The notes below the pieces were generated by a model that saw only the letters and a list, made by a program, of their open reading frames with translations, was not told the origin of the DNA and did not search any database. Shown here one piece after another: positions 1 to 64,000 of a DNA stretch of 64,000 nucleotides. The first letter of the stretch is position 1, and each line of letters opens with the position of its first letter. Position numbers and translations under genes: made by a program. Source of the DNA: a virus; the IMG/VR virus record IMGVR_UViG_3300043772_003377, positions 40,514 through 104,513 of that record; one strand, written 5' to 3'.

Positions 1-1
1 A

Positions 2-358
2 ACATCAGCTGACGGTAAAACTTATAATATATCTTGTGGTAAAGGTGATGAAGATGTTGTAACAACTACCACAACTATTAGTGGAGGAAAATGGAGAAAA
101 TGTAGTGGGACTTATAGTAGAGGATGTTATGAAACTGAACAAGACGGACCTATACATCAAGTTCAAACTTGTATAGGTACAACGTCTGATGGTAAATTTG
201 GTCCTAAAACCGAGGCGGCTTTAAAACAAAAAACAGGAAAAACATCTTTTACTGATGCGGATATTGAGAAAATTTGTGGCGGTGCTCAAGAGGATGAAAA
301 AGGTGATGATTGGAAAAATATAGAGCCTGAAACAGGGGATGATAGTGCGGAGGGTTAA
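2..358 (+). CDS. Peptidoglycan-binding-like protein, 3' part only
   Basis: The reading frame is open from the window edge to a TAA at 356-358, so the start lies outside the window. About 118 residues are visible. The middle (roughly residues 50-85) reads IHQVQTCIG, DGKFGPKTEAAL, which matches the core of PG_binding_1 domains (V-Q-x-x-L, D-G-x-F-G-P-x-T). It is preceded by a Thr/Gly/Cys-rich stretch and followed by an acidic tail. The gene 1455-2597 has a similar domain, so these may be related virion or lysis-linked proteins that bind cell wall. No catalytic domain is visible in the part seen. Confidence 0.7.
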   Translation, partial: TSADGKTYNISCGKGDEDVVTTTTTISGGKWRKCSGTYSRGCYETEQDGPIHQVQTCIGTTSDGKFGPKTEAALKQKTGKTSFTDADIEKICGGAQEDEKGDDWKNIEPETGDDSAEG

Positions 359-399
359 ATATATTAAAAATAATAATTAAATGGTAGAATTAAAATATT

Positions 400-1458
400 A
401 TGAAAAAAATAATTAAAGAGCAGAATGAACATAGTATAGATCTAGTTAAAGGTAGGGATATGTATAAATGTCCTTTCTTAATTGGTGCCGAATTAGGAGA
501 TAGTCAAAAATTTGGTAAAGGTGTTATGAGAAGAATCGCGAACAGTGATAGTCCTAAGAAAAATTATTTAGTTGGTGACACTTTAATTATAAAGTCAAAC
601 TATACTTATGATGTTATAAGAAACAATTCGTATGTTAAACAAGGACTTCCTTGGAAATGTTCTACTATGGGAACGATTGAGGTTAAACCTCAATTATCCG
701 CAGACCAACAAAGAAGTGTTGACGATAAGATTAGTTTTTATAAATCTGAAGACGGCCAACCTTTATATCAAAAAGAAACTCCTACTGCGGATCAAATGAA
801 TGACTTTGAAAAAATTAATTTAAAAGATGACCCAAATTTTAAAGAATTAATAAAGTTCGATTATTTTATTTGGAAAAGAAAAGGTTTAAGACAAACTGAA
901 GGTCCCCAACAAAGGGCAATTATTAAAACTTTTACAGATCAAGGTTATCTTGATAAGGGAGGTAAAATAAATCCTGCTGAGGAAGATATGTACGAAGTTA
1001 TTGACCTTAGCACCGTATATCCTACAGAATTTACTAAACCTTATAAAGTATATAGAAAATTAGAATCTGCGGATACTAATAAAATAGTAAAAGAACTTGA
1101 TTCTTTAGTAAGACAAAGAAATTATGGAGATAGAGAATTTTGTAGAAATTTTATTAGAAACTATGATAATGCGAGAAAATTAAAAGCACCTGTAAGTGGT
1201 CCTCAAATATTAAAATGGAAATCAGGTGTTAAAATGTGTAAACAAAAAAATACAAATTTCTTAGATTTAAATATAACTAACAGAATTCTAAAAAAATTAG
1301 AGACCGATACCGGAAAATATGGTATTTCAGATAACGCGACTCCAGCAAACCAACAATCTATGAACGAATCTTTTTATAATTCAAATAAAATTTTAAAATC
1401 AAGAATCCATAATATGTTACTGGAGACTTATTATAAAAAAAAATATAACAAAAAATGA
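400..1458 (+). CDS. Hypothetical protein between two peptidoglycan-binding-like genes
   Basis: A 352-residue soluble, charged protein that I do not recognise. It starts at the ATG at 400 with MKKIIKEQNEHS, a short basic N-terminus containing an I-K-E triplet like the N-terminal tags of several nearby proteins. It has no membrane segment. The C-terminus is Lys/Tyr rich. It overlaps the next gene by four bases (ATGA), so the two are probably translated together. The context (PGBD-like proteins on both sides, tagged small proteins downstream) suggests a virion-associated or packaged role, but this is inference. Confidence 0.7.
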   Translation: MKKIIKEQNEHSIDLVKGRDMYKCPFLIGAELGDSQKFGKGVMRRIANSDSPKKNYLVGDTLIIKSNYTYDVIRNNSYVKQGLPWKCSTMGTIEVKPQLSADQQRSVDDKISFYKSEDGQPLYQKETPTADQMNDFEKINLKDDPNFKELIKFDYFIWKRKGLRQTEGPQQRAIIKTFTDQGYLDKGGKINPAEEDMYEVIDLSTVYPTEFTKPYKVYRKLESADTNKIVKELDSLVRQRNYGDREFCRNFIRNYDNARKLKAPVSGPQILKWKSGVKMCKQKNTNFLDLNITNRILKKLETDTGKYGISDNATPANQQSMNESFYNSNKILKSRIHNMLLETYYKKKYNKK

Positions 1459-2597
1459 AAAATTTATTTATAATAAACGAAGATGAGAGAAAAAGAATTT
1501 TAGGTCTTCACGAAAATGCAACTAAAAAACAATATTTAGGTGAAGCCAAAATAACTGGTGACCAATATAGCGGAAGAAATATTAAATTTGATTCTGAAGA
1601 TCCGATCACCCAAAGTATTTTTAATCTTGTTCACAATGTATCTGATATTGATGAGACTAAATTAGTTAAGGAAATTCTTAAAATAAAAGACAAAAATACA
1701 TTTGTTAAAATTAATAACGAATTAAAGAATGTTTTTAAAATGATGGGGTCTAAATATACTGGTTTGGATAGTGTAATTGCAGATGCGATGGATTATGATT
1801 ACGACCAATATGATACGTATAAAGTATTAGAACCTCACCTAAAAAAAATAGGAATTAATACAGATAGATTGGGGTATGACGACTACGTTTTCAAAAATCT
1901 ACCAACTAATACAAGTATGGCGGCAAATCCTGACCAAAATAAAAAAACAGATACTTTAACACCGGCTCAAAGAGAAATGAGTTTCGCAAGTAAATATGGT
2001 CAAACCTATCCTTGTGTTGTTGGTGGTACTAAATTAAAATACACTAAAAATGATGGAGGTTTTTATTATAAACTTGGTGATGTTGCGTATTATATAAATG
2101 GTGAGTATAAAAACCTTACAACAGGATCCAAAGGAACTTTTAAATGTAATGGTAAACAAATTTCATTGGATGGTAAAACAACCGCAAATCCTGATGTAAC
2201 TCCAAAACAAAGAGTTGTGCCAACAACTAGCGACGAATTATTACAAGGTAAAGGGTATTTAAAATTAAATGATAAAAATGATTTGGTAAAACTAGTTCAA
2301 AATCAATTAATAAGTGCTGGAGAAACCGTTACACCATCAGGAATTTTTGACAAGACCACATATGATGCGGTTAAATCATTCCAAAGTAAACAAACCCCAC
2401 CATTAAAGACCGATGGAATTGTAGGTAAAGGTACTTGGTTAATATTATCTAAAGTAAAGTCAGAAATGATGACACCTAAAGAAGTTACATTAACTAATCC
2501 ACAACAAAATAGTTCCACAACAAACGATAAATCGGTAACAAGTAATTCAACACAACCAACACCTACAAGTAATCAACCTGATGAAGCCGAAGGATAA
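1455..2597 (+). CDS. Tagged protein with C-terminal peptidoglycan-binding domain
   Basis: 380 residues. The N-terminus (MKNLFIINEDERKRILGLHE, then YLGE) is an amphipathic basic segment with several (I/L)-x-E triplets (INE, LHE, LGE), like T4 prohead-protease sites. Residues about 270-335 form a PG_binding_1-like domain: VKLVQNQLISAG, then SGIFDKTTYDAVKSFQ, then TDGIVGKGTW. The tail is Thr/Ser/Gln/Pro rich, as in a linker. No catalytic muramidase or amidase domain is seen. It is translationally coupled to the upstream gene. It may be a wall-binding protein carried in the virion; the domain is clear, the location is inferred. Confidence 0.75.
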   Translation: MKNLFIINEDERKRILGLHENATKKQYLGEAKITGDQYSGRNIKFDSEDPITQSIFNLVHNVSDIDETKLVKEILKIKDKNTFVKINNELKNVFKMMGSKYTGLDSVIADAMDYDYDQYDTYKVLEPHLKKIGINTDRLGYDDYVFKNLPTNTSMAANPDQNKKTDTLTPAQREMSFASKYGQTYPCVVGGTKLKYTKNDGGFYYKLGDVAYYINGEYKNLTTGSKGTFKCNGKQISLDGKTTANPDVTPKQRVVPTTSDELLQGKGYLKLNDKNDLVKLVQNQLISAGETVTPSGIFDKTTYDAVKSFQSKQTPPLKTDGIVGKGTWLILSKVKSEMMTPKEVTLTNPQQNSSTTNDKSVTSNSTQPTPTSNQPDEAEG

Positions 2598-2598
2598 T

Positions 2599-2811
2599 TT
2601 ATTTTTCTTTAGATAAGACCCTTATAGATTTAGAAATAATTTCTGTCTCCCCAATTGAAAACGCGCCTGAATGATAGGCGTGTTTTACTGCTTGTATAAG
2701 TATGTATTTTGAAAACTCTTCATTCATATTATTATATAATGTATCAAAATGGTCTTCACTTAATAAGGGTATTGAATTAAATAACTTTCCGTAAACTTTT
2801 TCTTCTTCCAT
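2599..2811 (-). CDS. Small conserved-type phage protein, unknown
   Basis: 70 residues, soluble, no signal peptide, predicted mostly helical. It starts at the ATG complementary to 2809-2811. It converges one base from the end of the PGBD gene and diverges from the gene at 2858. I do not recognise a function. The pattern of a short acidic N-terminus followed by a segment such as YILIQAVKHAYHSGAFS is typical of small helical phage proteins. Confidence 0.6.
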   Translation of the reverse strand: MEEEKVYGKLFNSIPLLSEDHFDTLYNNMNEEFSKYILIQAVKHAYHSGAFSIGETEIISKSIRVLSKEK

Positions 2812-2857
2812 TTTATATAGTTTGTTATATTTATAATAATAAGAACTTTTTATTTAA

Positions 2858-3637
2858 ATGTTAAGAGATTTAATAAAACAAATATTGAGAGAAGCGACAT
2901 CTGATAGTACAGGTGCGAGAGGATCGTATGTACTTCCATTACAACCTGGTTTAAGAAAATTTAAAAAAAATGAATTAAAACCTTTTACCGAAGAATTATC
3001 TGAAATAGATAACGCCGAAAAATATTGGGATAGTTTGGATGGTGATTTAACTAAAACAAAAAATAAAAGATTATCTGAAACCGATATTGATAGAATAGTT
3101 AAAAATATTTTAGAATCGGATTCTTCCGTGTCTGCCGGTGAATATAGTGGTCCTATAGAGTTAGGTATAAAAAAGTGGTCTAAAAGTGAATTAGGACCTT
3201 TTTATGAGTTTGTTGATACAGAACACAATCATAAGAAGGTTAAGAGTACCACTAAGAATAATATAGAAAGAGAAGTGGGAATGTGGGAAAAAGGTAAAGA
3301 TGGTACTTATGATATTGATACCCACCCTGTTCATACCATAAAAGAAGATTTAGCCGTTTGGTTTGGTACTAAAAAGAAACCTAAAGGTAGTTCACAACCT
3401 AAAGGTCCTTGGGTTAATATATGTAAAAAGGTTGATGGTAAACATCCACCTTGTGGTAGACCTGAAGCAACTGATAAAGCGTATCCTAAATGTAGGGCAG
3501 CTGGTGTGGCAGGTAAAATGTCAGATTCTCAAAAGAGAGCGGCGTGTAATCAAAAAAGAAGGGCTGAAAAATCAAACCCTAAACCTGGTACAGGAAACAA
3601 ACCTAAAATGGTAAGTTACAAACCTAGAAAGAAATAA
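2858..3637 (+). CDS. Probable packaged protein with duplicated N-terminal tag module
   Basis: 259 residues. It opens with MLRDLIKQILREAT, an amphipathic segment ending in L-R-E. A second similar module follows near residue 77 (LSETDIDRIVKNILES). After each copy comes a matching segment, LQPGLRKFKKNELKPF in the first and IELGIKKWSKSELGPF in the second, so the N-terminal half is a tandem duplication. The C-terminal 80 residues are Lys/Arg/Gly rich with Cys pairs (WVNICKK, HPPCGR, YPKCR, AACNQKRR), suggesting nucleic acid or metal binding. This fits an internal head protein ejected with DNA. Function is inferred from the tag and basic tail. Confidence 0.65.
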   Translation: MLRDLIKQILREATSDSTGARGSYVLPLQPGLRKFKKNELKPFTEELSEIDNAEKYWDSLDGDLTKTKNKRLSETDIDRIVKNILESDSSVSAGEYSGPIELGIKKWSKSELGPFYEFVDTEHNHKKVKSTTKNNIEREVGMWEKGKDGTYDIDTHPVHTIKEDLAVWFGTKKKPKGSSQPKGPWVNICKKVDGKHPPCGRPEATDKAYPKCRAAGVAGKMSDSQKRAACNQKRRAEKSNPKPGTGNKPKMVSYKPRKK

Positions 3638-3901
3638 TTATAAACTATCTTTCTTTGTTTCCTCTACTCTAACTTCTTCTTTTACTTCAGTTTTTTTTGG
3701 TTTTTTTTCATTAACACGAATTGTGTCATAAAAAATTTTTTTAACTTTAACGGTATCATATACCACTTTTTTATCAACACTGGTGTAATCTTTATCTTTT
3801 TTAGGGCCTATTATACTGAGTGTCGACATTAAAATTATAAGCAAAATAGGTGTACCAATTAATGTTAATCCTGTTAAGAATATCTTATCAAATTTGTTCA
3901 T
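3638..3901 (-). CDS. Small single-pass membrane protein
   Basis: 87 residues. A hydrophobic helix at about residues 9-31 (FLTGLTLIGTPILLIILMST) follows a short N-terminus and is followed by a highly charged tail rich in Lys, Glu, Asp and Thr. This is the topology of a small inner-membrane protein with one transmembrane segment. It overlaps the start of its upstream neighbour on the same strand by 14 bases and abuts the convergent gene ending at 3637. Spanin, holin or superinfection-exclusion roles are possible, but no diagnostic feature separates them. Confidence 0.6.
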   Translation of the reverse strand: MNKFDKIFLTGLTLIGTPILLIILMSTLSIIGPKKDKDYTSVDKKVVYDTVKVKKIFYDTIRVNEKKPKKTEVKEEVRVEETKKDSL

Positions 3902-4301
3902 TTGTGATGTTTTTAAAAATGTTACTTAATGAATGTTTTACGTTAGACCTGATTTCGTCTTCCATTTTCTTTCTACGAGTTTCTACCTCATTATCAAATG
4001 AATTGTATAACCTATCACTTGTTTTAGGTGTTAGTTCGATTGTATAACTATAATTGTGATTTACGATGGTGATGACTCTTTTATCCATAATAATAAAGAT
4101 TTGGTCATCATAACTCTTAATATACCTTTTTCCTGAGATTGGGGAAATTAGTAATTTTGTGGATTCCTTGTTAATCAGGTTCTTACAAATGCCGATACAT
4201 TCATACTCATACTCTGATTTAACATACTCTTCTTTGGGGGTTGTTTTTTTTATGAAGGTAATCCCTACTTTTTGGAAGAACCTCTTTATTTTGTGTTTCA
4301 T
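3888..4301 (-). CDS. Hypothetical basic protein
   Basis: 137 residues from the ATG complementary to 4299-4301 (MKHKIKRFFQKVG). A TTG further upstream in frame is possible but less likely. The N-terminus is basic and amphipathic. The central part is beta-rich (SYTIELTPKTSDRLYN) and the C-terminus is helical and charged. No family is recognised. The 3' end overlaps the small membrane protein gene downstream, suggesting a two-gene unit. Confidence 0.6.
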   Translation of the reverse strand: MKHKIKRFFQKVGITFIKKTTPKEEYVKSEYEYECIGICKNLINKESTKLLISPISGKRYIKSYDDQIFIIMDKRVITIVNHNYSYTIELTPKTSDRLYNSFDNEVETRRKKMEDEIRSNVKHSLSNIFKNITNEQI

Positions 4302-4347
4302 AATACAAAGATACAACTTTTTTTAGAAACTACAAAAAAAAATTAAA

Positions 4348-4827
4348 TTATTTTTTCTTCCATTTACCACCCTTTTCTTTATATCTTTTTGCGGCGGCAC
4401 CATTACAATAAGCGCTTGGACATACTTTGTATCTTGATTTAGCCCAAGATAAGCATTGAGACCATAATTTCGGGTTTGTTGGTACATTTTTTTTCTTTTT
4501 ACCTTCTTCCATCATTTCGGGTTCAGAAGGAACCATAACCTCATCTTCCATTTTATGATAACGTTTTGTTTCATTCATAATGAAGTCAAAAACTTGGTCA
4601 AGGTTATTTTTGGATTCTGCTATGTGATCTTGAGCCCAATCGTGACCATTTTCCAATAACTCAGTAACTTCATTTTTATCCAAATTTAATAACAATTCAC
4701 ATTGTCTTTTCATTTGTTCTAAATTTGAAAAGAACATATATCGAGATGAATCATCATCGTGAGTCTCATTTAGAACTCTTTGAACTATCTTAGTTAAGTC
4801 CGATTCTTTTAGTTTAATGACTCTCAT
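4348..4827 (-). CDS. Probable packaged protein with targeting tag and basic C-terminus
   Basis: 159 residues. The N-terminus MRVIKLKESDLTKIVQRVLN followed by E closely matches the tag of the adjacent gene at 4827-5129 and ends in an L-N-E triplet, the (I/L)-x-E site used by T4-type prohead proteases. The middle is acidic with EMMEEGKKKK. The C-terminal 40 residues are basic and aromatic (WSQCLSWAKSRYKVCPSAYC, then NGAAAKRYKEKGGKWKKK), a tail I associate with phage structural or packaged proteins. It overlaps the upstream gene by one base (TAATG). Confidence 0.65.
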   Translation of the reverse strand: MRVIKLKESDLTKIVQRVLNETHDDDSSRYMFFSNLEQMKRQCELLLNLDKNEVTELLENGHDWAQDHIAESKNNLDQVFDFIMNETKRYHKMEDEVMVPSEPEMMEEGKKKKNVPTNPKLWSQCLSWAKSRYKVCPSAYCNGAAAKRYKEKGGKWKKK

Positions 4828-5129
4828 TATTCTTCGTCTTTTAACATAGTTGTATCCAACATATTTAAATCCAATAAACGTTTGGTTAAAGTTTTTCTAC
4901 CTAACTTTCTTAAATATCTAATAACAATAGGAGGAACATCGTCAGAGTACTTTCCAAATAAAGTCGCAATTTCATCTTCTTTTGGTGTGGATTCATAATC
5001 CGCTCTTGATCTTGATGATCTAATACCTCTAGGACCTTTTTCATAAGGAGTCTCGTCTTCACTTTCTTTGATTACTCTTTTTACGATTTGTTCTAAATCT
5101 GATTCAGTAAGTTTAACAATTTTTTTCAT
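4827..5129 (-). CDS. Probable packaged protein with targeting tag
   Basis: 100 residues. The first 22 residues (MKKIVKLTESDLEQIVKRVI, then KE) form the clearest copy of the shared tag. A cleavable-looking I-K-E is followed by an acidic, flexible segment (SEDETPYEKGPRGIRSSRSR). The rest is short and helical. T4 internal proteins have the same plan of a short N-terminal targeting peptide removed at an I-x-E or L-x-E site. The enzyme that would cut it is not in this window. Part of a three-gene minus-strand run with 5131-5517 and 4348-4827. Confidence 0.65.
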   Translation of the reverse strand: MKKIVKLTESDLEQIVKRVIKESEDETPYEKGPRGIRSSRSRADYESTPKEDEIATLFGKYSDDVPPIVIRYLRKLGRKTLTKRLLDLNMLDTTMLKDEE

Positions 5130-5130
5130 A

Positions 5131-5517
5131 TTAATTTAATGTTTGTTTTGATAACGTTTCTATTTTATTTATCTCATCGGCATATTTTTTAAAATGATTG
5201 GTTGCCAAATCAATATGACTAACTAATTCATCTTTTTTATCTTGAGGCATTTTAGATGAATTTATATTATTTTTTAATGAATCTAAATCAATCATTATTT
5301 TATGATTTGGCTCATCTAATTTTTTTAATTTAGACATTAATCTTTGTAAACTACTTAAATGTTTGAAGTAAGGAAATCCGTGACCTCTAAAAAATCCTTT
5401 AGCCCCTTGATACAAGTCTTTAACGTCTCCAAATAAATCTTCATTTAAGTTTGGATTATTAACTTCATTTACCAATTTTTGTAATTGTTTTTCCGTTATT
5501 TTAACTGAAGTCTTCAT
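5131..5517 (-). CDS. Small helical protein with variant targeting tag
   Basis: 128 residues. The N-terminus MKTSVKITEKQLQKLVNEVN matches the pattern of the two downstream tags (K-x-x-K-I/L-T-E-x-x-L-x-x-I/L-V) and is followed by L-N-E at about residues 24-26. The remainder is helical with an aromatic patch (GAKGFFRGHGFPYF) and a coiled-coil-like C-terminal half. It is first in the minus-strand run and has an AT-rich TATTTATTA element 11 bases upstream of its ATG. No enzymatic motif is seen. Confidence 0.6.
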   Translation of the reverse strand: MKTSVKITEKQLQKLVNEVNNPNLNEDLFGDVKDLYQGAKGFFRGHGFPYFKHLSSLQRLMSKLKKLDEPNHKIMIDLDSLKNNINSSKMPQDKKDELVSHIDLATNHFKKYADEINKIETLSKQTLN

Positions 5518-5519
5518 AT

Positions 5520-5528
5520 TAATAAATA
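5520..5528 (-). promoter_or_regulatory. TATTTATTA element upstream of 5131-5517
   Basis: On the coding strand it reads TATTTATTA, with its 5' end 11 bases before the ATG. It is one of a set of similar elements before genes in this window. It is so close to the ATG that, if it is a -10 element, the transcript would be almost leaderless. Confidence 0.35.
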
Positions 5529-5535
5529 TATTATT

Positions 5536-5928
5536 TTAAGAGTTTAATCCGTTAGGACCTCCTAAAGTTATTGCGTTTAATTGAGTTATAGGTTTTCCGT
5601 ATCCGTCAGTCCAAACAGGATGAGGAGGAACTATTTCGGTGAAAGTTCCGGTAGTACAAGTCTCAACACATACTATGGTTTCGGTATTTGCACTTTTTGG
5701 TAGGTTAATTAAACAATTAAAACAAACATCAAAAGATTCTGATAATGTTATTGATGAATAACTTCCAGAGTCTCCGGTTAAAATTGTGAAACAAGATGTA
5801 ATAGGAATCCCTCCATCGGTAATCTCTAATTGGTAAACACCATTAATTGTTAGAGAATCATCAACAATTGTTGATGAGGAATATTCAAAATTAGTATCAC
5901 AATCTTTATAAATGTAGTAAGATGCCAT
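5536..5928 (-). CDS. Small tail-fibre-associated protein
   Basis: 130 residues, beta-rich, with several Cys (CFTIL, CFNCLI, CVETC). The C-terminus has W-T-D-G-Y-G and ends in LGGPNGLNS, matching the end of the 79-residue protein at 9944-10183 (W-T-N-S-Y-G ... IGGNGLNG). Both flank long appendage genes, so they are probably small subunits or accessory proteins of the same tail structures. It has its own upstream TATTTATA element at 5941-5948. Not a known named family to me. Confidence 0.6.
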   Translation of the reverse strand: MASYYIYKDCDTNFEYSSSTIVDDSLTINGVYQLEITDGGIPITSCFTILTGDSGSYSSITLSESFDVCFNCLINLPKSANTETIVCVETCTTGTFTEIVPPHPVWTDGYGKPITQLNAITLGGPNGLNS

Positions 5929-5940
5929 AGTTTTTTATAT

Positions 5941-5948
5941 TATAAATA
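5941..5948 (-). promoter_or_regulatory. TATTTATA element upstream of 5536-5928
   Basis: Coding-strand TATTTATA with its 5' end 20 bases before the ATG. A second octamer at 5978-5985 reads TATAAATA on the same strand, the T4 late promoter orientation, and lies 50 bases upstream of the start. Either could drive this gene. Confidence 0.45.
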
Positions 5949-5988
5949 TCTAATTTATTTGTAATTTTATTTTAAATTATTTATATTT

Positions 5989-6996
5989 TTATTCGCCTAC
6001 CCATCTTGCTTGGAACCAAGACCTTGACGCGAATTGACTTCTTGAATTTGATGCTCCACCAACATTTACAATGTTTATGAAATCAGTTGATCCGTTTAGA
6101 TATACAATTTTTGTTATTGTTTGAGCCACCGAGTTAAAAGAACCCGCGGCAGCAACAATTACATTATTTTTCTTAATTCCCATACTCGCTTCAGTATTTC
6201 TATAAACATCATACGACGCAGTAATTTCCCAATAACCTACCTTTTGCGGTGTAAATGTATAATTAGATGTATTAAACCAACTACTTGATACATTAACCGA
6301 ATTACTTACAATACTATATCTACAAGGATCTTCAGTAAATGAACCCGGTAAGTTATAAGTTATATCCTCAGTTGTTGCTTCAAGTAAATAAAGAGTTGGT
6401 ACAAGATTTGTGGATACACTATTCCCTAAAGTAGTCAAATCAAAATACCCACCTCTAGCATTACCACCCTGCTCAAAGATTCTTAATCTATTTTGATAAA
6501 CATCAATTGTTATACCATCACCCGAAAGTGACGTGTTGGTTGCCGCTTTCCCTAATAAAATCTCACCTCCTTCATCCCCTGATTGAAACAAAAGACTTAA
6601 TTTAGCGCCATCAAAAGTAATAAGTGATTCTGCGTTTAATTCGCCAACGTTTCCTGTTGCCGTAATTATTCTGTTGTTTACATTATTTAATATAGTCACT
6701 CCAGAATCAGTCCCACCTGTATAAGCGGTTGTTTGTATGGTGTCATCAGGAAAAGTTAGACCTGTCGAAGAAAAACTCCAGGCAGTTCCGATTCCATAGG
6801 AGAAGTTAATGTCAACATCTGTTTCGTTTGCAACAACGGCAGTTCCAGGTGCCGTTGGCCCACTACTTATAGAAGTTGGGATTGGTAAATTTGAATAAGT
6901 GTTAGCAGAAATTGTATCTGTAATAATTGTTGTTGAATTTATTTCAGATATTGTTTGTCCTGATAAATTATTTACTATGTATTTTGTTATTGACAT
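5989..6996 (-). CDS. Tail appendage protein with C1q-like C-terminal domain
   Basis: 335 residues. The N-terminal half is Thr/Ser/Gly/Asn rich with phage-fibre features (DDTIQTTAYTGGTDSGVTIL). The last 120 residues read like a C1q/TNF-type jelly roll: FTPQKVGYWEITASYDVY, then MGIKKNNVIVAAAG, QTITKIVYLNGSTDFINI, and SWFQARWVGE at the end. Such trimeric heads sit at fibre tips and bind receptors or stabilise trimers. The gene lies two bases from the upstream large appendage gene. The tip domain is a pattern call, not confirmed by search. Confidence 0.65.
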   Translation of the reverse strand: MSITKYIVNNLSGQTISEINSTTIITDTISANTYSNLPIPTSISSGPTAPGTAVVANETDVDINFSYGIGTAWSFSSTGLTFPDDTIQTTAYTGGTDSGVTILNNVNNRIITATGNVGELNAESLITFDGAKLSLLFQSGDEGGEILLGKAATNTSLSGDGITIDVYQNRLRIFEQGGNARGGYFDLTTLGNSVSTNLVPTLYLLEATTEDITYNLPGSFTEDPCRYSIVSNSVNVSSSWFNTSNYTFTPQKVGYWEITASYDVYRNTEASMGIKKNNVIVAAAGSFNSVAQTITKIVYLNGSTDFINIVNVGGASNSRSQFASRSWFQARWVGE

Positions 6997-6998
6997 TT

Positions 6999-9941
6999 TT
7001 ATTCATTTATATTTTTTATTGTTAATACATCTGATTCGTCATAGTATGATAACCTATTTGTTAATGATGAATTTTTAAAAATCTGACAAGTGTATAATTC
7101 ATAAACAGATGGTGTTTGACTAACACCCGTAACGGTAACAATAACACCATTAGAATAAACTGAATCTACCGTTATTGATATATCTTCCGTACCACCAAAT
7201 ACAGATCCGGTTATTGTTAATATTTCTCCAACCGCATATCCAGTACCACCCTGATTTAATACTACACTATTAACTAATCCATCAACAACCTCAACATCAA
7301 ATGTTGCGTTTTCACCACCAGTACCTTGTGCAAATATATTAGGGTATGAACCTGTGACACCTGTTACACTACTCACAAACCAATTATTAGGGATAATGTT
7401 CCAAGTGCTACCGGAGTCCGAACTATATAATAAAATTACAATGTCAACACCACTTCTTTCCTGCATTCTAACTTTGATAGGATATGTTCCACCTGTTAAT
7501 GTTATAGGATACTGATTTCCGTTCGGAAGATTTCCACTATCACCATGCCCCCCATACCAATCAGCAACTTTAATTCCATTAATGAATGCGTCTGAACCAT
7601 CATCACTACTTAATCCAAAATAGTATGTATTGTTGGAAGGAATGTTTATAATACCTTCAATTACCATTCCATAGTCACTTTGATCAACACCTGTTTGTGT
7701 TGAATATGAAACGCCCTGAATATTAGGAGAATTGTATGTATCAAAAAGAGGACTATTATTTATTAGATAATCCATTTCTGTTTCATTAGTTGGGTAAGTA
7801 TATGTTGAATCGGCAGGTTTATAAATTTTAACACTTAGTTTGTTATTAATTGAAAACCCATTTATAGTGCCCGAAGAACCGCCAATTTCAGTTCCTGGTA
7901 TTGTTATTGTATCACCTACTTGGTATAACTTACCTGATGTATTACCACTGACACCTATTACAGTATTCCCCGAAACTTCAACATCAAAAGACGCATTAAT
8001 ACCGTTACCGTTTGTTGTTCCGGTTAAATTAGTGTAAATACCATCGGTTGCTCCAGTACCTAAAGCGTTATATGTAAACGCAGTTATAATACCGTAATTT
8101 GTTGTAAAATCAACATTATTTACATATGTGTCAACGATATTCCATTGGAAGAATTCCCCAATTGTGTTATTGTAAAAGTTATCAGGAATTGTATTATTGT
8201 AGAAGTATTCACCAATAGTATTATTATAAAAATAATTCCCGATCCTATTACCTTGATTAGATGAACCACCAAATCCAAAATCAGGTGCAATAGAATTGTT
8301 ACTAAATAAATTTCCAATTTGGTTATATGAGAACTTATCACCAACTGTATTGTTATTAAATTCGTTTCCAATTACATTAAATTGAACATCTCCAAGTGTA
8401 TCATTTGAGTAAAAATCATTACCAATCTTATTTCCACTAAAATCATATAACCCAATAGTTAAATTGGTTCCGATATCATTATTATTAAAAACGTGTTCAA
8501 TATTATTTTCGTAGAAATTTGAATATATGGTATTACCATTATAACCGTTTCCAATTAAATTACGATAAAATTCTGAATAGATTTCATTTTGATTATATCC
8601 ATTACCAATATCATTATTATAGAAGTCATCATAAATTTTATTATCATTAAACTGGTTTCCTATTTCATTATTTTGAAAATCATTATTAGTCCAAACATTA
8701 TTATTAAAATTATTTCCAATATTGTTTCTATAAAAATCACTACCTAGTAAAGTGTTACCATAAAAATCACTACCAATTCTATTATTATTGAAATTTGATG
8801 TGATGTAATTGTTCCTAAAATTTTCCCCAATTATGTTACCGTCAAAGTCATCATTTGTTGAGTTGTTATAAAAACTATCACCTATTTGATTATTATCACA
8901 ATCATCGTTAAATGTGTTATTATAAGAACCGTTACCAATGGTGTTGTTTCTAAATGAACCATTTAATAATACATTATTTGCAAGTAAAAAATCTCCAGTA
9001 CCAAATTCTAAATGTAAATTAGAATAGTTACCAATATAGTTATTAACCGCGCCACCATCATCAATAGCATCACCAAATGTTGTGTATTCGTAAACTTGAT
9101 TTTGTCTTATATTAGGTTGATAATAACTCATTATACCATCGTCATTTCCAAAATAATAAAGTGAGTCAGTAGTTTCATTTATTGTCACACCTGATATAAT
9201 TGCTAAAGAATTACTCTCTACAGAGATGATTTCAAAAAACACAGGATCTAAATTTCGTACTGAAACAATGTCACCAGTTGAGAAATTTGAAACAAATGTT
9301 GTACCTGTATTACCATATAACACTGCAGTTGTCCCTGTTAAACCACTTATACCAACAAGACCACTTAATGGACTATCTTCGTCATATGAATATCCATTAT
9401 ATCTTTTAAATAAGATACTTCTGTGATCGTAGTCGGTTCTGTTATTGTATTGATCAATTCTTTCTGTAATTCTACCTTTTGCTGGACCACTAGTGATTTC
9501 AGTCGTATCCCAAGTAATATCGTAAGTTATATGATCTTGAGGGTATAATGCGGAATATATGGTAGGTGAAAAATCTGTTGTAGATATCGCCAATAATAAT
9601 ATAGGCTCTGTTGTTCCTGTTTTATAATTACCTGTAGTAATAGGGTTTTTGGTATTATCGTAGTTTGGTTGGTCATAACACGTTTGGAAATCTGTTATTA
9701 AATAATAAGAACCTTCAGTTAAACTTGATGAACCAATTAAACTGGTTAATTCTGAATACGTAACTTCGGTAACTCCACTCGACCCTGAAGACCCGCTTAG
9801 TATATAAGTTTTAAGGTCGTTTAATGTTGTATGTTTTGTTTCTCCCAAAACACCTAAATAACTTACGTTTACAAATAAGTCACCAGGAGTATATCCTGTG
9901 TAACCAACGTAAGGTAAATCTGAAATTCTAATATCTTCCAT
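6999..9941 (-). CDS. Large tail appendage with Asn-rich repeat stalk and PA14-like domain
   Basis: 980 residues. The N-terminus (MEDIRISDLPYVGYTGYTPG) resembles baseplate-attachment segments. Residues about 290-590 are a long Asn-rich repeat with runs such as NNTIGNGSYNNTF, FYNNTIGEYFYNN and FNNNRIGSDFYGN, likely a beta-helix or ladder. Around residues 700-860 is a PA14-like domain: IQGVSYSTQTGVDQSDYGMV, YFGLSSDDGSDAFINGIKVA, YPIKVRMQERSGVDIVILLY. PA14 domains often bind carbohydrate. Two Gly-rich segments (QGGTGYAVGEILTITGS and a related one) flank it. It is probably a receptor-binding or glycan-binding fibre. Confidence 0.75.
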   Translation of the reverse strand: MEDIRISDLPYVGYTGYTPGDLFVNVSYLGVLGETKHTTLNDLKTYILSGSSGSSGVTEVTYSELTSLIGSSSLTEGSYYLITDFQTCYDQPNYDNTKNPITTGNYKTGTTEPILLLAISTTDFSPTIYSALYPQDHITYDITWDTTEITSGPAKGRITERIDQYNNRTDYDHRSILFKRYNGYSYDEDSPLSGLVGISGLTGTTAVLYGNTGTTFVSNFSTGDIVSVRNLDPVFFEIISVESNSLAIISGVTINETTDSLYYFGNDDGIMSYYQPNIRQNQVYEYTTFGDAIDDGGAVNNYIGNYSNLHLEFGTGDFLLANNVLLNGSFRNNTIGNGSYNNTFNDDCDNNQIGDSFYNNSTNDDFDGNIIGENFRNNYITSNFNNNRIGSDFYGNTLLGSDFYRNNIGNNFNNNVWTNNDFQNNEIGNQFNDNKIYDDFYNNDIGNGYNQNEIYSEFYRNLIGNGYNGNTIYSNFYENNIEHVFNNNDIGTNLTIGLYDFSGNKIGNDFYSNDTLGDVQFNVIGNEFNNNTVGDKFSYNQIGNLFSNNSIAPDFGFGGSSNQGNRIGNYFYNNTIGEYFYNNTIPDNFYNNTIGEFFQWNIVDTYVNNVDFTTNYGIITAFTYNALGTGATDGIYTNLTGTTNGNGINASFDVEVSGNTVIGVSGNTSGKLYQVGDTITIPGTEIGGSSGTINGFSINNKLSVKIYKPADSTYTYPTNETEMDYLINNSPLFDTYNSPNIQGVSYSTQTGVDQSDYGMVIEGIINIPSNNTYYFGLSSDDGSDAFINGIKVADWYGGHGDSGNLPNGNQYPITLTGGTYPIKVRMQERSGVDIVILLYSSDSGSTWNIIPNNWFVSSVTGVTGSYPNIFAQGTGGENATFDVEVVDGLVNSVVLNQGGTGYAVGEILTITGSVFGGTEDISITVDSVYSNGVIVTVTGVSQTPSVYELYTCQIFKNSSLTNRLSYYDESDVLTIKNINE
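8120..8990 (-). repeat. Coding repeat encoding Asn-rich stalk
   Basis: Within the 980-residue appendage gene, degenerate units of roughly 10-12 codons encode variants of F/Y-x-N-N-x-I-G-x-x-F/Y. At DNA level this appears on the + strand as recurring attattattgaaa- and aaattattccaat-like words. The repeats are coding, diverged rather than identical, and explain the low-complexity look of this stretch. Confidence 0.6.
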
Positions 9942-9943
9942 TT

Positions 9944-10183
9944 TTATCCATTTAATCCATTACCTCCAATTAAAACAGCGTCTTTTAATAGTACTTCAAT
10001 ACCATAAGAATTTGTCCAAGTTGGTTTTGGTGGGTTTATTTTAACTAAAGTATAAATAGTGGTACTATCCCCAATATAATATAGAGTATCTTGAGTAATT
10101 ATTGGTTTATAATTCTCAGTAACCAATCTAAAAACTGATTTTTTGATACAAGTTGTACATATTACACCTGTTTGATTACTCAT
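9944..10183 (-). CDS. Small tail-fibre-associated protein
   Basis: 79 residues. A short Cys-containing N-terminus (GVICTTCIKKSVFRLV) leads to a beta-rich body and a C-terminus with P-T-W-T-N-S-Y-G and IGGNGLNG, shared with the protein at 5536-5928. It lies between the large appendage gene and the structural gene 10183-11649, and its ATG overlaps the end of the latter by one base. Probable accessory subunit of the appendage; the biochemical role is unknown. Confidence 0.6.
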   Translation of the reverse strand: MSNQTGVICTTCIKKSVFRLVTENYKPIITQDTLYYIGDSTTIYTLVKINPPKPTWTNSYGIEVLLKDAVLIGGNGLNG

Positions 10184-11649
10184 TATTTATAGTTAACTAT
10201 TTGAAATTTTATTTGTTTTTTATAAATACTAATTTCACCCGAACTTTCCACTTTAATATCAATATAATATTCGTTTGGAATTTTGTCCCTAGTGTCAAAG
10301 ATAAAATAATACTCGTTTGGAGTTCTATTTATTTGAGTCCAATCTTGAACTTGAACTTCCGTTTGACCTTCTCTAACATAAATTCTATATTCGGCATGAA
10401 CTTTATTTAATAATTTGTTTGTTGTGTAGGCCTGTTTAATTATAACACCAACTTTTCTAATATCGGTATTGAAAATTTTCTCGTCTTGTTTAATACCATA
10501 AAAATCAAATCCATAAAGTTTTGGTTCTACTGAATTAGTCCCAATCTGTAATGAACTTTTCAATGGTAATAATGTAAATTCGTTAAAAATATCCGGTAAA
10601 GAAAAACCATTTAATGTTATATTAGTCCATTTGTCCGTAAACGTACAAGGAGTTTTATAACCTAATAATGGTGGTATTGTAACTTCATAAACACCTTTTG
10701 TTCTCCTACAACTTGTTAAACCTGTTAAACCCGCAATAGGTTCACCTGAATTATCCAGTATGTTAACTTCGGGAGTATAATCCAAATTAACAGGAATTCC
10801 ATTATCGTAAACATATAGATATAATTTATTTACTTTACCTAAAGTAAAAAGATTTCTGTCATCATCGATTAAATCGTTATAAATTGTTTCAAGAAAAGGT
10901 TCGTAAAATGTTTGTGTATGTCTTGTAAAAAATTGAACTTCGTAAGATTCACTTAATCCTGATAAATTTTCTAATTGAGGTTTAAAAGCGATTACCCAAC
11001 CTGAAACATTATCTAATGTACCATCAAGAATCTGATTGATTTCATTTGTCATATCAAATTCAATATTTTCATTACCAAATTCAAAATGTTGCTCCGCAAT
11101 TTTTGTTAACGCGCTATAAGGATAAAACCCTTCGTTATTATTGTTATATAATCCAGGTTCATCCCAAACTCCAATAGTTGTCGTTTGATACCAATTTGAC
11201 GGTCTATCGGAAAAATTTTTATCCGAATCGGAAATTGTGTATTGTAAATCAGCGAAATCATACCCAACACCCTCATCCCAAATTTGGGGTGTGTCAGGGT
11301 TGTAATCAATAAAAGGTATTCTAAATAATTCTAAATCAAACGAGGTCGCTCTTTTCCTTCCTTGCGAAGTTGAGGTATTTAAGAATTCTAAATCAAATGT
11401 TGATGTATTAGTCATTCTTAAAATGTGTTTCATATTATTAACACAATCATTTGAAATAGTTCCGTCAATTACTTTATTTTTTAATAAAGTTAAATCTAAA
11501 TTAAAGATGAATCTACTAAAACCAGTAGGATACTGAGTCGAAATAGGTGTTCCAAAAAATAGTTCGGTGACAGGGTTTCTACCTGTATTAGTAAAACTAT
11601 TTGATATTAATGTATTATTTTTACTAAAGTAAGAATTATTAATTGACAT
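10183..11649 (-). CDS. Virion structural protein, probably tail or baseplate
   Basis: 488 residues, beta-rich and without membrane segments. The N-terminal part contains TELFFGTPISTQYPTGFSRF and later FDLELFRIPFIDYNPDTPQI, which look like a packed structural domain. The C-terminal 130 residues resemble an Ig-like or fibronectin-like fold (YRIYVREGQTEVQVQDWTQI, EISIYKKQIKFQIV). It lies directly upstream of the appendage genes and downstream of the baseplate hub gene on the same strand. I recognise the context rather than the family; a baseplate wedge or connector for the appendages is plausible. Confidence 0.6.
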   Translation of the reverse strand: MSINNSYFSKNNTLISNSFTNTGRNPVTELFFGTPISTQYPTGFSRFIFNLDLTLLKNKVIDGTISNDCVNNMKHILRMTNTSTFDLEFLNTSTSQGRKRATSFDLELFRIPFIDYNPDTPQIWDEGVGYDFADLQYTISDSDKNFSDRPSNWYQTTTIGVWDEPGLYNNNNEGFYPYSALTKIAEQHFEFGNENIEFDMTNEINQILDGTLDNVSGWVIAFKPQLENLSGLSESYEVQFFTRHTQTFYEPFLETIYNDLIDDDRNLFTLGKVNKLYLYVYDNGIPVNLDYTPEVNILDNSGEPIAGLTGLTSCRRTKGVYEVTIPPLLGYKTPCTFTDKWTNITLNGFSLPDIFNEFTLLPLKSSLQIGTNSVEPKLYGFDFYGIKQDEKIFNTDIRKVGVIIKQAYTTNKLLNKVHAEYRIYVREGQTEVQVQDWTQINRTPNEYYFIFDTRDKIPNEYYIDIKVESSGEISIYKKQIKFQIVNYK

Positions 11650-11666
11650 TATAAAGTTGTTTAACT

Positions 11667-11674
11667 TATAAATA
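11667..11674 (-). promoter_or_regulatory. TATTTATA element upstream of 10183-11649
   Basis: Coding-strand TATTTATA followed by AGTTAAAC, with its 5' end 25 bases before the ATG of the structural gene. It sits in the 25-base gap after the end of the gp5-like gene, so it could give the appendage genes their own transcript. Confidence 0.45.
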
Positions 11675-13261
11675 TCAATTAATTCGGATATTTTGATTTA
11701 GAATTGTATTTTCTGCATTAGATAATAATTCCTCGATTGTTTGAATCGTAACTCCACTACCCTCACTTTGTTTACAAGGAGACATAAATGCTATTGGGTG
11801 TACGTGGTCTCGTAAAAATACAAACATAATTCTAATTAAAGATAATAATTCTTCCCCTCTTACAGATGAATATGTTAAATTTTGAATACTATTTTCGTTA
11901 CCCACAAATTTATCTTGAGGGATACCATATAAAGTTTCATTTAAATTTATCCCTCCTTTAGGTCCTATAGAATCTTGAGATAATAAATATAATTTTTGAG
12001 CACCCATAACTCCATAACTTGTTGGTGTTGGAGTATATTTTGACGGAGTTATTTCAGTTGTTTTTATTTCTTTTTGAGGTCCAAAAATAGGTTTATCCTT
12101 ATTTAACCCTGAAACAATAAAAAAACCTTTTTGTTTATTTAAAGATATTTCGGTTGAGAATTTTGAAAAATTGGCAAATTCTTTAGTATCTACCGACAAA
12201 TCTGTTAAATTAAATTTACTACCTTTCAAATAAGTTATTTTGTTTGGAGTTACCAAAAATGGGAATTGATCGGTTATTTCATAAGTTAAGGGCGAGCTAT
12301 ATCCCGGTAGTCCAGGTAAATTAATCTTATTCTTTAAAACACCATAAATATATAAATTTATCAGATTTACCGTATCAACAAATGACGAACCACTAAATGA
12401 TGCCAAACTTTCATTAATTATTTTATAGTCAATTCCTTCATTATATTTTGTGATTGTCTGTCTGTCGGCGGTCGTTGTTGTTATTTGACTATTTATCACA
12501 TCATATAAAGCGATTTGTCCCGTAAAGGAGTCTTGGTCGTTTTCTAAATTGATTATTGTCCAAATAACCATCTTCTTAATTTCTTGTGACTTTTCTTTTG
12601 TGGATATTATAGTTTCCGTATTACCCTCTTCTTTTTTAGTGTCAAAATGTGATAGCTGAATAAATGACCTATTAATATTTGATGTTGGGGTTAATGTAGT
12701 ATCTAATTCTCCGTTGTATTTACCTGATCTAAGTAGTACTTCATTTTTTTTAACAATAACGTCAGAATTACCTCGACCTAATAATGAATTATCTCCGGGG
12801 TCAGGAAAAATACCGGCACTATCACCGGTATACACTACTAAATTATTTAAAGAAAATTGAGTTCCTTGTGCTAGCATTGATTTAGCAACTCGATAATCTT
12901 CTTTTTTAATATTTCTCACGTCAGTTAAAACGTTAGAAATGTAAAATTGATTTTTAAATTCATACCTATTATCGTAATAAATTACGTTAACATATTCGTC
13001 TTTTAAAGGTACAGGATTAATTGTGTAGGGTAATAAAGGTAAAAATAATTTTGGGTCATTAGTATCCCACTCTTTATAATTTGGGCTGGCAGATCCGGTT
13101 GCGGACATAACTTTACCCTCAACCTCAATTCTTAGTCTACCTAACTTTCTTGGGTCATCGCTACTAATAACCTTACCAGGAAACAAAACTTGAGTGATTT
13201 GTTTTTCTTGAATGTACTGGTCAACAACCTCCCTAATTAAAGAGTTATCCGGTTTATTCAT
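11675..13261 (-). CDS. gp5-like baseplate hub/spike protein (OB-fold)
   Basis: 528 residues. Residues about 20-110 carry the typical N-terminal OB-fold signature of T4 gp5/VgrG-type hub proteins: FPGKVISSDDPRKLGRLRIE, then VNVIYYDNRYEFKNQFYISN. Just before the C-terminus is LLSLIRIMFVFLRDHVHPIA, a hub-like helix. T4 gp5 carries a lysozyme domain; none is seen here, so this is a non-lysozyme hub or spike base. It sits in a minus-strand baseplate cluster and overlaps the upstream 72-residue gene by eight bases. Confidence 0.75.
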   Translation of the reverse strand: MNKPDNSLIREVVDQYIQEKQITQVLFPGKVISSDDPRKLGRLRIEVEGKVMSATGSASPNYKEWDTNDPKLFLPLLPYTINPVPLKDEYVNVIYYDNRYEFKNQFYISNVLTDVRNIKKEDYRVAKSMLAQGTQFSLNNLVVYTGDSAGIFPDPGDNSLLGRGNSDVIVKKNEVLLRSGKYNGELDTTLTPTSNINRSFIQLSHFDTKKEEGNTETIISTKEKSQEIKKMVIWTIINLENDQDSFTGQIALYDVINSQITTTTADRQTITKYNEGIDYKIINESLASFSGSSFVDTVNLINLYIYGVLKNKINLPGLPGYSSPLTYEITDQFPFLVTPNKITYLKGSKFNLTDLSVDTKEFANFSKFSTEISLNKQKGFFIVSGLNKDKPIFGPQKEIKTTEITPSKYTPTPTSYGVMGAQKLYLLSQDSIGPKGGINLNETLYGIPQDKFVGNENSIQNLTYSSVRGEELLSLIRIMFVFLRDHVHPIAFMSPCKQSEGSGVTIQTIEELLSNAENTILNQNIRIN

Positions 13262-13472
13262 TAGTCTTAGTCCTTTCTTCGTATTCTTTAAGAATTAAAT
13301 TATAAGTGTTTTCTAATTTATCTAAATGATTTGTCATTCTGATTAAATTTGATTTGGTTTCCTCAAAATCCTCTTTTATAAAGTCTAACGCAAATATTAA
13401 ATCTTTGTTATTAGATGATTTATAATCTTTAACAATTTTTAAAACTTTTTCTGCCTGTTCTTTTTTTGTCAT
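13254..13472 (-). CDS. Small coiled-coil protein
   Basis: 72 residues, almost entirely charged helix with heptad spacing (FIKEDFEETKSNLIRMTNHL, DKLENTYNLILKEYEERTK). It is wedged between two baseplate-type genes, overlapping the gp5-like gene by eight bases and starting two bases after the 638-residue gene ends. It is probably a small assembly or bridging protein of the tail; no name is recognised. Confidence 0.6.
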   Translation of the reverse strand: MTKKEQAEKVLKIVKDYKSSNNKDLIFALDFIKEDFEETKSNLIRMTNHLDKLENTYNLILKEYEERTKTNE

Positions 13473-13474
13473 AA

Positions 13475-15391
13475 TTAAAACTTTTTACCTGATGTCGTTA
13501 AGGGAAAGGTAACTAATGTTGGTGCAACAATTAATGATGGTATTGGTATATCTGTTCTACCGTTTTCCGCTTCTTCACTTGCCATAGCCTTCATCTGTCC
13601 AAAACGAGACAATAAATCTAAATTAGGACTACCATCAGGTAAAGTCCCTGTTGGAATTCCCAAACTTTGAAATTCGTCTATCATCCCTATAAATGCTCTT
13701 GTTTCGGAATATCCATCTAAAAATTTTGAAAGTATTAATAATGGTAATGGAACTCCGTTCGGATTATTTGGTATTAATTTTAATAAGGATAAAATATCGT
13801 CTATAACACTTTTACACTTTCTCCAATCCTGAATTAGGTTAGCAACAACTATTAATATCTCGGTTAATTTAGCAATCATTTTGAGTTTTTTATTGTTACT
13901 TTCTTTAAGAATATCCGAAATAACTTGTTGAACTAGCACTTTAATATCTTTTTTAATTAATTCAAATAATTCCTCAATAAAAAGTGCTCCTACCTTAGAG
14001 ACCAAATTAACGACTAATCCGTAGAATTGTCTTGTAAATTGTACAAATGAATCAATGATGTCTACAATATCATTACCCAAACCTTTAAATGCGATATAAA
14101 TAGGTAGTAACACTTTAGGAGATAATAACGAAACTATTAGTCCTTGGGACATAAGTTTTACAAAATTAACATTTAAAGTTGCCTGTATATCGAACCCATT
14201 AAATTGTGGGTCATTGTTTACTTGATTAGTTAGATTATCGGCCTCGTCAATTAAATTATTACCCTCAACAAATACTAAATTATTTAAGGAATTTATAATT
14301 GCATTTGAGTCAACAGGAATATCCACATAGTCACATTCCAAAAATTTAACAACACCATTTCTTATATTCGCAACTCTTTCCTCAATTGTGGATAAATCAT
14401 TATCCGTAAATTCAAAAAACGAATCGTCAGCCCCATCCAACTCACTAACTTTAGCGTTCCCACTAACATTTATTTCTTTATCTTCATCAAAACATAAACC
14501 TAAAATTCTTTGTAATATTATTTGGAATTTTGTCATATCTTCAATTTGAAACTGCCCCGCACCAATACTGATAGAAATCATTCCGGTAAGTTGTTCCATA
14601 ATTGACGCAACAATATTCTCAAATTCAACAACTTTAATAGTTTTGAAATAATCTAATAAAAACTCAGAAATTAAAAACCTACCTCCTCTATTTCTAATAT
14701 CTACTTTATACCACCCTCCACCTTCTCCTGTAACTGGATGCGATTCTAAAAATGTTATATCGAATAATGGTTGATTTGATTTACCTAAATAATCAGTCCC
14801 GTATTGTGAATTAAAACTAACACCAGGAAATTGTATTCTGTTATATAACTCTTTATTAGTTGAGTTTGGTCTGTCGTTAGGGGCTAATGTTCTTTTTTCA
14901 TATAAACATTTACCCTCAATATCGTTAGGGTCTATTTTTAATAAATCGGATAAATCGATAGATTTAACTTTAATATAAACGGTAGTGTTTTGATTGAATG
15001 CTTGTTGCTGATCACAACCAACCACCTTAAAAATTTCTTTATATAGAATATCTAAAACTTTAGGTTCAATATTATTTAAAGCCTTTAAAAAAGTTCTCTT
15101 AATATAATTGTATGTATTACCACCATTTTCATTTGTTAGTGTTAATACTTCTAATAAATGTTCAAATTGAGTTTTAAGATTTTTTTTAAATTTTTTTGAC
15201 TTTTGAGTTATGTCATCGGCGTTTTTTTTTGTATTTGAAAGTTTTTTGTTTGTTTTAACCTTACTTTCCTCAAAAGAATTGACCGCCTTTTTTTTAAGTT
15301 TAGAATACTGATTCTGTAAATCTTTATAATTTTTTATAGATTTAACCTTATCCTTAGCCTTTTTATAATCATTTTCTAAATCTAAAGACAT
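13475..15391 (-). CDS. Large tail/baseplate structural protein
   Basis: 638 residues. The N-terminal 90 residues are a Lys-rich coiled coil (NDYKKAKDKVKSIKNYKDLQ). The middle includes a beta-rich region around FPGVSFNSQYGTDYLGKSNQ and HPVTGEGGGWYKVDIRNRGG. The region about 410-560 is strongly hydrophobic helical (LIVSLLSPKVLLPIYIAFKG, FYGLVVNLVSKVGALFIEEL). The C-terminus has GIPTGTLPDGSPNLDLL and SEEAENGRTDIPIPSL. Position next to the hub gene and the hydrophobic helices suggest a baseplate or tail-tip component that may contact the membrane. It shares one base with the upstream gene. Confidence 0.65.
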   Translation of the reverse strand: MSLDLENDYKKAKDKVKSIKNYKDLQNQYSKLKKKAVNSFEESKVKTNKKLSNTKKNADDITQKSKKFKKNLKTQFEHLLEVLTLTNENGGNTYNYIKRTFLKALNNIEPKVLDILYKEIFKVVGCDQQQAFNQNTTVYIKVKSIDLSDLLKIDPNDIEGKCLYEKRTLAPNDRPNSTNKELYNRIQFPGVSFNSQYGTDYLGKSNQPLFDITFLESHPVTGEGGGWYKVDIRNRGGRFLISEFLLDYFKTIKVVEFENIVASIMEQLTGMISISIGAGQFQIEDMTKFQIILQRILGLCFDEDKEINVSGNAKVSELDGADDSFFEFTDNDLSTIEERVANIRNGVVKFLECDYVDIPVDSNAIINSLNNLVFVEGNNLIDEADNLTNQVNNDPQFNGFDIQATLNVNFVKLMSQGLIVSLLSPKVLLPIYIAFKGLGNDIVDIIDSFVQFTRQFYGLVVNLVSKVGALFIEELFELIKKDIKVLVQQVISDILKESNNKKLKMIAKLTEILIVVANLIQDWRKCKSVIDDILSLLKLIPNNPNGVPLPLLILSKFLDGYSETRAFIGMIDEFQSLGIPTGTLPDGSPNLDLLSRFGQMKAMASEEAENGRTDIPIPSLIVAPTLVTFPLTTSGKKF

Positions 15392-15762
15392 TATTTTTTC
15401 ATTTTAAAAGGTGTATTGTTATCAACGTCTTTGTTAATTAACTCTGATAATATGTTATCGTCAACATCTAAATCAGATAGAGAGAACGATTCTTGGGTTG
15501 AATTCGTTTTCTCCCAAATACTGGATTGTAGTTTAGAAAGTGCCAATTTTTTATCGACACAATCATTCACTATTTTTTGTTGTTTCTCGATTACAGGACC
15601 TATTAGAGTCATATCTTCAGGTTCTTTCATCATCGCTAACATTTTATTTTGAATCCTAATGGCGGTAGTTCTTTGTTCTACCAATTCATTATAAATCTCT
15701 TGCATTAGAGATAAAATAGATTCTTTAGTTAAATTTATTTCTTTTTTTGGAGGTCTTCCCAT
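15391..15762 (-). CDS. Helical protein upstream of baseplate genes
   Basis: 123 residues starting MGRPPKKEINLTK, a GRPPK segment like a minor-groove AT-hook. The rest is helical and charged (SILSLMQEIYNELVEQRTTA, VIEKQQKIVNDCVDKKLALS) with an acidic, Asn/Asp-rich tail. It is the first gene of the baseplate run and has a TATTTATA element just upstream. It may be an assembly chaperone or DNA-binding protein; no family match is clear. Confidence 0.55.
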   Translation of the reverse strand: MGRPPKKEINLTKESILSLMQEIYNELVEQRTTAIRIQNKMLAMMKEPEDMTLIGPVIEKQQKIVNDCVDKKLALSKLQSSIWEKTNSTQESFSLSDLDVDDNILSELINKDVDNNTPFKMKK

Positions 15763-15766
15763 AATG

Positions 15767-15774
15767 TATAAATA
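15767..15774 (-). promoter_or_regulatory. TATTTATA element upstream of 15391-15762
   Basis: Coding-strand TATTTATA with its 5' end 12 bases before the ATG. It lies in the 12-base gap next to the end of the sigma-factor gene, so the baseplate run could have its own start here. Confidence 0.45.
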
Positions 15775-16524
15775 TTATTTTACCATATTTTGAATTAGGT
15801 TCTCATATATTATTTTATATTTTTTCATTGAATTCCTAATTTCTTTGGTACTTAGATTAGTCATTTCTCTTATTGATAATAAAATAATATTTTTATTAAA
15901 TTTATTATTATCATTACCGATAAAAATATCATCATAATCTTCAAATATATCATATAACGCCTTACCCAATTTAACTTCATTTTCGGTTAAATCTTTTTTA
16001 ATCAAAAATAAATCAAGTTCCTTTAAAAAATTTTTAATTACTAATTCAGAGTCCATATGTTCCCTATCTATAGTATATGAGAATTCTTCATTGTTTTCTA
16101 AATCAGATGAAATGTCTTCGTAAGATATTTTACGATTAGTTTCTTTTTGGTCTTTTATTATTTGACCCATAAGGTAATTCTTACATATCGTACCAAAATA
16201 AGAATACGCTTTTTTCTCTTTTGACGGTTTAAACTTCTCAAGTTTTGTCATAAGGAAGGAGTGAGTATCTATATGGATTTCATAAAAATCCATATCTTTT
16301 CTATATAATTTATATCTTCTAATAATTGAAGATATCATTTTGTCTAAAGGTTTTCTTAAAAACTCATTATATATTTTATTTCTATCCTCTAAGGAAGTGG
16401 CCTCTAAGAATCTTATAACGGCCATTTCCTCTCGGACATCAAAATAATTAGTTTGAGTTGGTTTTCGACCTTTCTTCTTAACTTCGAAACCAGTTTCTAA
16501 TATTTGTGGAGTATTTTCTGACAT
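15775..16524 (-). CDS. gp55-like late-transcription sigma factor
   Basis: 249 residues. It resembles T4 gp55-type minimal sigma factors in the conserved region-2-like block at about residues 85-130: DMDFYEIHIDTHSFLMTKLE, then FKPSKEKKAYSYFGTICKNY, then LMGQIIKDQ. This block binds the core polymerase beta' subunit and melts the -10 element in sigma proteins. The C-terminal part has a helix-turn-helix-like stretch (LLSIREMTNLSTKEIRNSMK). The N-terminus has KKGRKPTQ, a basic patch. It should direct host RNA polymerase to phage late promoters. Its stop lies 13 bases upstream of the baseplate run, whose genes are good candidate targets. Confidence 0.7.
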   Translation of the reverse strand: MSENTPQILETGFEVKKKGRKPTQTNYFDVREEMAVIRFLEATSLEDRNKIYNEFLRKPLDKMISSIIRRYKLYRKDMDFYEIHIDTHSFLMTKLEKFKPSKEKKAYSYFGTICKNYLMGQIIKDQKETNRKISYEDISSDLENNEEFSYTIDREHMDSELVIKNFLKELDLFLIKKDLTENEVKLGKALYDIFEDYDDIFIGNDNNKFNKNIILLSIREMTNLSTKEIRNSMKKYKIIYENLIQNMVK

Positions 16525-17327
16525 TAAACTTCACTAGGTTCGTATTTTATGGCTCTATCATTAATAAAGAAATATTCTTTTTTTGCCGAGTCAATCCAAA
16601 ATTTAACCTCACTATCAGTCAAAATATTGTCACCATTTTTGTAGTTCCAGAATATAGAACCTTCTCTTAAATTAGTATGTTTGTATCCAATTCTTGGTAT
16701 TGTCAAAAATTTAACAGAATTATGAGTCATTCTTAGAAAGAACTCATAACCAAATGTTAATTTAAATGAAGGTTTAAAAAGTCCAAAATCAACGAAAGAC
16801 GATTTTTTAATAACCATTCCTGATGTTTGGAAGTTTTGATAATTTTGTAATGTTTCGTTTGTTAATAAACCCATTTCAGAAGAAATGTTAAGTGCAAATG
16901 TCGCCTCATTTGTAAATCCTGCAAATGATTCTTTATTATCTGTGTCAATAACAATCGGTAAAAACGCGTCAACATCAGGGTAAGATTCTGAAAACTTTTT
17001 AACGTTTTTGAACCAAATTTTAGAATACTCATCGTCAAATTCAAATAATGATACCCATTTAGATTTGGCACTTCTAACTCCAAAGTTAACTTGTCCTGAA
17101 TAATTAGGTTCTTTAGTCCATTCAATTTTTACAACATTGATATCACCAAAATCAAATTGGTTAAGATATTCGACTAGTGAAGTTTCATTAGTGTGAACTA
17201 TAATTAGTTCATTAATCCCTATAACTTGTTGTTTTAAAGATTCTATACATTTTTTAAAGTAATCTTCAAACCATACGTTTGATGAAGATTTAATTGGTAA
17301 TACTACCGATACGTCAAATTTTTCCAT
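16524..17327 (-). CDS. Family 2 glycosyltransferase
   Basis: 267 residues. The GT-A/GT2 N-terminus is clear: FDVSVVLPIKSSSNVW, then CIESLKQQVIGINELIIVHT. A nucleotide-sugar/metal motif follows at WVSLFEFDDEYSKIWFKNV (D-D-E). The acceptor-side half includes FQTSGMVIKKSSFVDFGLFK. No transmembrane helix is seen, so it should be cytosolic. It overlaps the sigma gene and the upstream glycosyltransferase by one base each, so all three are probably in one transcript. The sugar and acceptor cannot be read from sequence. Confidence 0.8.
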   Translation of the reverse strand: MEKFDVSVVLPIKSSSNVWFEDYFKKCIESLKQQVIGINELIIVHTNETSLVEYLNQFDFGDINVVKIEWTKEPNYSGQVNFGVRSAKSKWVSLFEFDDEYSKIWFKNVKKFSESYPDVDAFLPIVIDTDNKESFAGFTNEATFALNISSEMGLLTNETLQNYQNFQTSGMVIKKSSFVDFGLFKPSFKLTFGYEFFLRMTHNSVKFLTIPRIGYKHTNLREGSIFWNYKNGDNILTDSEVKFWIDSAKKEYFFINDRAIKYEPSEV

Positions 17328-18391
17328 TATTGTTCTACTGCTTGAAGTTTATTTAATTGTTCTTCAAAAGATTCTAATCTTTTGTTAATATATGATTCAA
17401 ATAATTCTACCGATTTTGAATAAAATTCTTGTTCTGTCGGTAACTCAGATACGGTTTTTTTCATCCCTTCAAATAAACCTTCACTAACATTATCTTCTAA
17501 CCAATTCTGTAAAAATTGGGAAGTAAAATCAACCAATTGATTTTTATTATTAATCCATAATCCATTATCTTCATTCATCCAACTAGGTACTAAATTAGGT
17601 ACTAATCCGATAACAGGAACTCCTGACTTCATAGATTCTAAAGGAAATGTTCCATAAGCACTTGTCTCGTCAATCCATATTGAAACAAAACAATCTTTTA
17701 AATTTTTTGCAAATTCTTTTTGAGACAACCCTCTCATATCTTTAAATGTAATCCATCTGTATTGAGGGAATTTAATATAAAAAGTCTTAATAAAGTTTGA
17801 AGTATCTCTTTGTTCTCTTGAGTGGATTGCGATAATTGGTTTTGCAGGATAATTACTTGGAACAAAATGTTCAGAAATAAAAGGTTTTAAAACATCATAA
17901 GAAACGCTTCTCATAACACTTTCAAGATATTCTTTTTGAATCTCAGAAGTTGTAATACATTTATAAAATCCGTGTTGAGTCCAAGTTTGACCTGGTTGTA
18001 ATGTTTCTAACATATGGTCGTACGCTTGACACAAAATAATCTTACCACAAGGTAAATTTGCTATCTGACTCATTACAAATCCAAATAATTCGGGGATAAT
18101 AATAAAGTCTTCAGGTGCAACTTCCAAATTTTGTCCCTCAATAGCTTTATGAGGTAATTTTTCCATATATTCAGACCCTAACCACCCAGATACTCCAGTA
18201 TAATCAGGTTTTTCGTGTAACATAATAACATTGTAACCCGATTTTAATAACGACATACCTAAATTGTAAATGTAACCAATTGAGGCTTTCGCATTACCTT
18301 TTGTGTCCTGAACCAAAAGATAAATTCTCGATTTTTTTTCTTTTAAATTTTTAACTGATAATTCCAGTTTTGATGTTTGTTCTTGATTCAT
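17327..18391 (-). CDS. GT-B fold glycosyltransferase (GT4-like)
   Basis: 354 residues. The N-terminal Rossmann half has GYIYNLGMSLLKSGYNVIML. The C-terminal half has the GT4-type donor-binding pattern: ECFVSIWIDETSAYGTFPLE-like text (KDCFVSIWIDETSAYGTFPL), then ESMKSGVPVIGLVPNLVPSW, where an E-x-x-x-x-G-x-P motif is evident. A helical charged tail follows. It is probably cytosolic and retaining. Neighbours are a GT2 enzyme downstream and a small unknown protein upstream, spaced by three bases. Confidence 0.75.
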   Translation of the reverse strand: MNQEQTSKLELSVKNLKEKKSRIYLLVQDTKGNAKASIGYIYNLGMSLLKSGYNVIMLHEKPDYTGVSGWLGSEYMEKLPHKAIEGQNLEVAPEDFIIIPELFGFVMSQIANLPCGKIILCQAYDHMLETLQPGQTWTQHGFYKCITTSEIQKEYLESVMRSVSYDVLKPFISEHFVPSNYPAKPIIAIHSREQRDTSNFIKTFYIKFPQYRWITFKDMRGLSQKEFAKNLKDCFVSIWIDETSAYGTFPLESMKSGVPVIGLVPNLVPSWMNEDNGLWINNKNQLVDFTSQFLQNWLEDNVSEGLFEGMKKTVSELPTEQEFYSKSVELFESYINKRLESFEEQLNKLQAVEQ

Positions 18392-18394
18392 AAT

Positions 18395-18670
18395 TTAATA
18401 TTTGTTTATTAATTTTTTATTTAATAAAGAGTTAAATGATAATTTAAAAGGTATTGATAAATCGTTAGTTCCTTTTAAACCTAACGTTTCATCCACCTCA
18501 GCGTCTTCAGTTAAAACCGTATCAATTAACATTTTTACCATCTCATATTTAACCACAGATATTTGGTTTGTAGTGTCTCCCGAAAATTCGCTTTCTATAG
18601 GGTCTACATTTATGAAATCCTCAATTTCATCTAAATCGAAATAGTAGTGGTCACCTAAAATTTTTAACAT
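18395..18670 (-). CDS. Small acidic hypothetical protein
   Basis: 91 residues, acidic (YYFDLDEIEDFINVDPIESE) with a helical centre (EMVKMLIDTVLTEDAEVDET). No motif is recognised. It overlaps the end of the upstream HAD-like gene by seven bases and is followed three bases later by the GT4-like gene, so it belongs to the same operon. Confidence 0.55.
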   Translation of the reverse strand: MLKILGDHYYFDLDEIEDFINVDPIESEFSGDTTNQISVVKYEMVKMLIDTVLTEDAEVDETLGLKGTNDLSIPFKLSFNSLLNKKLINKY

Positions 18671-19263
18671 ATTACTTCTTTTAATTTGTTTTCAAAATCT
18701 TTAATAGTTGTAATCGTATTTTGATTTTGAATTTGTTTATTGTAGTCAGTCTCAAATTTTATAACAATTTTGTCTGACGGATAGTCTAATAATAAGGAAG
18801 GATTTGATGTAAGTAAAACATCAATTTCCTCCCACATAGAATTAATTGTGTAATTACTATAAAATTTTACCTTTTCAAATAGACAACCGAACTTAGATAG
18901 GAAAAATAAAGTGGCCGGTTTTGATTTACCAATCTCATCTGATATAATGACAAAATCGTGATCATCTCTCATATTAAGATAAATTTGATTTAAATCGTTA
19001 AATGATGAATATTCTGTTGATTGAGAATGTCCAAATATTTCCATCGGAAATTCTTCATAAAGAAATGAAAATAATTCTTCATCATTTCTAAAATTAAAAT
19101 GTTCCTTCAAGTCTAAAGACTCAATAGGTAATTTAATTTCATATTTAAAATCTTCTTCAGACTCGATTCCTTCAGTTTTATCTATTAGGAATTTTTGATA
19201 TGTCTGAGTGATTTTATCCATAGTGTTTCTTAATACACCATTAACATCAACTCCTATTCTCAT
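18664..19263 (-). CDS. HAD-like fold protein with altered catalytic motifs
   Basis: 199 residues from the ATG complementary to 19261-19263. A TTG start eight bases upstream is less likely. The start MRIGVDVNGVLRNTMD matches motif I of HAD hydrolases (D-x-D-G-V-L) with the nucleophile Asp6 kept but the second Asp replaced by Asn8. Motif II could be FVIISDEIGKSKPATL. The motif III region reads IDVLLTSNPSLLLDYPSDK where active enzymes usually have Asp-Asp. It resembles the 5'-nucleotidase-like branch found in phages. The replacements suggest weak or absent phosphatase activity, perhaps a binding role. Confidence 0.65.
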   Translation of the reverse strand: MRIGVDVNGVLRNTMDKITQTYQKFLIDKTEGIESEEDFKYEIKLPIESLDLKEHFNFRNDEELFSFLYEEFPMEIFGHSQSTEYSSFNDLNQIYLNMRDDHDFVIISDEIGKSKPATLFFLSKFGCLFEKVKFYSNYTINSMWEEIDVLLTSNPSLLLDYPSDKIVIKFETDYNKQIQNQNTITTIKDFENKLKEVIC

Positions 19264-19335
19264 AAACAAATTATATTGTTTAACAAAAAAATGTAAAGTT
19301 TTTTGTTAATTTTAGAAAAAAAAGAATAATTAGGA

Positions 19336-19343
19336 TATTTATT
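19336..19343 (+). promoter_or_regulatory. TATTTATT element upstream of homing endonuclease
   Basis: TATTTATTTAA begins 14 bases before the ATG at 19350, in the 86-base divergent gap. It would let the endonuclease be expressed independently of the surrounding minus-strand operon. Confidence 0.35.
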
Positions 19344-19349
19344 TAATAT

Positions 19350-20348
19350 ATGGAAGAAAATAAAAAAAAGATTTGGTCTGAAGAAGAAATTATTTTTTTA
19401 AAGAAAAATTATTCAGATATGTTTAATTACGAATTGTGTGAAGTTTTACGTAGAACTGAACAATCTATTTATTTAAAGGCCAATAAATTAGGATTATTAA
19501 AATCAAAAATACACAAATCAAAATGTATTTCTAAGAGAAATAAAATGGTTGGTAGAGATTTGGATAATGATATGTTGTTATTAATCGCTAAAAAATATAA
19601 AACCAGATCAGAATTCCAAAAGAATGACCCCGCAGCGTACTCAACTTCAAGAAGAAAGGGTATTTTGGATGAAATTTGTTCTCATATGATTTCTAAATCA
19701 TTTAGTATTCCACAATTAATACTTAAAGATATTGTTTCTAAATTATATAAAACCGATAATGTAATTTATAACGATAAAAAAACATTAAATCCTTACGAAA
19801 TCGATGTGTATTTACCTGATTATAATCTTGGGTTTGAGTATAACGGTAAAGGGTGGCACATCGATAATGTAAGAGATAAATTAAAAAATGAATTATCTTT
19901 ATTAAATAACATTTTATTAATAACTATAACCGAAAATAATAGAGATTATGAGTCGGACATTAAAAATCAATTAATTTTTAATATTGAAAATTTCAAAATA
20001 AAAACTTCTGTTAATGAAATTAATGATATTATCATAGATAATCCATATTCTAAAATATATGATATAGACGATTTAATTAGAATTACCAAATCCTACAACT
20101 CTTTTAAAGATTTTTATAAAAATGAACAATCAGTATATGTTAAAATATCAAAATTGGGTTTAATTGACGAATTAACCAAACATATGTGTTGTAGAAGGAA
20201 AAAACGAGAATTAAACGAAGTAATTGAAAAAATAAATATGTACCAATATCTTAATGAATTAATCACTAAAGATCGTGGCACTTATCTGTATGTTAAGAAA
20301 AATAAATTAGAATATTTATTGAACAACCTAAAAAGAATTAAAAATTAA
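19350..20348 (+). CDS. Free-standing homing endonuclease (Vsr/EDxHD-like)
   Basis: 332 residues. Residues about 8-50 form a Myb/SANT-like helix-turn-helix (WSEEEIIFLKKNYSDMFNYE, then RTEQSIYLKANKLGLLK). The nuclease core follows near residues 150-180: PYEIDVYLPDYNLGFEYNGK, then GWHID. This E-x-D ... E-x-N-G-x-x-W-H pattern is typical of phage Vsr-like or EDxHD homing endonucleases. The C-terminal part has repeated charged motifs (KSYNSFKDFYKNEQSVYVKI) that may add DNA contacts, recalling the N-terminal KKYKTRSEFQKNDPAAY. It is inserted on the opposite strand, between the HAD-like gene and phoH, and its last four bases overlap the phoH end. Confidence 0.75.
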   Translation: MEENKKKIWSEEEIIFLKKNYSDMFNYELCEVLRRTEQSIYLKANKLGLLKSKIHKSKCISKRNKMVGRDLDNDMLLLIAKKYKTRSEFQKNDPAAYSTSRRKGILDEICSHMISKSFSIPQLILKDIVSKLYKTDNVIYNDKKTLNPYEIDVYLPDYNLGFEYNGKGWHIDNVRDKLKNELSLLNNILLITITENNRDYESDIKNQLIFNIENFKIKTSVNEINDIIIDNPYSKIYDIDDLIRITKSYNSFKDFYKNEQSVYVKISKLGLIDELTKHMCCRRKKRELNEVIEKINMYQYLNELITKDRGTYLYVKKNKLEYLLNNLKRIKN

Positions 20349-21073
20349 TCGTTGTAACGTTTAATTATTTCTTTAATTATTGGATTTCTAACGACATCAC
20401 TATCAGTAAAAGTACTGATTCCAATACCTCTTACATTATTAAGTCGTTTTATCGCGTCATATAGACCCGATTTCTCCTTATCTTTAAATTTGTCCGATTG
20501 TTCAATATCTCCTGATATGAAAAATTTGCTATTAAAACCAATCCTTGTTAATATCAATTTCATTTCTAACGGGGTTGTATTCTGACTTTCCTCAACCACA
20601 CAAATCGCATTGTCTATGTTAAACCCTCTAAGGTATGAAATAGATAGAACCTCAATAAAACCAGCATCTTTTAATTTTTCCCTCGATTCTTTACCTATAA
20701 TTTTATTTAATAAGTAATAGGATGGTAAAATATAAGGCTCCATTTTTTCCTCGTAAGTACCGGGAAGACTTCCTAAACGGGAGTCCCCACCCTCAACAAC
20801 GGGTCTAATAATTATTATCTTTTCATATGGTGTTGTTGGGTCACCTAATAAATCAATAGCCGCCTTCATAGAAATGTAACTTTTACCTGTACCCGCAGGA
20901 CCTGAGCAAATGGTTATTTCATTGTCTAATAGAGTGTCATAGTATTTCTTTTGATTTTCAGTTAAAAATTTTTGTTTAGTTTTCTTTTTTACAATTTCAC
21001 AAATAATTTCTTTTTTTGTTTTATAAATTTTTTGTTCATCGTTTTGAACACTTGGTTTTTTCTTTTGAGTCAT
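20345..21073 (-). CDS. phoH: PhoH-like P-loop ATPase
   Basis: 242 residues. The Walker A motif is GPAGTGKS at residues 58-65, and the Walker B-type segment is AICVVEESQNTTPLEMKLIL. Other PhoH hallmarks are IIIIRPVVEGGDSRLGSLPG, LRGFNIDNA and FFISGDIEQSD. PhoH proteins are ATPases with proposed RNA-related roles, common in large marine and freshwater phages. An N-terminal extension of 40 residues is Lys-rich. It is downstream of a GT2 gene by ten bases and ends four bases inside the convergent endonuclease gene. The family call is strong; the role in phage infection is not settled. Confidence 0.9.
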   Translation of the reverse strand: MTQKKKPSVQNDEQKIYKTKKEIICEIVKKKTKQKFLTENQKKYYDTLLDNEITICSGPAGTGKSYISMKAAIDLLGDPTTPYEKIIIIRPVVEGGDSRLGSLPGTYEEKMEPYILPSYYLLNKIIGKESREKLKDAGFIEVLSISYLRGFNIDNAICVVEESQNTTPLEMKLILTRIGFNSKFFISGDIEQSDKFKDKEKSGLYDAIKRLNNVRGIGISTFTDSDVVRNPIIKEIIKRYND

Positions 21074-21083
21074 ATATTATTTT

Positions 21084-22592
21084 TTACTCGAAATGAAGTT
21101 TATCTTTTAATTTTTCGATATTACTTACAACAAAAGGTAATAGATTATTTTTATAATCATAGTGTAATTTATTTATATTTTCAGAGTCCTCGTTTCTACT
21201 TACAGATTCGTAATGGTACGCAACCAAATTACCATCAGTATAATTTTCTAAACCATTTAATATACAAGACATATTAAGTTCAACATCCTCAAAACAGCTA
21301 ACATATTTTTCATTAAAAAAATTACACTTTTCAAAAATATTTTTACGAATCATTAATAATCCGCCGGTATTACCTAAAACTTTTTTTATGGATAAATCAA
21401 AATTATAGTAACAATTAAGTCCTATGTGAGAAACTCCAAATATTTTATTTTTATTTATAATTCCGTAGATTCCATTATGTTGTATGGTGTTATTTTCATA
21501 ATGTAATCTACACCCAACGGTTCCAACTTTAACATTTTCCTTAAAAATTTTTAACATACCATAGATAATGTTATTCATAACTTTAATGTCGTTATTTGAA
21601 AATAGGATAAATTCGTATTCGTTACTAATATGATTTTTAACAACATCATTATTTATTTTGGCGAAGTTATAGTAATCATATTCTATTAAATTTATGTTAT
21701 CGTGTGAAGAAATAAAATTTTTAATTTTTGTTTTTTCTTCTTCACTTGACCCTGTATCGGCAATAAAAATACTGAACATATTTTTATTACAATGTTCATA
21801 GAAAGAATTGATACAATCGAATAACATTTCAATTTTACCTTTTGTGGGTATAACAATCGCAACCTTACCTATATTTTTAATAAGTTTTTCTTTAATCTCA
21901 GGAACATAAATTTTATTAGGTTTTAAATCTAAAGGTAATACGTGTCTCCATTTTTGTAAGAATTTTTCTTTTGACTCATAGAATTCTTGATTTGGTCTCC
22001 CTACAGACTGATGAGTAATTTCAAATGAAGATGTTACACCAATTTTAACGTCATCCATATAATTTGGTATACAAAATAAATGATCGTAAAAGTGAAACTT
22101 ACCAATCGATTCATCAAATTTATGTTTGATTTTAGTCTTATCAAATGAAATGAACAAACCATCAATTGTTACTACCGGTATTAAAAAAGGTAATTTTGGA
22201 GAATATTTACTTAGAAATTTTTTTTGACCTTCAGGTTGATGATAAACTTGACCGACCATAGTTTGGAACATTTTCTCCCAATAAACTCCTGATTCGGGAA
22301 AATAACAAGAACCGGCTTTCCCAATTATACCAAATTCAGAATTATTTGAAAAATCTGATAGTAGTTTTTTACCCCAACCTTTTTCAAGGTGAATGTCATT
22401 ATGACAACAAACAACAATGTCGAATTTAGATTGTTCAATACCATAATTATAAACTTGAGATAATGAATGAGTGTTGTGATTAACAAACTCAATTATTTGA
22501 ACATCCTTTAAACCAACACTATCTAAGATATGTTGTTTAAATTTTTTATTGTAGTTCTCGTCTTTGTGCGTTGAATAAATTATTGTTATCAT
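21084..22592 (-). CDS. Two-domain GT2-type glycosyltransferase
   Basis: 502 residues with two GT-A-like domains. The first, about 1-215, begins MITIIYSTHKDENYNKKFKQ and has the DxD-like region FDIVVCCHNDIHLEKGWG. The second, about 235-500, begins GKVAIVIPTKGKIEMLFDCI and has FIADTGSS, then FILFSNNDIKVMNN and later NTGGLLMIRKNIFEKCNFFN with CFEDVELNMSCILNG. Bifunctional GT2 enzymes can act in glycan chain assembly by adding two sugars. Cytosolic by sequence. It starts the run of sugar genes 31 bases downstream of a methyltransferase gene. Confidence 0.8.
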   Translation of the reverse strand: MITIIYSTHKDENYNKKFKQHILDSVGLKDVQIIEFVNHNTHSLSQVYNYGIEQSKFDIVVCCHNDIHLEKGWGKKLLSDFSNNSEFGIIGKAGSCYFPESGVYWEKMFQTMVGQVYHQPEGQKKFLSKYSPKLPFLIPVVTIDGLFISFDKTKIKHKFDESIGKFHFYDHLFCIPNYMDDVKIGVTSSFEITHQSVGRPNQEFYESKEKFLQKWRHVLPLDLKPNKIYVPEIKEKLIKNIGKVAIVIPTKGKIEMLFDCINSFYEHCNKNMFSIFIADTGSSEEEKTKIKNFISSHDNINLIEYDYYNFAKINNDVVKNHISNEYEFILFSNNDIKVMNNIIYGMLKIFKENVKVGTVGCRLHYENNTIQHNGIYGIINKNKIFGVSHIGLNCYYNFDLSIKKVLGNTGGLLMIRKNIFEKCNFFNEKYVSCFEDVELNMSCILNGLENYTDGNLVAYHYESVSRNEDSENINKLHYDYKNNLLPFVVSNIEKLKDKLHFE

Positions 22593-22622
22593 ATTTGTTT
22601 ATTTTAATAAAAATACCTGTAA

Positions 22623-23183
22623 CTATAGTTTTTCAAAAACCATTATAGTGTTTCTAAAATAAGAACATTTATCTTCAGGAACTAGTCTTGCATCTTCGCT
22701 CAACCCCTTTAAATACCTAAAACCTAAATCTTCAATTAATGGAAGTATCTCATCATTATTAAGTTCATTAAAATGCCCATACCCCCCTTGACCTCTAACC
22801 GCCCAAGATAGGATTAAATACTTATCGCAATTATTTTTTAGATTATTCAGTAATATTTGTTGATATTCTTTAGGTATATGTTCACCCACTTCTAAACAAA
22901 TAACAATTCCTTTTTTATCCAATACAATTGGTTGGGCTAAATTTAATTTTAAAATGTTAAACTCGTAATCAGTTTTCATAGGGTCAGCTTCAACACCTGT
23001 AATATTTTTAAACCCCCTATTATGTAAATCATTTAGATAATAACCTAAACCACATCCAAAATCATAAATTTGATGTTCTTTATAATCATTTAAAAAATTA
23101 GAAATCCAATTACTTAGATTCTCACTATGTATATGATGTGAAACCGAATTTTCTTTTAACCAATAACCTGTGTTGTGTATCAT
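22623..23183 (-). CDS. Class I SAM-dependent methyltransferase
   Basis: 186 residues. Motif I is IYDFGCGLGYYLNDLHNRGF followed by ITGVEADP, the SAM-binding Gly-rich loop and acidic end of strand beta-2. A later strand reads KKGIVICLEVGEHIP, then YLILSWAVRGQGGYGHFNEL. The length and layout match small class I methyltransferases found in glycan clusters, where they methylate sugars. The substrate is unknown. It lies between two glycosyltransferase genes on the same strand. Confidence 0.8.
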   Translation of the reverse strand: MIHNTGYWLKENSVSHHIHSENLSNWISNFLNDYKEHQIYDFGCGLGYYLNDLHNRGFKNITGVEADPMKTDYEFNILKLNLAQPIVLDKKGIVICLEVGEHIPKEYQQILLNNLKNNCDKYLILSWAVRGQGGYGHFNELNNDEILPLIEDLGFRYLKGLSEDARLVPEDKCSYFRNTIMVFEKL

Positions 23184-23207
23184 ATTTTATTTTATTTTAT
23201 TTTATTG

Positions 23208-23873
23208 TTATATTAAAAAATTATTAGTTCGTCTATATCCAATGTGGTAGCAAGATGTATTTTCTAACGTTGCGGATAAGTAATTAAATTGTTTTGTATG
23301 TACAGAACAATAATATTCGTCCCCGAAAGCTGAAATTCCATGTGGAAACATTTTATTATAATCAGATTTTCTTCGTAATCCTGGATTCCAAGAATATCCA
23401 TTCCATATTTGAGTTGTTGATACGACATAACTTTGTGTTAATAACCTATATGGGACTAATTTGGTGGTTAGAAGTTTTTCTGAACTAATAGGATGTAAAT
23501 AATCATATCTATGTCTAATATAGACTTGATGTATACTTAAATTTTCTTGTAGTATCTCTAAAGAATCTGAAATAAAATTAGAATTACCATCAAACAACCA
23601 ATCGTCCTCACAATGAAATATATATTCATTTTTAGAATTAGTAAATAAATTATCCAAGCTTTTAGATAACCCTAATCTTGGGTTATTTTTTATTATTCTA
23701 AATTTATCACCAAACTTACTAACTAATAATTCGTTAGTTTCATCATTACCGGAATCGTCTGACATTATGAATTCATCAATGGGGTAATTACTTGTTTTAA
23801 AAAAACTATCAATTGTTTTCTCTAATAAACCAATTCTATTACAAGATGTGATAGTAAATGTTATAGGTATCAT
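23208..23873 (-). CDS. Family 2 glycosyltransferase
   Basis: 221 residues. The GT2 start is ITFTITSCNRIGLLEKTIDS, then EFIMSDDSGNDETNELL. The metal-binding motif is YIFHCEDDWLFDGNSNFI (E-D-D). The second half includes TTQIWNGYSWNPGLRRKS and ends SCYHIGYRRTNN. It begins with ATGA overlap onto the end of the upstream gene at 23870, so the two are translationally coupled. Soluble, no membrane segment. Confidence 0.8.
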   Translation of the reverse strand: MIPITFTITSCNRIGLLEKTIDSFFKTSNYPIDEFIMSDDSGNDETNELLVSKFGDKFRIIKNNPRLGLSKSLDNLFTNSKNEYIFHCEDDWLFDGNSNFISDSLEILQENLSIHQVYIRHRYDYLHPISSEKLLTTKLVPYRLLTQSYVVSTTQIWNGYSWNPGLRRKSDYNKMFPHGISAFGDEYYCSVHTKQFNYLSATLENTSCYHIGYRRTNNFLI

Positions 23874-24598
23874 AAAATCACCATATTTTTTTCGTTTAAA
23901 ATTTTATCCATCATATTGTAAACCCATTCAATTTCCGAGTAATGTTTACCCCATTTTTTCGTTTTATTTAATTCACTTAGTCTTGATAATCTTTGTTTAT
24001 AAATGTTGCCAACATATTCTTTACCCAAATATTTATAATGTAATATTTTAATTTCGTCACAATATGAAAATATTGAATTATTTGATGTACAATGATGTGC
24101 TCCTACATCAAATCTAATATCTATCTTTGGGTTAAAAATTATTGATTTAGATAAATACGTCATTTTTCCTGACCCTATTTTAACTTTTTCAAGTAATGAT
24201 TTCCCGTCGTATTCTGGAAATACTTCAGAAACCATTTCGTGTCCTGAAGTATTAATTATAGTTATACCTTCGTTTTTGTAACGGGATAAAACATTTAATA
24301 AATTCGGGTGATAAACAAATTCATCACAATCACACGTTATTACCCAATCAACATTATTTCTACTTCTGTCTTTATAACAATTACTTTTAATATCGACATA
24401 ATTCATTTCATTAATTTCATTATTACTATTCCACTTAATAACCTCAACCTTTGGGTATTTAGAATATATTTCATCGGACGAATCTGTCGACATATTATCC
24501 CAAACAAAAATTTTTTCACAAAATGACGAATAATGGTCTAATGTAAATGGTAGCATTTTTTCCTCATTATAGGATAATATATGTGCGTGTATATTCAT
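23870..24598 (-). CDS. Glycosyltransferase, Glyco_tranf_2_4-like
   Basis: 242 residues. The N-terminus MNIHAHILSYNEEKMLPFTL and IFVWDNMSTDSSDEIYSKY, followed by NVDWVITCDCDEFVYHPN (D-C-D-E), are typical of the Glyco_tranf_2_4 group of GT-A enzymes. The His-rich segment FDVGAHHCTSNN may take part in metal or acceptor binding. The C-terminal part is helical with KTKKWGKHYSEIEW. Its partner genes on both sides are sugar-related, with a four-base overlap downstream. Confidence 0.75.
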   Translation of the reverse strand: MNIHAHILSYNEEKMLPFTLDHYSSFCEKIFVWDNMSTDSSDEIYSKYPKVEVIKWNSNNEINEMNYVDIKSNCYKDRSRNNVDWVITCDCDEFVYHPNLLNVLSRYKNEGITIINTSGHEMVSEVFPEYDGKSLLEKVKIGSGKMTYLSKSIIFNPKIDIRFDVGAHHCTSNNSIFSYCDEIKILHYKYLGKEYVGNIYKQRLSRLSELNKTKKWGKHYSEIEWVYNMMDKILNEKNMVIL

Positions 24599-24599
24599 A

Positions 24600-25304
24600 T
24601 TATAGAACTAAATTAAATTTTTTATTAACAAATTCAGATATACCGTCTAAATTATTTTCTCTCGGTTTTCTTGGGTAGATATTAACAATCTCAGATTTCA
24701 ATGATAAAGTTTCTAATAAAAATAAATTAGATGTCGATACTGTATGTATTTCGGAAGCATTTTCAATAATTTTACCCCAATCTAATAATGTAAAACCATT
24801 TATAAAATCCATATTAACAATATCAAAATTAGACTCCGTTTGAATTGGGACATTCCCATCACTCCATCTACTATTCACCAAAATGTAATTTTCATTTTTT
24901 ACCAATAAATTATACAATTCATTTTCTTTTTCTATATTCCTTTCCCAACTCAATGTTTTCCATAAATTTTCAGATAGATTTAACATTCGGTATTTATCTA
25001 ACATAGTGTGATATTGATCCGAATAATCGTGAGGATTTAAATTTCTAAAAATTGGATTTGCAAATCTTAGAGGTATGTGAATAATAGAATCATTAATTTT
25101 ACCAAAAAAAGTATTTTCATAATTAAAATTAAAATCACTTTTTTTTACAAAATTAATATATGGTATATAATCTTTTATCCAAAAATATTCGTCTAAAATA
25201 GGCCAAATAATTTCATTTTTACCATTCTCATATAAATGTTTTGCTATAGGTTCACAAAATAATATATCCCCCAATCCTTGAAATTGATTAATTAAGTACT
25301 TCAT
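24600..25304 (-). CDS. GT9/heptosyltransferase-like protein
   Basis: 234 residues from the ATG complementary to 25302-25304. An upstream GTG nine bases earlier is less likely because this ATG overlaps the previous stop as ATGA. The N-terminus MKYLINQFQGLGDILFCEPI matches the GDxLx3P entry of GT9 and related GT-B folds. The C-terminal half includes NYILVNSRWSDGNVPIQTES and AFTLLDWGKIIENASEIHTV-like text ending with STSNLFLLETLSLKSEIVNI, as in the second Rossmann half. Function as sugar transfer is likely, but some catalytic features are not obvious. Confidence 0.6.
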   Translation of the reverse strand: MKYLINQFQGLGDILFCEPIAKHLYENGKNEIIWPILDEYFWIKDYIPYINFVKKSDFNFNYENTFFGKINDSIIHIPLRFANPIFRNLNPHDYSDQYHTMLDKYRMLNLSENLWKTLSWERNIEKENELYNLLVKNENYILVNSRWSDGNVPIQTESNFDIVNMDFINGFTLLDWGKIIENASEIHTVSTSNLFLLETLSLKSEIVNIYPRKPRENNLDGISEFVNKKFNLVL

Positions 25305-25789
25305 TTTTCGCACATCGACATAAAAGAATTATTTAAATCGGTCTGACTGACAAAAATATTCTTATAATTTTTATGGGTTAGATAATTTTTAATTATTTCG
25401 GGTGTAAAAATATTTAAATGTTTTCTATTATTCCAAGGTCTCCAATATTCTTGCGAATAATCGGGTAGATATATAAATAACGTACCACCAATTTTCAATG
25501 TATCATACCAATAATCCATAACCTCAACCCAATTTTGGATATGTTCTAAACAATGACTTGAAAATATGTAATCAACATCCTGTTTTGGTAAGTTTAATGC
25601 GTGATACCCATCTTTAAATGATTCGTCTATTGGAATTGAACCTGGAAACGACCATTCAATTTTCATACACCCAATGTCATAACCTTCCCCTATACATACG
25701 TGTTTTGCGAATGGAAACGCGAATTGAGACGCAAAACCTTCACATTGAAAGTGCGGATATATTTTATTTTTATAATTAATAATCTTCAT
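25301..25789 (-). CDS. Class I SAM-dependent methyltransferase
   Basis: 162 residues. GEGYDIGCMKIEWSFPGSI is a motif I variant. The strand-4 region reads VDYIFSSHCLEHIQNWVEVM, the standard C-L-E-H-I/V pattern of class I methyltransferases, followed by TLKIGGTLFIYLPDYSQEYW and RKHLNIFTPEIIKNYL. Such short methyltransferases are frequent in phage and bacterial glycan clusters. It shares an ATGA with the next gene and sits 11 bases from another methyltransferase upstream. Confidence 0.75.
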   Translation of the reverse strand: MKIINYKNKIYPHFQCEGFASQFAFPFAKHVCIGEGYDIGCMKIEWSFPGSIPIDESFKDGYHALNLPKQDVDYIFSSHCLEHIQNWVEVMDYWYDTLKIGGTLFIYLPDYSQEYWRPWNNRKHLNIFTPEIIKNYLTHKNYKNIFVSQTDLNNSFMSMCEK

Positions 25790-25800
25790 AATAAATTTAA

Positions 25801-26340
25801 TTATTTTTTAATTCCCCAAAAATACAAATCACAATCAATAGGATTAAACGTAAATTCATATTTGGAGAATATGTTATCAGGATTAATAACGTCTCTTATA
25901 TCTTCTTCTGTTAAATTTTTATAATAATTTCCCCATTCATCTAACCCATTAAGTAATGGGGCGTCTTGAGGTTTGGTTCTTCTAGTTCCGTGTTCTGGTC
26001 GACCTGTAGACGCACAGGTAAACGTGAATAATCCCCCTGATTTAGTTAATAATATGGCATTTTTAATTGTTTCAGAATAAAACATATCGTGTTCAAAACA
26101 TTCTGAACTAATTACGATATCGAACAAAACTTCACTTCTGTATTCGTGACCTTTACTAACAATGTCTACATTTGGTCCTTTACCAACATCTACTCCAACA
26201 TAAGTATATTCATCGAATAAAAATCGGTTATTACCATTAATATCTAAAGATCCTATATCTAATACCGAACAATTGATGAATTTTTCGGGAAATAATTTTT
26301 TAACATTAATGAAAAAATTTTTTTGTGCCAGATGAGCCAT
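25801..26340 (-). CDS. Class I SAM-dependent methyltransferase
   Basis: 179 residues. Motif I is CSVLDIGSLDINGNNRFLFD, then YTYVGVDVGKGPNVDIV. Motif IV-like FDIVISSECFEHDMFYSETI and the following GGLFTFTCASTGRPEHGTRR support the family. The substrate is not evident. It starts the sugar/methyl block upstream and is separated by 28 bases from dUTPase. Repeated ATTTTTATTT tracts lie just upstream of its ATG. Confidence 0.75.
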   Translation of the reverse strand: MAHLAQKNFFINVKKLFPEKFINCSVLDIGSLDINGNNRFLFDEYTYVGVDVGKGPNVDIVSKGHEYRSEVLFDIVISSECFEHDMFYSETIKNAILLTKSGGLFTFTCASTGRPEHGTRRTKPQDAPLLNGLDEWGNYYKNLTEEDIRDVINPDNIFSKYEFTFNPIDCDLYFWGIKK

Positions 26341-26367
26341 ATTATTTTTATTTATTTTTATTTATTT

Positions 26368-26964
26368 TTAAATACCTGTCGAACCGAACCCGTTACTGCC
26401 GCGGTCTTTATCAAATTTATTATTGCTTTCAGTTGGATTTACCCACTTACCATTAACCACAGGACATAAAACCGCTTGAGCAATTTTCATACCTTTATTA
26501 ATTGTGAAAGGTTCTTTATTTGTATTAAAAATAATAACCTTTACTTCACCTGTATAAGAATTGTCCACGGTTCCTGGCGAATTTAAACACATTAAACCTT
26601 GATTTATAGCTAACCCACTTTTAGATCTAACCTGAATCTCATATCCATCTTTAATGTCAAAAGATAATCCTGTAGGGACTAATGCTCTACCTAACCCATC
26701 AACAACAACTTCTTCAGTAGAATATAAATCAAATCCCGAATCTCCATCATAATTGTATTTTGGACTAACAGCGTCTTCGTGTAATTTATGGAATGGTAAA
26801 TCCATTTTTGGAACATAATTGGACATATCCTTTTCTAACCCAAGAATATCCACCCCATATTCCTCTTCAATTAAATTGTAATCAATATCGTTATTTTCAT
26901 CATCACCTAACATTGACCTCAATTTTTTTGTTTGTTCTCTGAGAGAATTTAAATCGTAATTCAT
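26368..26964 (-). CDS. dut: dUTPase
   Basis: 198 residues. All five dUTPase motifs are seen: DSGFDLYS, VRSKSGLA, GTVDNSYTGEVKVIIFN, GMKIAQAV and RGSNGFGSTG near the C-terminus. The enzyme hydrolyses dUTP to dUMP and pyrophosphate as a homotrimer, keeping uracil out of phage DNA. A 55-residue acidic N-terminal extension (YGVDILGLEKDMSNYVPK at its end) precedes the core and is not part of the usual ~150-residue enzyme. It overlaps the upstream exonuclease gene by four bases. Confidence 0.95.
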   Translation of the reverse strand: MNYDLNSLREQTKKLRSMLGDDENNDIDYNLIEEEYGVDILGLEKDMSNYVPKMDLPFHKLHEDAVSPKYNYDGDSGFDLYSTEEVVVDGLGRALVPTGLSFDIKDGYEIQVRSKSGLAINQGLMCLNSPGTVDNSYTGEVKVIIFNTNKEPFTINKGMKIAQAVLCPVVNGKWVNPTESNNKFDKDRGSNGFGSTGI

Positions 26965-27695
26965 TCTAACTCTTTTAATTTTTTAATTACTTTTATTAAT
27001 ACATTAACATCTTCTTCACAATATTCGGATATTTCTTTTAATTTCCCACCATTCCAATAAGAATCGTGAACATTATCTCCTTTAACTTCCCCTTCTTTTG
27101 ATGAAGGTAATCCAAGACAAGAACATAATAAATCTAAGGAACCTATTGAACTATATGAACCATATTGCCAAATTTCTTTTGTATCAATCGCTTTTATTTC
27201 CCAAGGTTTTGTGTCATAACTCGGTAAAATAGATGAAGGCATTATTCCGTTTACTATCATTCTTTTGGCAATCATTGGAATATCAAAATTCTTTAAATTA
27301 TGTCCGCACAAAAAGAACTCTAATTTTGAACATCTATCAAGTAAAACTTTACAAGATTTTAGTAATTCTTTTTCATCGTGACCTGAAAATGTTTGTCTTT
27401 TAATATCTCCACTATCAGTAACAAACGCGAAACTAACACAAACTATTTTGGCGAACTCAGGAACTAAAGCCGATCTTTTAATGAAAACATTATTTTTATG
27501 GTCGAAAATTTCCTGAAGATTAGCGCCAGTTCCAATATCGTCTTCAGGAAATCTTTTCAAGAACCAATCAAAATATTTATCGAATTGCGAACATAAGTTT
27601 ACGTCTTGTTCTAAAAAGGTCGTGTAGTTTTTATAACATCCGACCGTTTCAATATCCATAAATAATATCTTAGTTAAAGGAATTTTTACAATCAT
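26961..27695 (-). CDS. PolB-type 3'-5' exonuclease (DEDDy)
   Basis: 244 residues. ExoI is KILFMDIETVGCYKNYTTF (D-x-E), ExoII FFLCGHNLKNFDIPMIAKRM (N-x-x-x-F-D), and ExoIII SEYCEEDVNVLIKVIKKL with Tyr four residues before the last Asp, a DEDDy arrangement. This matches the stand-alone 3'-5' exonuclease group related to the PolB proofreading domain. It should trim 3' ends, in repair or recombination. It is distinct from the DNA polymerase gene at 63010 that carries its own exonuclease domain. Coupled by four-base overlaps to the genes on both sides. Confidence 0.85.
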   Translation of the reverse strand: MIVKIPLTKILFMDIETVGCYKNYTTFLEQDVNLCSQFDKYFDWFLKRFPEDDIGTGANLQEIFDHKNNVFIKRSALVPEFAKIVCVSFAFVTDSGDIKRQTFSGHDEKELLKSCKVLLDRCSKLEFFLCGHNLKNFDIPMIAKRMIVNGIMPSSILPSYDTKPWEIKAIDTKEIWQYGSYSSIGSLDLLCSCLGLPSSKEGEVKGDNVHDSYWNGGKLKEISEYCEEDVNVLIKVIKKLKELE

Positions 27696-28909
27696 TTTAC
27701 CAAATCTTTATAAATTTCACTTCTTGTTTTCGTCACATTTTTAAGATGATACGTATCTTTAACCTCCTCATATAGACGATTACCCATATCTTCAATCATA
27801 TTTGGATTGGTAACTAATTTTTTAATGTATTTAGCCCAATCACTATGATTTTTTTGTTCATCAACCAATAAAGCGTTACCATCAACAAAATTACCATCTT
27901 TTAAACAATGTTTTAAATCTATCGTGTAAGGACCTATATTAGACGCAATTAATGCTTTTTTATAGAAACCCGCCTCAATAACTTTTAATTGAGATTTAAC
28001 TCTATTAAAGATATGATTTTTAATTGGTGCTAATGAAATATCAAACTTTGAGTAGTTCTTAGCGTAAGTAGTTACAGGTAATGTCCAAACTCTTCTATAT
28101 GGTAAGATATAATCCGAGGTATACTCATCATCTTTAAATTCCATTAAGAATTTTTTATAATTTTCATCAATTGTTTTATAGTTATTTGTGAAAATTTCTT
28201 CATATCTAGCCCAAACCGTTTCGTGAGGTAAAATATCTCTCCTTGTTTGTTTACCTGTCTCTTTATTAATTTCGGTTACAGAACCTCTTGTATCAAATCC
28301 ACATAAAACATATTGAATATTTTTATTGAAGTCTTCTCCGTTTTTTGAAATGAATCCGTCTAATAGTTTTAAGTCGTGAAAATGAGAAGAACCTCCTAAC
28401 CAACCAATTCTAATTTTATCAGACTTTAATGTTGGTTCTTTAAATTGTGGTTCGTCAGGATTAATTGCGTTTGGTAATATGTAAACATTTTTATTATATT
28501 TACGAATTTCATTAGCAAATAATGTTGTAGTTGTTGTAACACAACTTGCGACTTTTAAGTTTGCGATAATTTTTTCGTGAATTTTATTTTGAACAATAAT
28601 ACTATGTATTGGATGTTCCATTGTCGGTAACCAATAATCGTCCAAATCCACAATAACCACAATACCCATAGACTTTAATTTAGTAATTAACGCCGGTACT
28701 TTATCATAATCTTGTCCAATACTTCTATGGGCGTGGACTATTTGATATTTTTTCCAATAATTATCGTTTTCTATTTGGGGGTTATAATCAATATCCACGT
28801 GAAATTCATCGGGATACATATTTTGTAACATTACGTGCGGGTCAACTGATCTAAATTTTCCAACTCCCGTATAGTCAGATGCGAGTACTAAAACATTAAT
28901 TTTTGACAT
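27692..28909 (-). CDS. GT-B fold glycosyltransferase (GT4-like)
   Basis: 405 residues. The N-terminus MSKINVLVLASDYTGVGKFR and IVVIVDLDDYWLPTMEHPIH lead into VYILPNAINPDE and KIRIGWLGGSSHFHDLKLLD, which are standard GT4 donor-domain features, followed by FNRVKSQLKVIEAGFYKKAL and ASNIGPYTIDL (E-A-G motif). Soluble. It starts the minus-strand operon that continues through the exonuclease and dUTPase. The 108-base gap upstream contains the terminator of the preceding genes. Confidence 0.8.
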   Translation of the reverse strand: MSKINVLVLASDYTGVGKFRSVDPHVMLQNMYPDEFHVDIDYNPQIENDNYWKKYQIVHAHRSIGQDYDKVPALITKLKSMGIVVIVDLDDYWLPTMEHPIHSIIVQNKIHEKIIANLKVASCVTTTTTLFANEIRKYNKNVYILPNAINPDEPQFKEPTLKSDKIRIGWLGGSSHFHDLKLLDGFISKNGEDFNKNIQYVLCGFDTRGSVTEINKETGKQTRRDILPHETVWARYEEIFTNNYKTIDENYKKFLMEFKDDEYTSDYILPYRRVWTLPVTTYAKNYSKFDISLAPIKNHIFNRVKSQLKVIEAGFYKKALIASNIGPYTIDLKHCLKDGNFVDGNALLVDEQKNHSDWAKYIKKLVTNPNMIEDMGNRLYEEVKDTYHLKNVTKTRSEIYKDLVK

Positions 28910-28960
28910 ATTTGTTAAATCTTTAATAAAGTATAAAACAAATAGGTTAAAATATCAACT

Positions 28961-28995
28961 TTAAATAAAAAATCCCCACATTAATTGTGAGGATT
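28961..28995 (-). terminator. Rho-independent terminator
   Basis: A ten-base stem (28971-28980 with 28986-28995, including one G-U pair on the minus strand) with a five-base loop is followed by a U-run in minus-strand RNA. It ends transcripts of the five genes at 29018-31456 before the glycosyltransferase operon. Confidence 0.8.
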
Positions 28996-29017
28996 CGTAT
29001 AATAATTTTAATTTATT

Positions 29018-29599
29018 TTATTGGACTTTCTTAATCTTAGTAACCTTACCTTCAAAAATATGTTTCCCAACTCTAAATGAAAATACATCATTAGTTTTTG
29101 AGGTCGACTCTACTAATAATCCATTTTCAGATAAAACTTCCTCAACGGTTTCTCTAACTATTGATTTAATAGTTTCCGCATCAATTCCAATATTAGTTTT
29201 CTGAACAGGTTGGGATTTATTAGTTTGCTGACCAGCAGCATTTGTATTCATAAGTCTTGCCGCTTTCTCAACTAAATCATTAGAGAGTGATGGACTTGTA
29301 GAAGTATTCGGTTGATTAATTGGGTGTTCGATCATTAATCTTTTAATTTCATCGGGTAATTTCGATGACATAACTCTTTCCTCAGTTATTGGTTGGGGAC
29401 TTATAGTCTTTTTATTTTCAATTGCAAATTCATCAGGTAACGAATATTTTGCTGATGGTGCGTTAAATTCTTGTACTTCAGGTGTTGATAACTCTTCATT
29501 CATAGGTAATTCATTTCCTGATCTTGGCATTTGCTTATGTTTATCCATTATTTGTTTGGATATCATTAATTTTTTAATTAAATCGTTTTCGTTTGTCAT
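29018..29599 (-). CDS. Hypothetical virion-type protein
   Basis: 193 residues. The N-terminal half is Pro/Ser/Gln/Asn rich and flexible. A helix around residues 135-155 (DAETIKSIVRETVEEVLSEN) ends in L-S-E. A small beta-rich C-terminus follows (DVFSFRVGKHIFEGKVTKIK). The helix resembles the amphipathic tags of the capsid-targeting-like family but is internal. It is last in a five-gene minus-strand run and ahead of a strong terminator. A head or prohead role is possible but unproven. Confidence 0.55.
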   Translation of the reverse strand: MTNENDLIKKLMISKQIMDKHKQMPRSGNELPMNEELSTPEVQEFNAPSAKYSLPDEFAIENKKTISPQPITEERVMSSKLPDEIKRLMIEHPINQPNTSTSPSLSNDLVEKAARLMNTNAAGQQTNKSQPVQKTNIGIDAETIKSIVRETVEEVLSENGLLVESTSKTNDVFSFRVGKHIFEGKVTKIKKVQ

Positions 29600-30000
29600 T
29601 ATTCCGCCATTCTTGTATCGTCAAAAGACGTGTTTATTATTACTCTTGTCATTCCTTTATCACCTGTTTTATTATATCCAGGTCTAATCTCACTAAAATC
29701 TTCACCTGAAGGTTTAAAAGATAGAATTTTGTCAACTCTAAACAATCTCCACCCCGGTAAAGGTTGTTCTCCCGTATAATTAGTATGGGAAGATCCTTCA
29801 GAATCCCACGCTCTTAAAACAGGATTATCTGCTTTACTATAACCAAAACAAACGGGTTCAATTTCTCTCAAACCTCTTCCTCCTGGCTCATCTCCATCAT
29901 AGTAAATTATCACTTTTTTTCTTTTTTTAATAGCGTCAACGATAGAATCGATTGATGCTACTTCTAAAATAAGTGATTTTGCTATGTTGTAAAGTTTCAT
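29599..30000 (-). CDS. WYL-like domain protein with targeting-like tag
   Basis: 133 residues. The N-terminus MKLYNIAKSLILEVAS is amphipathic with an I-L-E triplet, as in the capsid-targeting-like proteins. The rest resembles a WYL domain: KKRKKVIIYYDGDEPGGRGL, REIEPVCFGYSKADNPVLRA, then GWRLFRVDKILSFKPSGEDF. WYL domains sense nucleic acid or nucleotide ligands in bacterial regulators and are also found alone in phages. If the tag is real, this protein travels in the virion. It overlaps both flanking genes by one base. Confidence 0.6.
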   Translation of the reverse strand: MKLYNIAKSLILEVASIDSIVDAIKKRKKVIIYYDGDEPGGRGLREIEPVCFGYSKADNPVLRAWDSEGSSHTNYTGEQPLPGWRLFRVDKILSFKPSGEDFSEIRPGYNKTGDKGMTRVIINTSFDDTRMAE

Positions 30001-30290
30001 TATGTTGTTGGTTTTGTATATGGTTTTGATGGTCCGTATTCATTAATAGCTAACTCTTTTTTTCTTTCTACAATGTCTTGAACCGCACCTGCTTTATCAT
30101 TAAAAATATCCAAAAATTGACCAGTACCCTTACCATTTTCGTCCCCATCAGCTAAAGCGTCCTTATTAACCGCAGAGTATTCATTTTTTTTATTAAAATC
30201 ATTTTTTGGTAAAAGTCGAGATCTTTCCATCTCAGCAACTTCAGTAAGTTTGTTTTTTGGTTGTTCAAAATTTAATGGTTCTTGTATCAT
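30000..30290 (-). CDS. Small hypothetical protein
   Basis: 96 residues, hydrophilic, disordered-looking in the middle (DALADGDENGKGTGQFLDIF). No recognised motif. It overlaps the WYL-like gene by one base and follows the upstream gene by four bases, so it is part of the same operon, whose members may be virion proteins. Confidence 0.55.
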   Translation of the reverse strand: MIQEPLNFEQPKNKLTEVAEMERSRLLPKNDFNKKNEYSAVNKDALADGDENGKGTGQFLDIFNDKAGAVQDIVERKKELAINEYGPSKPYTKPTT

Positions 30291-30294
30291 AACT

Positions 30295-30753
30295 TTAAAT
30301 TATTTTATTTATTATGTCCTTTATTCTTCTAAGACTTTCTGTAACTTGTAAATCATATTGACCCAAATTAGTTTTATGTGATTTTGACGGTCTATTTAAA
30401 TTTCTAACATCAATATTAGTGTAAGGGTCTTCAGGATCGTGAGGTCTGAACTCATCATTTGATTTTGTATCTCTTCTCATACCATCTAAAGTTTTATCAA
30501 CCCAATCTTTAACATAATGACCACCATTTAATATGTAGGGTAACTCATTTTCTTGTCCGTTAAAGTTATCAAAGAAATTTTTCATTCTTTTTAGTTGTTG
30601 ATAAGTAACTTCCCTACTATCTCTTAGTTCTTTATTTCTTTTAAACCCTTCGGTTTTATCATCAGCACCTTTCGCAGCGTCAAAACATTGTCCCAAATAA
30701 GTGACAACATCTTCAGGTAATTCAATTTTATTTCCGTATAATTTACTATTCAC
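30295..30753 (-). CDS. Hypothetical protein, GTG start
   Basis: 152 residues. The likely start is the GTG complementary to 30751-30753, overlapping the previous gene by eight bases. The sequence is charged and helical with GGHYVKDWVDKTLDGMRRD. The last 18 residues (VTESLRRIKDIINKII) look like an amphipathic segment at the C-terminus, similar in composition to the N-terminal tags of other genes. No family recognised. Confidence 0.55.
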   Translation of the reverse strand: MNSKLYGNKIELPEDVVTYLGQCFDAAKGADDKTEGFKRNKELRDSREVTYQQLKRMKNFFDNFNGQENELPYILNGGHYVKDWVDKTLDGMRRDTKSNDEFRPHDPEDPYTNIDVRNLNRPSKSHKTNLGQYDLQVTESLRRIKDIINKII

Positions 30754-31456
30754 CAGTCTTTAAAACTTTAATTAATTGATTAATACTAATACCTTCTTTG
30801 TCGGCCAATTTTTTAATATTTTGAAGATTTTTAGTTAAAATTTTACTTACAGATGTTTCTTTTTCAATAACATCATTTTCTTTTTTAGATTTTTTCGCCA
30901 AAATATCCTCAACCATTTTAATCATTCTTTTTTTCTGCTCTTCTTCTAAACTATCTTTCTCAACAAGTCTTTGTTTTAACACTTTTTTACCTGTTTTAGT
31001 CTTTTTTACTTTTTTACCTCTTAATTTTCCAAAAGCTTGAGCTCTTTCATCTCTCTCAAAAGGGTCTTCAATACCCATCTTTTTTAGTGTTTTAATTGTA
31101 CCGTTATAATCCAAGTCTTTTGTCTCTTCATAACCGAAAGCGTCTGAAAAATCCATCTCAGAAACAACGTTTTCGTCCTTTTCTTCACTTTCACCCCAAT
31201 ACACACGATAACCTCTTGATACAGGGTCATTAGGTGTTCTTGTCCCTACAATGGTCTGATCCATAGTTTTTCTAGGGTGTAATGTTGCGTTATATAATGG
31301 TACTTTACTACCCAATAAACCTCCGTCAGAATCAACTAATTCGTCTAATTCTCCTTTTAATTTATCTAATTCATTCTTAACATCATCATCGGATATCGAA
31401 TCTTCATTAGATGGTTTAATTTTTTTTGAGTTTAAATTCTTTTTTTCCTTTTTCAT
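30746..31456 (-). CDS. Highly charged hypothetical protein
   Basis: 236 residues, rich in Lys, Glu and Asp. Segments include PLYNATLHPRKTMDQTIVGT, RGYRVYWGESEEKD and a strongly basic stretch KLRGKKVKKTKTGKKVLKQR, followed by a helical C-terminus with ISINQLIKVLKTGE. It starts the five-gene minus-strand operon and has a TATTTATA element 25 bases upstream. No enzymatic domain is visible. The neighbour set suggests virion or head assembly. Confidence 0.55.
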   Translation of the reverse strand: MKKEKKNLNSKKIKPSNEDSISDDDVKNELDKLKGELDELVDSDGGLLGSKVPLYNATLHPRKTMDQTIVGTRTPNDPVSRGYRVYWGESEEKDENVVSEMDFSDAFGYEETKDLDYNGTIKTLKKMGIEDPFERDERAQAFGKLRGKKVKKTKTGKKVLKQRLVEKDSLEEEQKKRMIKMVEDILAKKSKKENDVIEKETSVSKILTKNLQNIKKLADKEGISINQLIKVLKTGE

Positions 31457-31473
31457 AATTGATTTATAACTAT

Positions 31474-31481
31474 TATAAATA
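31474..31481 (-). promoter_or_regulatory. TATTTATA element, left arm of divergent region
   Basis: Coding-strand TATTTATA preceded by GAGAA and followed by ATAGTTATAAAT, with its 5' end 25 bases before the ATG at 31456. It forms the minus-strand half of a two-sided promoter region with the element at 31520. Confidence 0.45.
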
Positions 31482-31519
31482 TTCTCAGCTTTTTTAATAA
31501 TAAATACTTCACTTTAATG

Positions 31520-31533
31520 TATTTATCATAAAA
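31520..31533 (+). promoter_or_regulatory. TATTTATCATAAAA element upstream of 31538-34369
   Basis: TATTTATCATAAAA, 18 bases before the ATG at 31538. The same 14 bases occur before the gene at 48725, which also encodes a fibre-region protein. The shared longer sequence argues for a real regulatory element. Confidence 0.55.
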
Positions 31534-31537
31534 AAAG

Positions 31538-34369
31538 ATGTCAAATCAAAATATTAATCATTGGGCTAACTCAAAATGGTTTCCTAAGTTGTCTTTGGGG
31601 TCTTACGATATGTCATTAACTACTGACGAGACTGAATTTAATCAGGAAGTAGTGTTTTCGCCATATCTAATATCTCAAACATATGGTAATAAATTACCTT
31701 TTTATTTTGATTTAAATAATTCAGGTACTACTCAAAACATTGTTTTAAATTACAAAGAATATAATGCAGATAACATAATAGTTTCTCAGAACTATTATAA
31801 TCCTAATAATGAAAACCTTAGTTGTTTTACTTCATCAACATCTTGTGATATTGGATTAACAGGTACAGATAATGGACTCGTAAATAAAATGACAGGAGAG
31901 ACCATAACATTTACAAATGGATTATTAAGCAATAGTTCAAAATTTGATAGATTACATTTTGATAGAAGATTAAAATTATTTCAAGTTACGGGTTACACTC
32001 AATCACCTAATGTTAAATTTTCAGGTATACAAAACACGACCCTATATGAGGTTGTTAGTAAAGAAGATTCATCATTTGGGAAATATCACGAATTGTATGG
32101 AGGATTTTACCAAGGATTTTATAAATTATTTGGTTATGATTATGAAATTTTTCCTGAGAGATTTAATAAGGGATGGTCAGTTGAGATGTTAATGAGGCCT
32201 AGATTATATGATGAATATAGTCCTGGTTTGGGTGAAACAACATTAAATCAAATATACCCTAATAACAAAAATATATTCTTTTATTTTGGTACTAGATCCG
32301 AAAACAAATATTACCATCATGCGGATGGAACACCAAATTGTTTTACAGGATATACCAGAGTTACATCGGATTTAACGGGGGTAACCACTTGTTCTTGTTG
32401 TAATGAAAATATTACAAATAGTAGGTGTATCTTTATATATCCCCCACGATCAGTTAATGGGGTTCACGACCCTCACGTAAATTACGGGTGTAGTAGTTGT
32501 AATGGTGATAAAAATGTTAGCGTTACCTGTGGATGTAATTGTTATAAAACAGAATGTGAAACTTGTGGTTGGGAATGTCAAACACATAAATGCGACACAA
32601 TTATAACCGCATCAACGACTACCACAACAACCACAATAATTGATGATTGTACAATCACTACCACTTGTAGTGAAATTTGTCAAACTTGCTCTGATTGTTC
32701 AGATTGTGACACTTGCGAAGAGACTTTCGATTCAATAGAGGATACTTGTGAGAAAAACCCATTATATGATGGAATGTCAAATGCGTTTGCGTTAAAACTT
32801 TGCGGAGACCCAAAAAACCCTCAAATAGGTGTTAGATTTTTAAGATTTACCGGTGATTGTGTTACGACAGGGACTTGTGAAACAGGTAACACATATAGTA
32901 CAGGATATACAATAACAGAATATTGTACACCACCAATTTACTCAAGATGTCAAAAAGAAAACCCGTCTTGGTTAGATATTGAACATTGGTTTCAGGTTAA
33001 TGTTGTTTGGGAACGATATACATTTTTAGATGAATGTGATTTAAAATATAGAGGAGGTTTATCAGACATAACCAAAAAAATATTTTTAGAATCTTTAGCG
33101 AATAACACGGCCTCGTTAATTACCACTCCTTATACTAACGGTAAAAAAACAGCGTTACAGATGGAGTTAGTTAATTTAAATGAAAAATGGTTATTAGATG
33201 GTAAATTTAGAAAAGGTAGATTAAAAATCTATGTTAACGGTAAATTACACGATACTATTGAGGATTTTGAGGAGATAATTCCAAGGGCGTTAAATACCGA
33301 CAAGGAAAGACAAATTGGAGTTCCGTTTAATATTTCTTGGGGTGGGGGAACTCAAGGACTTAGAGACCACTTAGTTTTTAGTTCATCAACTCAATTAGAA
33401 GGACCATATATACAAGACCCCGAATTATTTCCTACAAATGTATTGTCAGGAACAACTTTTAGTGGTTTAAACACTAACATACAAATAGAACAAAATTTTG
33501 CAGGAACTTTTGAGGGCGGGATTTCTCAGTTTAGAATGTACATAGAACCTTTAAGTGCTCCTGAAGTAAAACATAATTTCAAAATTTTAAAGGATCAGTT
33601 CATTATGTTTGACCCTGATTGTCCTAATTGTAATACGACATTTTGTGAGCCTAATGATTTCGAATACGATATTTTAACTACCACAACAACAAGTATGGAA
33701 TTATTCCAAGACTTGGGATTTGGATTGGGTAGGGAATTAAAAATTGATAAAAGGGATTTAAATTATTTAATTGAGAATAAAATTAATTTACCGAAAACTT
33801 TATTAACTGAAAAGTATTGGGATGCCGATGGATGGTGGGGTAATCAAAAAAATACACCTCATTGTGTCGGATTTTCTTGGGCTCATTGGATTGATGACGG
33901 ACCAATAAAACACGTGGGTCTCAAACCAAATACTGACCCTGTTTTAATTTATCGAAATGCTCAAAAATTAGATGAATGGCCGGGAGAAAATTATAATGGA
34001 ACTTCAGTTAGAGGAGGAGCTAAATACTTAAAAAGTGTTGGAAAAATAAAATCATATTTATGGACTTTCAATATAAACACTTTAATACAAACATTATTAA
34101 CTCAAGGACCTGTTGTGGTTGGAACAAATTGGTATACGGGAATGTTTTATCCGAATAAAGACGGATTAATAAAATTAAGTGGTAGAGTTGCCGGTGGACA
34201 TGCTTACGTATTAAATGGTGTTAACACTAAAAAACAACAATTTAGAATAAAAAATAGTTGGGGGAAATCTTGGGGATTATCAGGACACGCTTTTATAAGT
34301 TTTTCTGATATGCAAAGATTAATAAAAGAAAATGGTGAAATTTGTTTAGCGGTTGAGAATAATTTTTAA
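31538..34369 (+). CDS. Virion protein with C-terminal papain-like cysteine peptidase
   Basis: 943 residues. The N-terminal part is beta-rich and contains a lectin-like region (FNKGWSVEMLMRPRLYDEYS). Residues about 284-406 are Cys-rich with CSCCNEN, CGCNC and CQTCSDCSDCDTC, and include Thr-rich runs. The C-terminal ~200 residues form a C1 papain-like peptidase: oxyanion Gln770, nucleophile Cys776 (HCVGFSWA), His888 (GGHAYVLNGV) and Asn906 (KNSWGKSWG). The Gln-to-Cys spacing of six equals papain's, so the active site looks intact. It starts the plus-strand fibre region. Likely role: a tail or virion protein that can cleave a host or virion protein. Confidence 0.85.
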   Translation: MSNQNINHWANSKWFPKLSLGSYDMSLTTDETEFNQEVVFSPYLISQTYGNKLPFYFDLNNSGTTQNIVLNYKEYNADNIIVSQNYYNPNNENLSCFTSSTSCDIGLTGTDNGLVNKMTGETITFTNGLLSNSSKFDRLHFDRRLKLFQVTGYTQSPNVKFSGIQNTTLYEVVSKEDSSFGKYHELYGGFYQGFYKLFGYDYEIFPERFNKGWSVEMLMRPRLYDEYSPGLGETTLNQIYPNNKNIFFYFGTRSENKYYHHADGTPNCFTGYTRVTSDLTGVTTCSCCNENITNSRCIFIYPPRSVNGVHDPHVNYGCSSCNGDKNVSVTCGCNCYKTECETCGWECQTHKCDTIITASTTTTTTTIIDDCTITTTCSEICQTCSDCSDCDTCEETFDSIEDTCEKNPLYDGMSNAFALKLCGDPKNPQIGVRFLRFTGDCVTTGTCETGNTYSTGYTITEYCTPPIYSRCQKENPSWLDIEHWFQVNVVWERYTFLDECDLKYRGGLSDITKKIFLESLANNTASLITTPYTNGKKTALQMELVNLNEKWLLDGKFRKGRLKIYVNGKLHDTIEDFEEIIPRALNTDKERQIGVPFNISWGGGTQGLRDHLVFSSSTQLEGPYIQDPELFPTNVLSGTTFSGLNTNIQIEQNFAGTFEGGISQFRMYIEPLSAPEVKHNFKILKDQFIMFDPDCPNCNTTFCEPNDFEYDILTTTTTSMELFQDLGFGLGRELKIDKRDLNYLIENKINLPKTLLTEKYWDADGWWGNQKNTPHCVGFSWAHWIDDGPIKHVGLKPNTDPVLIYRNAQKLDEWPGENYNGTSVRGGAKYLKSVGKIKSYLWTFNINTLIQTLLTQGPVVVGTNWYTGMFYPNKDGLIKLSGRVAGGHAYVLNGVNTKKQQFRIKNSWGKSWGLSGHAFISFSDMQRLIKENGEICLAVENNF

Positions 34370-34371
34370 TT

Positions 34372-35295
34372 ATGAGTAATTTTATTGAAATAAAAAGTGT
34401 TAATTATGATGGGGAGGAAGCCAATATTCTTTTCACCCCATATCAAGAATCTAACGTTATAAATTTAGGAATTGTAACTTTACCATTCATATTTGAACCT
34501 GATTTATTAGTTCCGCCAAAAAATATTTACGGAAATTATACGATATTAGTTAAAGGAAGTAATTGTCCTTATATTTTAAATGTTCCGTCGCCGCCACCCA
34601 CTCCAACACCTACTCCAACACCAAGACCAACAAGGACTCCAACTCCCACACCCACCCCAACTCCTACCCCAACCGAAACTTGTCCCACACCAACACCAAC
34701 TCCAACTCCCACACCAACACCAACTCCATTTGTGGAATCGGCATTTTTATTTATTGAACCGGTTTCAGGATCCTCAGCAATTGGTCAATGGATGTATGAT
34801 AATGGTTCCAATTTCTTTGGTTTCACCAACGCGTCTCAGCCGGCTCAAAATCAACCCCAATTTAATATTGATATGAATTTGTACGTTGATTTTGGCGCAT
34901 GGACTTGCGGTCAATTTCCAAAAATTATTAGTCAATTAGTTCCACAAACTACTGGTGGTTTAGATTCTTTTGGTAACTTAAAAGTTGCTTACAATTTTTT
35001 AACAACGGAAGTTCCTGAAAATTATGTGGGTGGAGAAGCTTGGTACACTTGGATAATACCGGTTTCGTTAACAAATAATGAAACACAAACAATGATTGAT
35101 ATAAACACGAATAATAGTCCTAATTTAATGACCGCAGTATCTACTGAAGGTGCAATAAATTCTTACACATTTACTTATTCGGGAACAACAATACCTAAAA
35201 CAACTTATAAAGTTTATACAACTTTCCCTAATACAATTTTCCAAATAAACAATAGTCAGAATATTTATTTCAAAGGTAATACTATATCACCTTAA
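34372..35295 (+). CDS. Virion protein with PT-repeat linker
   Basis: 307 residues. The N-terminal 75 residues form a beta-domain (MSNFIEIKSVNYDGEEANIL, TLPFIFEPDLLVPP), followed by a Pro-Thr repeat of about 45 residues. The C-terminal 185 residues are another beta-rich domain (IGQWMYDNGSNFFGF, FPKIISQLVPQTTGGLDSF). It follows the papain-fusion gene after two bases and precedes a fibre gene. PT linkers are flexible spacers in fibres and adhesins. A structural or receptor-binding role is likely; the end domains are unrecognised. Confidence 0.65.
   Translation: MSNFIEIKSVNYDGEEANILFTPYQESNVINLGIVTLPFIFEPDLLVPPKNIYGNYTILVKGSNCPYILNVPSPPPTPTPTPTPRPTRTPTPTPTPTPTPTETCPTPTPTPTPTPTPTPFVESAFLFIEPVSGSSAIGQWMYDNGSNFFGFTNASQPAQNQPQFNIDMNLYVDFGAWTCGQFPKIISQLVPQTTGGLDSFGNLKVAYNFLTTEVPENYVGGEAWYTWIIPVSLTNNETQTMIDINTNNSPNLMTAVSTEGAINSYTFTYSGTTIPKTTYKVYTTFPNTIFQINNSQNIYFKGNTISP
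34586..34730 (+). repeat. PT-coding microsatellite-like repeat
   Basis: Reiterated CCAACA/CCAACT/CCTACC/CCCACA codons encode a Pro-Thr linker. Synonymous codons vary, so it is not a perfect DNA repeat, but short exact blocks recur. A related PT tract lies at 49541-49622. Confidence 0.75.
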
Positions 35296-35306
35296 TCTAC
35301 CTTAAA

Positions 35307-36293
35307 ATGAGTTTTAATTATAAAAATCCGTTAACCCCCCTAACTGCTTTAGGTAACATAAGTACCAAAAGAGATGACGTATTTGGTACACACTTTAGTA
35401 TTTTATCTACGGGTGGTTATATGGAGGTGTTTAGTCTCGATGATTTAATATATAGTATACCACCATCTACAACAGGTTTAATAAAATTTTCAGGGAATAC
35501 GATACCAATACAATTTAACAAAGGTAGTGGTTCTGTATTTTCACCAGATGTTTTAACTCTTAATTCAGATAATTTTTCTTCAGGTAGAAGAAGAATTGGT
35601 ATGTTGGTTTATGTTAAGGAAGTTGACCAAGTTTACCAATATCAAATACCAAATTTTGATTCGTTATGGTCTTCAGTTACGGGAGCGACAGGACCTGGAG
35701 GGAACACAACAATATTTTCAAATTTTGGAACAACAATCAAAAATAACTCGGTTCAAGGTCAAAATTTTATTAATTCTTGGACAGGTTCAACAATTGAAGG
35801 TATTAGTGGTAATACGAGAAGTAATTCTAATTGGATTAAATATTATGGGACAACGTTAGCGATAACAGGTGGGACATATGATTCGACAACCAACACTCTC
35901 GATTTAGTTAACATAACGGGGGGTTCGATTTCTATATCTGGATTCAGTTCTTTTACTGGTGGTTCGGGTAATTGTGTTACAGAATTGTTTGTAGATGAAA
36001 TAAGTTCTTGTTTAACCGCGATAACAATCAATAACGAATTAATTGTATTAAGTGGTATAACATTAACTGGTAATATAATTCCGTCTTCAGATGGTCAATC
36101 TGATATTGGAAGTCCTATAAAAAGGTTTAGAGATATAAACACAATTAGTGGAACATCGACCATATGGTCGGCAACGACAAAAATTTATACACCCGAAGTT
36201 GACTTAGGTTTAGATAGTTTGGGTAATAGTAGAATAATAACACCAGATAGTTCCGTATTGAATAACGATATTTTATCGGGAGGAACATTTTAA
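35307..36293 (+). CDS. Tail fibre-like protein
   Basis: 328 residues, Gly/Ser/Thr/Asn rich. The N-terminal part has YMEVFSLDDLIYSIPPSTTG and a module FSSGRRRIGMLVYVKEVDQV that also appears in the protein at 49979-50464 (YERRRAGMIVGVGDGEVYYK). A collagen-like VTGATGPGGNT and the C-terminal IGSPIKRFRDINTISGTSTI with NSRIITPDSS are typical of phage tail fibres. It has an 11-base gap from the upstream gene and shares the fibre transcript. Likely trimeric fibre segment. Confidence 0.7.
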   Translation: MSFNYKNPLTPLTALGNISTKRDDVFGTHFSILSTGGYMEVFSLDDLIYSIPPSTTGLIKFSGNTIPIQFNKGSGSVFSPDVLTLNSDNFSSGRRRIGMLVYVKEVDQVYQYQIPNFDSLWSSVTGATGPGGNTTIFSNFGTTIKNNSVQGQNFINSWTGSTIEGISGNTRSNSNWIKYYGTTLAITGGTYDSTTNTLDLVNITGGSISISGFSSFTGGSGNCVTELFVDEISSCLTAITINNELIVLSGITLTGNIIPSSDGQSDIGSPIKRFRDINTISGTSTIWSATTKIYTPEVDLGLDSLGNSRIITPDSSVLNNDILSGGTF

Positions 36294-36302
36294 AAGTAAA
36301 GA

Positions 36303-36310
36303 TATTTATA
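36303..36310 (+). promoter_or_regulatory. TATTTATA element upstream of 36326-37825
   Basis: TATTTATATAAAA, with the octamer starting 23 bases before the ATG at 36326 and followed by an A-rich leader. Confidence 0.45.
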
Positions 36311-36325
36311 TAAAAAAACAAAAAA

Positions 36326-37825
36326 ATGGCAAATAGAAGTACAACGTTTTTATTAAAAAACTCAACAACATCAGGAGCGACATTACCCTCAGTATTAAAA
36401 GGTGAACCATTGGTTAACCTATATAATGGTATTATGTATTTTTCGGGTGTTACGGGTGGTGACTTTACTACGGGTAATACGAATACAAGTTATTTTGAGG
36501 TTGGTTCTCATTTAACAAACTTAAAACTGGATGGGCGTATACAAAAATACGATAATACTACGGCTTTAAGTGGTAAGTTCTTGTCGGGTACATCTCAAGG
36601 ATTTGTTTTGGCGGATATTACCCAAATTGGGGGTATTTCAGATTTTGATTATTATCCTTTAACCAATACTTTTGTAATAACCGCGTCAGACTCATCAACG
36701 TATTCGGCAACCGTTACTTCAGTTTCAGGTTTAACCGTAAATGGTGATTTGTCGGTAACTGGAAATACAAATACAAACAATATTTACGTAACGACTTCAG
36801 CGATTACAAATAATCTATCAATTACAGGAACAGGTTATTATAGTCAAACCGCAACGGGTGCGAGCTCAAACGAACTCGTTAATTACGGTACTTTAACAGG
36901 ATTTTCACAAACGAATGATGTTTATGTTACAGGTTCTACTTTAACTCCGGCGGATAATAATACTAACACACAATCATCTCAATTATTATATCACGGAACT
37001 CCTATCGGTGGACCATATACAATAGATACTGAAAACACTTATACCACAGGAGGTACTTATTCGGCGGGAACTATAACGTTCACAAAAAACGACTCAACAA
37101 CCTATCAAGTAACAGGAATTGATGGTACTGATACATATGTGACAGGATTTACGTATAATCCGTCAAACAATACTTTAACTATTTCCAGAAATGAAGGTGA
37201 ACCTGATTTAACCGCGTATATAGATTCTGTATCGGGTTTAACAATAAATGGTAATTTAAATGTAACAGGAACAACAACTACAGGAACTATTAGTGCGACA
37301 ACTTATGACACTAACTTAACACCTGGTACCGTTGTATATGTTAATGGGTCAGGTGAATTGACGAGTGAAAATGAGTTTAGTTATAATGATGGTACAAAAA
37401 CTCTAACCGTTGATAATATTTTAGCGAATCAGAATGTTATAATTAATGGTGATTTAACGGTATTTGGTGCTGCGATATCCGCGTTCACGACAAACCTATA
37501 TGTTGAAGATAAAAATATTACTCTAAACTATAATCCAACAGGTAGTACGTCAGCAACTTCAGTAAATGCGGGATTCACAATACAAGACGGAAATGGAACT
37601 GGTGGTGGTGATGTTAATTTTGATATTATTAGATTACAAAATCTATCCGGAGTTACGGTTGGTGAATATACTTCCGACACAGGTTATACTAATAGAGGCT
37701 GGATTACCCAATTAAATGACATTGTAATTAGAAGTACAGATGTTGTTGATGAGGGAGGTGCTAACTCAGTAACAGGTGTTAGAGTCTTATGTGAACGGGA
37801 TATTTTAGATGGAGGTTCTTATTGA
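36326..37825 (+). CDS. Tail fibre protein with shared N-terminus
   Basis: 499 residues. The N-terminus MANRSTTFLLKNSTTSG matches that of the next fibre (MANRNSTFLLKRSN), suggesting the same attachment site on the tail. The body consists of Thr/Ser/Gly/Asn-rich beta-strand repeats (VNGDLSVTGNTNTNNIYVT, LNVTGTTTTGTISATTY) typical of a beta-helix. The C-terminus ends with VRVLCERDILDGGSY after a segment beginning QDGNGTGGGDVNFDII, found in many phage fibres. It precedes a good terminator. Confidence 0.75.
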   Translation: MANRSTTFLLKNSTTSGATLPSVLKGEPLVNLYNGIMYFSGVTGGDFTTGNTNTSYFEVGSHLTNLKLDGRIQKYDNTTALSGKFLSGTSQGFVLADITQIGGISDFDYYPLTNTFVITASDSSTYSATVTSVSGLTVNGDLSVTGNTNTNNIYVTTSAITNNLSITGTGYYSQTATGASSNELVNYGTLTGFSQTNDVYVTGSTLTPADNNTNTQSSQLLYHGTPIGGPYTIDTENTYTTGGTYSAGTITFTKNDSTTYQVTGIDGTDTYVTGFTYNPSNNTLTISRNEGEPDLTAYIDSVSGLTINGNLNVTGTTTTGTISATTYDTNLTPGTVVYVNGSGELTSENEFSYNDGTKTLTVDNILANQNVIINGDLTVFGAAISAFTTNLYVEDKNITLNYNPTGSTSATSVNAGFTIQDGNGTGGGDVNFDIIRLQNLSGVTVGEYTSDTGYTNRGWITQLNDIVIRSTDVVDEGGANSVTGVRVLCERDILDGGSY

Positions 37826-37850
37826 GTTTAATATCTCAAAATAATAAATT

Positions 37851-37879
37851 AAAAGGAAGGTTTTACCTTCCTTTTTTTG
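37851..37879 (+). terminator. Rho-independent terminator
   Basis: Stem of nine bases (37852-37860 with 37866-37874), loop TTTTA, followed by a T-run. It ends the transcript from the fibre gene that finishes at 37825. Confidence 0.85.
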
Positions 37880-37888
37880 TTTATATTA

Positions 37889-37896
37889 TATTTATA
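37889..37896 (+). promoter_or_regulatory. TATTTATA element upstream of 37938-41087
   Basis: TATATTTATAAAT, with the octamer 49 bases before the ATG at 37938 and directly after the terminator. It would restart transcription for the large fibre and the lectin-like genes. Confidence 0.45.
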
Positions 37897-37937
37897 AATT
37901 GAGGTTATATAATCTTATAAATTTATAGGTCATATAT

Positions 37938-40900
37938 ATGGCAAATCGAAATTCAACGTTTTTATTAAAACGTTCAAATATTATTGATAAAGTCCCAAAT
38001 CTTACGGGACTCACAATTGGGGAATTGGCTCTAAACACGGCAGATTCAAAGTTATATACAATTTTTACATCAGGAACAACAGGTGCTACAGAAGTTAGAC
38101 AAATTGGTTGGGATAGAGTTAGTAGAACTGGTGATACAATCACAGGTGATTTATATGTAACAGGAAAAACAATAACAAATCAACTACAAGTAACGGGAGG
38201 AACATTAACTTCAGGTTATGTTTTAACTTCAGATGGTGTTGGAAACGCTACTTGGGTTTCTCCAACAATTGTTTCCGGTTATTATCTACCTCTGTCAGGT
38301 GGTACCGTAACAGGTGGAACTAGTTTTAATAGTGGTCTAACGGCAAATACAATTTATACGGATTATATTGATTTTAATACAAATCCAACCGTACCTTCTC
38401 CAACAGGAGGAACACTTTATTTTGATTCAAATGAAAACGCTTTATCATACAAACCATTAACAAATCAAAATGATGTTACGGTTAATTTAGGTCAAGAATC
38501 GTTAATTAAAATTTACAATAATTTAGGATATCAAATTAATAATGGTCAAGTTTTACATATAACAGGTGCAACTGGTGGGGTACCAACGGTTGCGTTAGCG
38601 AACGCTTCAAAATTGGGGACAACATTTACTGAAAGTATCGCTCAAACTTCGGGTGTTGCGACTCACGACATACCGACAGGGGAATTTGGTTTTATGACAA
38701 ACTTTGGTATTGTTAGGGATTTAAACACAACCGCGTTTACCGTAGGTCAAGAAGTTTTTTTGTCAGACACTATTGATGGTGCCTTAACCAATGACCCAAA
38801 TAATATTGCCTTCACATCAAGGATATCGACCGTTGGATATTGTATCGAATCTGACCCAACTAATGGAAAGATACTTGTTGTAATAACAAATGAAAATGCG
38901 TTACAAAGTTTAACTCAACAAGAAATAAATGTTTTATTAGGTAATACGATTTCAACCGGTGCGTATTTTTATACGGGAGCAACAACTGCGTCAACAACAA
39001 CAATAAATGTATCACCAGTTAGAGGGTGGATAGTTTATAACACAGGAAGTCAGTACGCGACAAATCCTTTAGTTCTTAATGTTTATTATAGTGGTGGTAC
39101 AAATTTACCAGTTACGGGTTTAACTAGTTCATCCGACACTTATTTATTAGTTAATAGTGGCGGTACTTTATATCAAACAAACACATTCCCATCACCAGAG
39201 GAGAGAAGATATAATATATTTTTAGGTAGGGTAGTTCATCCAAACAAAACAACAATACTAAATGTTGAACAATCTGTGGATTATGATGTTTCCCCATTAT
39301 CATCTCTTAGAGATTTATGGGTTCCGATTAAAATAATAAATGAAGGTGTGGTGCCAAGTCCTAATGGTGCTACTTTAACATTTAAAACTTCATCCGGTAC
39401 TTTTTGGGGTAATGGGATAGGTTTCCCAACAAATGAACTTAATCCAAATTCAATCACCGTACCCGCTTATATTCCGGCGTCTTTTTATTATACAACACAA
39501 ACAGGTGGAACTTTTACCGCAACCACGACAACCGTTGATTCTGAAAATTATGACGTTGGTGGTGTTATAACTAATATACCCGGAGCCGGAAATTACTCGA
39601 CTCAAAGAATTTATATGTCACAAAGTGGTGTGATTAGACTTCAGTATGGTCAAAATTATTATTCCACTTTAGCGAAAGCAATTGCAGCAATACCAAGTGA
39701 GACATTTATTGTTAATCCCGATAATTCATTGGATTGTACTTTAATTGGTTTATTGACCGTTAAAGATGGTACATCAGATTTGAGTAATGCTGATGACGCA
39801 ATTTTTACATTTGTGTCTAAGTTCGGTGAAATTTTAGGTGGTACCGGAGGGATTTCAACCACAACATTACAACAGGCTTATGATAATTCGATTAACCCCG
39901 AAATTGTTACAAATACCACTTTAGGTGGAGTTCAATTTAAAGGGGGTACTGGAAATAATACCGATAAAAATATTATCATTGAAAATAATAGTAGTGTTGA
40001 AACGGGTTATTGGAACGCCGACGGTTCATTGTTCGCTTCGACAATAACTGGGGGTACAACAACAATTAATGGTAATTTAACCGTAACGGGAAATACAAGT
40101 TTACAATCGTTAACTGCGGGGACTAGTACTATAAATGGTAATTTAACCGTAACGGGAAATACAAGTTTACAATCGTTAACTGCGGGGACTAGTACTATAA
40201 ATGGTAATTTAACCGTAACGGGAAATACAAGTTTACAAGGGTTGACCGCGACAACAATTTCGGCAACAACTTACCAAAATTTACCAACTGATATTAGAGT
40301 TACAGGAGCTAGTTATTCGAACAACACGTTCACATATACTAACAATACGGGAGGAACTTTTTCAGTATTATTCAATACCTTAACGGGTTTAACCGTGAAT
40401 GGTAATTTAACCGTAACGGGAAATACGAGTTTACAATCATTAACCGCAGGAACTAGTACCATAAATGGTAATCTATCGGTAACAGGTAATACGTCAATGA
40501 CGGGTACGTTAAGTGTTACGGGTAATACAAATATTAGGTCATTTACAGGAACGAGTGGTTATATATCGGGTAGTGGACAAAATATTTTAACCGTAATTGG
40601 TTCGGGTAATAGTACGACATCACCATTATTTACTGTACAAGGTTCATCGGGTGAATTGTTTAGTGTTACAGATTCATTAACGGGTTCTTTATTTAGTGTT
40701 AATGATATTTCGGGTTTACCAATATTAGAAGTCTTTTCTGATAATAGAATATTACAAGGAAGTTATTTAGCACCATCACTTAATACAACGGTCAGAACAT
40801 CATTAACCGCTGGAACTAATAGTGTTTACTCAATTCCGACAAGTGCTTATACGGGAGCATTTTTCGATTACACCTTAATAAGTACTGGTAGTACGGGTGC

Positions 40901-41087
40901 AAGAGCTGGAACGATTATGTCAATATGGAGTGGTTCAACCACACAATATACTGATGTTTCAACGAATGATATTGGAACAACAACTGGGGTCACATTCTCA
41001 GTCGCGGTCTCAGGTAGTAACGCAGTTCTAAGTAGTTCTGCAACAACAACGGGATGGACATTAAAAACAATTGTTAGGTCAATATGA
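37938..41087 (+). CDS. Large tail fibre with beta-helical repeats
   Basis: 1049 residues. The N-terminus MANRNSTFLLKRSN is shared with the upstream fibre. Around residues 80-130 is a segment GDTITGDLYVTGKTITNQLQ. Residues 710-890 contain repeats of G-N-L-T-V-T-G-N-T-S-L-Q, consistent with a beta-helix shaft. The C-terminal 170 residues (FTVQGSSGELFSVTDSLTGS, NSVYSIPTSAYTGAFFDYTL) look like the receptor-binding head found at the end of many phage fibres. It overlaps the next gene by four bases, so the lectin-like protein is translated with it. Confidence 0.75.
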   Translation: MANRNSTFLLKRSNIIDKVPNLTGLTIGELALNTADSKLYTIFTSGTTGATEVRQIGWDRVSRTGDTITGDLYVTGKTITNQLQVTGGTLTSGYVLTSDGVGNATWVSPTIVSGYYLPLSGGTVTGGTSFNSGLTANTIYTDYIDFNTNPTVPSPTGGTLYFDSNENALSYKPLTNQNDVTVNLGQESLIKIYNNLGYQINNGQVLHITGATGGVPTVALANASKLGTTFTESIAQTSGVATHDIPTGEFGFMTNFGIVRDLNTTAFTVGQEVFLSDTIDGALTNDPNNIAFTSRISTVGYCIESDPTNGKILVVITNENALQSLTQQEINVLLGNTISTGAYFYTGATTASTTTINVSPVRGWIVYNTGSQYATNPLVLNVYYSGGTNLPVTGLTSSSDTYLLVNSGGTLYQTNTFPSPEERRYNIFLGRVVHPNKTTILNVEQSVDYDVSPLSSLRDLWVPIKIINEGVVPSPNGATLTFKTSSGTFWGNGIGFPTNELNPNSITVPAYIPASFYYTTQTGGTFTATTTTVDSENYDVGGVITNIPGAGNYSTQRIYMSQSGVIRLQYGQNYYSTLAKAIAAIPSETFIVNPDNSLDCTLIGLLTVKDGTSDLSNADDAIFTFVSKFGEILGGTGGISTTTLQQAYDNSINPEIVTNTTLGGVQFKGGTGNNTDKNIIIENNSSVETGYWNADGSLFASTITGGTTTINGNLTVTGNTSLQSLTAGTSTINGNLTVTGNTSLQSLTAGTSTINGNLTVTGNTSLQGLTATTISATTYQNLPTDIRVTGASYSNNTFTYTNNTGGTFSVLFNTLTGLTVNGNLTVTGNTSLQSLTAGTSTINGNLSVTGNTSMTGTLSVTGNTNIRSFTGTSGYISGSGQNILTVIGSGNSTTSPLFTVQGSSGELFSVTDSLTGSLFSVNDISGLPILEVFSDNRILQGSYLAPSLNTTVRTSLTAGTNSVYSIPTSAYTGAFFDYTLISTGSTGARAGTIMSIWSGSTTQYTDVSTNDIGTTTGVTFSVAVSGSNAVLSSSATTTGWTLKTIVRSI
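40065..40240 (+). repeat. 66-bp tandem repeat in fibre gene
   Basis: Units start at 40065, 40131 and 40197, 66 bases each (22 residues, ATAAATGGTAATTTAACCGT start). The first two are almost identical and the third diverges in its second half; a fourth degenerate copy starts near 40400. Coding, part of the fibre shaft. Confidence 0.8.
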
Positions 41088-41770
41088 GTTATAATTTTTC
41101 CCCTAAAATAGTTACCGATGGTCTTGTCTTTTATTTGGATGCTGCGAATACCAAATCATATATTGGTTCAGGTACAACTTGGACAGATTTAAGTAGAGGT
41201 GATAATAGTGGGATTTTAAATGGGGCGGTCTTTAATAGTTTAAATGGTGGTAGTATATCTTTTGATGGTGTTGATGATAATGTAAATTGTGGAAATAATT
41301 CCGCGTTGGACGTTGGAAACAATATTACGGTAAATGCTTGGATTTTTTTACCTAGTGCGGGAGCAATTACAGGTTATAGACCAATAGTGTCCAAAGTTGT
41401 TAGTGGAGCGACATTGGGTTGGGAGATGGGAAATAGTGCGGGAACTCTTAGGTGTGTATTCAGACCAACATCAAGTATTATAGACCTTTCAGGACCAACA
41501 TTATCTATAGGTGTTTGGCAGATGTGTACATTTACTTATAATAATGTAACCGCTAGATTATATTTAAACGGGGTTTTAGGGGCGTCGACATCAAGTGGAG
41601 GTCCTGTAACATTAAACTCAACACAACCACTTCAGGTTGCGACAAGAGGTATTGGCGGTAGTACATTTTTTGGTAGAATATCGATGGTTTCAGTATATAA
41701 TCGAGCTTTATCTACTACAGAAATATTACAAAACTACAACGCGAATAAATCAAGATTTGGATTAAGTTAA
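41084..41770 (+). CDS. LamG/concanavalin A-like lectin protein
   Basis: 228 residues. It starts MSYNFSPKIVTDGLVFYLDA with IGSGTTWTDLSRGDNSGIL, then SISFDGVDDNVNCGNNSALD and VNAWIFLP, matching the strand pattern of LamG/concanavalin-type folds. The pattern ends NRALSTTEILQNYNANKSRF. Two paralogs follow (41772, 42737). It overlaps the large fibre gene by four bases. Probable sugar-binding tip or side protein of the fibre. Confidence 0.75.
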   Translation: MSYNFSPKIVTDGLVFYLDAANTKSYIGSGTTWTDLSRGDNSGILNGAVFNSLNGGSISFDGVDDNVNCGNNSALDVGNNITVNAWIFLPSAGAITGYRPIVSKVVSGATLGWEMGNSAGTLRCVFRPTSSIIDLSGPTLSIGVWQMCTFTYNNVTARLYLNGVLGASTSSGGPVTLNSTQPLQVATRGIGGSTFFGRISMVSVYNRALSTTEILQNYNANKSRFGLS

Positions 41771-41771
41771 A

Positions 41772-42467
41772 ATGGCGGGAAGAATATCATATTTAGGTGG
41801 AATCGTAAAGGATGGTCTAGTATTAGATTTAGATGCGGGTAAAATAGATTCTTATCCAAGAACAGGAACTTTATGGAGAGATTTAAGTGGTAATAACAAT
41901 AATGGTACTTTAACAAACTTTGGTTCTCAAACTATATGGAATGGTGATAATGGGGGAAGTATTATTTTTGATGGTAGTAATGATATCGTTTCGGTAAATA
42001 ATGTCGTACCAACTGGGGATAGTTCTAAAAGTGTCTTTATGATTTTTAAATCAACAACTACGATATCAACAAGACAATGGTTATTTTATTCTGGTACCGA
42101 AACTGTTGGTGGTAGATTTGCGTTAGAAATAGAAAATAGTAGGTTTACCTTTAATTATTATAGCGCGGCACTACAACCAACAACACTTATCAGTAATACT
42201 TGGTACTACGGAGGTGTAACATATAACTCAACAACAAAACAATTATTAATATATTTAAATGGTGTATTACAAAGTACTACAACTTTTCCGGTAGCATCAA
42301 TTAGTTTAAACACAGGTAATGGTGCTACAAACTACGTTGGGAATATTTTTAACGCCAGTTTCCCTTTAAACGGGAACATTGCCGTAACACAAGTGTATAA
42401 TAAAGTGTTATCACAATCAGAAGTAACACAAAACTACAACGCATTAAAAGGAAGATATAATTTATAA
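41772..42467 (+). CDS. LamG/concanavalin A-like lectin protein
   Basis: 231 residues, paralog of the preceding gene and more closely of 42737-43483. It has GGIVKDGLVLDLDAGKIDSY, LWRDLSGNNNNGTLTNFGSQ, TIWNGDNGGSIIFDGSNDIV, and ends NKVLSQSEVTQNYNALKGRY. The shared IWNGDNGGSIIFDG core is nearly identical in the third paralog. Likely carbohydrate binding, surface-exposed on the virion. Confidence 0.75.
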   Translation: MAGRISYLGGIVKDGLVLDLDAGKIDSYPRTGTLWRDLSGNNNNGTLTNFGSQTIWNGDNGGSIIFDGSNDIVSVNNVVPTGDSSKSVFMIFKSTTTISTRQWLFYSGTETVGGRFALEIENSRFTFNYYSAALQPTTLISNTWYYGGVTYNSTTKQLLIYLNGVLQSTTTFPVASISLNTGNGATNYVGNIFNASFPLNGNIAVTQVYNKVLSQSEVTQNYNALKGRYNL

Positions 42468-42470
42468 AAT

Positions 42471-42740
42471 ATGGAAACACAATTATACGAAAACAGAAAA
42501 TTTATGATATTTGATGTTAGTGAACTACCAAATATTGATTTCACTCAAGTATGTGAAACTTCAATTGATACGGTTAGAAAATCGGTTGACGGAACAAAAA
42601 CATTTGTTAAATGGGATACTGAAGGAATTCCTTCATCAGTAGATAGTTTAACAACTAAAGAAGGTCCATACAACTATGAAGAGATATTAACAATATTATC
42701 AACCCCAGAATGGACTAATCCAAATCCAATGACAATATGA
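42471..42740 (+). CDS. Small fibre-associated protein
   Basis: 89 residues. It begins METQLYENRKFMIFDVSELP and has a C-terminus with WTNPNPMTI. It is placed between two lectin-like paralogs and overlaps the next gene by four bases (ATGA). Comparable small proteins (55212, 5536, 9944, 44244) sit beside fibre genes, so an assembly-chaperone or accessory role is plausible. No domain is recognised. Confidence 0.6.
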   Translation: METQLYENRKFMIFDVSELPNIDFTQVCETSIDTVRKSVDGTKTFVKWDTEGIPSSVDSLTTKEGPYNYEEILTILSTPEWTNPNPMTI

Positions 42741-43483
42741 GTACGGTAAATGGTAATTATTATGGTGGAATTGTAAAAGATGGTTTGGTGTTATTGTTGG
42801 ATGCCGCCAAGAGAGATTCTTATCCTAGAGTCGGTACTACCTGGACTGATATTACTTGGAATGGAAATAATGGTACTTTAACAAACTTTGGTTCTCAAAC
42901 GATATGGAATGGTGATAATGGAGGTAGTATTATTTTTGACGGAACTAATGATTATCTTATAAACACTTCACTTCCAACATTTAATGTTGGTTCTATTAAT
43001 ATATGGTTTAAACCAACCACCACAATAAATGCTAGTTCTCCCGTTTCAACATTAATACAATTAAGGTACGGGACATCGATAGGAAGTGGATGGTATATAC
43101 AATTTGGACCTGCAACTTCATTATTAACCAACGAATATTTAACAATAATCGACTTAGTATCCGGTCGTAGACAAGGGTTAACCACAGTAGGCGGTTCTTT
43201 TTTAGCGAATACTTGGTATAACTTGGTTTTCAATTATGAAAGTACTCAATATCAAATATATGTGAATAGTGTTTTAAACACATCCACATCGTCACCTAGT
43301 GGTGTTGGTTTATTGACCAACCCAAATAGATTATTGATAGGAGCGGGTAGTGGTGAGGGTATAGTAAACCCATTTGACTTTCTTAACGGAAACGTCTCAA
43401 TCGTACAGATTTATAATAGAACTCTTTCCACATCTGAAATAACTCAAAACTATAACGCTCAAAAAGGTCGTTTTGGTTTATAA
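42737..43483 (+). CDS. LamG/concanavalin A-like lectin protein
   Basis: 248 residues, third paralog. GGIVKDGLVLLLDAAKRDSY, then TWTDITWNGNNGTLTNFGSQ and TIWNGDNGGSIIFDGTNDYL place it in the LamG-like family. The end NRTLSTSEITQNYNAQKGRF matches its paralogs. The core DNA is similar to the gene at 41772, showing duplication of the cassette with the small gene between. Confidence 0.75.
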   Translation: MSTVNGNYYGGIVKDGLVLLLDAAKRDSYPRVGTTWTDITWNGNNGTLTNFGSQTIWNGDNGGSIIFDGTNDYLINTSLPTFNVGSINIWFKPTTTINASSPVSTLIQLRYGTSIGSGWYIQFGPATSLLTNEYLTIIDLVSGRRQGLTTVGGSFLANTWYNLVFNYESTQYQIYVNSVLNTSTSSPSGVGLLTNPNRLLIGAGSGEGIVNPFDFLNGNVSIVQIYNRTLSTSEITQNYNAQKGRFGL

Positions 43484-43501
43484 CATTTCACAAATTCAAC
43501 A

Positions 43502-43509
43502 TATTTATA
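43502..43509 (+). promoter_or_regulatory. TATTTATA element upstream of 43543-43782
   Basis: TATTTATAATAAAA, 41 bases before the ATG at 43543. A GGGAAAG sequence just before that ATG may act as a ribosome binding site, unusual among these genes. Confidence 0.45.
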
Positions 43510-43542
43510 ATAAAATAAAATTACTGGATAGGGAAAGTAATT

Positions 43543-43782
43543 ATGCCAAACGAATTTGTAATTAAAAACGGCTACATTAGCCAAGGAAACTCAACGGTCA
43601 ACGCGATATTATCGGCAAATACCGTTTACGTATCATCCACACCAACAAGTGGAATAACATCAACACAAATTTTAATGAGAAATTCATCAACAGGTCTTGT
43701 TGAGATAACGGATAATACTTCTCCTTCCATATTTAATTATGGTTTGTCATACGCGATGGCAAACTTTAATTTTACAACATAA
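43543..43782 (+). CDS. Small beta-rich fibre protein
   Basis: 79 residues, MPNEFVIKNGYISQGNSTVN. The opening resembles the N-terminal 'FVIKNGYISQG' segment of phage fibre or neck-whisker-like proteins. Only a short body follows, ending FNYGLSYAMANFNFTT. It has its own upstream element and possible Shine-Dalgarno site. Short stand-alone fibre or remnant of a larger fibre N-terminus. Confidence 0.6.
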   Translation: MPNEFVIKNGYISQGNSTVNAILSANTVYVSSTPTSGITSTQILMRNSSTGLVEITDNTSPSIFNYGLSYAMANFNFTT

Positions 43783-43804
43783 TAAAAAATAAAAATTATT
43801 TACT

Positions 43805-44230
43805 ATGCCAGCAAACGTACAACCAATCTATACGAGATTACCTGATGTACAATGGACGGTTTCAGCTATGACTACCGCCAACACAACTAAAGATTTAACG
43901 GGAGGTACAATATACTTAGCGTTTACCGCTGATTCAACTAACGGAAGTTATGTTCAAAGGATAAGATTTAGGCCGTTAGGTACAAACTCAAACGCCACGG
44001 TTGCCAGGGTTTGGATTAATAATGGTTCAGCAACAACTACTGCGTCAAATAATACTTTATTTGACGAGATAACTTTACCAACTATTACCAACATAGAGAC
44101 TGCTGCCCAGTCAAATTATGAATTACCGTTAAATTTTGGTTTAAATCCAGGATATAGGATATACGTAACCGTTGGTACCGCTCCAACATCGGCGGGTTGG
44201 AACGCGACGGTAATTGGTGGTGATTATTAA
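43805..44230 (+). CDS. Virion structural protein, beta-rich
   Basis: 141 residues. It begins MPANVQPIYTRLPDVQWTVS and has LTGGTIYLAFTADSTNGSYV, RIRFRPLGTNSNATVARVWI, and ends YRIYVTVGTAPTSAGWNATV. This resembles small single-domain beta-sandwich structural proteins of phages (a fibre or collar component). No enzymatic motif. It sits between fibre genes, 22 bases after the preceding one. Confidence 0.65.
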   Translation: MPANVQPIYTRLPDVQWTVSAMTTANTTKDLTGGTIYLAFTADSTNGSYVQRIRFRPLGTNSNATVARVWINNGSATTTASNNTLFDEITLPTITNIETAAQSNYELPLNFGLNPGYRIYVTVGTAPTSAGWNATVIGGDY

Positions 44231-44243
44231 AAAAAATTACATT

Positions 44244-44426
44244 ATGATATATAGTTTATGTGAATTTGAATACGGATACGAAGGTCGTTTCTATCAAGAA
44301 AGTGATTATAACGGATTGGTTAGATTTATTGATTTAAGTGGAAATACTTTAGAGTTAATCCCACCATATGGTTATTATGTGATTGAGGATAATTTACCAG
44401 AACCGAACTGGGTTAACAATGGTTGA
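44244..44426 (+). CDS. Small fibre-associated protein
   Basis: 60 residues from the ATG at 44244; an upstream TTG in frame overlaps the previous gene and is unlikely. It ends with PEPNWVNNG, recalling the Trp-containing ends of the small proteins at 5536 and 9944. Its stop overlaps the start of the Gly-rich gene by nine bases. Possible accessory protein of the Gly-rich adhesin. Confidence 0.5.
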   Translation: MIYSLCEFEYGYEGRFYQESDYNGLVRFIDLSGNTLELIPPYGYYVIEDNLPEPNWVNNG

Positions 44427-45354
44427 TTATTTTAACATACCACAAATAACCAATTGTCAAACTTTTTTTGCTGCTGGGTCAACATCTTGGCAGACTTGGC
44501 AAAAACCAAAAAACACCAAATTTGTTTATATAACCGCAATTGGTGGTGGTGCTGGTGGTGGAGGTGGTGCAAATACATCTGGAAATGGTGGAGGTGGAGG
44601 AGGTGGTGGTTCATCATCAATTACAAACATACTAATCCCATCAATATTAATTCCTGACACATTATATATTCAAGTTGGGTCAGGTGGTAACGGTGGAACT
44701 TCCGGAGGAAATGGTTCATCGGGACAATTATCCTATGTTTCAATTTTACCTAGTACAGGTGCTACCAATGTTATTATATCATCAGGAACAATTGCCCCTT
44801 CGGGTGGTAATTTAGGTAACCTGTCTGTTGGTGGTACCGGAGGTAGTGGTGGAACCGTATTTACAAGTTCTGTCGGTTTTTTGTCATCGTTAGGAAGATG
44901 GTCATCAACATCGGGAGATACGGGGGCAAATGGTGCTTTTGGATTTGTCGGTGGTGGTACTAAAACCGCATTAACCTCGTTAGTTTTAACTGGTGGTGGA
45001 GGTGGTGGAGGTAAAAGTAACACTAATGGTGGTGCTGGTGGTTCTATTTTAGCAGGTGGAGTTTTAGGTAGAGTCGCTGGTGGAATCGGAGGGACAACGG
45101 GTCAAAATGGAGGTAAAGGTATTATAACTATAAACCCTATTTTATTAACCTATTCTTCGACAGAATTTCCGTTTGCAACTACAGGTGGGTCTGGTGGTGG
45201 AGGAAGAGCTGGTGCTCCCCCAGATGAACCCACATCAAATGGAGGTGATGGTGAAATTGGTAGTGGTGGTGGTGGAGGAGGTTCTTCAAACAGTGGTTCA
45301 GGAAGATTAGGTGGTAGAGGTGGTAACGGAATTGTATTTATAACAACATTTTAA
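44418..45354 (+). CDS. Gly-rich adhesin-like protein
   Basis: 311 residues from the ATG at 44418 (MVDYFNIPQITNCQTFFAAG). A TTG further upstream in frame is unlikely, as the paralog 45364-46317 starts at the equivalent point. The sequence has long poly-Gly runs (GGGGGGGGSSS, GGAGGSILAGGVLG) like polyglycine-II receptor-binding tips (T4-like gp38-type). The opening WQTWQKPKNTKFVYITAIGG forms a globular head. It is probably a tail-fibre tip adhesin. Confidence 0.7.
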
Positions 45355-45363
45355 ATTTAACAT

Positions 45364-46317
45364 ATGATAGATATTTTTAACATACCAAACATAACAAATA
45401 CCCAAGTTTTTTACACTCAAGGTTCTGGTATTTGGCAGACTTGGCAAAAACCAAGAAATTGTAAATTCACCTATATTTTTGTATTAGGTGGTGGCGGTGG
45501 TGGAGGTGGAGGAAGAGGTTCTGCCTCTAACGCGGCAATTGGTGGGGGAGGAGGAGCGTCATCTTCATTAACTACGGGAATTTTTCAAACAAACTTATTA
45601 CCCGACACATTATATATCCAAGTCGGTCCTGGTGGTTCTGCGGGTACCGCTGGTTCGGCAACGAATGGTGGTGTTGGAGGTAGTGGTAATTTATCATATG
45701 TTTCAATATTATCAAGTACATCCGCTGCGAATGTTTTATTATCAAGTGGTACTGCAGTACCAACAGGTGGTGGTGGAGGTCTAACAGGTCCTGGTACATC
45801 GAGCGGGGGAACTGTGGGAACAATATTCACAAATTCGGTAGGTATTTTATCATCATTAGGTATGTTTACATCTATTGCCGGTCAAAGTGGTGTTTTAGGT
45901 CAAAATACACAACAGGGTGATAGTATAACAATTGCCGGAGTAACTTCAGGAGGTGCTGGTGGTGGTGGAGCTACAAGTTCATTATCTTCGTTTTCAGGTG
46001 GTTCAATAACAACATCCGGTTTTATACCACAATTAAATGGTGGCGCATTAGGTTTTGTCACAAGTGGTGGAACTGGTAATTCGGGGTTTATTGGTTTAAA
46101 CCCCTCTTCTTTATCAACATCAAGATTGCCTTTCTTAACCACGGGAGGTGCTGGTGGTGGAGGGTCAACAAATAACGCGTCAGGAACTTTTAATGGTGGT
46201 ATTGGGGGTAATGGTGGTTTTGGGTCTGGTGGTGGAGGTGGTGGAGGAGCTTATAATGGAGCTGGTGGTGTTGGTGGAAGAGGTGGTGACGGTTTAGTGA
46301 TAATTACTTGTTGGTAA
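45364..46317 (+). CDS. Gly-rich adhesin-like protein
   Basis: 317 residues, paralog of the preceding gene. It begins MIDIFNIPNITNTQVFYTQG, with IWQTWQKPRNCKFTYIFVLG, and then long Gly runs through to GGVGGRGGDGLVIITCW at the end. The same plan and a similar LPDTLYIQVGPGGSAGTAG segment are seen in both. Two adjacent variants suggest alternative receptor tips or a trimeric assembly. Starts ten bases after the first. Confidence 0.7.
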   Translation: MIDIFNIPNITNTQVFYTQGSGIWQTWQKPRNCKFTYIFVLGGGGGGGGGRGSASNAAIGGGGGASSSLTTGIFQTNLLPDTLYIQVGPGGSAGTAGSATNGGVGGSGNLSYVSILSSTSAANVLLSSGTAVPTGGGGGLTGPGTSSGGTVGTIFTNSVGILSSLGMFTSIAGQSGVLGQNTQQGDSITIAGVTSGGAGGGGATSSLSSFSGGSITTSGFIPQLNGGALGFVTSGGTGNSGFIGLNPSSLSTSRLPFLTTGGAGGGGSTNNASGTFNGGIGGNGGFGSGGGGGGGAYNGAGGVGGRGGDGLVIITCW

Positions 46318-46330
46318 TATATTTATAGTT

Positions 46331-47092
46331 ATGCAAATTATTGAAATAACAAATGCGGTAGGGTCAGGAACGTATGATATTTATTTGTGTGATATAACAT
46401 TAACTTATTGTTTTTTAATATCAGGGTCAACATCAATCCCGCCAACCGTATCTTTTGAGTTACCATCATCTTTACCAAATCCTAATTCTCCTCCTACGAC
46501 AATATCTTTTGATGGGGCGACTTCAGTAATAGTTAAATTGGTCGATTCCGTAACAGGGTGTGAAAAATTTATAGTCCGAAATTGCGGTGACACCCAACCA
46601 TGCTCCTGTTCGTACTCTATGTTGGATAGTGTTGGATATATTGAGGATGTTGTTAATGGATTTGAGTCGGTATCGGCTTTAACATATACATTAACCGGAA
46701 TAACAATCAATTCAAATCCGATAATCCCACTAACATATTCTTCGGAAACTATTAACATCTCAACGGTAAATTGGGTACCGGCAACAACCTTAGACGGTAC
46801 GGTTTATACCAATGTGTATGATTTTGTAAGTAGTATAATTTCAACATATAATTTAACAGGATATTCATCTTCATTGATAACGACTCCAAATTTTATTGGT
46901 TTAGATAGAACCGCGATATCAATAACCTACCCTTGTGGGGATACATTTATTTTTAATATTGTTATTTATGGTAGTCAGGTAGGGACTTCAAATCAATTAT
47001 ATATGGGTGAATATAACTATACTAACAATGGTTATTCATTTTTAACACCAAATATGTATTCAGTCTATCAAGATAGCGAGTGTTTGAGTTAA
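46331..47092 (+). CDS. Beta-rich virion-type protein
   Basis: 253 residues. It begins MQIIEITNAVGSGTYDIYLC and contains Cys-rich ends of strands (KFIVRNCGDTQPCSCSYSML). The second half has repeated Ser/Thr/Ile strands typical of surface proteins (LTYTLTGITINSNPIIPLTY). It lies between the Gly-rich adhesins and a small nucleotidyltransferase and has a TATTTATA sequence starting 11 bases before its ATG. Probable structural or receptor-binding protein; family unknown. Confidence 0.6.
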   Translation: MQIIEITNAVGSGTYDIYLCDITLTYCFLISGSTSIPPTVSFELPSSLPNPNSPPTTISFDGATSVIVKLVDSVTGCEKFIVRNCGDTQPCSCSYSMLDSVGYIEDVVNGFESVSALTYTLTGITINSNPIIPLTYSSETINISTVNWVPATTLDGTVYTNVYDFVSSIISTYNLTGYSSSLITTPNFIGLDRTAISITYPCGDTFIFNIVIYGSQVGTSNQLYMGEYNYTNNGYSFLTPNMYSVYQDSECLS

Positions 47093-47388
47093 TAACATAT
47101 AAAAATGGTGTTAGACCTAACAGAGGTAAATTAAATGATTTTTACGATTTACCGATAGAAAAACAAAATATTTTTAAAGAAATTAAAAATAAAGTTAATA
47201 ACGAATTTGGTAATCATATTGATTTATATGTTTTTGGTAGTTACTTAAAGGGTGTCTGGAACGAATCCTCAGATTTTGATGTTGTAACAAGTGAACCAAA
47301 TTTTAAAATAAGAGAATTAAAATTTAAAAACATAAAAGTTGATTTTATTTATTTTAATAATTTTGATGGAATGGTAAAAATCCCTTAA
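47080..47388 (+). CDS. Minimal nucleotidyltransferase-like protein
   Basis: 102 residues from the GTG at 47080, overlapping the end of the upstream gene by 13 bases. LYVFGSYLKGVWNESSDFDV contains the G-S-x-x-x-G ... S-D-x-D signature (Gly53-Ser54, Asp65, Asp67) of the pol-beta nucleotidyltransferase fold, with a possible third acidic residue Asp88 (KVDFIYFN). Small members of this class (MNT) usually pair with a HEPN protein; none is seen nearby. Its place in the fibre region is odd. Nucleotidyl transfer is inferred. Confidence 0.65.
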   Translation: MFELITYKNGVRPNRGKLNDFYDLPIEKQNIFKEIKNKVNNEFGNHIDLYVFGSYLKGVWNESSDFDVVTSEPNFKIRELKFKNIKVDFIYFNNFDGMVKIP

Positions 47389-47389
47389 T

Positions 47390-47414
47390 ACTTTATTTGT
47401 AAAGTTTATTTTTT
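47390..47414 (+). terminator. Weak terminator
   Basis: Six-base stem ACTTTA/TAAAGT with a four-base loop followed by a T-rich stretch. It would end the transcript before the GlcNAc-type glycosyltransferase gene. Confidence 0.4.
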
Positions 47415-47433
47415 AATTTTAAAATAAAAAAAT

Positions 47434-48684
47434 ATGAATAAAATATTCATACAAATTGCAAGTTTTTCTGACCCAGAATTAATTCCAACAATTAAAGATT
47501 GTATTAATAATGCGAAGTACCCTGAAAATTTAGTTTTTAGTATTTGTAGACAATATCATCCTGATAATACATTTGATGATTTATCCGAATACAAAAAAGA
47601 TGAAAGATTTAAAGTTCTTAATGTTTTATATACAGAAACGTTAGGAGCTTGTTGGGCAAGACATCAATTACAAAAACAATATGATGGTGAAGAATATACT
47701 TTACAAATTGATAGTCATATGAGATTTGTAAAAGATTGGGACGAAATCTCAATTAATATGATTAAAGACTTACAATTAAAGGGTTATGAAAAACCGTTAC
47801 TTACAGGTTATGTATCTTCTTACGACCCCGATAATGACCCTAATGGTAGAATTAATGTTCCTTGGAGGATGGTATTTGATAGATTTATTCCTGAAGGTGC
47901 AGTATTTTTCTTACCCGAATCAATACCTAATCATAGAGAATTAAAAGAACCAATACCCTCAAGATTTTATTCAGCGCATTTTTGTTTTACGATGGGTTCG
48001 TTTGTTAAAGAAGTTCCTCACGATAAAAATTATTATTTTCACGGAGAAGAAATATCAATAGCCGCAAGATCATATACCCACGGATATGATTTATTTCATC
48101 CTCATATTATTATATGTTGGCACGAATATACAAGAAAAAATAGAAAAAAGGTTTGGGATTACGATAATGAATGGTATAAGAAAAACGATACTTCTCACCT
48201 AAGAAACAGAAAACTATTCTCAATGGATGGAGAAGTATATGACCCCGAAGAATTCGGTATTTATGGATTTGGTAAAGAAAGAACTTTAAGAGATTATGAG
48301 AAATATTCAGGAATACTATTCTCAAAAAGATCGGTTCAACAATATACAATAGATAAGAACTACCCCCCAAACCCAATAATAGAAGATGAGAATGAATGGT
48401 TAAAAAGTTTTACAAGTGTTTTTAAACATTGTATAGACATTAATCATAACCAAGTACCTGAAAAAGATTATGATTTTTGGGCGGTAATCTTTAATGATAA
48501 AGATGGTAATGAAATTTATAGAAAAGATTCCGATAAAAACGAGATAAATAGATTGATGTTAGATAAAGATGGGTATTGTAAAATATGGAGAGAATTTAAT
48601 ACTTCCGTAAAACCAAAACATTGGGTTGTATGGCCTTATTCATCATCTAAAGGTTGGTGCGAAAGAATTACAGGTAATTTATGA
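47434..48684 (+). CDS. GlcNAc-family glycosyltransferase (GT60-like)
   Basis: 416 residues. The start MNKIFIQIASFSDPELIPTI and the core LGACWARHQLQKQYDGEEYT, LQIDSHMRFVKDWDEI match the GlcNAc family (PF11397-type, related to polypeptide alpha-GlcNAc transferases of eukaryotes). The D-S-H triad serves as the metal/donor motif in that family. FYSAHFCFTMGSFVKEVP, YYFHGEEISIAARSYTHGYD and IICWHEYTRKNRKKVW follow in order. It is flanked by structural fibre genes and could glycosylate a virion or other protein. Acceptor unknown. Confidence 0.85.
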   Translation: MNKIFIQIASFSDPELIPTIKDCINNAKYPENLVFSICRQYHPDNTFDDLSEYKKDERFKVLNVLYTETLGACWARHQLQKQYDGEEYTLQIDSHMRFVKDWDEISINMIKDLQLKGYEKPLLTGYVSSYDPDNDPNGRINVPWRMVFDRFIPEGAVFFLPESIPNHRELKEPIPSRFYSAHFCFTMGSFVKEVPHDKNYYFHGEEISIAARSYTHGYDLFHPHIIICWHEYTRKNRKKVWDYDNEWYKKNDTSHLRNRKLFSMDGEVYDPEEFGIYGFGKERTLRDYEKYSGILFSKRSVQQYTIDKNYPPNPIIEDENEWLKSFTSVFKHCIDINHNQVPEKDYDFWAVIFNDKDGNEIYRKDSDKNEINRLMLDKDGYCKIWREFNTSVKPKHWVVWPYSSSKGWCERITGNL

Positions 48685-48702
48685 AAAAACGATTTTTTAA
48701 AG

Positions 48703-48716
48703 TATTTATCATAAAA
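48703..48716 (+). promoter_or_regulatory. TATTTATCATAAAA element upstream of 48725-49957
   Basis: Same 14 bases as the element before the papain-fusion gene (31520-31533). Starts 22 bases before the ATG at 48725. Confidence 0.5.
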
Positions 48717-48724
48717 AAACTTTA

Positions 48725-49957
48725 ATGGAATTTTTTATTAAGAGATCGACCACTTTACCATTGTTAAAATTATCTGTCGTTAAAGATGGAAGATCAGAAT
48801 TTAACAATTTTATGAGTTTAATTGAGCAATCTGCAATTTTCTTCTCAATGACGGACGTTGAAACAGGTATTCCAAAGATAAGTTCAAGACCGGCAGGATT
48901 TGTTGAAAAACAAATGATTAATCCAAATGCCGAACCTGAATATTATATTTATTATCAATTTACTTCAAAAGATACAAATAGAATCGGTAGATATGAAGGT
49001 CAATTTATGTTAAGAAGTGATGATGGCGTTTTAATATTACCAATAAGGGAAAAATTATTTATAAATGTTCAAGAATCATTTATCGCTGACGATTTAGTTT
49101 ATGAAACTTGTTATACTTCAGAATTTCCTTGTTGTGTAAGTCCTTTACCGACTCCAACAATTTTACCAACAACTACAACAACATCAACTTCAACTACCAC
49201 TACAACAACAATTCCTCCAACAGGAGTTACGGTTAGTATTTTAACTGAGGTTATGTCAGGTTCAGTTATATTTAATTTTAGCGTTGTTTTATCCAGACAA
49301 TTAGATACAGATTATACGATAACTTTAACAAAAGAGTTTAATGTTATTAGCGGAAGTCCAATTAATGTTTCGGCAAGTATTACAATACCTTCGAATGAAA
49401 TATCAGGTGCCACATCTGTCGTAATTGATGATGATATAAATAGAATAGTTAGTGGTAGTACAACGTCATCTATCGATCATAACCCAAATAATGGAGTTTC
49501 TTATACCGAGATAGAGGAAGTTAGGTATATTAATTTTACTCCTAAACCTTCTCCAACACCTACCCCAACACCAACTCCAACTCCTACCCCAACACCAACT
49601 CCAACTCCTACCCCAACTCCAGTTCAAGAAACTTTTGTTAAGTTTGGTAAATCAACTAAACAAAGAATTTATGAGAGTGATATTACAGGATTTACAAAGA
49701 AAATACTTAATGATGTTAAGAATCAATATTTGGAATATCCTACACAACAAGGATATTGTTATTTATTGGTACCGAATTATATGAATCAACCAAGTGTGTT
49801 TAGAGATAGTGCCGATGGATGTGATGGATTTGTTATACCATTTTTAAGGGTTGAAGATATAGAAATTATTGACTCAAATGGAAATTTGAGTATATATTAT
49901 GTGTATAGGTCTTTTGTCTCTACATCATCTAAGGTTGATGTATGGGTATGTGACTAA
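48725..49957 (+). CDS. Virion protein with PT and T-rich linkers
   Basis: 410 residues. The N-terminal ~130 residues form a beta-domain (FIKRSTTLPLLKLSVVKDGR, YYIYYQFTSKDTNRIGRYEG, LPIREKLFINVQESF). A Thr-rich linker is followed by an Ig-like stretch (TGVTVSILTEVMSGSVIFNF, YTITLTKEFNV), then a PT linker around residues 275-300, then a C-terminal domain of 105 residues (FVKFGKSTKQRIYESDITGF). It is likely a fibre or baseplate-associated structural protein with flexible arms. Confidence 0.65.
   Translation: MEFFIKRSTTLPLLKLSVVKDGRSEFNNFMSLIEQSAIFFSMTDVETGIPKISSRPAGFVEKQMINPNAEPEYYIYYQFTSKDTNRIGRYEGQFMLRSDDGVLILPIREKLFINVQESFIADDLVYETCYTSEFPCCVSPLPTPTILPTTTTTSTSTTTTTTIPPTGVTVSILTEVMSGSVIFNFSVVLSRQLDTDYTITLTKEFNVISGSPINVSASITIPSNEISGATSVVIDDDINRIVSGSTTSSIDHNPNNGVSYTEIEEVRYINFTPKPSPTPTPTPTPTPTPTPTPTPTPTPVQETFVKFGKSTKQRIYESDITGFTKKILNDVKNQYLEYPTQQGYCYLLVPNYMNQPSVFRDSADGCDGFVIPFLRVEDIEIIDSNGNLSIYYVYRSFVSTSSKVDVWVCD
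49541..49622 (+). repeat. PT-coding repeat
   Basis: Pro-Thr linker codons with a perfect 24-bp unit (49563-49586 and 49587-49610). A second PT tract is at 34586-34730. Coding. Confidence 0.75.
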
Positions 49958-49978
49958 TATTATTTAAAATTTATATGA

Positions 49979-50464
49979 ATGTCGGATTTTAGTCTTGTAG
50001 GTGGCATAGGTGTGATGGGCTTTATTAGTCCAAAAAACATTAATGACACTTACGCAGTTATAGACCCGTTATATGGGATAGACGGTCTTAGGAATGTTAG
50101 TTCCTTAGACGACTTAAATTCTATTACGTATGAGAGACGAAGAGCCGGAATGATTGTCGGTGTTGGTGATGGCGAAGTTTATTATAAGTTAAAATCAACT
50201 CCTTGGGTATTTGACATAACAGATTGGGTTGAGATTGATTTCACAAGACAAATTTGTATTGATAAAGAGGTACCGACAGGAGTTATAAATAGTATAAATA
50301 AAACATTCACATTAAATTTCTCACCAATAACAAATAGTGAACACATATATTTAAATGGTCTTTTACAAGACTACGATGATTATGAAATTTCGGGGTCAAC
50401 AATCTCTTTTTTTGAGGCTCCTTTCACAAACTCTAAAATAAAATGTTCTTATAGAACTATTTAA
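49979..50464 (+). CDS. Fibre-type protein with shared module
   Basis: 161 residues. The N-terminal half has the module TYERRRAGMIVGVGDGEVYY, also found in the fibre at 35307. The C-terminal half has INSINKTFTLNFSPITNSEH and IYLNGLLQDYDDYEISGS, the same kind of end module as the 1438-residue fibre (SNAVFTLTNPVKSGSEQIYL, NGLLQ). It thus combines two modules that are used separately elsewhere, supporting mix-and-match evolution. Ends before an A/T-only hairpin. Confidence 0.7.
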   Translation: MSDFSLVGGIGVMGFISPKNINDTYAVIDPLYGIDGLRNVSSLDDLNSITYERRRAGMIVGVGDGEVYYKLKSTPWVFDITDWVEIDFTRQICIDKEVPTGVINSINKTFTLNFSPITNSEHIYLNGLLQDYDDYEISGSTISFFEAPFTNSKIKCSYRTI

Positions 50465-50490
50465 TTTTTTTTCAAATAAAAAAAATTTTT
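50463..50490 (+). terminator. A/T-only hairpin, possible terminator
   Basis: A ten-base A/T stem (50463-50472 with 50478-50487) and T-run. It is weak, but lies right after the stop of 49979-50464. Confidence 0.35.
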
Positions 50491-50503
50491 TAACATATTA
50501 ATA

Positions 50504-50511
50504 TATTTATT
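50504..50511 (+). promoter_or_regulatory. TATTTATT element upstream of 50539-50775
   Basis: TATATTTATTATTTAAAG, with the octamer starting 35 bases before the ATG at 50539. Confidence 0.4.
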
Positions 50512-50538
50512 ATTTAAAGATTATAAAACTATTCATAT

Positions 50539-50775
50539 ATGAATGAGTCTACACAATATGTAACTTCAGATTTATATTTAACCGCCTATCTCAAAGTAAA
50601 GGGTTTTAAGTTTAGTGTTGAAAAAATTAAATCAAAATCAAATTTTGTTTTCACTAACACTCCCGAGCTTATCAAAAATGTAAATGAGTATTTATCAGAA
50701 ATGGGTTCTTGTGAACCCCTAGCATTTACTAATGCTATTAAAAACTTAAAAAACTACTTACATAACAATAAGTAA
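50539..50775 (+). CDS. DUF5659-like small protein
   Basis: 78 residues. TSDLYLTAYLKVKGFKFSVE and FVFTNTPELIKNVNEYL fit the short domain family often annotated as DUF5659 in phages, of unknown function. It sits just before the large coiled-coil fibre gene, 45 bases upstream, and may be expressed with it. Confidence 0.6.
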   Translation: MNESTQYVTSDLYLTAYLKVKGFKFSVEKIKSKSNFVFTNTPELIKNVNEYLSEMGSCEPLAFTNAIKNLKNYLHNNK

Positions 50776-50820
50776 TTTAAGTTTTAAAAACTAAATAAAT
50801 CTTAAAAAACAAAACAAATT

Positions 50821-53800
50821 ATGCCAATAACTAAAATTATTTTGGATAAACAGTCCGACCTGATTTTAACGTCACCATCAATTACTAACCCAACCGGTAT
50901 CGTTGCGGGTAACTTAACTGATGTAACGTTAAATCAAAATGTGCAAAAAACGTTGGATGACACAAGGTCAAATCTATCCACAGAAACTTCAAGAGCAACA
51001 AGTGCTGAAGGTTCATTAACAACTCGTGTATCTTCTGAAGAAGTTGCAAGAGCAAGTGCTGATGCGTCATTAGATACAAAAGTATCTGCTGAGACTTCAA
51101 GAGCATCAGCGGCTGAGACTTCATTACAAAACCAAATTAACTTTATCACCAACAACTCTGACCCAGCGGCTATCGATTCATTAACTGAAATCGTTGCGGC
51201 TTTCCAATCAGCTGATGGTAATTTAAATGGTGCTATCACAGGTTTAACAAGTACTGCGGTGGCTTCTCTATCTACAGAACAATCAAGAGCTGAATCTGTT
51301 GAATTAGTGTTAACGAACAACCTATCTTTAGAAATTGTTAATAGAGAAAACGCTGTAAGTGTAGAACAATCAAGAGCGACAAGTGCTGAATTAGTTCTTA
51401 CTAATGATTTATCTACTGAGGTAGTTAACAGAGAAAATGCAGTAAGTGCCGAACAATCAAGAGCAACAAGTGCTGAATTAGTATTAACTAATAACTTATC
51501 TACTGAAGTTGCTAATAGAGAATCTGCGGTAAGTACAGAACAATCAAGAGCGGAAGCGGCTGAATTAGTTCTTACTAATAACTTATCTACTGAAGTTGCT
51601 AATAGAGAAAACGCAGTAAGCACAGAACAATCAAGAGCGGAAGCGGCTGAATTAGTTCTTACTAATAACTTATCTACTGAGGTCGCTAATAGAGAAAACG
51701 CAGTAAGTGCAGAACAATCAAGAGCCGAGTCATCGGAATTATCTTTGAGTAGTCGTTTATCTTCTGAAGAAAGTAGATCATTTAGCTTTGAAAGTGAATT
51801 ATCTAACGCATTATCGAACGAGATTTCAAGAGCTGAAAGTGCTGAAGGCTCATTAGACGCCAGAATTTCAGGTGATGTAAGTTACTTATTATCAAATACT
51901 GATTTTAGTAATCTTGATTCATTTGTTGAGATTTCTTCTGAATTAAGTAATGAAGTTTCAAGAGCGACAAGTGCTGAGTTAATATTAACTAACAACTTAT
52001 CTACTGAGGTTGCTAATAGAGAATCAGCAGTAAGCGCTGAACAATCAAGAGCAACAAGTGCTGAATTAGTTCTTACTAATGACTTATCTACTGAGGTAGT
52101 TAACAGAGAAAATGCTGTAAGTACCGAACAATCAAGATCTGAGTCAGCAGAATTAGTATTAACTAATAATTTATCTACTGAGGTAGTTAACAGAGAAAAT
52201 GCAGTAAGTACTGAACAATCAAGAGCTGAGTCAGCAGAACTAGTGTTAACTAATGATTTATCTACTGAGGTAGTTAACAGAGAAAACGCGGTAAGTGCTG
52301 AACAATCAAGAGCAGAATCTGCTGAATTAGTTCTTACTAATGATTTATCTATTGAACAATCTCGTGCAGAATCGGTAGAACTTTCATTAGCGACTAACAT
52401 TTCAAACATTATTTCTAACGTTGACCCAGCGGCTTTAGATTCTCTAACCGAAATAGTTTCAGCGTTCCAATCCGCTGATGGAGATTTGAATGGAGCGATT
52501 ACAGCTTTAAGTAGTACCGCGACTTCAGGTTTATCGGCAGAACAATCAAGAGCTGAGTCAGCGGAATTAGTATTAACTAATAATTTATCTACTGAGGTTG
52601 CAAATAGAGAATCTGCGGTAAGTGCTGAACAATCAAGAGCAACAAGTGCTGAATCAGTATTAACTAATGATTTATCTACTGAGGTAGTTAACAGAGAAAA
52701 TGCAGTAAGTACTGAACAATCAAGAGCGGAAGCCGCTGAATTAGTTCTTACTAATGACTTATCTACTGAGGTAGTTAACAGAGAAAATGCGGTAAGTGCT
52801 GAACAATCAAGAGCGGAATCTGCAGAACTAGTATTGACTAATAATCTATCAACTGAGGTTGTTAATAGAGAAAACGCTGTAAGTGCTGAACAATCAAGAG
52901 CAGAATCTGCAGAACTAGTATTGACTAATAATCTATCAACTGAGGTTGTTAATAGAGAAAACGCTGTAAGTACTGAACAATCAAGAGCAGAATCTGCGGA
53001 ACTAGTGTTAACTAATAATTTATCTATTGAACAATCTCGTGCAGAATCGGTAGAACTTTCATTAGCGACTAACATTTCAAACATTATTTCTAACGTTGAC
53101 CCAGCGGCTTTAGATTCTCTAACAGAAATCGTTGGAGCGTTTCAATCTGCGGATGGAGATATAAATGGTGCAATCACCACATTATCTTCAACTGCGGCTT
53201 CAGGTTTAAGTTCAGAAATTTCTAGAGCACAATCTGTTGAGGGTTCTTTAGGCACTCGTGTATCAGATGAAGAAGTTAATAGAGCTAGTGCTGAATTATC
53301 TTTAGATTCTCGTTTATCTTCTGAAGAAAGTAGAGCGTCAGGTGCTGAAGGTTCTTTAGATTCTCGTTTATCGTTAGAAGAAGTTAACAGAGCGAGTGCT
53401 GAATTATCTTTAGATTCTCGTTTATCTTCTGAAGAAGTTAGAGCAAACTCTGTTGAAGGTTCTTTAGATTCTCGTTTATCTTCTGAAGAAAGTAGAGCGA
53501 ACTCTGTTGAAAGTTCTTTAGCTTCTAGTTTATCAGATGAAATATTTAGAGCGGAAAGTATTGATACGTCTTTACACAATCGTTTATTTGACACAGAATT
53601 ATCTTTAGAGACTCGTTTATCAAATGAAGAATTTAGAGCGTCAAGTGCTGAAAGTTCTTTAGAAAGCGGATTATCATCTGAAACATCAAGAGCGTCAGGT
53701 GCTGAACTTTCTTTGGATACTCGTTTAGAAGTTGAAGAAAGTGTTAGAACAATGGCTCAGTCATCTTTAGATTCTCGTGTATTATCTGAAGAGAATAGAG

Positions 53801-55137
53801 CTCAAAGTGTTGAACTTTCATTAGATTCTCGTTTATATAGTGAAGAAAATAGAGCATCTCAATCAGAAGATTCTTTAACAAGTCGTTTATATTCCGAAGA
53901 AAGTAGAGCTCAGGCAGCTGAAGGTTCTTTAGATTATAAAATTTCTTCAGAAACACAAAGAGCGTCTTCAGTTGAATCTTCTTTAGCTACAACGGTTGCG
54001 AATATTATTTCAAACGCCGACCCAGCAGCTTTAGATTCTTTAACTGAAATCGTTGCAGCGTTCCAATCTGCTGACGGTAACTTAAATAATACTATTACAG
54101 CATTATCTTCTACCGCGTCATCAGGTTTAAGTTCAGAAACATATAGATCTCAGTCAGTTGAAAGTTCGTTAAATAATGCTTTATCTGCCGAAATTTCAAA
54201 TAGAGTTGTTGATGTTGATAATGAAGAGAGTCGTGCAATTTCTGCAGAAGGTTCTTTAACAACAAGAGTATCTATTGAAACTTCAAGAGCGACAAGTGCT
54301 GAAGTATCTTTAACAACAAGAGTATCTACTGAAGAGGTTACAAGAGCAAATGCGGATACTTCTTTAACAACTCGTGTATCTTCTGAAGAGGTTGCAAGAG
54401 CAAGTGCTGATACTTCATTAGCATCTAGAGTATCTGCTGAAGAATCACGTTCAACGTCTTTAACAACTAGAGTATCTTCTGAAGAGGTTACAAGAGCAAG
54501 TGCCGATACTTCATTAACGTCTAGAGTATCTGCCGAAGAATCACGTGCACAAAGTGCTGAAACATCTTTAAGTTCAAGAATTTCTTCTGAAATTTCTAGA
54601 GGTACAAGTGTTGAAGTATCTTTAAACGCTGAAATCGTCGCTTTACCATCTACAGATGGATTAACATTAGAGGTTAACACTTCTGACAATACGGTTCGTT
54701 TAAAACAAACAGTTGCGCCAGCTAAAGATGGTAGTGGAGTTACAACGTTCCGTATATTACAAGGTGATATCAGATTTAGTGGTGGTACAACAACATTTAG
54801 TGGAGCGACAACACATAGTGGTGTATTAGCTAAAATGTCCGTACAACCAAATACATTAGCAGGATTTGACGATTTAACCTTAATTACAAAAGGTTACTTT
54901 GATTCAATCTATGGTAGAAAAAATACAACGTCAGGATTAGTAAATGGTTCTAACGCGGTGTTTACTCTAACAAACCCTGTTAAATCTGGTTCAGAACAAA
55001 TCTACTTAAATGGTTTGTTACAATCGGTAACAAATGATTACACATTAGGTACAAATGAGTCTGGATTTGTAACAGGATTCACATTCACTGTGGCTCCTAA
55101 TTCAGGTTCAACAATTATTACTTACGGTGTATATTAA
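50821..55137 (+). CDS. Giant coiled-coil tail fibre
   Basis: 1438 residues. After a 50-residue N-terminal head, most of the protein is repeated Ala/Ser/Glu-rich coiled coil. Blocks of 29 residues (LSTEVVNRENAVSAEQSRAE type) occur in three runs (five, four and five full units), and 18-residue units (SLDSRLSSEESRASGAEG type) follow. Four copies of D-P-A-A-x-D-S-L-T-E-I-V/A-A-F-Q separate them, a module common in phage fibres. The C-terminal 100 residues form a tip (KGYFDSIYGRKNTTSGLVNG, GSEQIYLNGLLQ). Expected to be a long, rod-like trimer. Ends before a strong terminator. Confidence 0.85.
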   Translation: MPITKIILDKQSDLILTSPSITNPTGIVAGNLTDVTLNQNVQKTLDDTRSNLSTETSRATSAEGSLTTRVSSEEVARASADASLDTKVSAETSRASAAETSLQNQINFITNNSDPAAIDSLTEIVAAFQSADGNLNGAITGLTSTAVASLSTEQSRAESVELVLTNNLSLEIVNRENAVSVEQSRATSAELVLTNDLSTEVVNRENAVSAEQSRATSAELVLTNNLSTEVANRESAVSTEQSRAEAAELVLTNNLSTEVANRENAVSTEQSRAEAAELVLTNNLSTEVANRENAVSAEQSRAESSELSLSSRLSSEESRSFSFESELSNALSNEISRAESAEGSLDARISGDVSYLLSNTDFSNLDSFVEISSELSNEVSRATSAELILTNNLSTEVANRESAVSAEQSRATSAELVLTNDLSTEVVNRENAVSTEQSRSESAELVLTNNLSTEVVNRENAVSTEQSRAESAELVLTNDLSTEVVNRENAVSAEQSRAESAELVLTNDLSIEQSRAESVELSLATNISNIISNVDPAALDSLTEIVSAFQSADGDLNGAITALSSTATSGLSAEQSRAESAELVLTNNLSTEVANRESAVSAEQSRATSAESVLTNDLSTEVVNRENAVSTEQSRAEAAELVLTNDLSTEVVNRENAVSAEQSRAESAELVLTNNLSTEVVNRENAVSAEQSRAESAELVLTNNLSTEVVNRENAVSTEQSRAESAELVLTNNLSIEQSRAESVELSLATNISNIISNVDPAALDSLTEIVGAFQSADGDINGAITTLSSTAASGLSSEISRAQSVEGSLGTRVSDEEVNRASAELSLDSRLSSEESRASGAEGSLDSRLSLEEVNRASAELSLDSRLSSEEVRANSVEGSLDSRLSSEESRANSVESSLASSLSDEIFRAESIDTSLHNRLFDTELSLETRLSNEEFRASSAESSLESGLSSETSRASGAELSLDTRLEVEESVRTMAQSSLDSRVLSEENRAQSVELSLDSRLYSEENRASQSEDSLTSRLYSEESRAQAAEGSLDYKISSETQRASSVESSLATTVANIISNADPAALDSLTEIVAAFQSADGNLNNTITALSSTASSGLSSETYRSQSVESSLNNALSAEISNRVVDVDNEESRAISAEGSLTTRVSIETSRATSAEVSLTTRVSTEEVTRANADTSLTTRVSSEEVARASADTSLASRVSAEESRSTSLTTRVSSEEVTRASADTSLTSRVSAEESRAQSAETSLSSRISSEISRGTSVEVSLNAEIVALPSTDGLTLEVNTSDNTVRLKQTVAPAKDGSGVTTFRILQGDIRFSGGTTTFSGATTHSGVLAKMSVQPNTLAGFDDLTLITKGYFDSIYGRKNTTSGLVNGSNAVFTLTNPVKSGSEQIYLNGLLQSVTNDYTLGTNESGFVTGFTFTVAPNSGSTIITYGVY
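51301..51735 (+). repeat. 87-bp coding repeats, block 1 (five units)
   Basis: Units of 87 bases start at 51301, 51388, 51475, 51562 and 51649. Each encodes 29 residues of coiled coil. Two further blocks of the same unit lie downstream. Confidence 0.9.
51976..52323 (+). repeat. 87-bp coding repeats, block 2 (four units)
   Basis: Units at 51976, 52063, 52150 and 52237, with a fifth partial unit at 52324. Confidence 0.9.
52343..52448 (+). repeat. 106-bp exact direct repeat, copy 1
   Basis: Identical to 53018-53123, 675 bases downstream. It spans the end of an 87-bp run and the start of a DPAALDSLTEIV module. Confidence 0.9.
52564..52998 (+). repeat. 87-bp coding repeats, block 3 (five units)
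   Basis: Units at 52564, 52651, 52738, 52825 and 52912, with a partial at 52999. The last two full units are almost identical in DNA sequence. Confidence 0.9.
53018..53123 (+). repeat. 106-bp exact direct repeat, copy 2
   Basis: Identical to 52343-52448. The 675-base offset suggests a duplicated block (coil run plus module) within the fibre gene. Confidence 0.9.
53296..53520 (+). repeat. 54-bp coding repeats
   Basis: Four units of about 54 bases encode SLDSRLS-type 18-residue segments; shorter degenerate copies continue downstream. Coding, within the coiled-coil fibre. Confidence 0.75.
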
Positions 55138-55147
55138 TCATCGAAAT

Positions 55148-55181
55148 AAAAAGACCTCCCTTAATACGGGGGGTCTTTTTT
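55148..55181 (+). terminator. Rho-independent terminator
   Basis: Stem 55148-55160 with 55168-55180 (one G-U), loop of seven, T-run. It ends the giant fibre transcript. The core GACCTCC is also used in the terminator at 58957. Confidence 0.9.
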
Positions 55182-55211
55182 AAATAAACAAAAAATAAAA
55201 ATTAAAAAAAA

Positions 55212-55436
55212 ATGAAAGTAAGAAAATTAACAGAAGAACAAAAAGACCAATTAGTAGGACAAACATATGATGGTGTTTGTTTTTTTAACCCAACATTAGA
55301 CGCCGATGGAAATTGGTTTATATCGAATGAAGAAATTCAATTTTGTAATAAAAACGAATTCAATTGGATTAATGATTTACCTGAAATTGATTACAATCCA
55401 GTTGTTTCTCCAGACTTAATCGGTGGTGGAGAATAA
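55212..55436 (+). CDS. Small fibre-associated protein
   Basis: 74 residues beginning MKVRKLTEEQKDQLVGQTYD and ending SPDLIGGGE. It has a mixed charged/aromatic body (CFFNPTLDADGNWFISNEEI). It lies between the giant fibre and the double-lectin genes, with terminators on each side, so it is a single-gene unit. It could be a fibre chaperone; no name recognised. Confidence 0.6.
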   Translation: MKVRKLTEEQKDQLVGQTYDGVCFFNPTLDADGNWFISNEEIQFCNKNEFNWINDLPEIDYNPVVSPDLIGGGE

Positions 55437-55453
55437 TAAAATAAACATATTTT

Positions 55454-55494
55454 ATAACCTCATCAAATTGTTTTTTGGTGGGGTTATATTTTTT
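55454..55494 (+). terminator. Rho-independent terminator
   Basis: Stem 55454-55467 with 55474-55487 (two G-U pairs), loop of six, followed by ATTTTTT. A TTG inside it is not a start for the next gene. Confidence 0.85.
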
Positions 55495-55507
55495 AAATAA
55501 AAAAATT

Positions 55508-57226
55508 ATGCCAGTACAAGTAATAAATGGAGTTGGGACTGCAGGAATAAGAAATCCTAACGCATCCTCTCAACAAATAGATTCTGACGCACAACTATTT
55601 ATAAGTGCGGCAACTCTAACCGATTCGGAACATATAAACACAATTAATACATTAGTTAAAGATTTTAAATCCGCCGGTCTTTGGACAAAAATGAAATCGG
55701 TTTATCCGATGGTCGGAGGAACGGCATCAAGTCATAAATGGAATTTAAAAGACCCAAGAGATTTGGATGCTGCCTTTAGATTAGTATTTTACGGCGGCTG
55801 GACACATAGTTCAACTGGAGCAAAACCAAACGGGAGCACCGGATATGCTGATACTCGATTGATACCTTATTCAGGACATATTCAAGCGTCAAATAATCAT
55901 TTTACAATTTATCTTAGAGATATAGGTAATGGAGGTACAACTGCGGCAGATTTAATGTGTGACGGTAGACAGACCGGCGATGGTACCTTTGGTCTTTATG
56001 GCGCGACAGAAAGACAGTACTCGTCCGGTAATTTACCACCAGCTTCGTTAGCAGGAACTGGGATTTACCAATCTTGGAGTGATAATGTTAAACCTAGAGC
56101 CGGATATCAATATGGAAATACCACGGGTTTATTTGGTATGTCAAGAGAAAGTAGTGCCGGATATAGTGTGACCAGAAACTCGATTGCTGAAACTCTCTAT
56201 TATTTTGCCGGTGGAGCGTGGCAATTTTACACAAATGGGTACTATTCTGTTTACCATGTCACATATCGTTATACGTTTAGACCTAGTGAACCAGTAAGAT
56301 TAGGGTCGGCGATTGGCACTGCGTACTCGGCAAGACAAAATGCCTTTACCACTATCGGTGATGGTTTAACCAGTGCGGAGATGAAATTTTTATATAGAAT
56401 TATTGAAAAATTTCAAAATACATTGGGTCGTAGCTTAGAACCCTCAAGAAGTTTTTACTATGATGACACATATAGTACGGAAGTTAATGACTTTTTATAT
56501 AGTGCAAACATTTCCTCCCCAACCCAAAAAAGTGCTATCAATACTTTAGTAAATACATTAAAAACTGAAGGTATATGGACAAAAATGAAAGCGATATACC
56601 CAATGGTCGGAGGAACCTCAACCGGTCATTCAGTTAATTTAAAAACGCCGGGAACATATGATTTAACATTTAATGGTGGATGGACTCATAGTTCCAGTGG
56701 AGCAACTCCAAATGGTAGCAATGCTTACGCAAATACCAATATAATACCATCATCAGTATTAACATTAAATTCTACACACTTGTCTTACTATTCAAGAACA
56801 AATGTAAACACGGTATCAAATGAGATTGGTTGTTGGGATGGTTCTGGGCTTCATTATACTTTGTTAGGTATAAGAAGGTCAGATTTATCTAATAGAACTT
56901 ACTCAATTATTCAAAATACAAGCTCATCTTCATATCCTAGTTTTATAGACGATAATAGTTTGGGGTTTTATATTGCCGGTAGAACATCATCAACACTATC
57001 CACTATATATAAAAATGGTACAAATAGAGGTACAAATAATCTAACTTCATCAGGAAATCCTTCTACAAGAAGTATATGGTTAGGTGCAGCTAATGGGAAC
57101 ATATTATATTACTCATCAAAACAATGTGCCTTCGCCTCAATCGGAGATGGTTTAACGGATGCCGAAGCTTTAGCATTCTATAATGCGGTTCAAACATTCC
57201 AAACATCATTAGGTAGACAAGTGTAA
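55508..57226 (+). CDS. Double LamG-like surface protein
   Basis: 572 residues from the ATG at 55508 (MPVQVINGVGTAGIRNPNAS), parallel to the paralog at 57292. A TTG upstream at 55475 lies in a terminator and is rejected. Two copies of the segment LWTKMKSVYPMVGGTASSHK (second: IWTKMKAIYPMVGGTSTGHS) with GGWTHSSTGAKPNGSTGYAD each lead into a LamG-like beta-sandwich. The end segments have FATIGDGLTSAE or ASIGDGLTDAE and GRQV. Likely virion surface or receptor-binding protein. Confidence 0.7.
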   Translation: MPVQVINGVGTAGIRNPNASSQQIDSDAQLFISAATLTDSEHINTINTLVKDFKSAGLWTKMKSVYPMVGGTASSHKWNLKDPRDLDAAFRLVFYGGWTHSSTGAKPNGSTGYADTRLIPYSGHIQASNNHFTIYLRDIGNGGTTAADLMCDGRQTGDGTFGLYGATERQYSSGNLPPASLAGTGIYQSWSDNVKPRAGYQYGNTTGLFGMSRESSAGYSVTRNSIAETLYYFAGGAWQFYTNGYYSVYHVTYRYTFRPSEPVRLGSAIGTAYSARQNAFTTIGDGLTSAEMKFLYRIIEKFQNTLGRSLEPSRSFYYDDTYSTEVNDFLYSANISSPTQKSAINTLVNTLKTEGIWTKMKAIYPMVGGTSTGHSVNLKTPGTYDLTFNGGWTHSSSGATPNGSNAYANTNIIPSSVLTLNSTHLSYYSRTNVNTVSNEIGCWDGSGLHYTLLGIRRSDLSNRTYSIIQNTSSSSYPSFIDDNSLGFYIAGRTSSTLSTIYKNGTNRGTNNLTSSGNPSTRSIWLGAANGNILYYSSKQCAFASIGDGLTDAEALAFYNAVQTFQTSLGRQV

Positions 57227-57241
57227 AAATAATAAACTTTA

Positions 57242-57270
57242 AAAAGGTCTCAAACATTTGAGACCTTTTA
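57242..57270 (+). terminator. Probable terminator hairpin
   Basis: A 13-base stem (57242-57254 with 57257-57269) and a very small loop, with a short T-run. It separates the two double-LamG-like genes. Confidence 0.6.
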
Positions 57271-57291
57271 ATAAAAAAAATAAAAAAAATT

Positions 57292-58935
57292 ATGCCAGTA
57301 CAAGTAATAAATGGGGTTGGGATAGCGGGAATAAGAGGCTCAGGCTCAACTCAATCTCAATCAACATCATTTGATTCCGATGCTCAAGCTTTTATAACAT
57401 CAGCGTCCTTAACTGAGACAACACAACAAAACGCAGTTAATGACCTTGTTCTTGATTTAAAAGCGGCAGGAATTTGGACAAAAATGAGAACTCTCTATCC
57501 AATGGTAGGAGGAACGGCAGCAAGCCATAAATGGAACTTAAAGGACCCAAGAGATGTTGACGCCGCTTATCGTTTGCAATTTAATGGGGGATGGACTCAT
57601 AGTGTTAGTGGGGCAACTCCAAATGGGACTGATGGTTATGCCAATACTTTTTTAACACCATCAGTTTCTTTAACATTAAATAGCCAACATCTTAGCTATT
57701 ATTCAAGAACAAATTCCGCAGCTTTGCAAATTGAAATAGGATGTACGAATTTCACAACTACTCCTTATACGTGGTTAAGATTACAATCAGGGGCCGCAAA
57801 TACAACTATAGCATCGAGTAACGTTACAAATTTTACAAATGCGAATTCATTAGGATTTTATACTTCTTTAAGAACAGCGTCTAATGTTGTGAAAGTATTT
57901 AAAAATGGGGCCTCTGTAGTAACAAGTTCAGTCACCTCAACTTCTAACCCTACTTATCCTATTTATTTAGGCGCCATAAATAATAGTACTCCATACTACT
58001 CAACTAAACAATGTGCATTCGCGACCATAGGTGATGGTCTAACAGACATAGAATCAACCGTATTCTACCAAATTGTTGAGAAGTTCCAATATGCTTTAGG
58101 AAGAAACGTTAACACAAGTAAGTCTTTCTATTACAATAGAAATTATACCAACGAGACAAACGCCTTTATCTTTAATGGTGGAATAACTGATACTACCCAA
58201 ATAAATGCGGTTGATTCCCTAGTGACTTCATTAAAAACAAATAATCTTTGGTCAAAAATGATTGCTATTTATCCTTTTGTGGGGGGGACTCAAACATCTA
58301 ACACATATAATTTAGCAAATACAACTAGATTTAATTTGACTTTTGTTGGGGGTTGGACATTTAATTCTTTGGGTGCAAAACCTAACGGTACAAACGGATT
58401 TGCCAGAACAAATATAGTTACTCCAGCAGCTTACTTAACCGCTAATAATGTTCATATGAGTTTCTATAACGTAACAAATAATACTGGTGTTGGGGGCACT
58501 CATCCCTATGGTAAATGGGAAATGGCTGCGGGTAGTACAAACAATTGGATGAATTTATATGTTGGTACTGGTGCAAATAACGTATTGGGTGCTGGTTTAG
58601 GTGGTACGGTTGGAACATCATATACTTTAGGTAGTGGTGCAGATATTAGAGGTTTTGTTACCGGTTCAAAAACAGCTTACAATTCATTAAAATTATATAA
58701 GAATAATTTGTTGTTAACCGCAAATACAACCAATGTAACTACGGTAACTCAAGGTCAAGGAGGTATTGTAATCGGTGCCAATTATTTTGTGGATAATAGT
58801 GGTGAACAAGCTAATAATTATTCAGATAGACAATCAGCTTTTGTTTCAATAGGATATGGATTAACAGATTCAGAGGTTTCGACATTATATACTATCGTCC
58901 AATCGTATCAAACATCATTAGGTAGACAAGTGTAA
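57292..58935 (+). CDS. Double LamG-like surface protein, paralog
   Basis: 547 residues. It starts MPVQVINGVGIAGIRGSGST. Two copies of the IWTKMRTLYPMVGGTAASHK / LWSKMIAIYPFVGGTQTSNT segment precede LamG-like parts, as in the preceding gene. The ends match (LTDSEVSTLYTIVQSYQTSL, GRQV). The start is fixed by the alignment to its paralog. Duplicated receptor-binding-type protein; the two may bind different ligands. Confidence 0.7.
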   Translation: MPVQVINGVGIAGIRGSGSTQSQSTSFDSDAQAFITSASLTETTQQNAVNDLVLDLKAAGIWTKMRTLYPMVGGTAASHKWNLKDPRDVDAAYRLQFNGGWTHSVSGATPNGTDGYANTFLTPSVSLTLNSQHLSYYSRTNSAALQIEIGCTNFTTTPYTWLRLQSGAANTTIASSNVTNFTNANSLGFYTSLRTASNVVKVFKNGASVVTSSVTSTSNPTYPIYLGAINNSTPYYSTKQCAFATIGDGLTDIESTVFYQIVEKFQYALGRNVNTSKSFYYNRNYTNETNAFIFNGGITDTTQINAVDSLVTSLKTNNLWSKMIAIYPFVGGTQTSNTYNLANTTRFNLTFVGGWTFNSLGAKPNGTNGFARTNIVTPAAYLTANNVHMSFYNVTNNTGVGGTHPYGKWEMAAGSTNNWMNLYVGTGANNVLGAGLGGTVGTSYTLGSGADIRGFVTGSKTAYNSLKLYKNNLLLTANTTNVTTVTQGQGGIVIGANYFVDNSGEQANNYSDRQSAFVSIGYGLTDSEVSTLYTIVQSYQTSLGRQV

Positions 58936-58956
58936 AATAAAAAACAACTCAAAATT

Positions 58957-58987
58957 AAAAAGACCTCCAAATCGGAGGTCTTTTTTT
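58957..58987 (+). terminator. Rho-independent terminator
   Basis: Stem GACCTCC/GGAGGTC with A/T flanks and loop AAATC, followed by seven T. It ends the lectin-like transcript before the DUF2827-like genes. Confidence 0.9.
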
Positions 58988-58998
58988 ATATATAAAAC

Positions 58999-59006
58999 TA
59001 TTTATA
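58999..59006 (+). promoter_or_regulatory. TATTTATA element upstream of 59021-60232
   Basis: ACTATTTATAATTAG, with the octamer starting 22 bases before the ATG and right after the terminator. Confidence 0.45.
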
Positions 59007-59020
59007 ATTAGTTATAAAAT

Positions 59021-60232
59021 ATGAAAGAAACAACAAAATTAAAAATCGGAATCACATTAAGTTTAAAAACCACCAATGAATCTATATGGACAAATGGTAT
59101 TAAATTAAATGTACTTAATTTAGTCAGATTATTAAAACGTTCAAAAAAAGAATACGAAGTCTGTATTCTAAACACCGTAAAGTTAGATTGGTCGACAAAG
59201 GCTGATTATTTAAAAGGAATCGACATTTATTTTTTTGATGAAAAATTTAAAGAAATGGATTTAATCATTTCTATGGGTGCTCAAGTTGATGAAACTCATT
59301 TGAAAAAATTTAAGGAAAAACAAGATAAAAAAGTTATTGGGTATAAATGTGGAAACAACTATGTTGTTACAATGGAAAACATTTTATTTAAAGAACCCGA
59401 AAAAAACACGATATACCAATATGAAAAAGAATTTGATGAAATTTGGTATATTCCACAACAACACGAAACCAATTATGGTTTTTATAGGACACTTTATAGA
59501 ACAAACGCGATAATGGTTCCTTTTGTATGGGATAATAAATTTATTGTTGACGGTTTGTTCGACATAGAAATGGGTTATAAAAAAGGTGAATACAAAAAAG
59601 GTTATAAATACAATTCGGAAAAGAAAGAAAAGGTTATTGGGATTATGGAACCTAACATTAATATTGTTAAGTTCGCTTTGATTCCAACGTTAATTGCGGA
59701 ACAAAGTTATAGAACAAGAATAGGTAAAGAAAGAATACAAGAACTATTAATAACTAATTCGGAAAATATTTCAACAAACAAAGAATTTTTATCCATAATC
59801 GAAACTTTGGATTTATATAAGGAAAAGAAAATTTTTTCAGAAAAAAGGTATCAAACAAGTTTTATTTTAACCCAATATATCGATGTGGTTATTTCGCATC
59901 AACTATTAAATCCTTTAAATTATCTTTATTTGGATATTGCTTATATGGGTTACCCTATTTTACATAATGCACCTCTTTGTAAAGACTTGGGTTATTATTA
60001 TGAGGGTTCAAATACGATTGAAGCATCAAAAAAATTAAATTGGATTTTAACTGAACACGATAAAAATTTGGAGGAATACACATACAGAAATAGACAGGTA
60101 TTAAAAAAATATTCTAACACAAACGAAGATTTAATTGATAATTACGATAAACTAATTCATAATTTATTTAACGGTGGAAATACTGAGATGTATTATGATT
60201 CAGAAAAAAACTTATGTTTTAAAAAAAATTAA
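59021..60232 (+). CDS. DUF2827-like glycosyltransferase-fold protein
   Basis: 403 residues. LKIGITLSLKTTNESIWTNG followed by IKLNVLNLVRLLKRSKKEYE is the signature start of DUF2827-type proteins, thought to be GT-B-related. VIGIMEPNINIVKFALIPTL, VVISHQLLNPLNYLYLDIAY and YPILHNAPLCKDLGYYYEGS follow in the second half. It is paralogous to the next gene (three-base gap), with many identical blocks. Sugar transfer is inferred from fold family only. Confidence 0.75.
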   Translation: MKETTKLKIGITLSLKTTNESIWTNGIKLNVLNLVRLLKRSKKEYEVCILNTVKLDWSTKADYLKGIDIYFFDEKFKEMDLIISMGAQVDETHLKKFKEKQDKKVIGYKCGNNYVVTMENILFKEPEKNTIYQYEKEFDEIWYIPQQHETNYGFYRTLYRTNAIMVPFVWDNKFIVDGLFDIEMGYKKGEYKKGYKYNSEKKEKVIGIMEPNINIVKFALIPTLIAEQSYRTRIGKERIQELLITNSENISTNKEFLSIIETLDLYKEKKIFSEKRYQTSFILTQYIDVVISHQLLNPLNYLYLDIAYMGYPILHNAPLCKDLGYYYEGSNTIEASKKLNWILTEHDKNLEEYTYRNRQVLKKYSNTNEDLIDNYDKLIHNLFNGGNTEMYYDSEKNLCFKKN

Positions 60233-60235
60233 GAT

Positions 60236-62284
60236 ATGAAGATTGGAATCACAATTGGTTTGAAAGATAATAAAGAATCTATTTGGACAAATGGTATAAA
60301 ATTAAACGTCCTTAATTTAGTTAGATTACTTAAAAAGTCCGACAAAAAATACGATGTTTGTATTTTAAATACCGTTAACGTTAACTGGGACACAAAACCA
60401 AATTATTTAAATAATATCGACATTTATAATTTTGATGAAAAATTTATGGAAATGGATTTAATCTTTGTTATGGGTGCTCAAGTAAGTGACGATGATTTAA
60501 AAAAGTTTAAAAGTCAGGGTAACAAAAAAGTGGTGTCTTATAAATGTGGTAATAATTATGTTCTTCATATGGAAGAAACTTTATTTAAAGAAGGCGTTAA
60601 TTCACAATACGAAACATCTTTTGATGAGGTTTGGTATATTCCACAACAACACGAAAATAATAATGGTTATTATCATACATTATATAGAACAAACTCGATT
60701 ATAGTTCCTTTTTTATGGGATAGTAAGGATTTAGATGAGTCTTTGGAATCTGTGGATTTGTCATTTAAAAGTGGTAAATTTAAAAAAAGTTCAAAATACG
60801 AACCAAAAGAAAAAAAAACACTTGGTATTATGGAACCAAATTTGAATATTGTTAAATATTCATTAATACCAACAATGATTGCGGAAGAATCTTATAGAAC
60901 TGAAATTGGTAAATCTAAGATAGAAAAATTAATGTTAACAAACTCTTCTGAGTTAGGTAAACATAAAAGTTTTTTATCAATAATTAAAACCTTTGATTTA
61001 TTCAAAGATAAGAAGATAAGTGCTGAAAGCAGATATCAGACAGCGTTCATAGTATCCCAACATTTGGATGTTCTTATTTCACATCAATTAATGAATCCTT
61101 TAAATTATCTTTATTTGGATGTTGCTTATATGGGATATCCCGTTTTACATAACGCGTATATGTGTAAAGATTTGGGTTATTATTATGAGGGTTCATCCAC
61201 GGTTGAAGGTTCAAAAATGTTAAACTGGATACTCGAGAACCACGATAACAATTTAGAAAAATATAGGGAAAAAAATAAAAAGGTTTTTGATAGGTATTCA
61301 ATTAACAATCCCGACTTGGTTAGAACTTACGATAAATTAATCGAAAACTTATTTAGGGGTGAAGGTAATGAAGGATTATCTTACGATGTTATGAAAAACC
61401 TTTACACAAATTTAGATTTAACAGAGACCAAACCGATTAAAAAAAATGTTGATAAAGTTAATATAGATGATATTATTTTTTATGTTATATCTTCAAATCA
61501 AGATAGATTAGATTTTATGAAAAGACAATTTATTGAACTTGATTTACATAGTAATGTTGTATTTTTCAACGCTTACACACCAAAAGACTCTTCGGATTGG
61601 ATGGTTAAAAATGATAAATATTCACCTGACAAATTACAATCTTGTCTTAGAAGTCATATTTCAGCCATTAAAGAATTTACAGAAAATTACCCTAATAAAC
61701 GTTATATCTGTGTTCTTGAGGATGACGTTTCTTTATTAAAAGAAAATTTTAATAAAAAACTATTAGTACATTTGGATAATTTTAATAAAAACAACGATGT
61801 AGAGTATTTGACAATCGGTTATTTGCCGACAACAACGAGTAATGCGGAGTATCAAAAAAAATACAACTTTAAAAGTTCTTTTTTGGATAATGAAAAATTA
61901 TCTTTAGTTACAAACCGAGATGGAATTTACTACGGTTTTTATAACAAAGGGTTTGCAATATGGGGAGCTCAAGCGCAAATATTTCCAATGGATACTGCGA
62001 AAAAAATTGTACACCATTTACATAAAGAATCTGCACAAGAAATTTACGATTCAATAAATCAATTTTCCGAAAAAAACCAATTAAAACAAAATAAATTGGT
62101 TTACCTAACCCCAGATTCAATATTCCCGGTAATGTTCGAACAGGGTATTGTTAACCCTCCTTTAGCGATTGAAAATGATTTTGGTAGTTTAATTCACATT
62201 AGTAACGTTTCTGTCCATAGATTGAATTATAGAAAACAATATGAAGAGATGGGATACATTAAATTAAGTAATTATTATAGTTAA
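60236..62284 (+). CDS. DUF2827-like + GT25-like fusion protein
   Basis: 682 residues. The first ~400 residues match the preceding gene (MKIGITIGLKDNKESIWTNG, GIMEPNLNIVKYSLIPTMIA). The C-terminal ~280 residues are a GT25-like domain (LPS/collagen glycosyltransferase group): IIFYVISSNQDRLDFMKRQF, LQSCLRSHISAIKEFTENYP, then YICVLEDDVSLLKENFNKKL with the E-D-D motif. The fusion gives two sugar-transfer modules in one protein. It is the last gene of the plus-strand run and converges with the J-domain gene. Confidence 0.8.
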   Translation: MKIGITIGLKDNKESIWTNGIKLNVLNLVRLLKKSDKKYDVCILNTVNVNWDTKPNYLNNIDIYNFDEKFMEMDLIFVMGAQVSDDDLKKFKSQGNKKVVSYKCGNNYVLHMEETLFKEGVNSQYETSFDEVWYIPQQHENNNGYYHTLYRTNSIIVPFLWDSKDLDESLESVDLSFKSGKFKKSSKYEPKEKKTLGIMEPNLNIVKYSLIPTMIAEESYRTEIGKSKIEKLMLTNSSELGKHKSFLSIIKTFDLFKDKKISAESRYQTAFIVSQHLDVLISHQLMNPLNYLYLDVAYMGYPVLHNAYMCKDLGYYYEGSSTVEGSKMLNWILENHDNNLEKYREKNKKVFDRYSINNPDLVRTYDKLIENLFRGEGNEGLSYDVMKNLYTNLDLTETKPIKKNVDKVNIDDIIFYVISSNQDRLDFMKRQFIELDLHSNVVFFNAYTPKDSSDWMVKNDKYSPDKLQSCLRSHISAIKEFTENYPNKRYICVLEDDVSLLKENFNKKLLVHLDNFNKNNDVEYLTIGYLPTTTSNAEYQKKYNFKSSFLDNEKLSLVTNRDGIYYGFYNKGFAIWGAQAQIFPMDTAKKIVHHLHKESAQEIYDSINQFSEKNQLKQNKLVYLTPDSIFPVMFEQGIVNPPLAIENDFGSLIHISNVSVHRLNYRKQYEEMGYIKLSNYYS

Positions 62285-62334
62285 TTTTAACTATCCTATT
62301 CTATTTCAAACCGAGGAAAAATATTTGACACAGA

Positions 62335-62892
62335 TTATGTCTGTTCAACAAACATTGTTATTATTTTATTTTTTTCATCATCATCCTTAGCGTTAACCCA
62401 CAACCAAATAAATGAACATTCAATTTTTTTTATTTCATCTTTTTTGGTTTTAATTAAAAAATTTAAAGTGTCAACATCCTCCATATCCAATTCAATTGGT
62501 ATTTTAAGTTCCACACAAATTTGGAATAATTCTAAAATGTTGTAGTTATCAGCGGCAATTGTTGCGTTTCGGTATACTTCCACCAATTCTTCAGAGTTTG
62601 TTCTATCGGGGTGTGTTAATTTAACAATTTCTCGATATATTTTTTTTATTTTACTTTTTGTGGATTCTGAAACATTTTCTGGTTTATTTTCTTTAGATTT
62701 TTTTTCGATTTCTTCTTGTATCTTAGCTTCTGATATTGGTTTGTTTAATTTTTTCCTAGCTTCTTGAGTTAACTCTAAAAAAAAATTTTTATTATCATTA
62801 ACAATTTGGTTTAAATATTCATTTTCCGTAGTTAAAAAATCGTATTCTTGTATTAATTTTTTAATTTGGAGTTTTTTAAGTTTGTCAGACAT
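62335..62892 (-). CDS. J-domain protein
   Basis: 185 residues. The N-terminal 60 residues are charged coiled coil. Residues about 80-135 hold a J-domain-like segment: SKIKKIYREIVKLTHPDRTN with the invariant His94-Pro95-Asp96, then EVYRNATIAADNYNILELFQ. J-domains recruit Hsp70 (DnaK). Phage J-proteins may redirect the host chaperone for assembly or replication. A TATTTATA element is just upstream, and the gene diverges from the DNA polymerase. The C-terminal 50 residues are specific to this protein. Confidence 0.75.
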   Translation of the reverse strand: MSDKLKKLQIKKLIQEYDFLTTENEYLNQIVNDNKNFFLELTQEARKKLNKPISEAKIQEEIEKKSKENKPENVSESTKSKIKKIYREIVKLTHPDRTNSEELVEVYRNATIAADNYNILELFQICVELKIPIELDMEDVDTLNFLIKTKKDEIKKIECSFIWLWVNAKDDDEKNKIITMFVEQT

Positions 62893-62896
62893 AATA

Positions 62897-62904
62897 TATA
62901 AATA
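62897..62904 (-). promoter_or_regulatory. TATTTATA element upstream of J-domain gene
   Basis: Coding-strand TATTTATATATT with its 5' end 12 bases before the ATG at 62892. It lies in the 117-base divergent gap with the polymerase gene. Confidence 0.4.
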
Positions 62905-62965
62905 TTTAACTTCTCGATTTGACGTTTTGATATTATATCATTATACTTATGATTATTAAGGTAAA

Positions 62966-62983
62966 TCTCAAAATAATTTGAGA
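62966..62983 (+). promoter_or_regulatory. Hairpin in DNA polymerase leader
   Basis: Seven-base stem TCTCAAA/TTTGAGA with loop ATAA, ending 26 bases before the polymerase ATG. T4 DNA polymerase represses its own translation by binding a leader hairpin; whether this one does so is unknown. Confidence 0.35.
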
Positions 62984-63009
62984 GCTAATAAACCACTCAA
63001 AAATATAGT

Positions 63010-64000
63010 ATGATAAGTCAAGAAGAAATCAAATCTTTCTTAGAGGGTAATGACCCCGAAGAACACATAGTTGCGGTAGAATTCGATTACGCAACAGAAT
63101 CAATTTACAAAATAAAAGAACCACCGGGTCAACCAAAGACAATTAAAAAAGATACTTTCACAGCATTTGCTTGGGTTGGCGATTTAAAAGGTCTTAATTT
63201 TTATCAATCATCAAAGGCTTTACAGAAGGAATCTATGTCCAAGTATGGTATTATGATTGAGAAATTAGAAACCAAAGGGAATCAAAGACTTGAGAATGGT
63301 CTTAAATTTATGGTTAAATCTTTAAAAGGTTATAGGTCACTTATTCAGTTTTTTAGAGATGGTGGAGTTGACCCTTGGGGTGAAAGAACGAAAGATAAAG
63401 TATTAATATTACCTCCAGTAGAACAATACTTAGTTCAAAAAGAAAAACGTTTATTTAAAGGTTATGAAGAATACAATGATGTTACGAGATTTGTATTTGA
63501 CTTGGAGACGACCGCTTTGGAACCAAAGGATGGTCGTATATTTATGATTGGATTAAAAACGAATAAAGGTTTTAAGAAAGTTATTGAGTGTTCTAATGAG
63601 GAGGAAGAAAGAAGGGGTTTAATAGAGTTTTTTAGAATTATTGACGAATTAAGACCAAGCATTATTGGTGGTTACAATTCGGCGAACTTTGACTGGTATT
63701 GGATTTTTGAAAGATGTAAAGCTCTTACGTTAGATATTAAAAAGATATGTAGAACATTAAATCCTGTTTATAACATAAAACAAAGTGAGAATATGTTAAA
63801 ACTTGCAAATGAAGTTGAAAAATATAATCAGGTTGGAATGTGGGGTTATAATGTTATTGATATTTTACATTCGGTTAGAAGAGCTCAAGCAATTAATTCA
63901 AGTATTAAATCTGCGGGATTAAAATATATTACACAATATATTAATGCCGAGGCCAAAGATCGTGTTTATATTTCACACGAAAACATAGGTTCAATGTATT
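63010..64000 (+). CDS. Family B DNA polymerase, 5' part only
   Basis: 330 codons are present from the ATG at 63010, and the frame stays open to the window edge. The N-terminal domain (EEHIVAVEFDYATESIYKIK, TAFAWVGDLKGLNFYQSS) is followed by the exonuclease domain: ExoI FVFDLETTALE with Asp164 and Glu166, and ExoII IIGGYNSANFDWYWIFERCK with Asp228. The order and spacing match T4 gp43-type replicative polymerases. The polymerase domain lies outside the window. The leader has a small hairpin. Divergent from the J-domain gene. Confidence 0.9.
   Translation, partial: MISQEEIKSFLEGNDPEEHIVAVEFDYATESIYKIKEPPGQPKTIKKDTFTAFAWVGDLKGLNFYQSSKALQKESMSKYGIMIEKLETKGNQRLENGLKFMVKSLKGYRSLIQFFRDGGVDPWGERTKDKVLILPPVEQYLVQKEKRLFKGYEEYNDVTRFVFDLETTALEPKDGRIFMIGLKTNKGFKKVIECSNEEEERRGLIEFFRIIDELRPSIIGGYNSANFDWYWIFERCKALTLDIKKICRTLNPVYNIKQSENMLKLANEVEKYNQVGMWGYNVIDILHSVRRAQAINSSIKSAGLKYITQYINAEAKDRVYISHENIGSMY

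What the first reader, a model, noticed from the sequence alone, without database searches (positions are those of the whole stretch)
31538..34369. Complete papain-like peptidase fused to a virion structural protein
The C-terminal domain has Gln770, Cys776, His888 and Asn906 in canonical C1 papain contexts, with Gln-Cys spacing of six as in papain. Such a domain on the end of a long, lectin-like, Cys-rich virion protein is unusual for a phage. It could cleave host surface protein or auto-process a fibre.
Basis: partly seen in the sequence, partly recalled or inferred. Interest (0 to 1): 0.7.

Follow-up and report, generated by a model that had tools for sequence, protein, structure and literature searches.

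The report
Swappable papain protease on phage adhesin
A lake-type T4-like phage carries an intact papain-like protein-cutting domain on the end of a conserved, late-expressed, probably surface-exposed protein, and relatives show that this domain is traded between several unrelated phage proteins, which suggests (but does not prove) that the virus particle carries a protease as an exchangeable tool.

Summary
ORF 31538-34369 (943 aa) ends in a papain-fold peptidase with Gln770, Cys776, His888 and Asn906. It matches Pfam Peptidase_C1 and phrog_16701; its model (pLDDT 85.5) matches xylellain and cathepsins. The catalytic residues are invariant in every relative that covers them, and dN/dS is about 0.1 in close pairs.

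The peptidase is not unusual for phages: xylellain-type C1A enzymes are published in Caudoviricetes and annotated in cultured phages, where those inspected are free ~220-aa proteins. What is new is the fusion. A 712-residue carrier with 33 conserved Cys has 538 matching stretches in IMG/VR, none in cultured phages and, in most near relatives, a T4-type late promoter motif. After residue ~712 it takes different C-terminal modules: papain (19 of 47 nearest), none (22) or others (6; VWA, DUF285). Conversely the papain domain rides on at least five unrelated N-terminal parts. The domain tree needs 7 carrier changes (5 forced).

I read it as an exchangeable peptidase payload on a late, probably virion-surface adhesin that cuts host surface protein. 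Virion location and substrate are inferred; no conserved self-cleavage site was found. 'Virion structural' and 'lectin-like' are only weakly supported for the carrier.

The parts
31538..34369 (+). 943-aa fusion protein: carrier + linker + papain-like peptidase
   Evidence: ORF and translation; single copy in the 104,513-base record
31538..33673 (+). Carrier, residues 1-712; conserved protein with 33 Cys conserved in at least 94% of 48 carriers; weak LamG-type signal
   Evidence: Alignments; 538 matching stretches in IMG/VR; none in cultured phages
32339..33037 (+). Cys-rich part of the carrier (residues 268-500), with an internal Thr-rich or Pro-Thr linker
33674..33724 (+). Variable Thr-rich linker (residues 713-729) and module-exchange point; conservation collapses after residue 712
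   Evidence: Column conservation; tails of relatives
33725..34366 (+). Papain-like (C1A, xylellain-type) peptidase domain, residues 730-943
   Evidence: Pfam, PHROGs, PDB profile, AlphaFold2 and Foldseek
33845..33847 (+). Codon of Gln770 (oxyanion hole)
33863..33865 (+). Codon of Cys776 (nucleophile)
34199..34201 (+). Codon of His888
34253..34255 (+). Codon of Asn906
31474..31481 (+). TATAAATA, candidate T4-type late promoter at -64 (at about -40 in most relatives that have it)
   Evidence: 23 of 40 distinct relatives against 1.3% of random 120-bp stretches
34372..35295 (+). Next gene: small beta-type domain (resembling the part that carries the peptidase in L013, by eye) + Pro-Thr linker + further domain
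37938..41087 (+). Tail-fibre-like protein of the same gene run (phrog_16641)
41084..43483 (+). Three LamG-type (concanavalin-like) proteins of the same gene run

Best explanation
The ORF joins a conserved, probably late-expressed phage protein (carrier, residues 1-712) to an exchangeable, catalytically competent-looking C1A (xylellain-type) cysteine peptidase (730-943) through a Thr-rich linker. SHOWN: papain-type domain with complete catalytic residues under purifying selection; sharp junction at residue ~712; the same carrier takes other modules or none; the same peptidase sits on at least five unrelated N-terminal parts or stands alone; a T4-type late promoter motif before the carrier in most relatives. 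INFERRED: the carrier is a virion-surface adhesin, most likely of the tail or fibre system; it holds the peptidase on a flexible linker so that it cuts a protein of the host surface or its surroundings (adhesin, S-layer, matrix protein) on contact, and module swapping tracks changing hosts. No eukaryote-type propeptide was seen, so the domain is probably active once folded.
For: Domain and catalytic residues. Fold: AlphaFold2 pLDDT 85.5, pTM 0.85, Foldseek best match xylellain 3OIS (E 6e-11), 277 PDB hits at E<=1e-3, the 50 listed being papain-family proteins. Selection: dN/dS 0.09 against L002 and 0.12 for L010/L019. Swapping: 47 distinct near carriers with papain 19, no module 22, other module 6 including VWA and DUF285; L082 and L085 share 91% identical DNA up to the point where papain is added in one and the ORF stops in the other; L008 and L009 share 90% identical papain DNA with unrelated DNA directly upstream, the DNA of the L009 N-terminal part lying about 4 kb away in L008. 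Tree: all fused forms lie in one clade (100/96) whose neighbours stand alone; 7 carrier changes, 5 forced by starred branches. Carrier present without papain in contigs where papain sits on another protein. Late promoter motif. Fibre, LamG and tail-type genes follow on the same strand; the record has T4-type terminase, portal and capsid genes.
Against: No proteomics: the carrier is not shown to be in the virion. Its LamG similarity is weak and its fold could not be modelled. Free-standing relatives in Gordonia and Arthrobacter phages sit beside lysis genes, which fits a non-virion role for the ancestral enzyme. A T4-type late promoter would also be expected for lysis genes. No substrate is known.
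Confidence: 0.5

Rival explanations
1. Late intracellular or lysis enzyme: the peptidase works inside the dying cell, degrading envelope or cytoplasmic proteins to help lysis or remove host proteins, and the carrier fusion merely adds binding or stability.
For: Cultured-phage relatives inspected are free ~220-aa proteins; in Gordonia phage Forza the gene lies between endolysin and holin genes, in Arthrobacter phage Mufasa8 next to a holin; GMA2 annotates its copy as a putative lysin. The late promoter motif fits.
Against: In XacN1, RAS14, BillNye and Thonko it is not in a lysis cassette. In this phage group it is repeatedly attached to proteins of an adhesin/fibre-type neighbourhood, which a cytoplasmic enzyme would not need.
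Confidence: 0.22
2. Auto-processing: the domain cuts its own carrier or neighbouring fibres during assembly, in the manner of the self-cleaving C-terminal chaperone domains of some tailspikes.
For: C-terminal position; self-cleaving C-terminal domains are known in phage tailspikes (abstracts of PMC3742443 and PMC8326128); cathepsins mature by self-cleavage (PMC10380794).
Against: The linker has no conserved site and varies in length and composition; nearly half of the near carriers have no peptidase and end near the same point, so maturation does not require it; the domain also stands alone and on unrelated proteins.
Confidence: 0.12
3. Matrix or debris clearing: a virion-borne peptidase that degrades extracellular proteins (biofilm matrix, released host protein) rather than a receptor-linked surface protein.
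For: Same anatomy as the best explanation; the module alternates with adhesive-type modules such as VWA and DUF285.
Against: No host or habitat data tie it to matrix protein; not separable from the best explanation by sequence.
Confidence: 0.1

Closest known systems
Xylellain (Xylella fastidiosa, PDB 3OIS) and short bacterial C1A peptidases
   Same: Papain fold, Q-C-H-N order, single domain; best structure and profile match. PMC10380794 reports xylellain-type C1A peptidases acquired by Myoviridae and Siphoviridae.
   Different: About 19% identity in the Foldseek alignment; here the domain is fused C-terminally to phage carriers.
phrog_16701 / phage 'papain family cysteine protease' (XacN1 ORF382, Stenotrophomonas RAS14, Streptomyces BillNye, Gordonia Forza, Mycobacterium Thonko)
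   Same: Same domain family; 26-42% identity where at least 80% of the domain is matched.
   Different: Stand-alone genes of ~215-240 aa in varied contexts; no cultured record carries the 712-residue carrier.
Phage tailspikes with C-terminal self-cleaving chaperone domains
   Same: Proteolytic activity at the C-terminus of a fibre-type protein.
   Different: A different kind of domain (from my own knowledge); here the domain is dispensable, exchangeable and also free-standing, with no conserved cleavage site.
NlpC/P60 and CHAP peptidoglycan hydrolases of phages
   Same: Papain-like superfamily enzymes; PMC7824862 describes NlpC/P60 proteins that are sometimes tail-associated.
   Different: No NlpC/P60 or CHAP match here; this is a classical C1 peptidase.
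LamG/concanavalin-type phage proteins (PF13385, phrog_8510)
   Same: Weak profile similarity of the carrier; the hhalign match covers its C-terminal 'FEGGISQFRMY' segment.
   Different: Carrier has a large conserved Cys-rich part and does not reach Pfam's cut-off.

Membership tests
Peptidase family C1 (papain, PF00112) | Profile match above the curated cut-off | tested here: met
   25.7 bits against 20.7 for the whole protein, 28.9 for the domain alone
Peptidase family C1 (papain, PF00112) | Catalytic Gln-Cys-His-Asn in that order, Gln six residues before Cys | tested here: met
   Q770, C776, H888, N906; invariant in all rows that cover the position: Q 54/54, C 55/55, H 57/57, N 57/57
Peptidase family C1 (papain, PF00112) | Papain fold | tested here: met
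   AlphaFold2 pLDDT 85.5; Foldseek top hits papain-family proteins, best TMq 0.70
Peptidase family C1 (papain, PF00112) | Formed active-site geometry | not testable with these tools
   Model coordinates not available to me
Peptidase family C1 (papain, PF00112) | Peptidase activity | not testable with these tools
   Needs expression and a Cys776 mutant
Xylellain-type short C1A peptidases | Xylellain as nearest solved structure; no I29-type propeptide | tested here: met
   3OIS ranks first by fold and profile; no inhibitor/propeptide domain among the Pfam hits; free forms begin close to the domain
Tail fibre / virion structural protein (carrier) | Profile match to a virion protein family | tested here: inconclusive
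   phrog_8510 in 7 of 17 carriers, best E 1e-3; none for the window's own copy
Tail fibre / virion structural protein (carrier) | Present in purified virions | not testable with these tools
   No cultured carrier-bearing phage was found
LamG / concanavalin-like lectin (carrier) | LamG_3 profile above cut-off or predicted jelly-roll | tested here: inconclusive
   3 of 17 carriers, best E 0.035; 29% hhalign probability to the window's LamG proteins; structure model failed
Self-cleaving C-terminal chaperone domains of tailspikes | Conserved cleavage site at the domain border | tested here: not met
   Linker residues 713-729 are poorly conserved and of variable length
NlpC/P60 or CHAP peptidoglycan hydrolase | Profile match | tested here: not met
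   No such match among the Pfam hits

The most novel reading that the evidence does not exclude
The 712-residue carrier is a general display scaffold of an uncultured T4-like phage group, onto which phages swap C-terminal payloads (protease, VWA, BspA-like repeats, beta domains, or none); with papain as payload the virion carries a protein-cutting counterpart of polysaccharide depolymerases, removing a host surface protein during attack.
Probability: 0.35. Interest if true: 0.72.

Novelty: new variant of a known kind. Interest (0 to 1): 0.48.

Why it matters
Virion enzymes known from phages mostly cut sugars or cell wall (own knowledge). A classical papain-type peptidase displayed on an adhesin would point to protein barriers or protein receptors as targets, in a phage group with no cultured member carrying this carrier. 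The carrier with sharply bounded, swappable C-termini also offers a natural system for asking how phages exchange payload domains, and it becomes directly testable once an isolate is found.

Tried and rejected
Carrier structure: AlphaFold2 with 17 sequences gave pLDDT 31, so I did not run a fold search on it. Profile search of the carrier against PDB sequences gave nothing. Search for the carrier in 50,697 cultured-phage records at E<=1 gave nothing. PHROGs on the conserved minus-strand neighbours (29018-30753) gave no family. Degenerate catalytic domain (binding only): rejected, catalytic residues invariant. Peptidoglycan hydrolase of NlpC/P60 or CHAP type: rejected, no profile match. Host gene through contamination: rejected, the record has phage terminase, portal and capsid genes and the locus is syntenic in tens of viral contigs. 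Bacterial homologues are all on MAG contigs and some may be phage-derived; not used as evidence of a host origin. TATAAATA before the peptidase genes of the other fusion types and free forms: mostly absent, so the late-promoter argument holds for the carrier only. Literature searches found no paper on papain-type peptidases fused to phage adhesins, which is weak evidence because only open-licence papers are held.

Full report
OBSERVATION. Pfam gives Peptidase_C1 above its cut-off, PHROGs gives phrog_16701 'peptidase' at 5e-56 over residues 730-940, and a profile of 54 relatives matches xylellain and cathepsins in the PDB with the catalytic residues aligned. The AlphaFold2 model of residues 716-943 has mean pLDDT 85.5 and pTM 0.85; Foldseek ranks xylellain first (E 6e-11, TMq 0.70) and the other listed hits are papain-family proteins. 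So the domain is real and complete in sequence. Distances in the active site were not measured.

CONSERVATION. In 57 aligned domains every sequence that covers the position has Q, C, H and N (54, 55, 57 and 57 rows). The two closest useful pairs show dN/dS of 0.09 (window and L002) and 0.12 (L010 and L019), similar to the carrier. This is what an enzyme in use looks like.

THE ENZYME ALONE IS KNOWN. Searches of 50,697 phage records found the domain in about 70, among them Xanthomonas XacN1, Stenotrophomonas CM1 and RAS14, and Streptomyces, Gordonia, Arthrobacter and Mycobacterium phages, many already annotated as peptidase or cysteine protease. The seven I opened encode it as a free protein of about 215-240 aa, twice beside lysis genes and otherwise in mixed contexts. 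PMC10380794 states that short xylellain-type C1A peptidases were acquired by Myoviridae and Siphoviridae. The peptidase itself is therefore not new.

THE FUSION. In 71 IMG/VR loci the domain occurs (a) on the 712-residue carrier, (b) on a ~150-aa N-terminal part beginning MEFYIKKNATLPLLK (which reminds me of BppU-type baseplate N-termini, a lead only; no Pfam match), (c) on a ~75-aa beta-type part resembling the start of the next window gene, 34372, (d) on a ~75-aa Cys-containing part, (e) on two further short parts, and (f) alone. On a 70-row tree all fused forms lie within one clade (support 100/96) whose nearest outside relatives stand alone; the carrier label changes 7 times, 5 of them forced by well supported branches. 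Two standalone copies (L040, L053) lie inside the fused clade, so fusion can also be lost.

THE CARRIER. Searching with the carrier gave 538 matching stretches in IMG/VR, of which the nearest 80 were kept. Among 47 distinct complete ones, 19 carry papain, 22 end within about 50 residues of residue ~712 and 6 carry another module, including VWA (5e-7) and DUF285/BspA-like repeats (2e-44). These are the nearest relatives of this carrier, so the proportions are not those of the whole family. Column conservation stays at about 0.6-0.95 to residue ~700 and collapses after ~712. Two natural comparisons show clean module boundaries: L082 and L085 (91% identical DNA up to the point where papain is added or the ORF stops) and L008 and L009 (90% identical papain DNA, unrelated DNA before it). 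In L013-L015 and L041 the contig holds the carrier without papain some kilobases from the protein that bears it.

IS THE CARRIER A VIRION PROTEIN? Not shown. Points in favour: it opens a + strand run of fibre-like and LamG-type genes; the record is a T4-like phage with terminase, portal and major head protein (nearest cultured relatives Flavobacterium immuto and Microcystis Mel-JY01); TATAAATA, the T4-type late promoter consensus (own knowledge), occurs in 23 of 40 distinct upstream regions, mostly at -37 to -42, against 1.3% of random stretches (at -64 in the window); some carriers weakly match LamG_3 and phrog_8510. Points against: no cultured relative, no proteome, no usable structure model. 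Late expression also fits a lysis protein.

MECHANISM. I think the most likely role is a peptidase payload held by a flexible linker on a late, surface-exposed adhesin, cutting a protein on or around the host cell. The repeated move onto other N-terminal parts, always at the C-terminus, with intact catalytic residues, fits a tethered tool better than a maturation factor: nearly half of the near carriers lack it and end near the same place, and no cleavage motif is conserved in the linker. A late intracellular or lysis role remains a serious rival because of the lysis-cassette neighbours of some free-standing relatives.

NOVELTY. Known enzyme family, known presence in phages, new arrangement: an exchangeable C1A payload on a conserved, so far uncultured carrier family. 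I rate it a new variant of a known kind.

Noticed in passing
window 31538-33673 and relatives L073-L152: Carrier family with 33 Cys conserved in at least 94% of 48 members, 538 matching IMG/VR stretches and no match in cultured phages; fold unknown, could be Zn clusters or disulfides.
   Followed up: partly
window 31474-31481 and relatives: T4-type late promoter motif TATAAATA, mostly at -37 to -42 before the carrier gene, in 23 of 40 distinct relatives.
   Followed up: yes
window 34372-35295, 48725-49957; L109, L110, L116, L134: Pro-Thr and Thr-rich repeat linkers separate modules in many proteins of this phage group and may be recombination points for module exchange.
   Followed up: partly
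L152:8209-9588, L110:8167-9756: Other C-terminal modules on the same carrier: a VWA domain and DUF285/BspA-like repeats.
   Followed up: partly
window 59021-62284: Two adjacent genes with DUF2827 (E 2e-94 and 5e-93), the second with a glycosyltransferase family 25 domain; several other glycosyltransferases at 21084, 27692 and 47434.
   Followed up: no
L168:4468-6498: ATP-dependent protease gene in the same record with a very strong phage-family match (phrog_4871, E 2.8e-238).
   Followed up: no
L153, L154 (genome contigs): Peptidase homologues in Tissierellales and Acidobacteria MAG contigs; L153 lies on a 3.1-kb contig and may be phage-derived.
   Followed up: no
window 6999-9941: 980-aa minus-strand protein with a PA14 domain (E 4e-11) and no PHROG match; possibly another carbohydrate-binding phage protein.
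   Followed up: no
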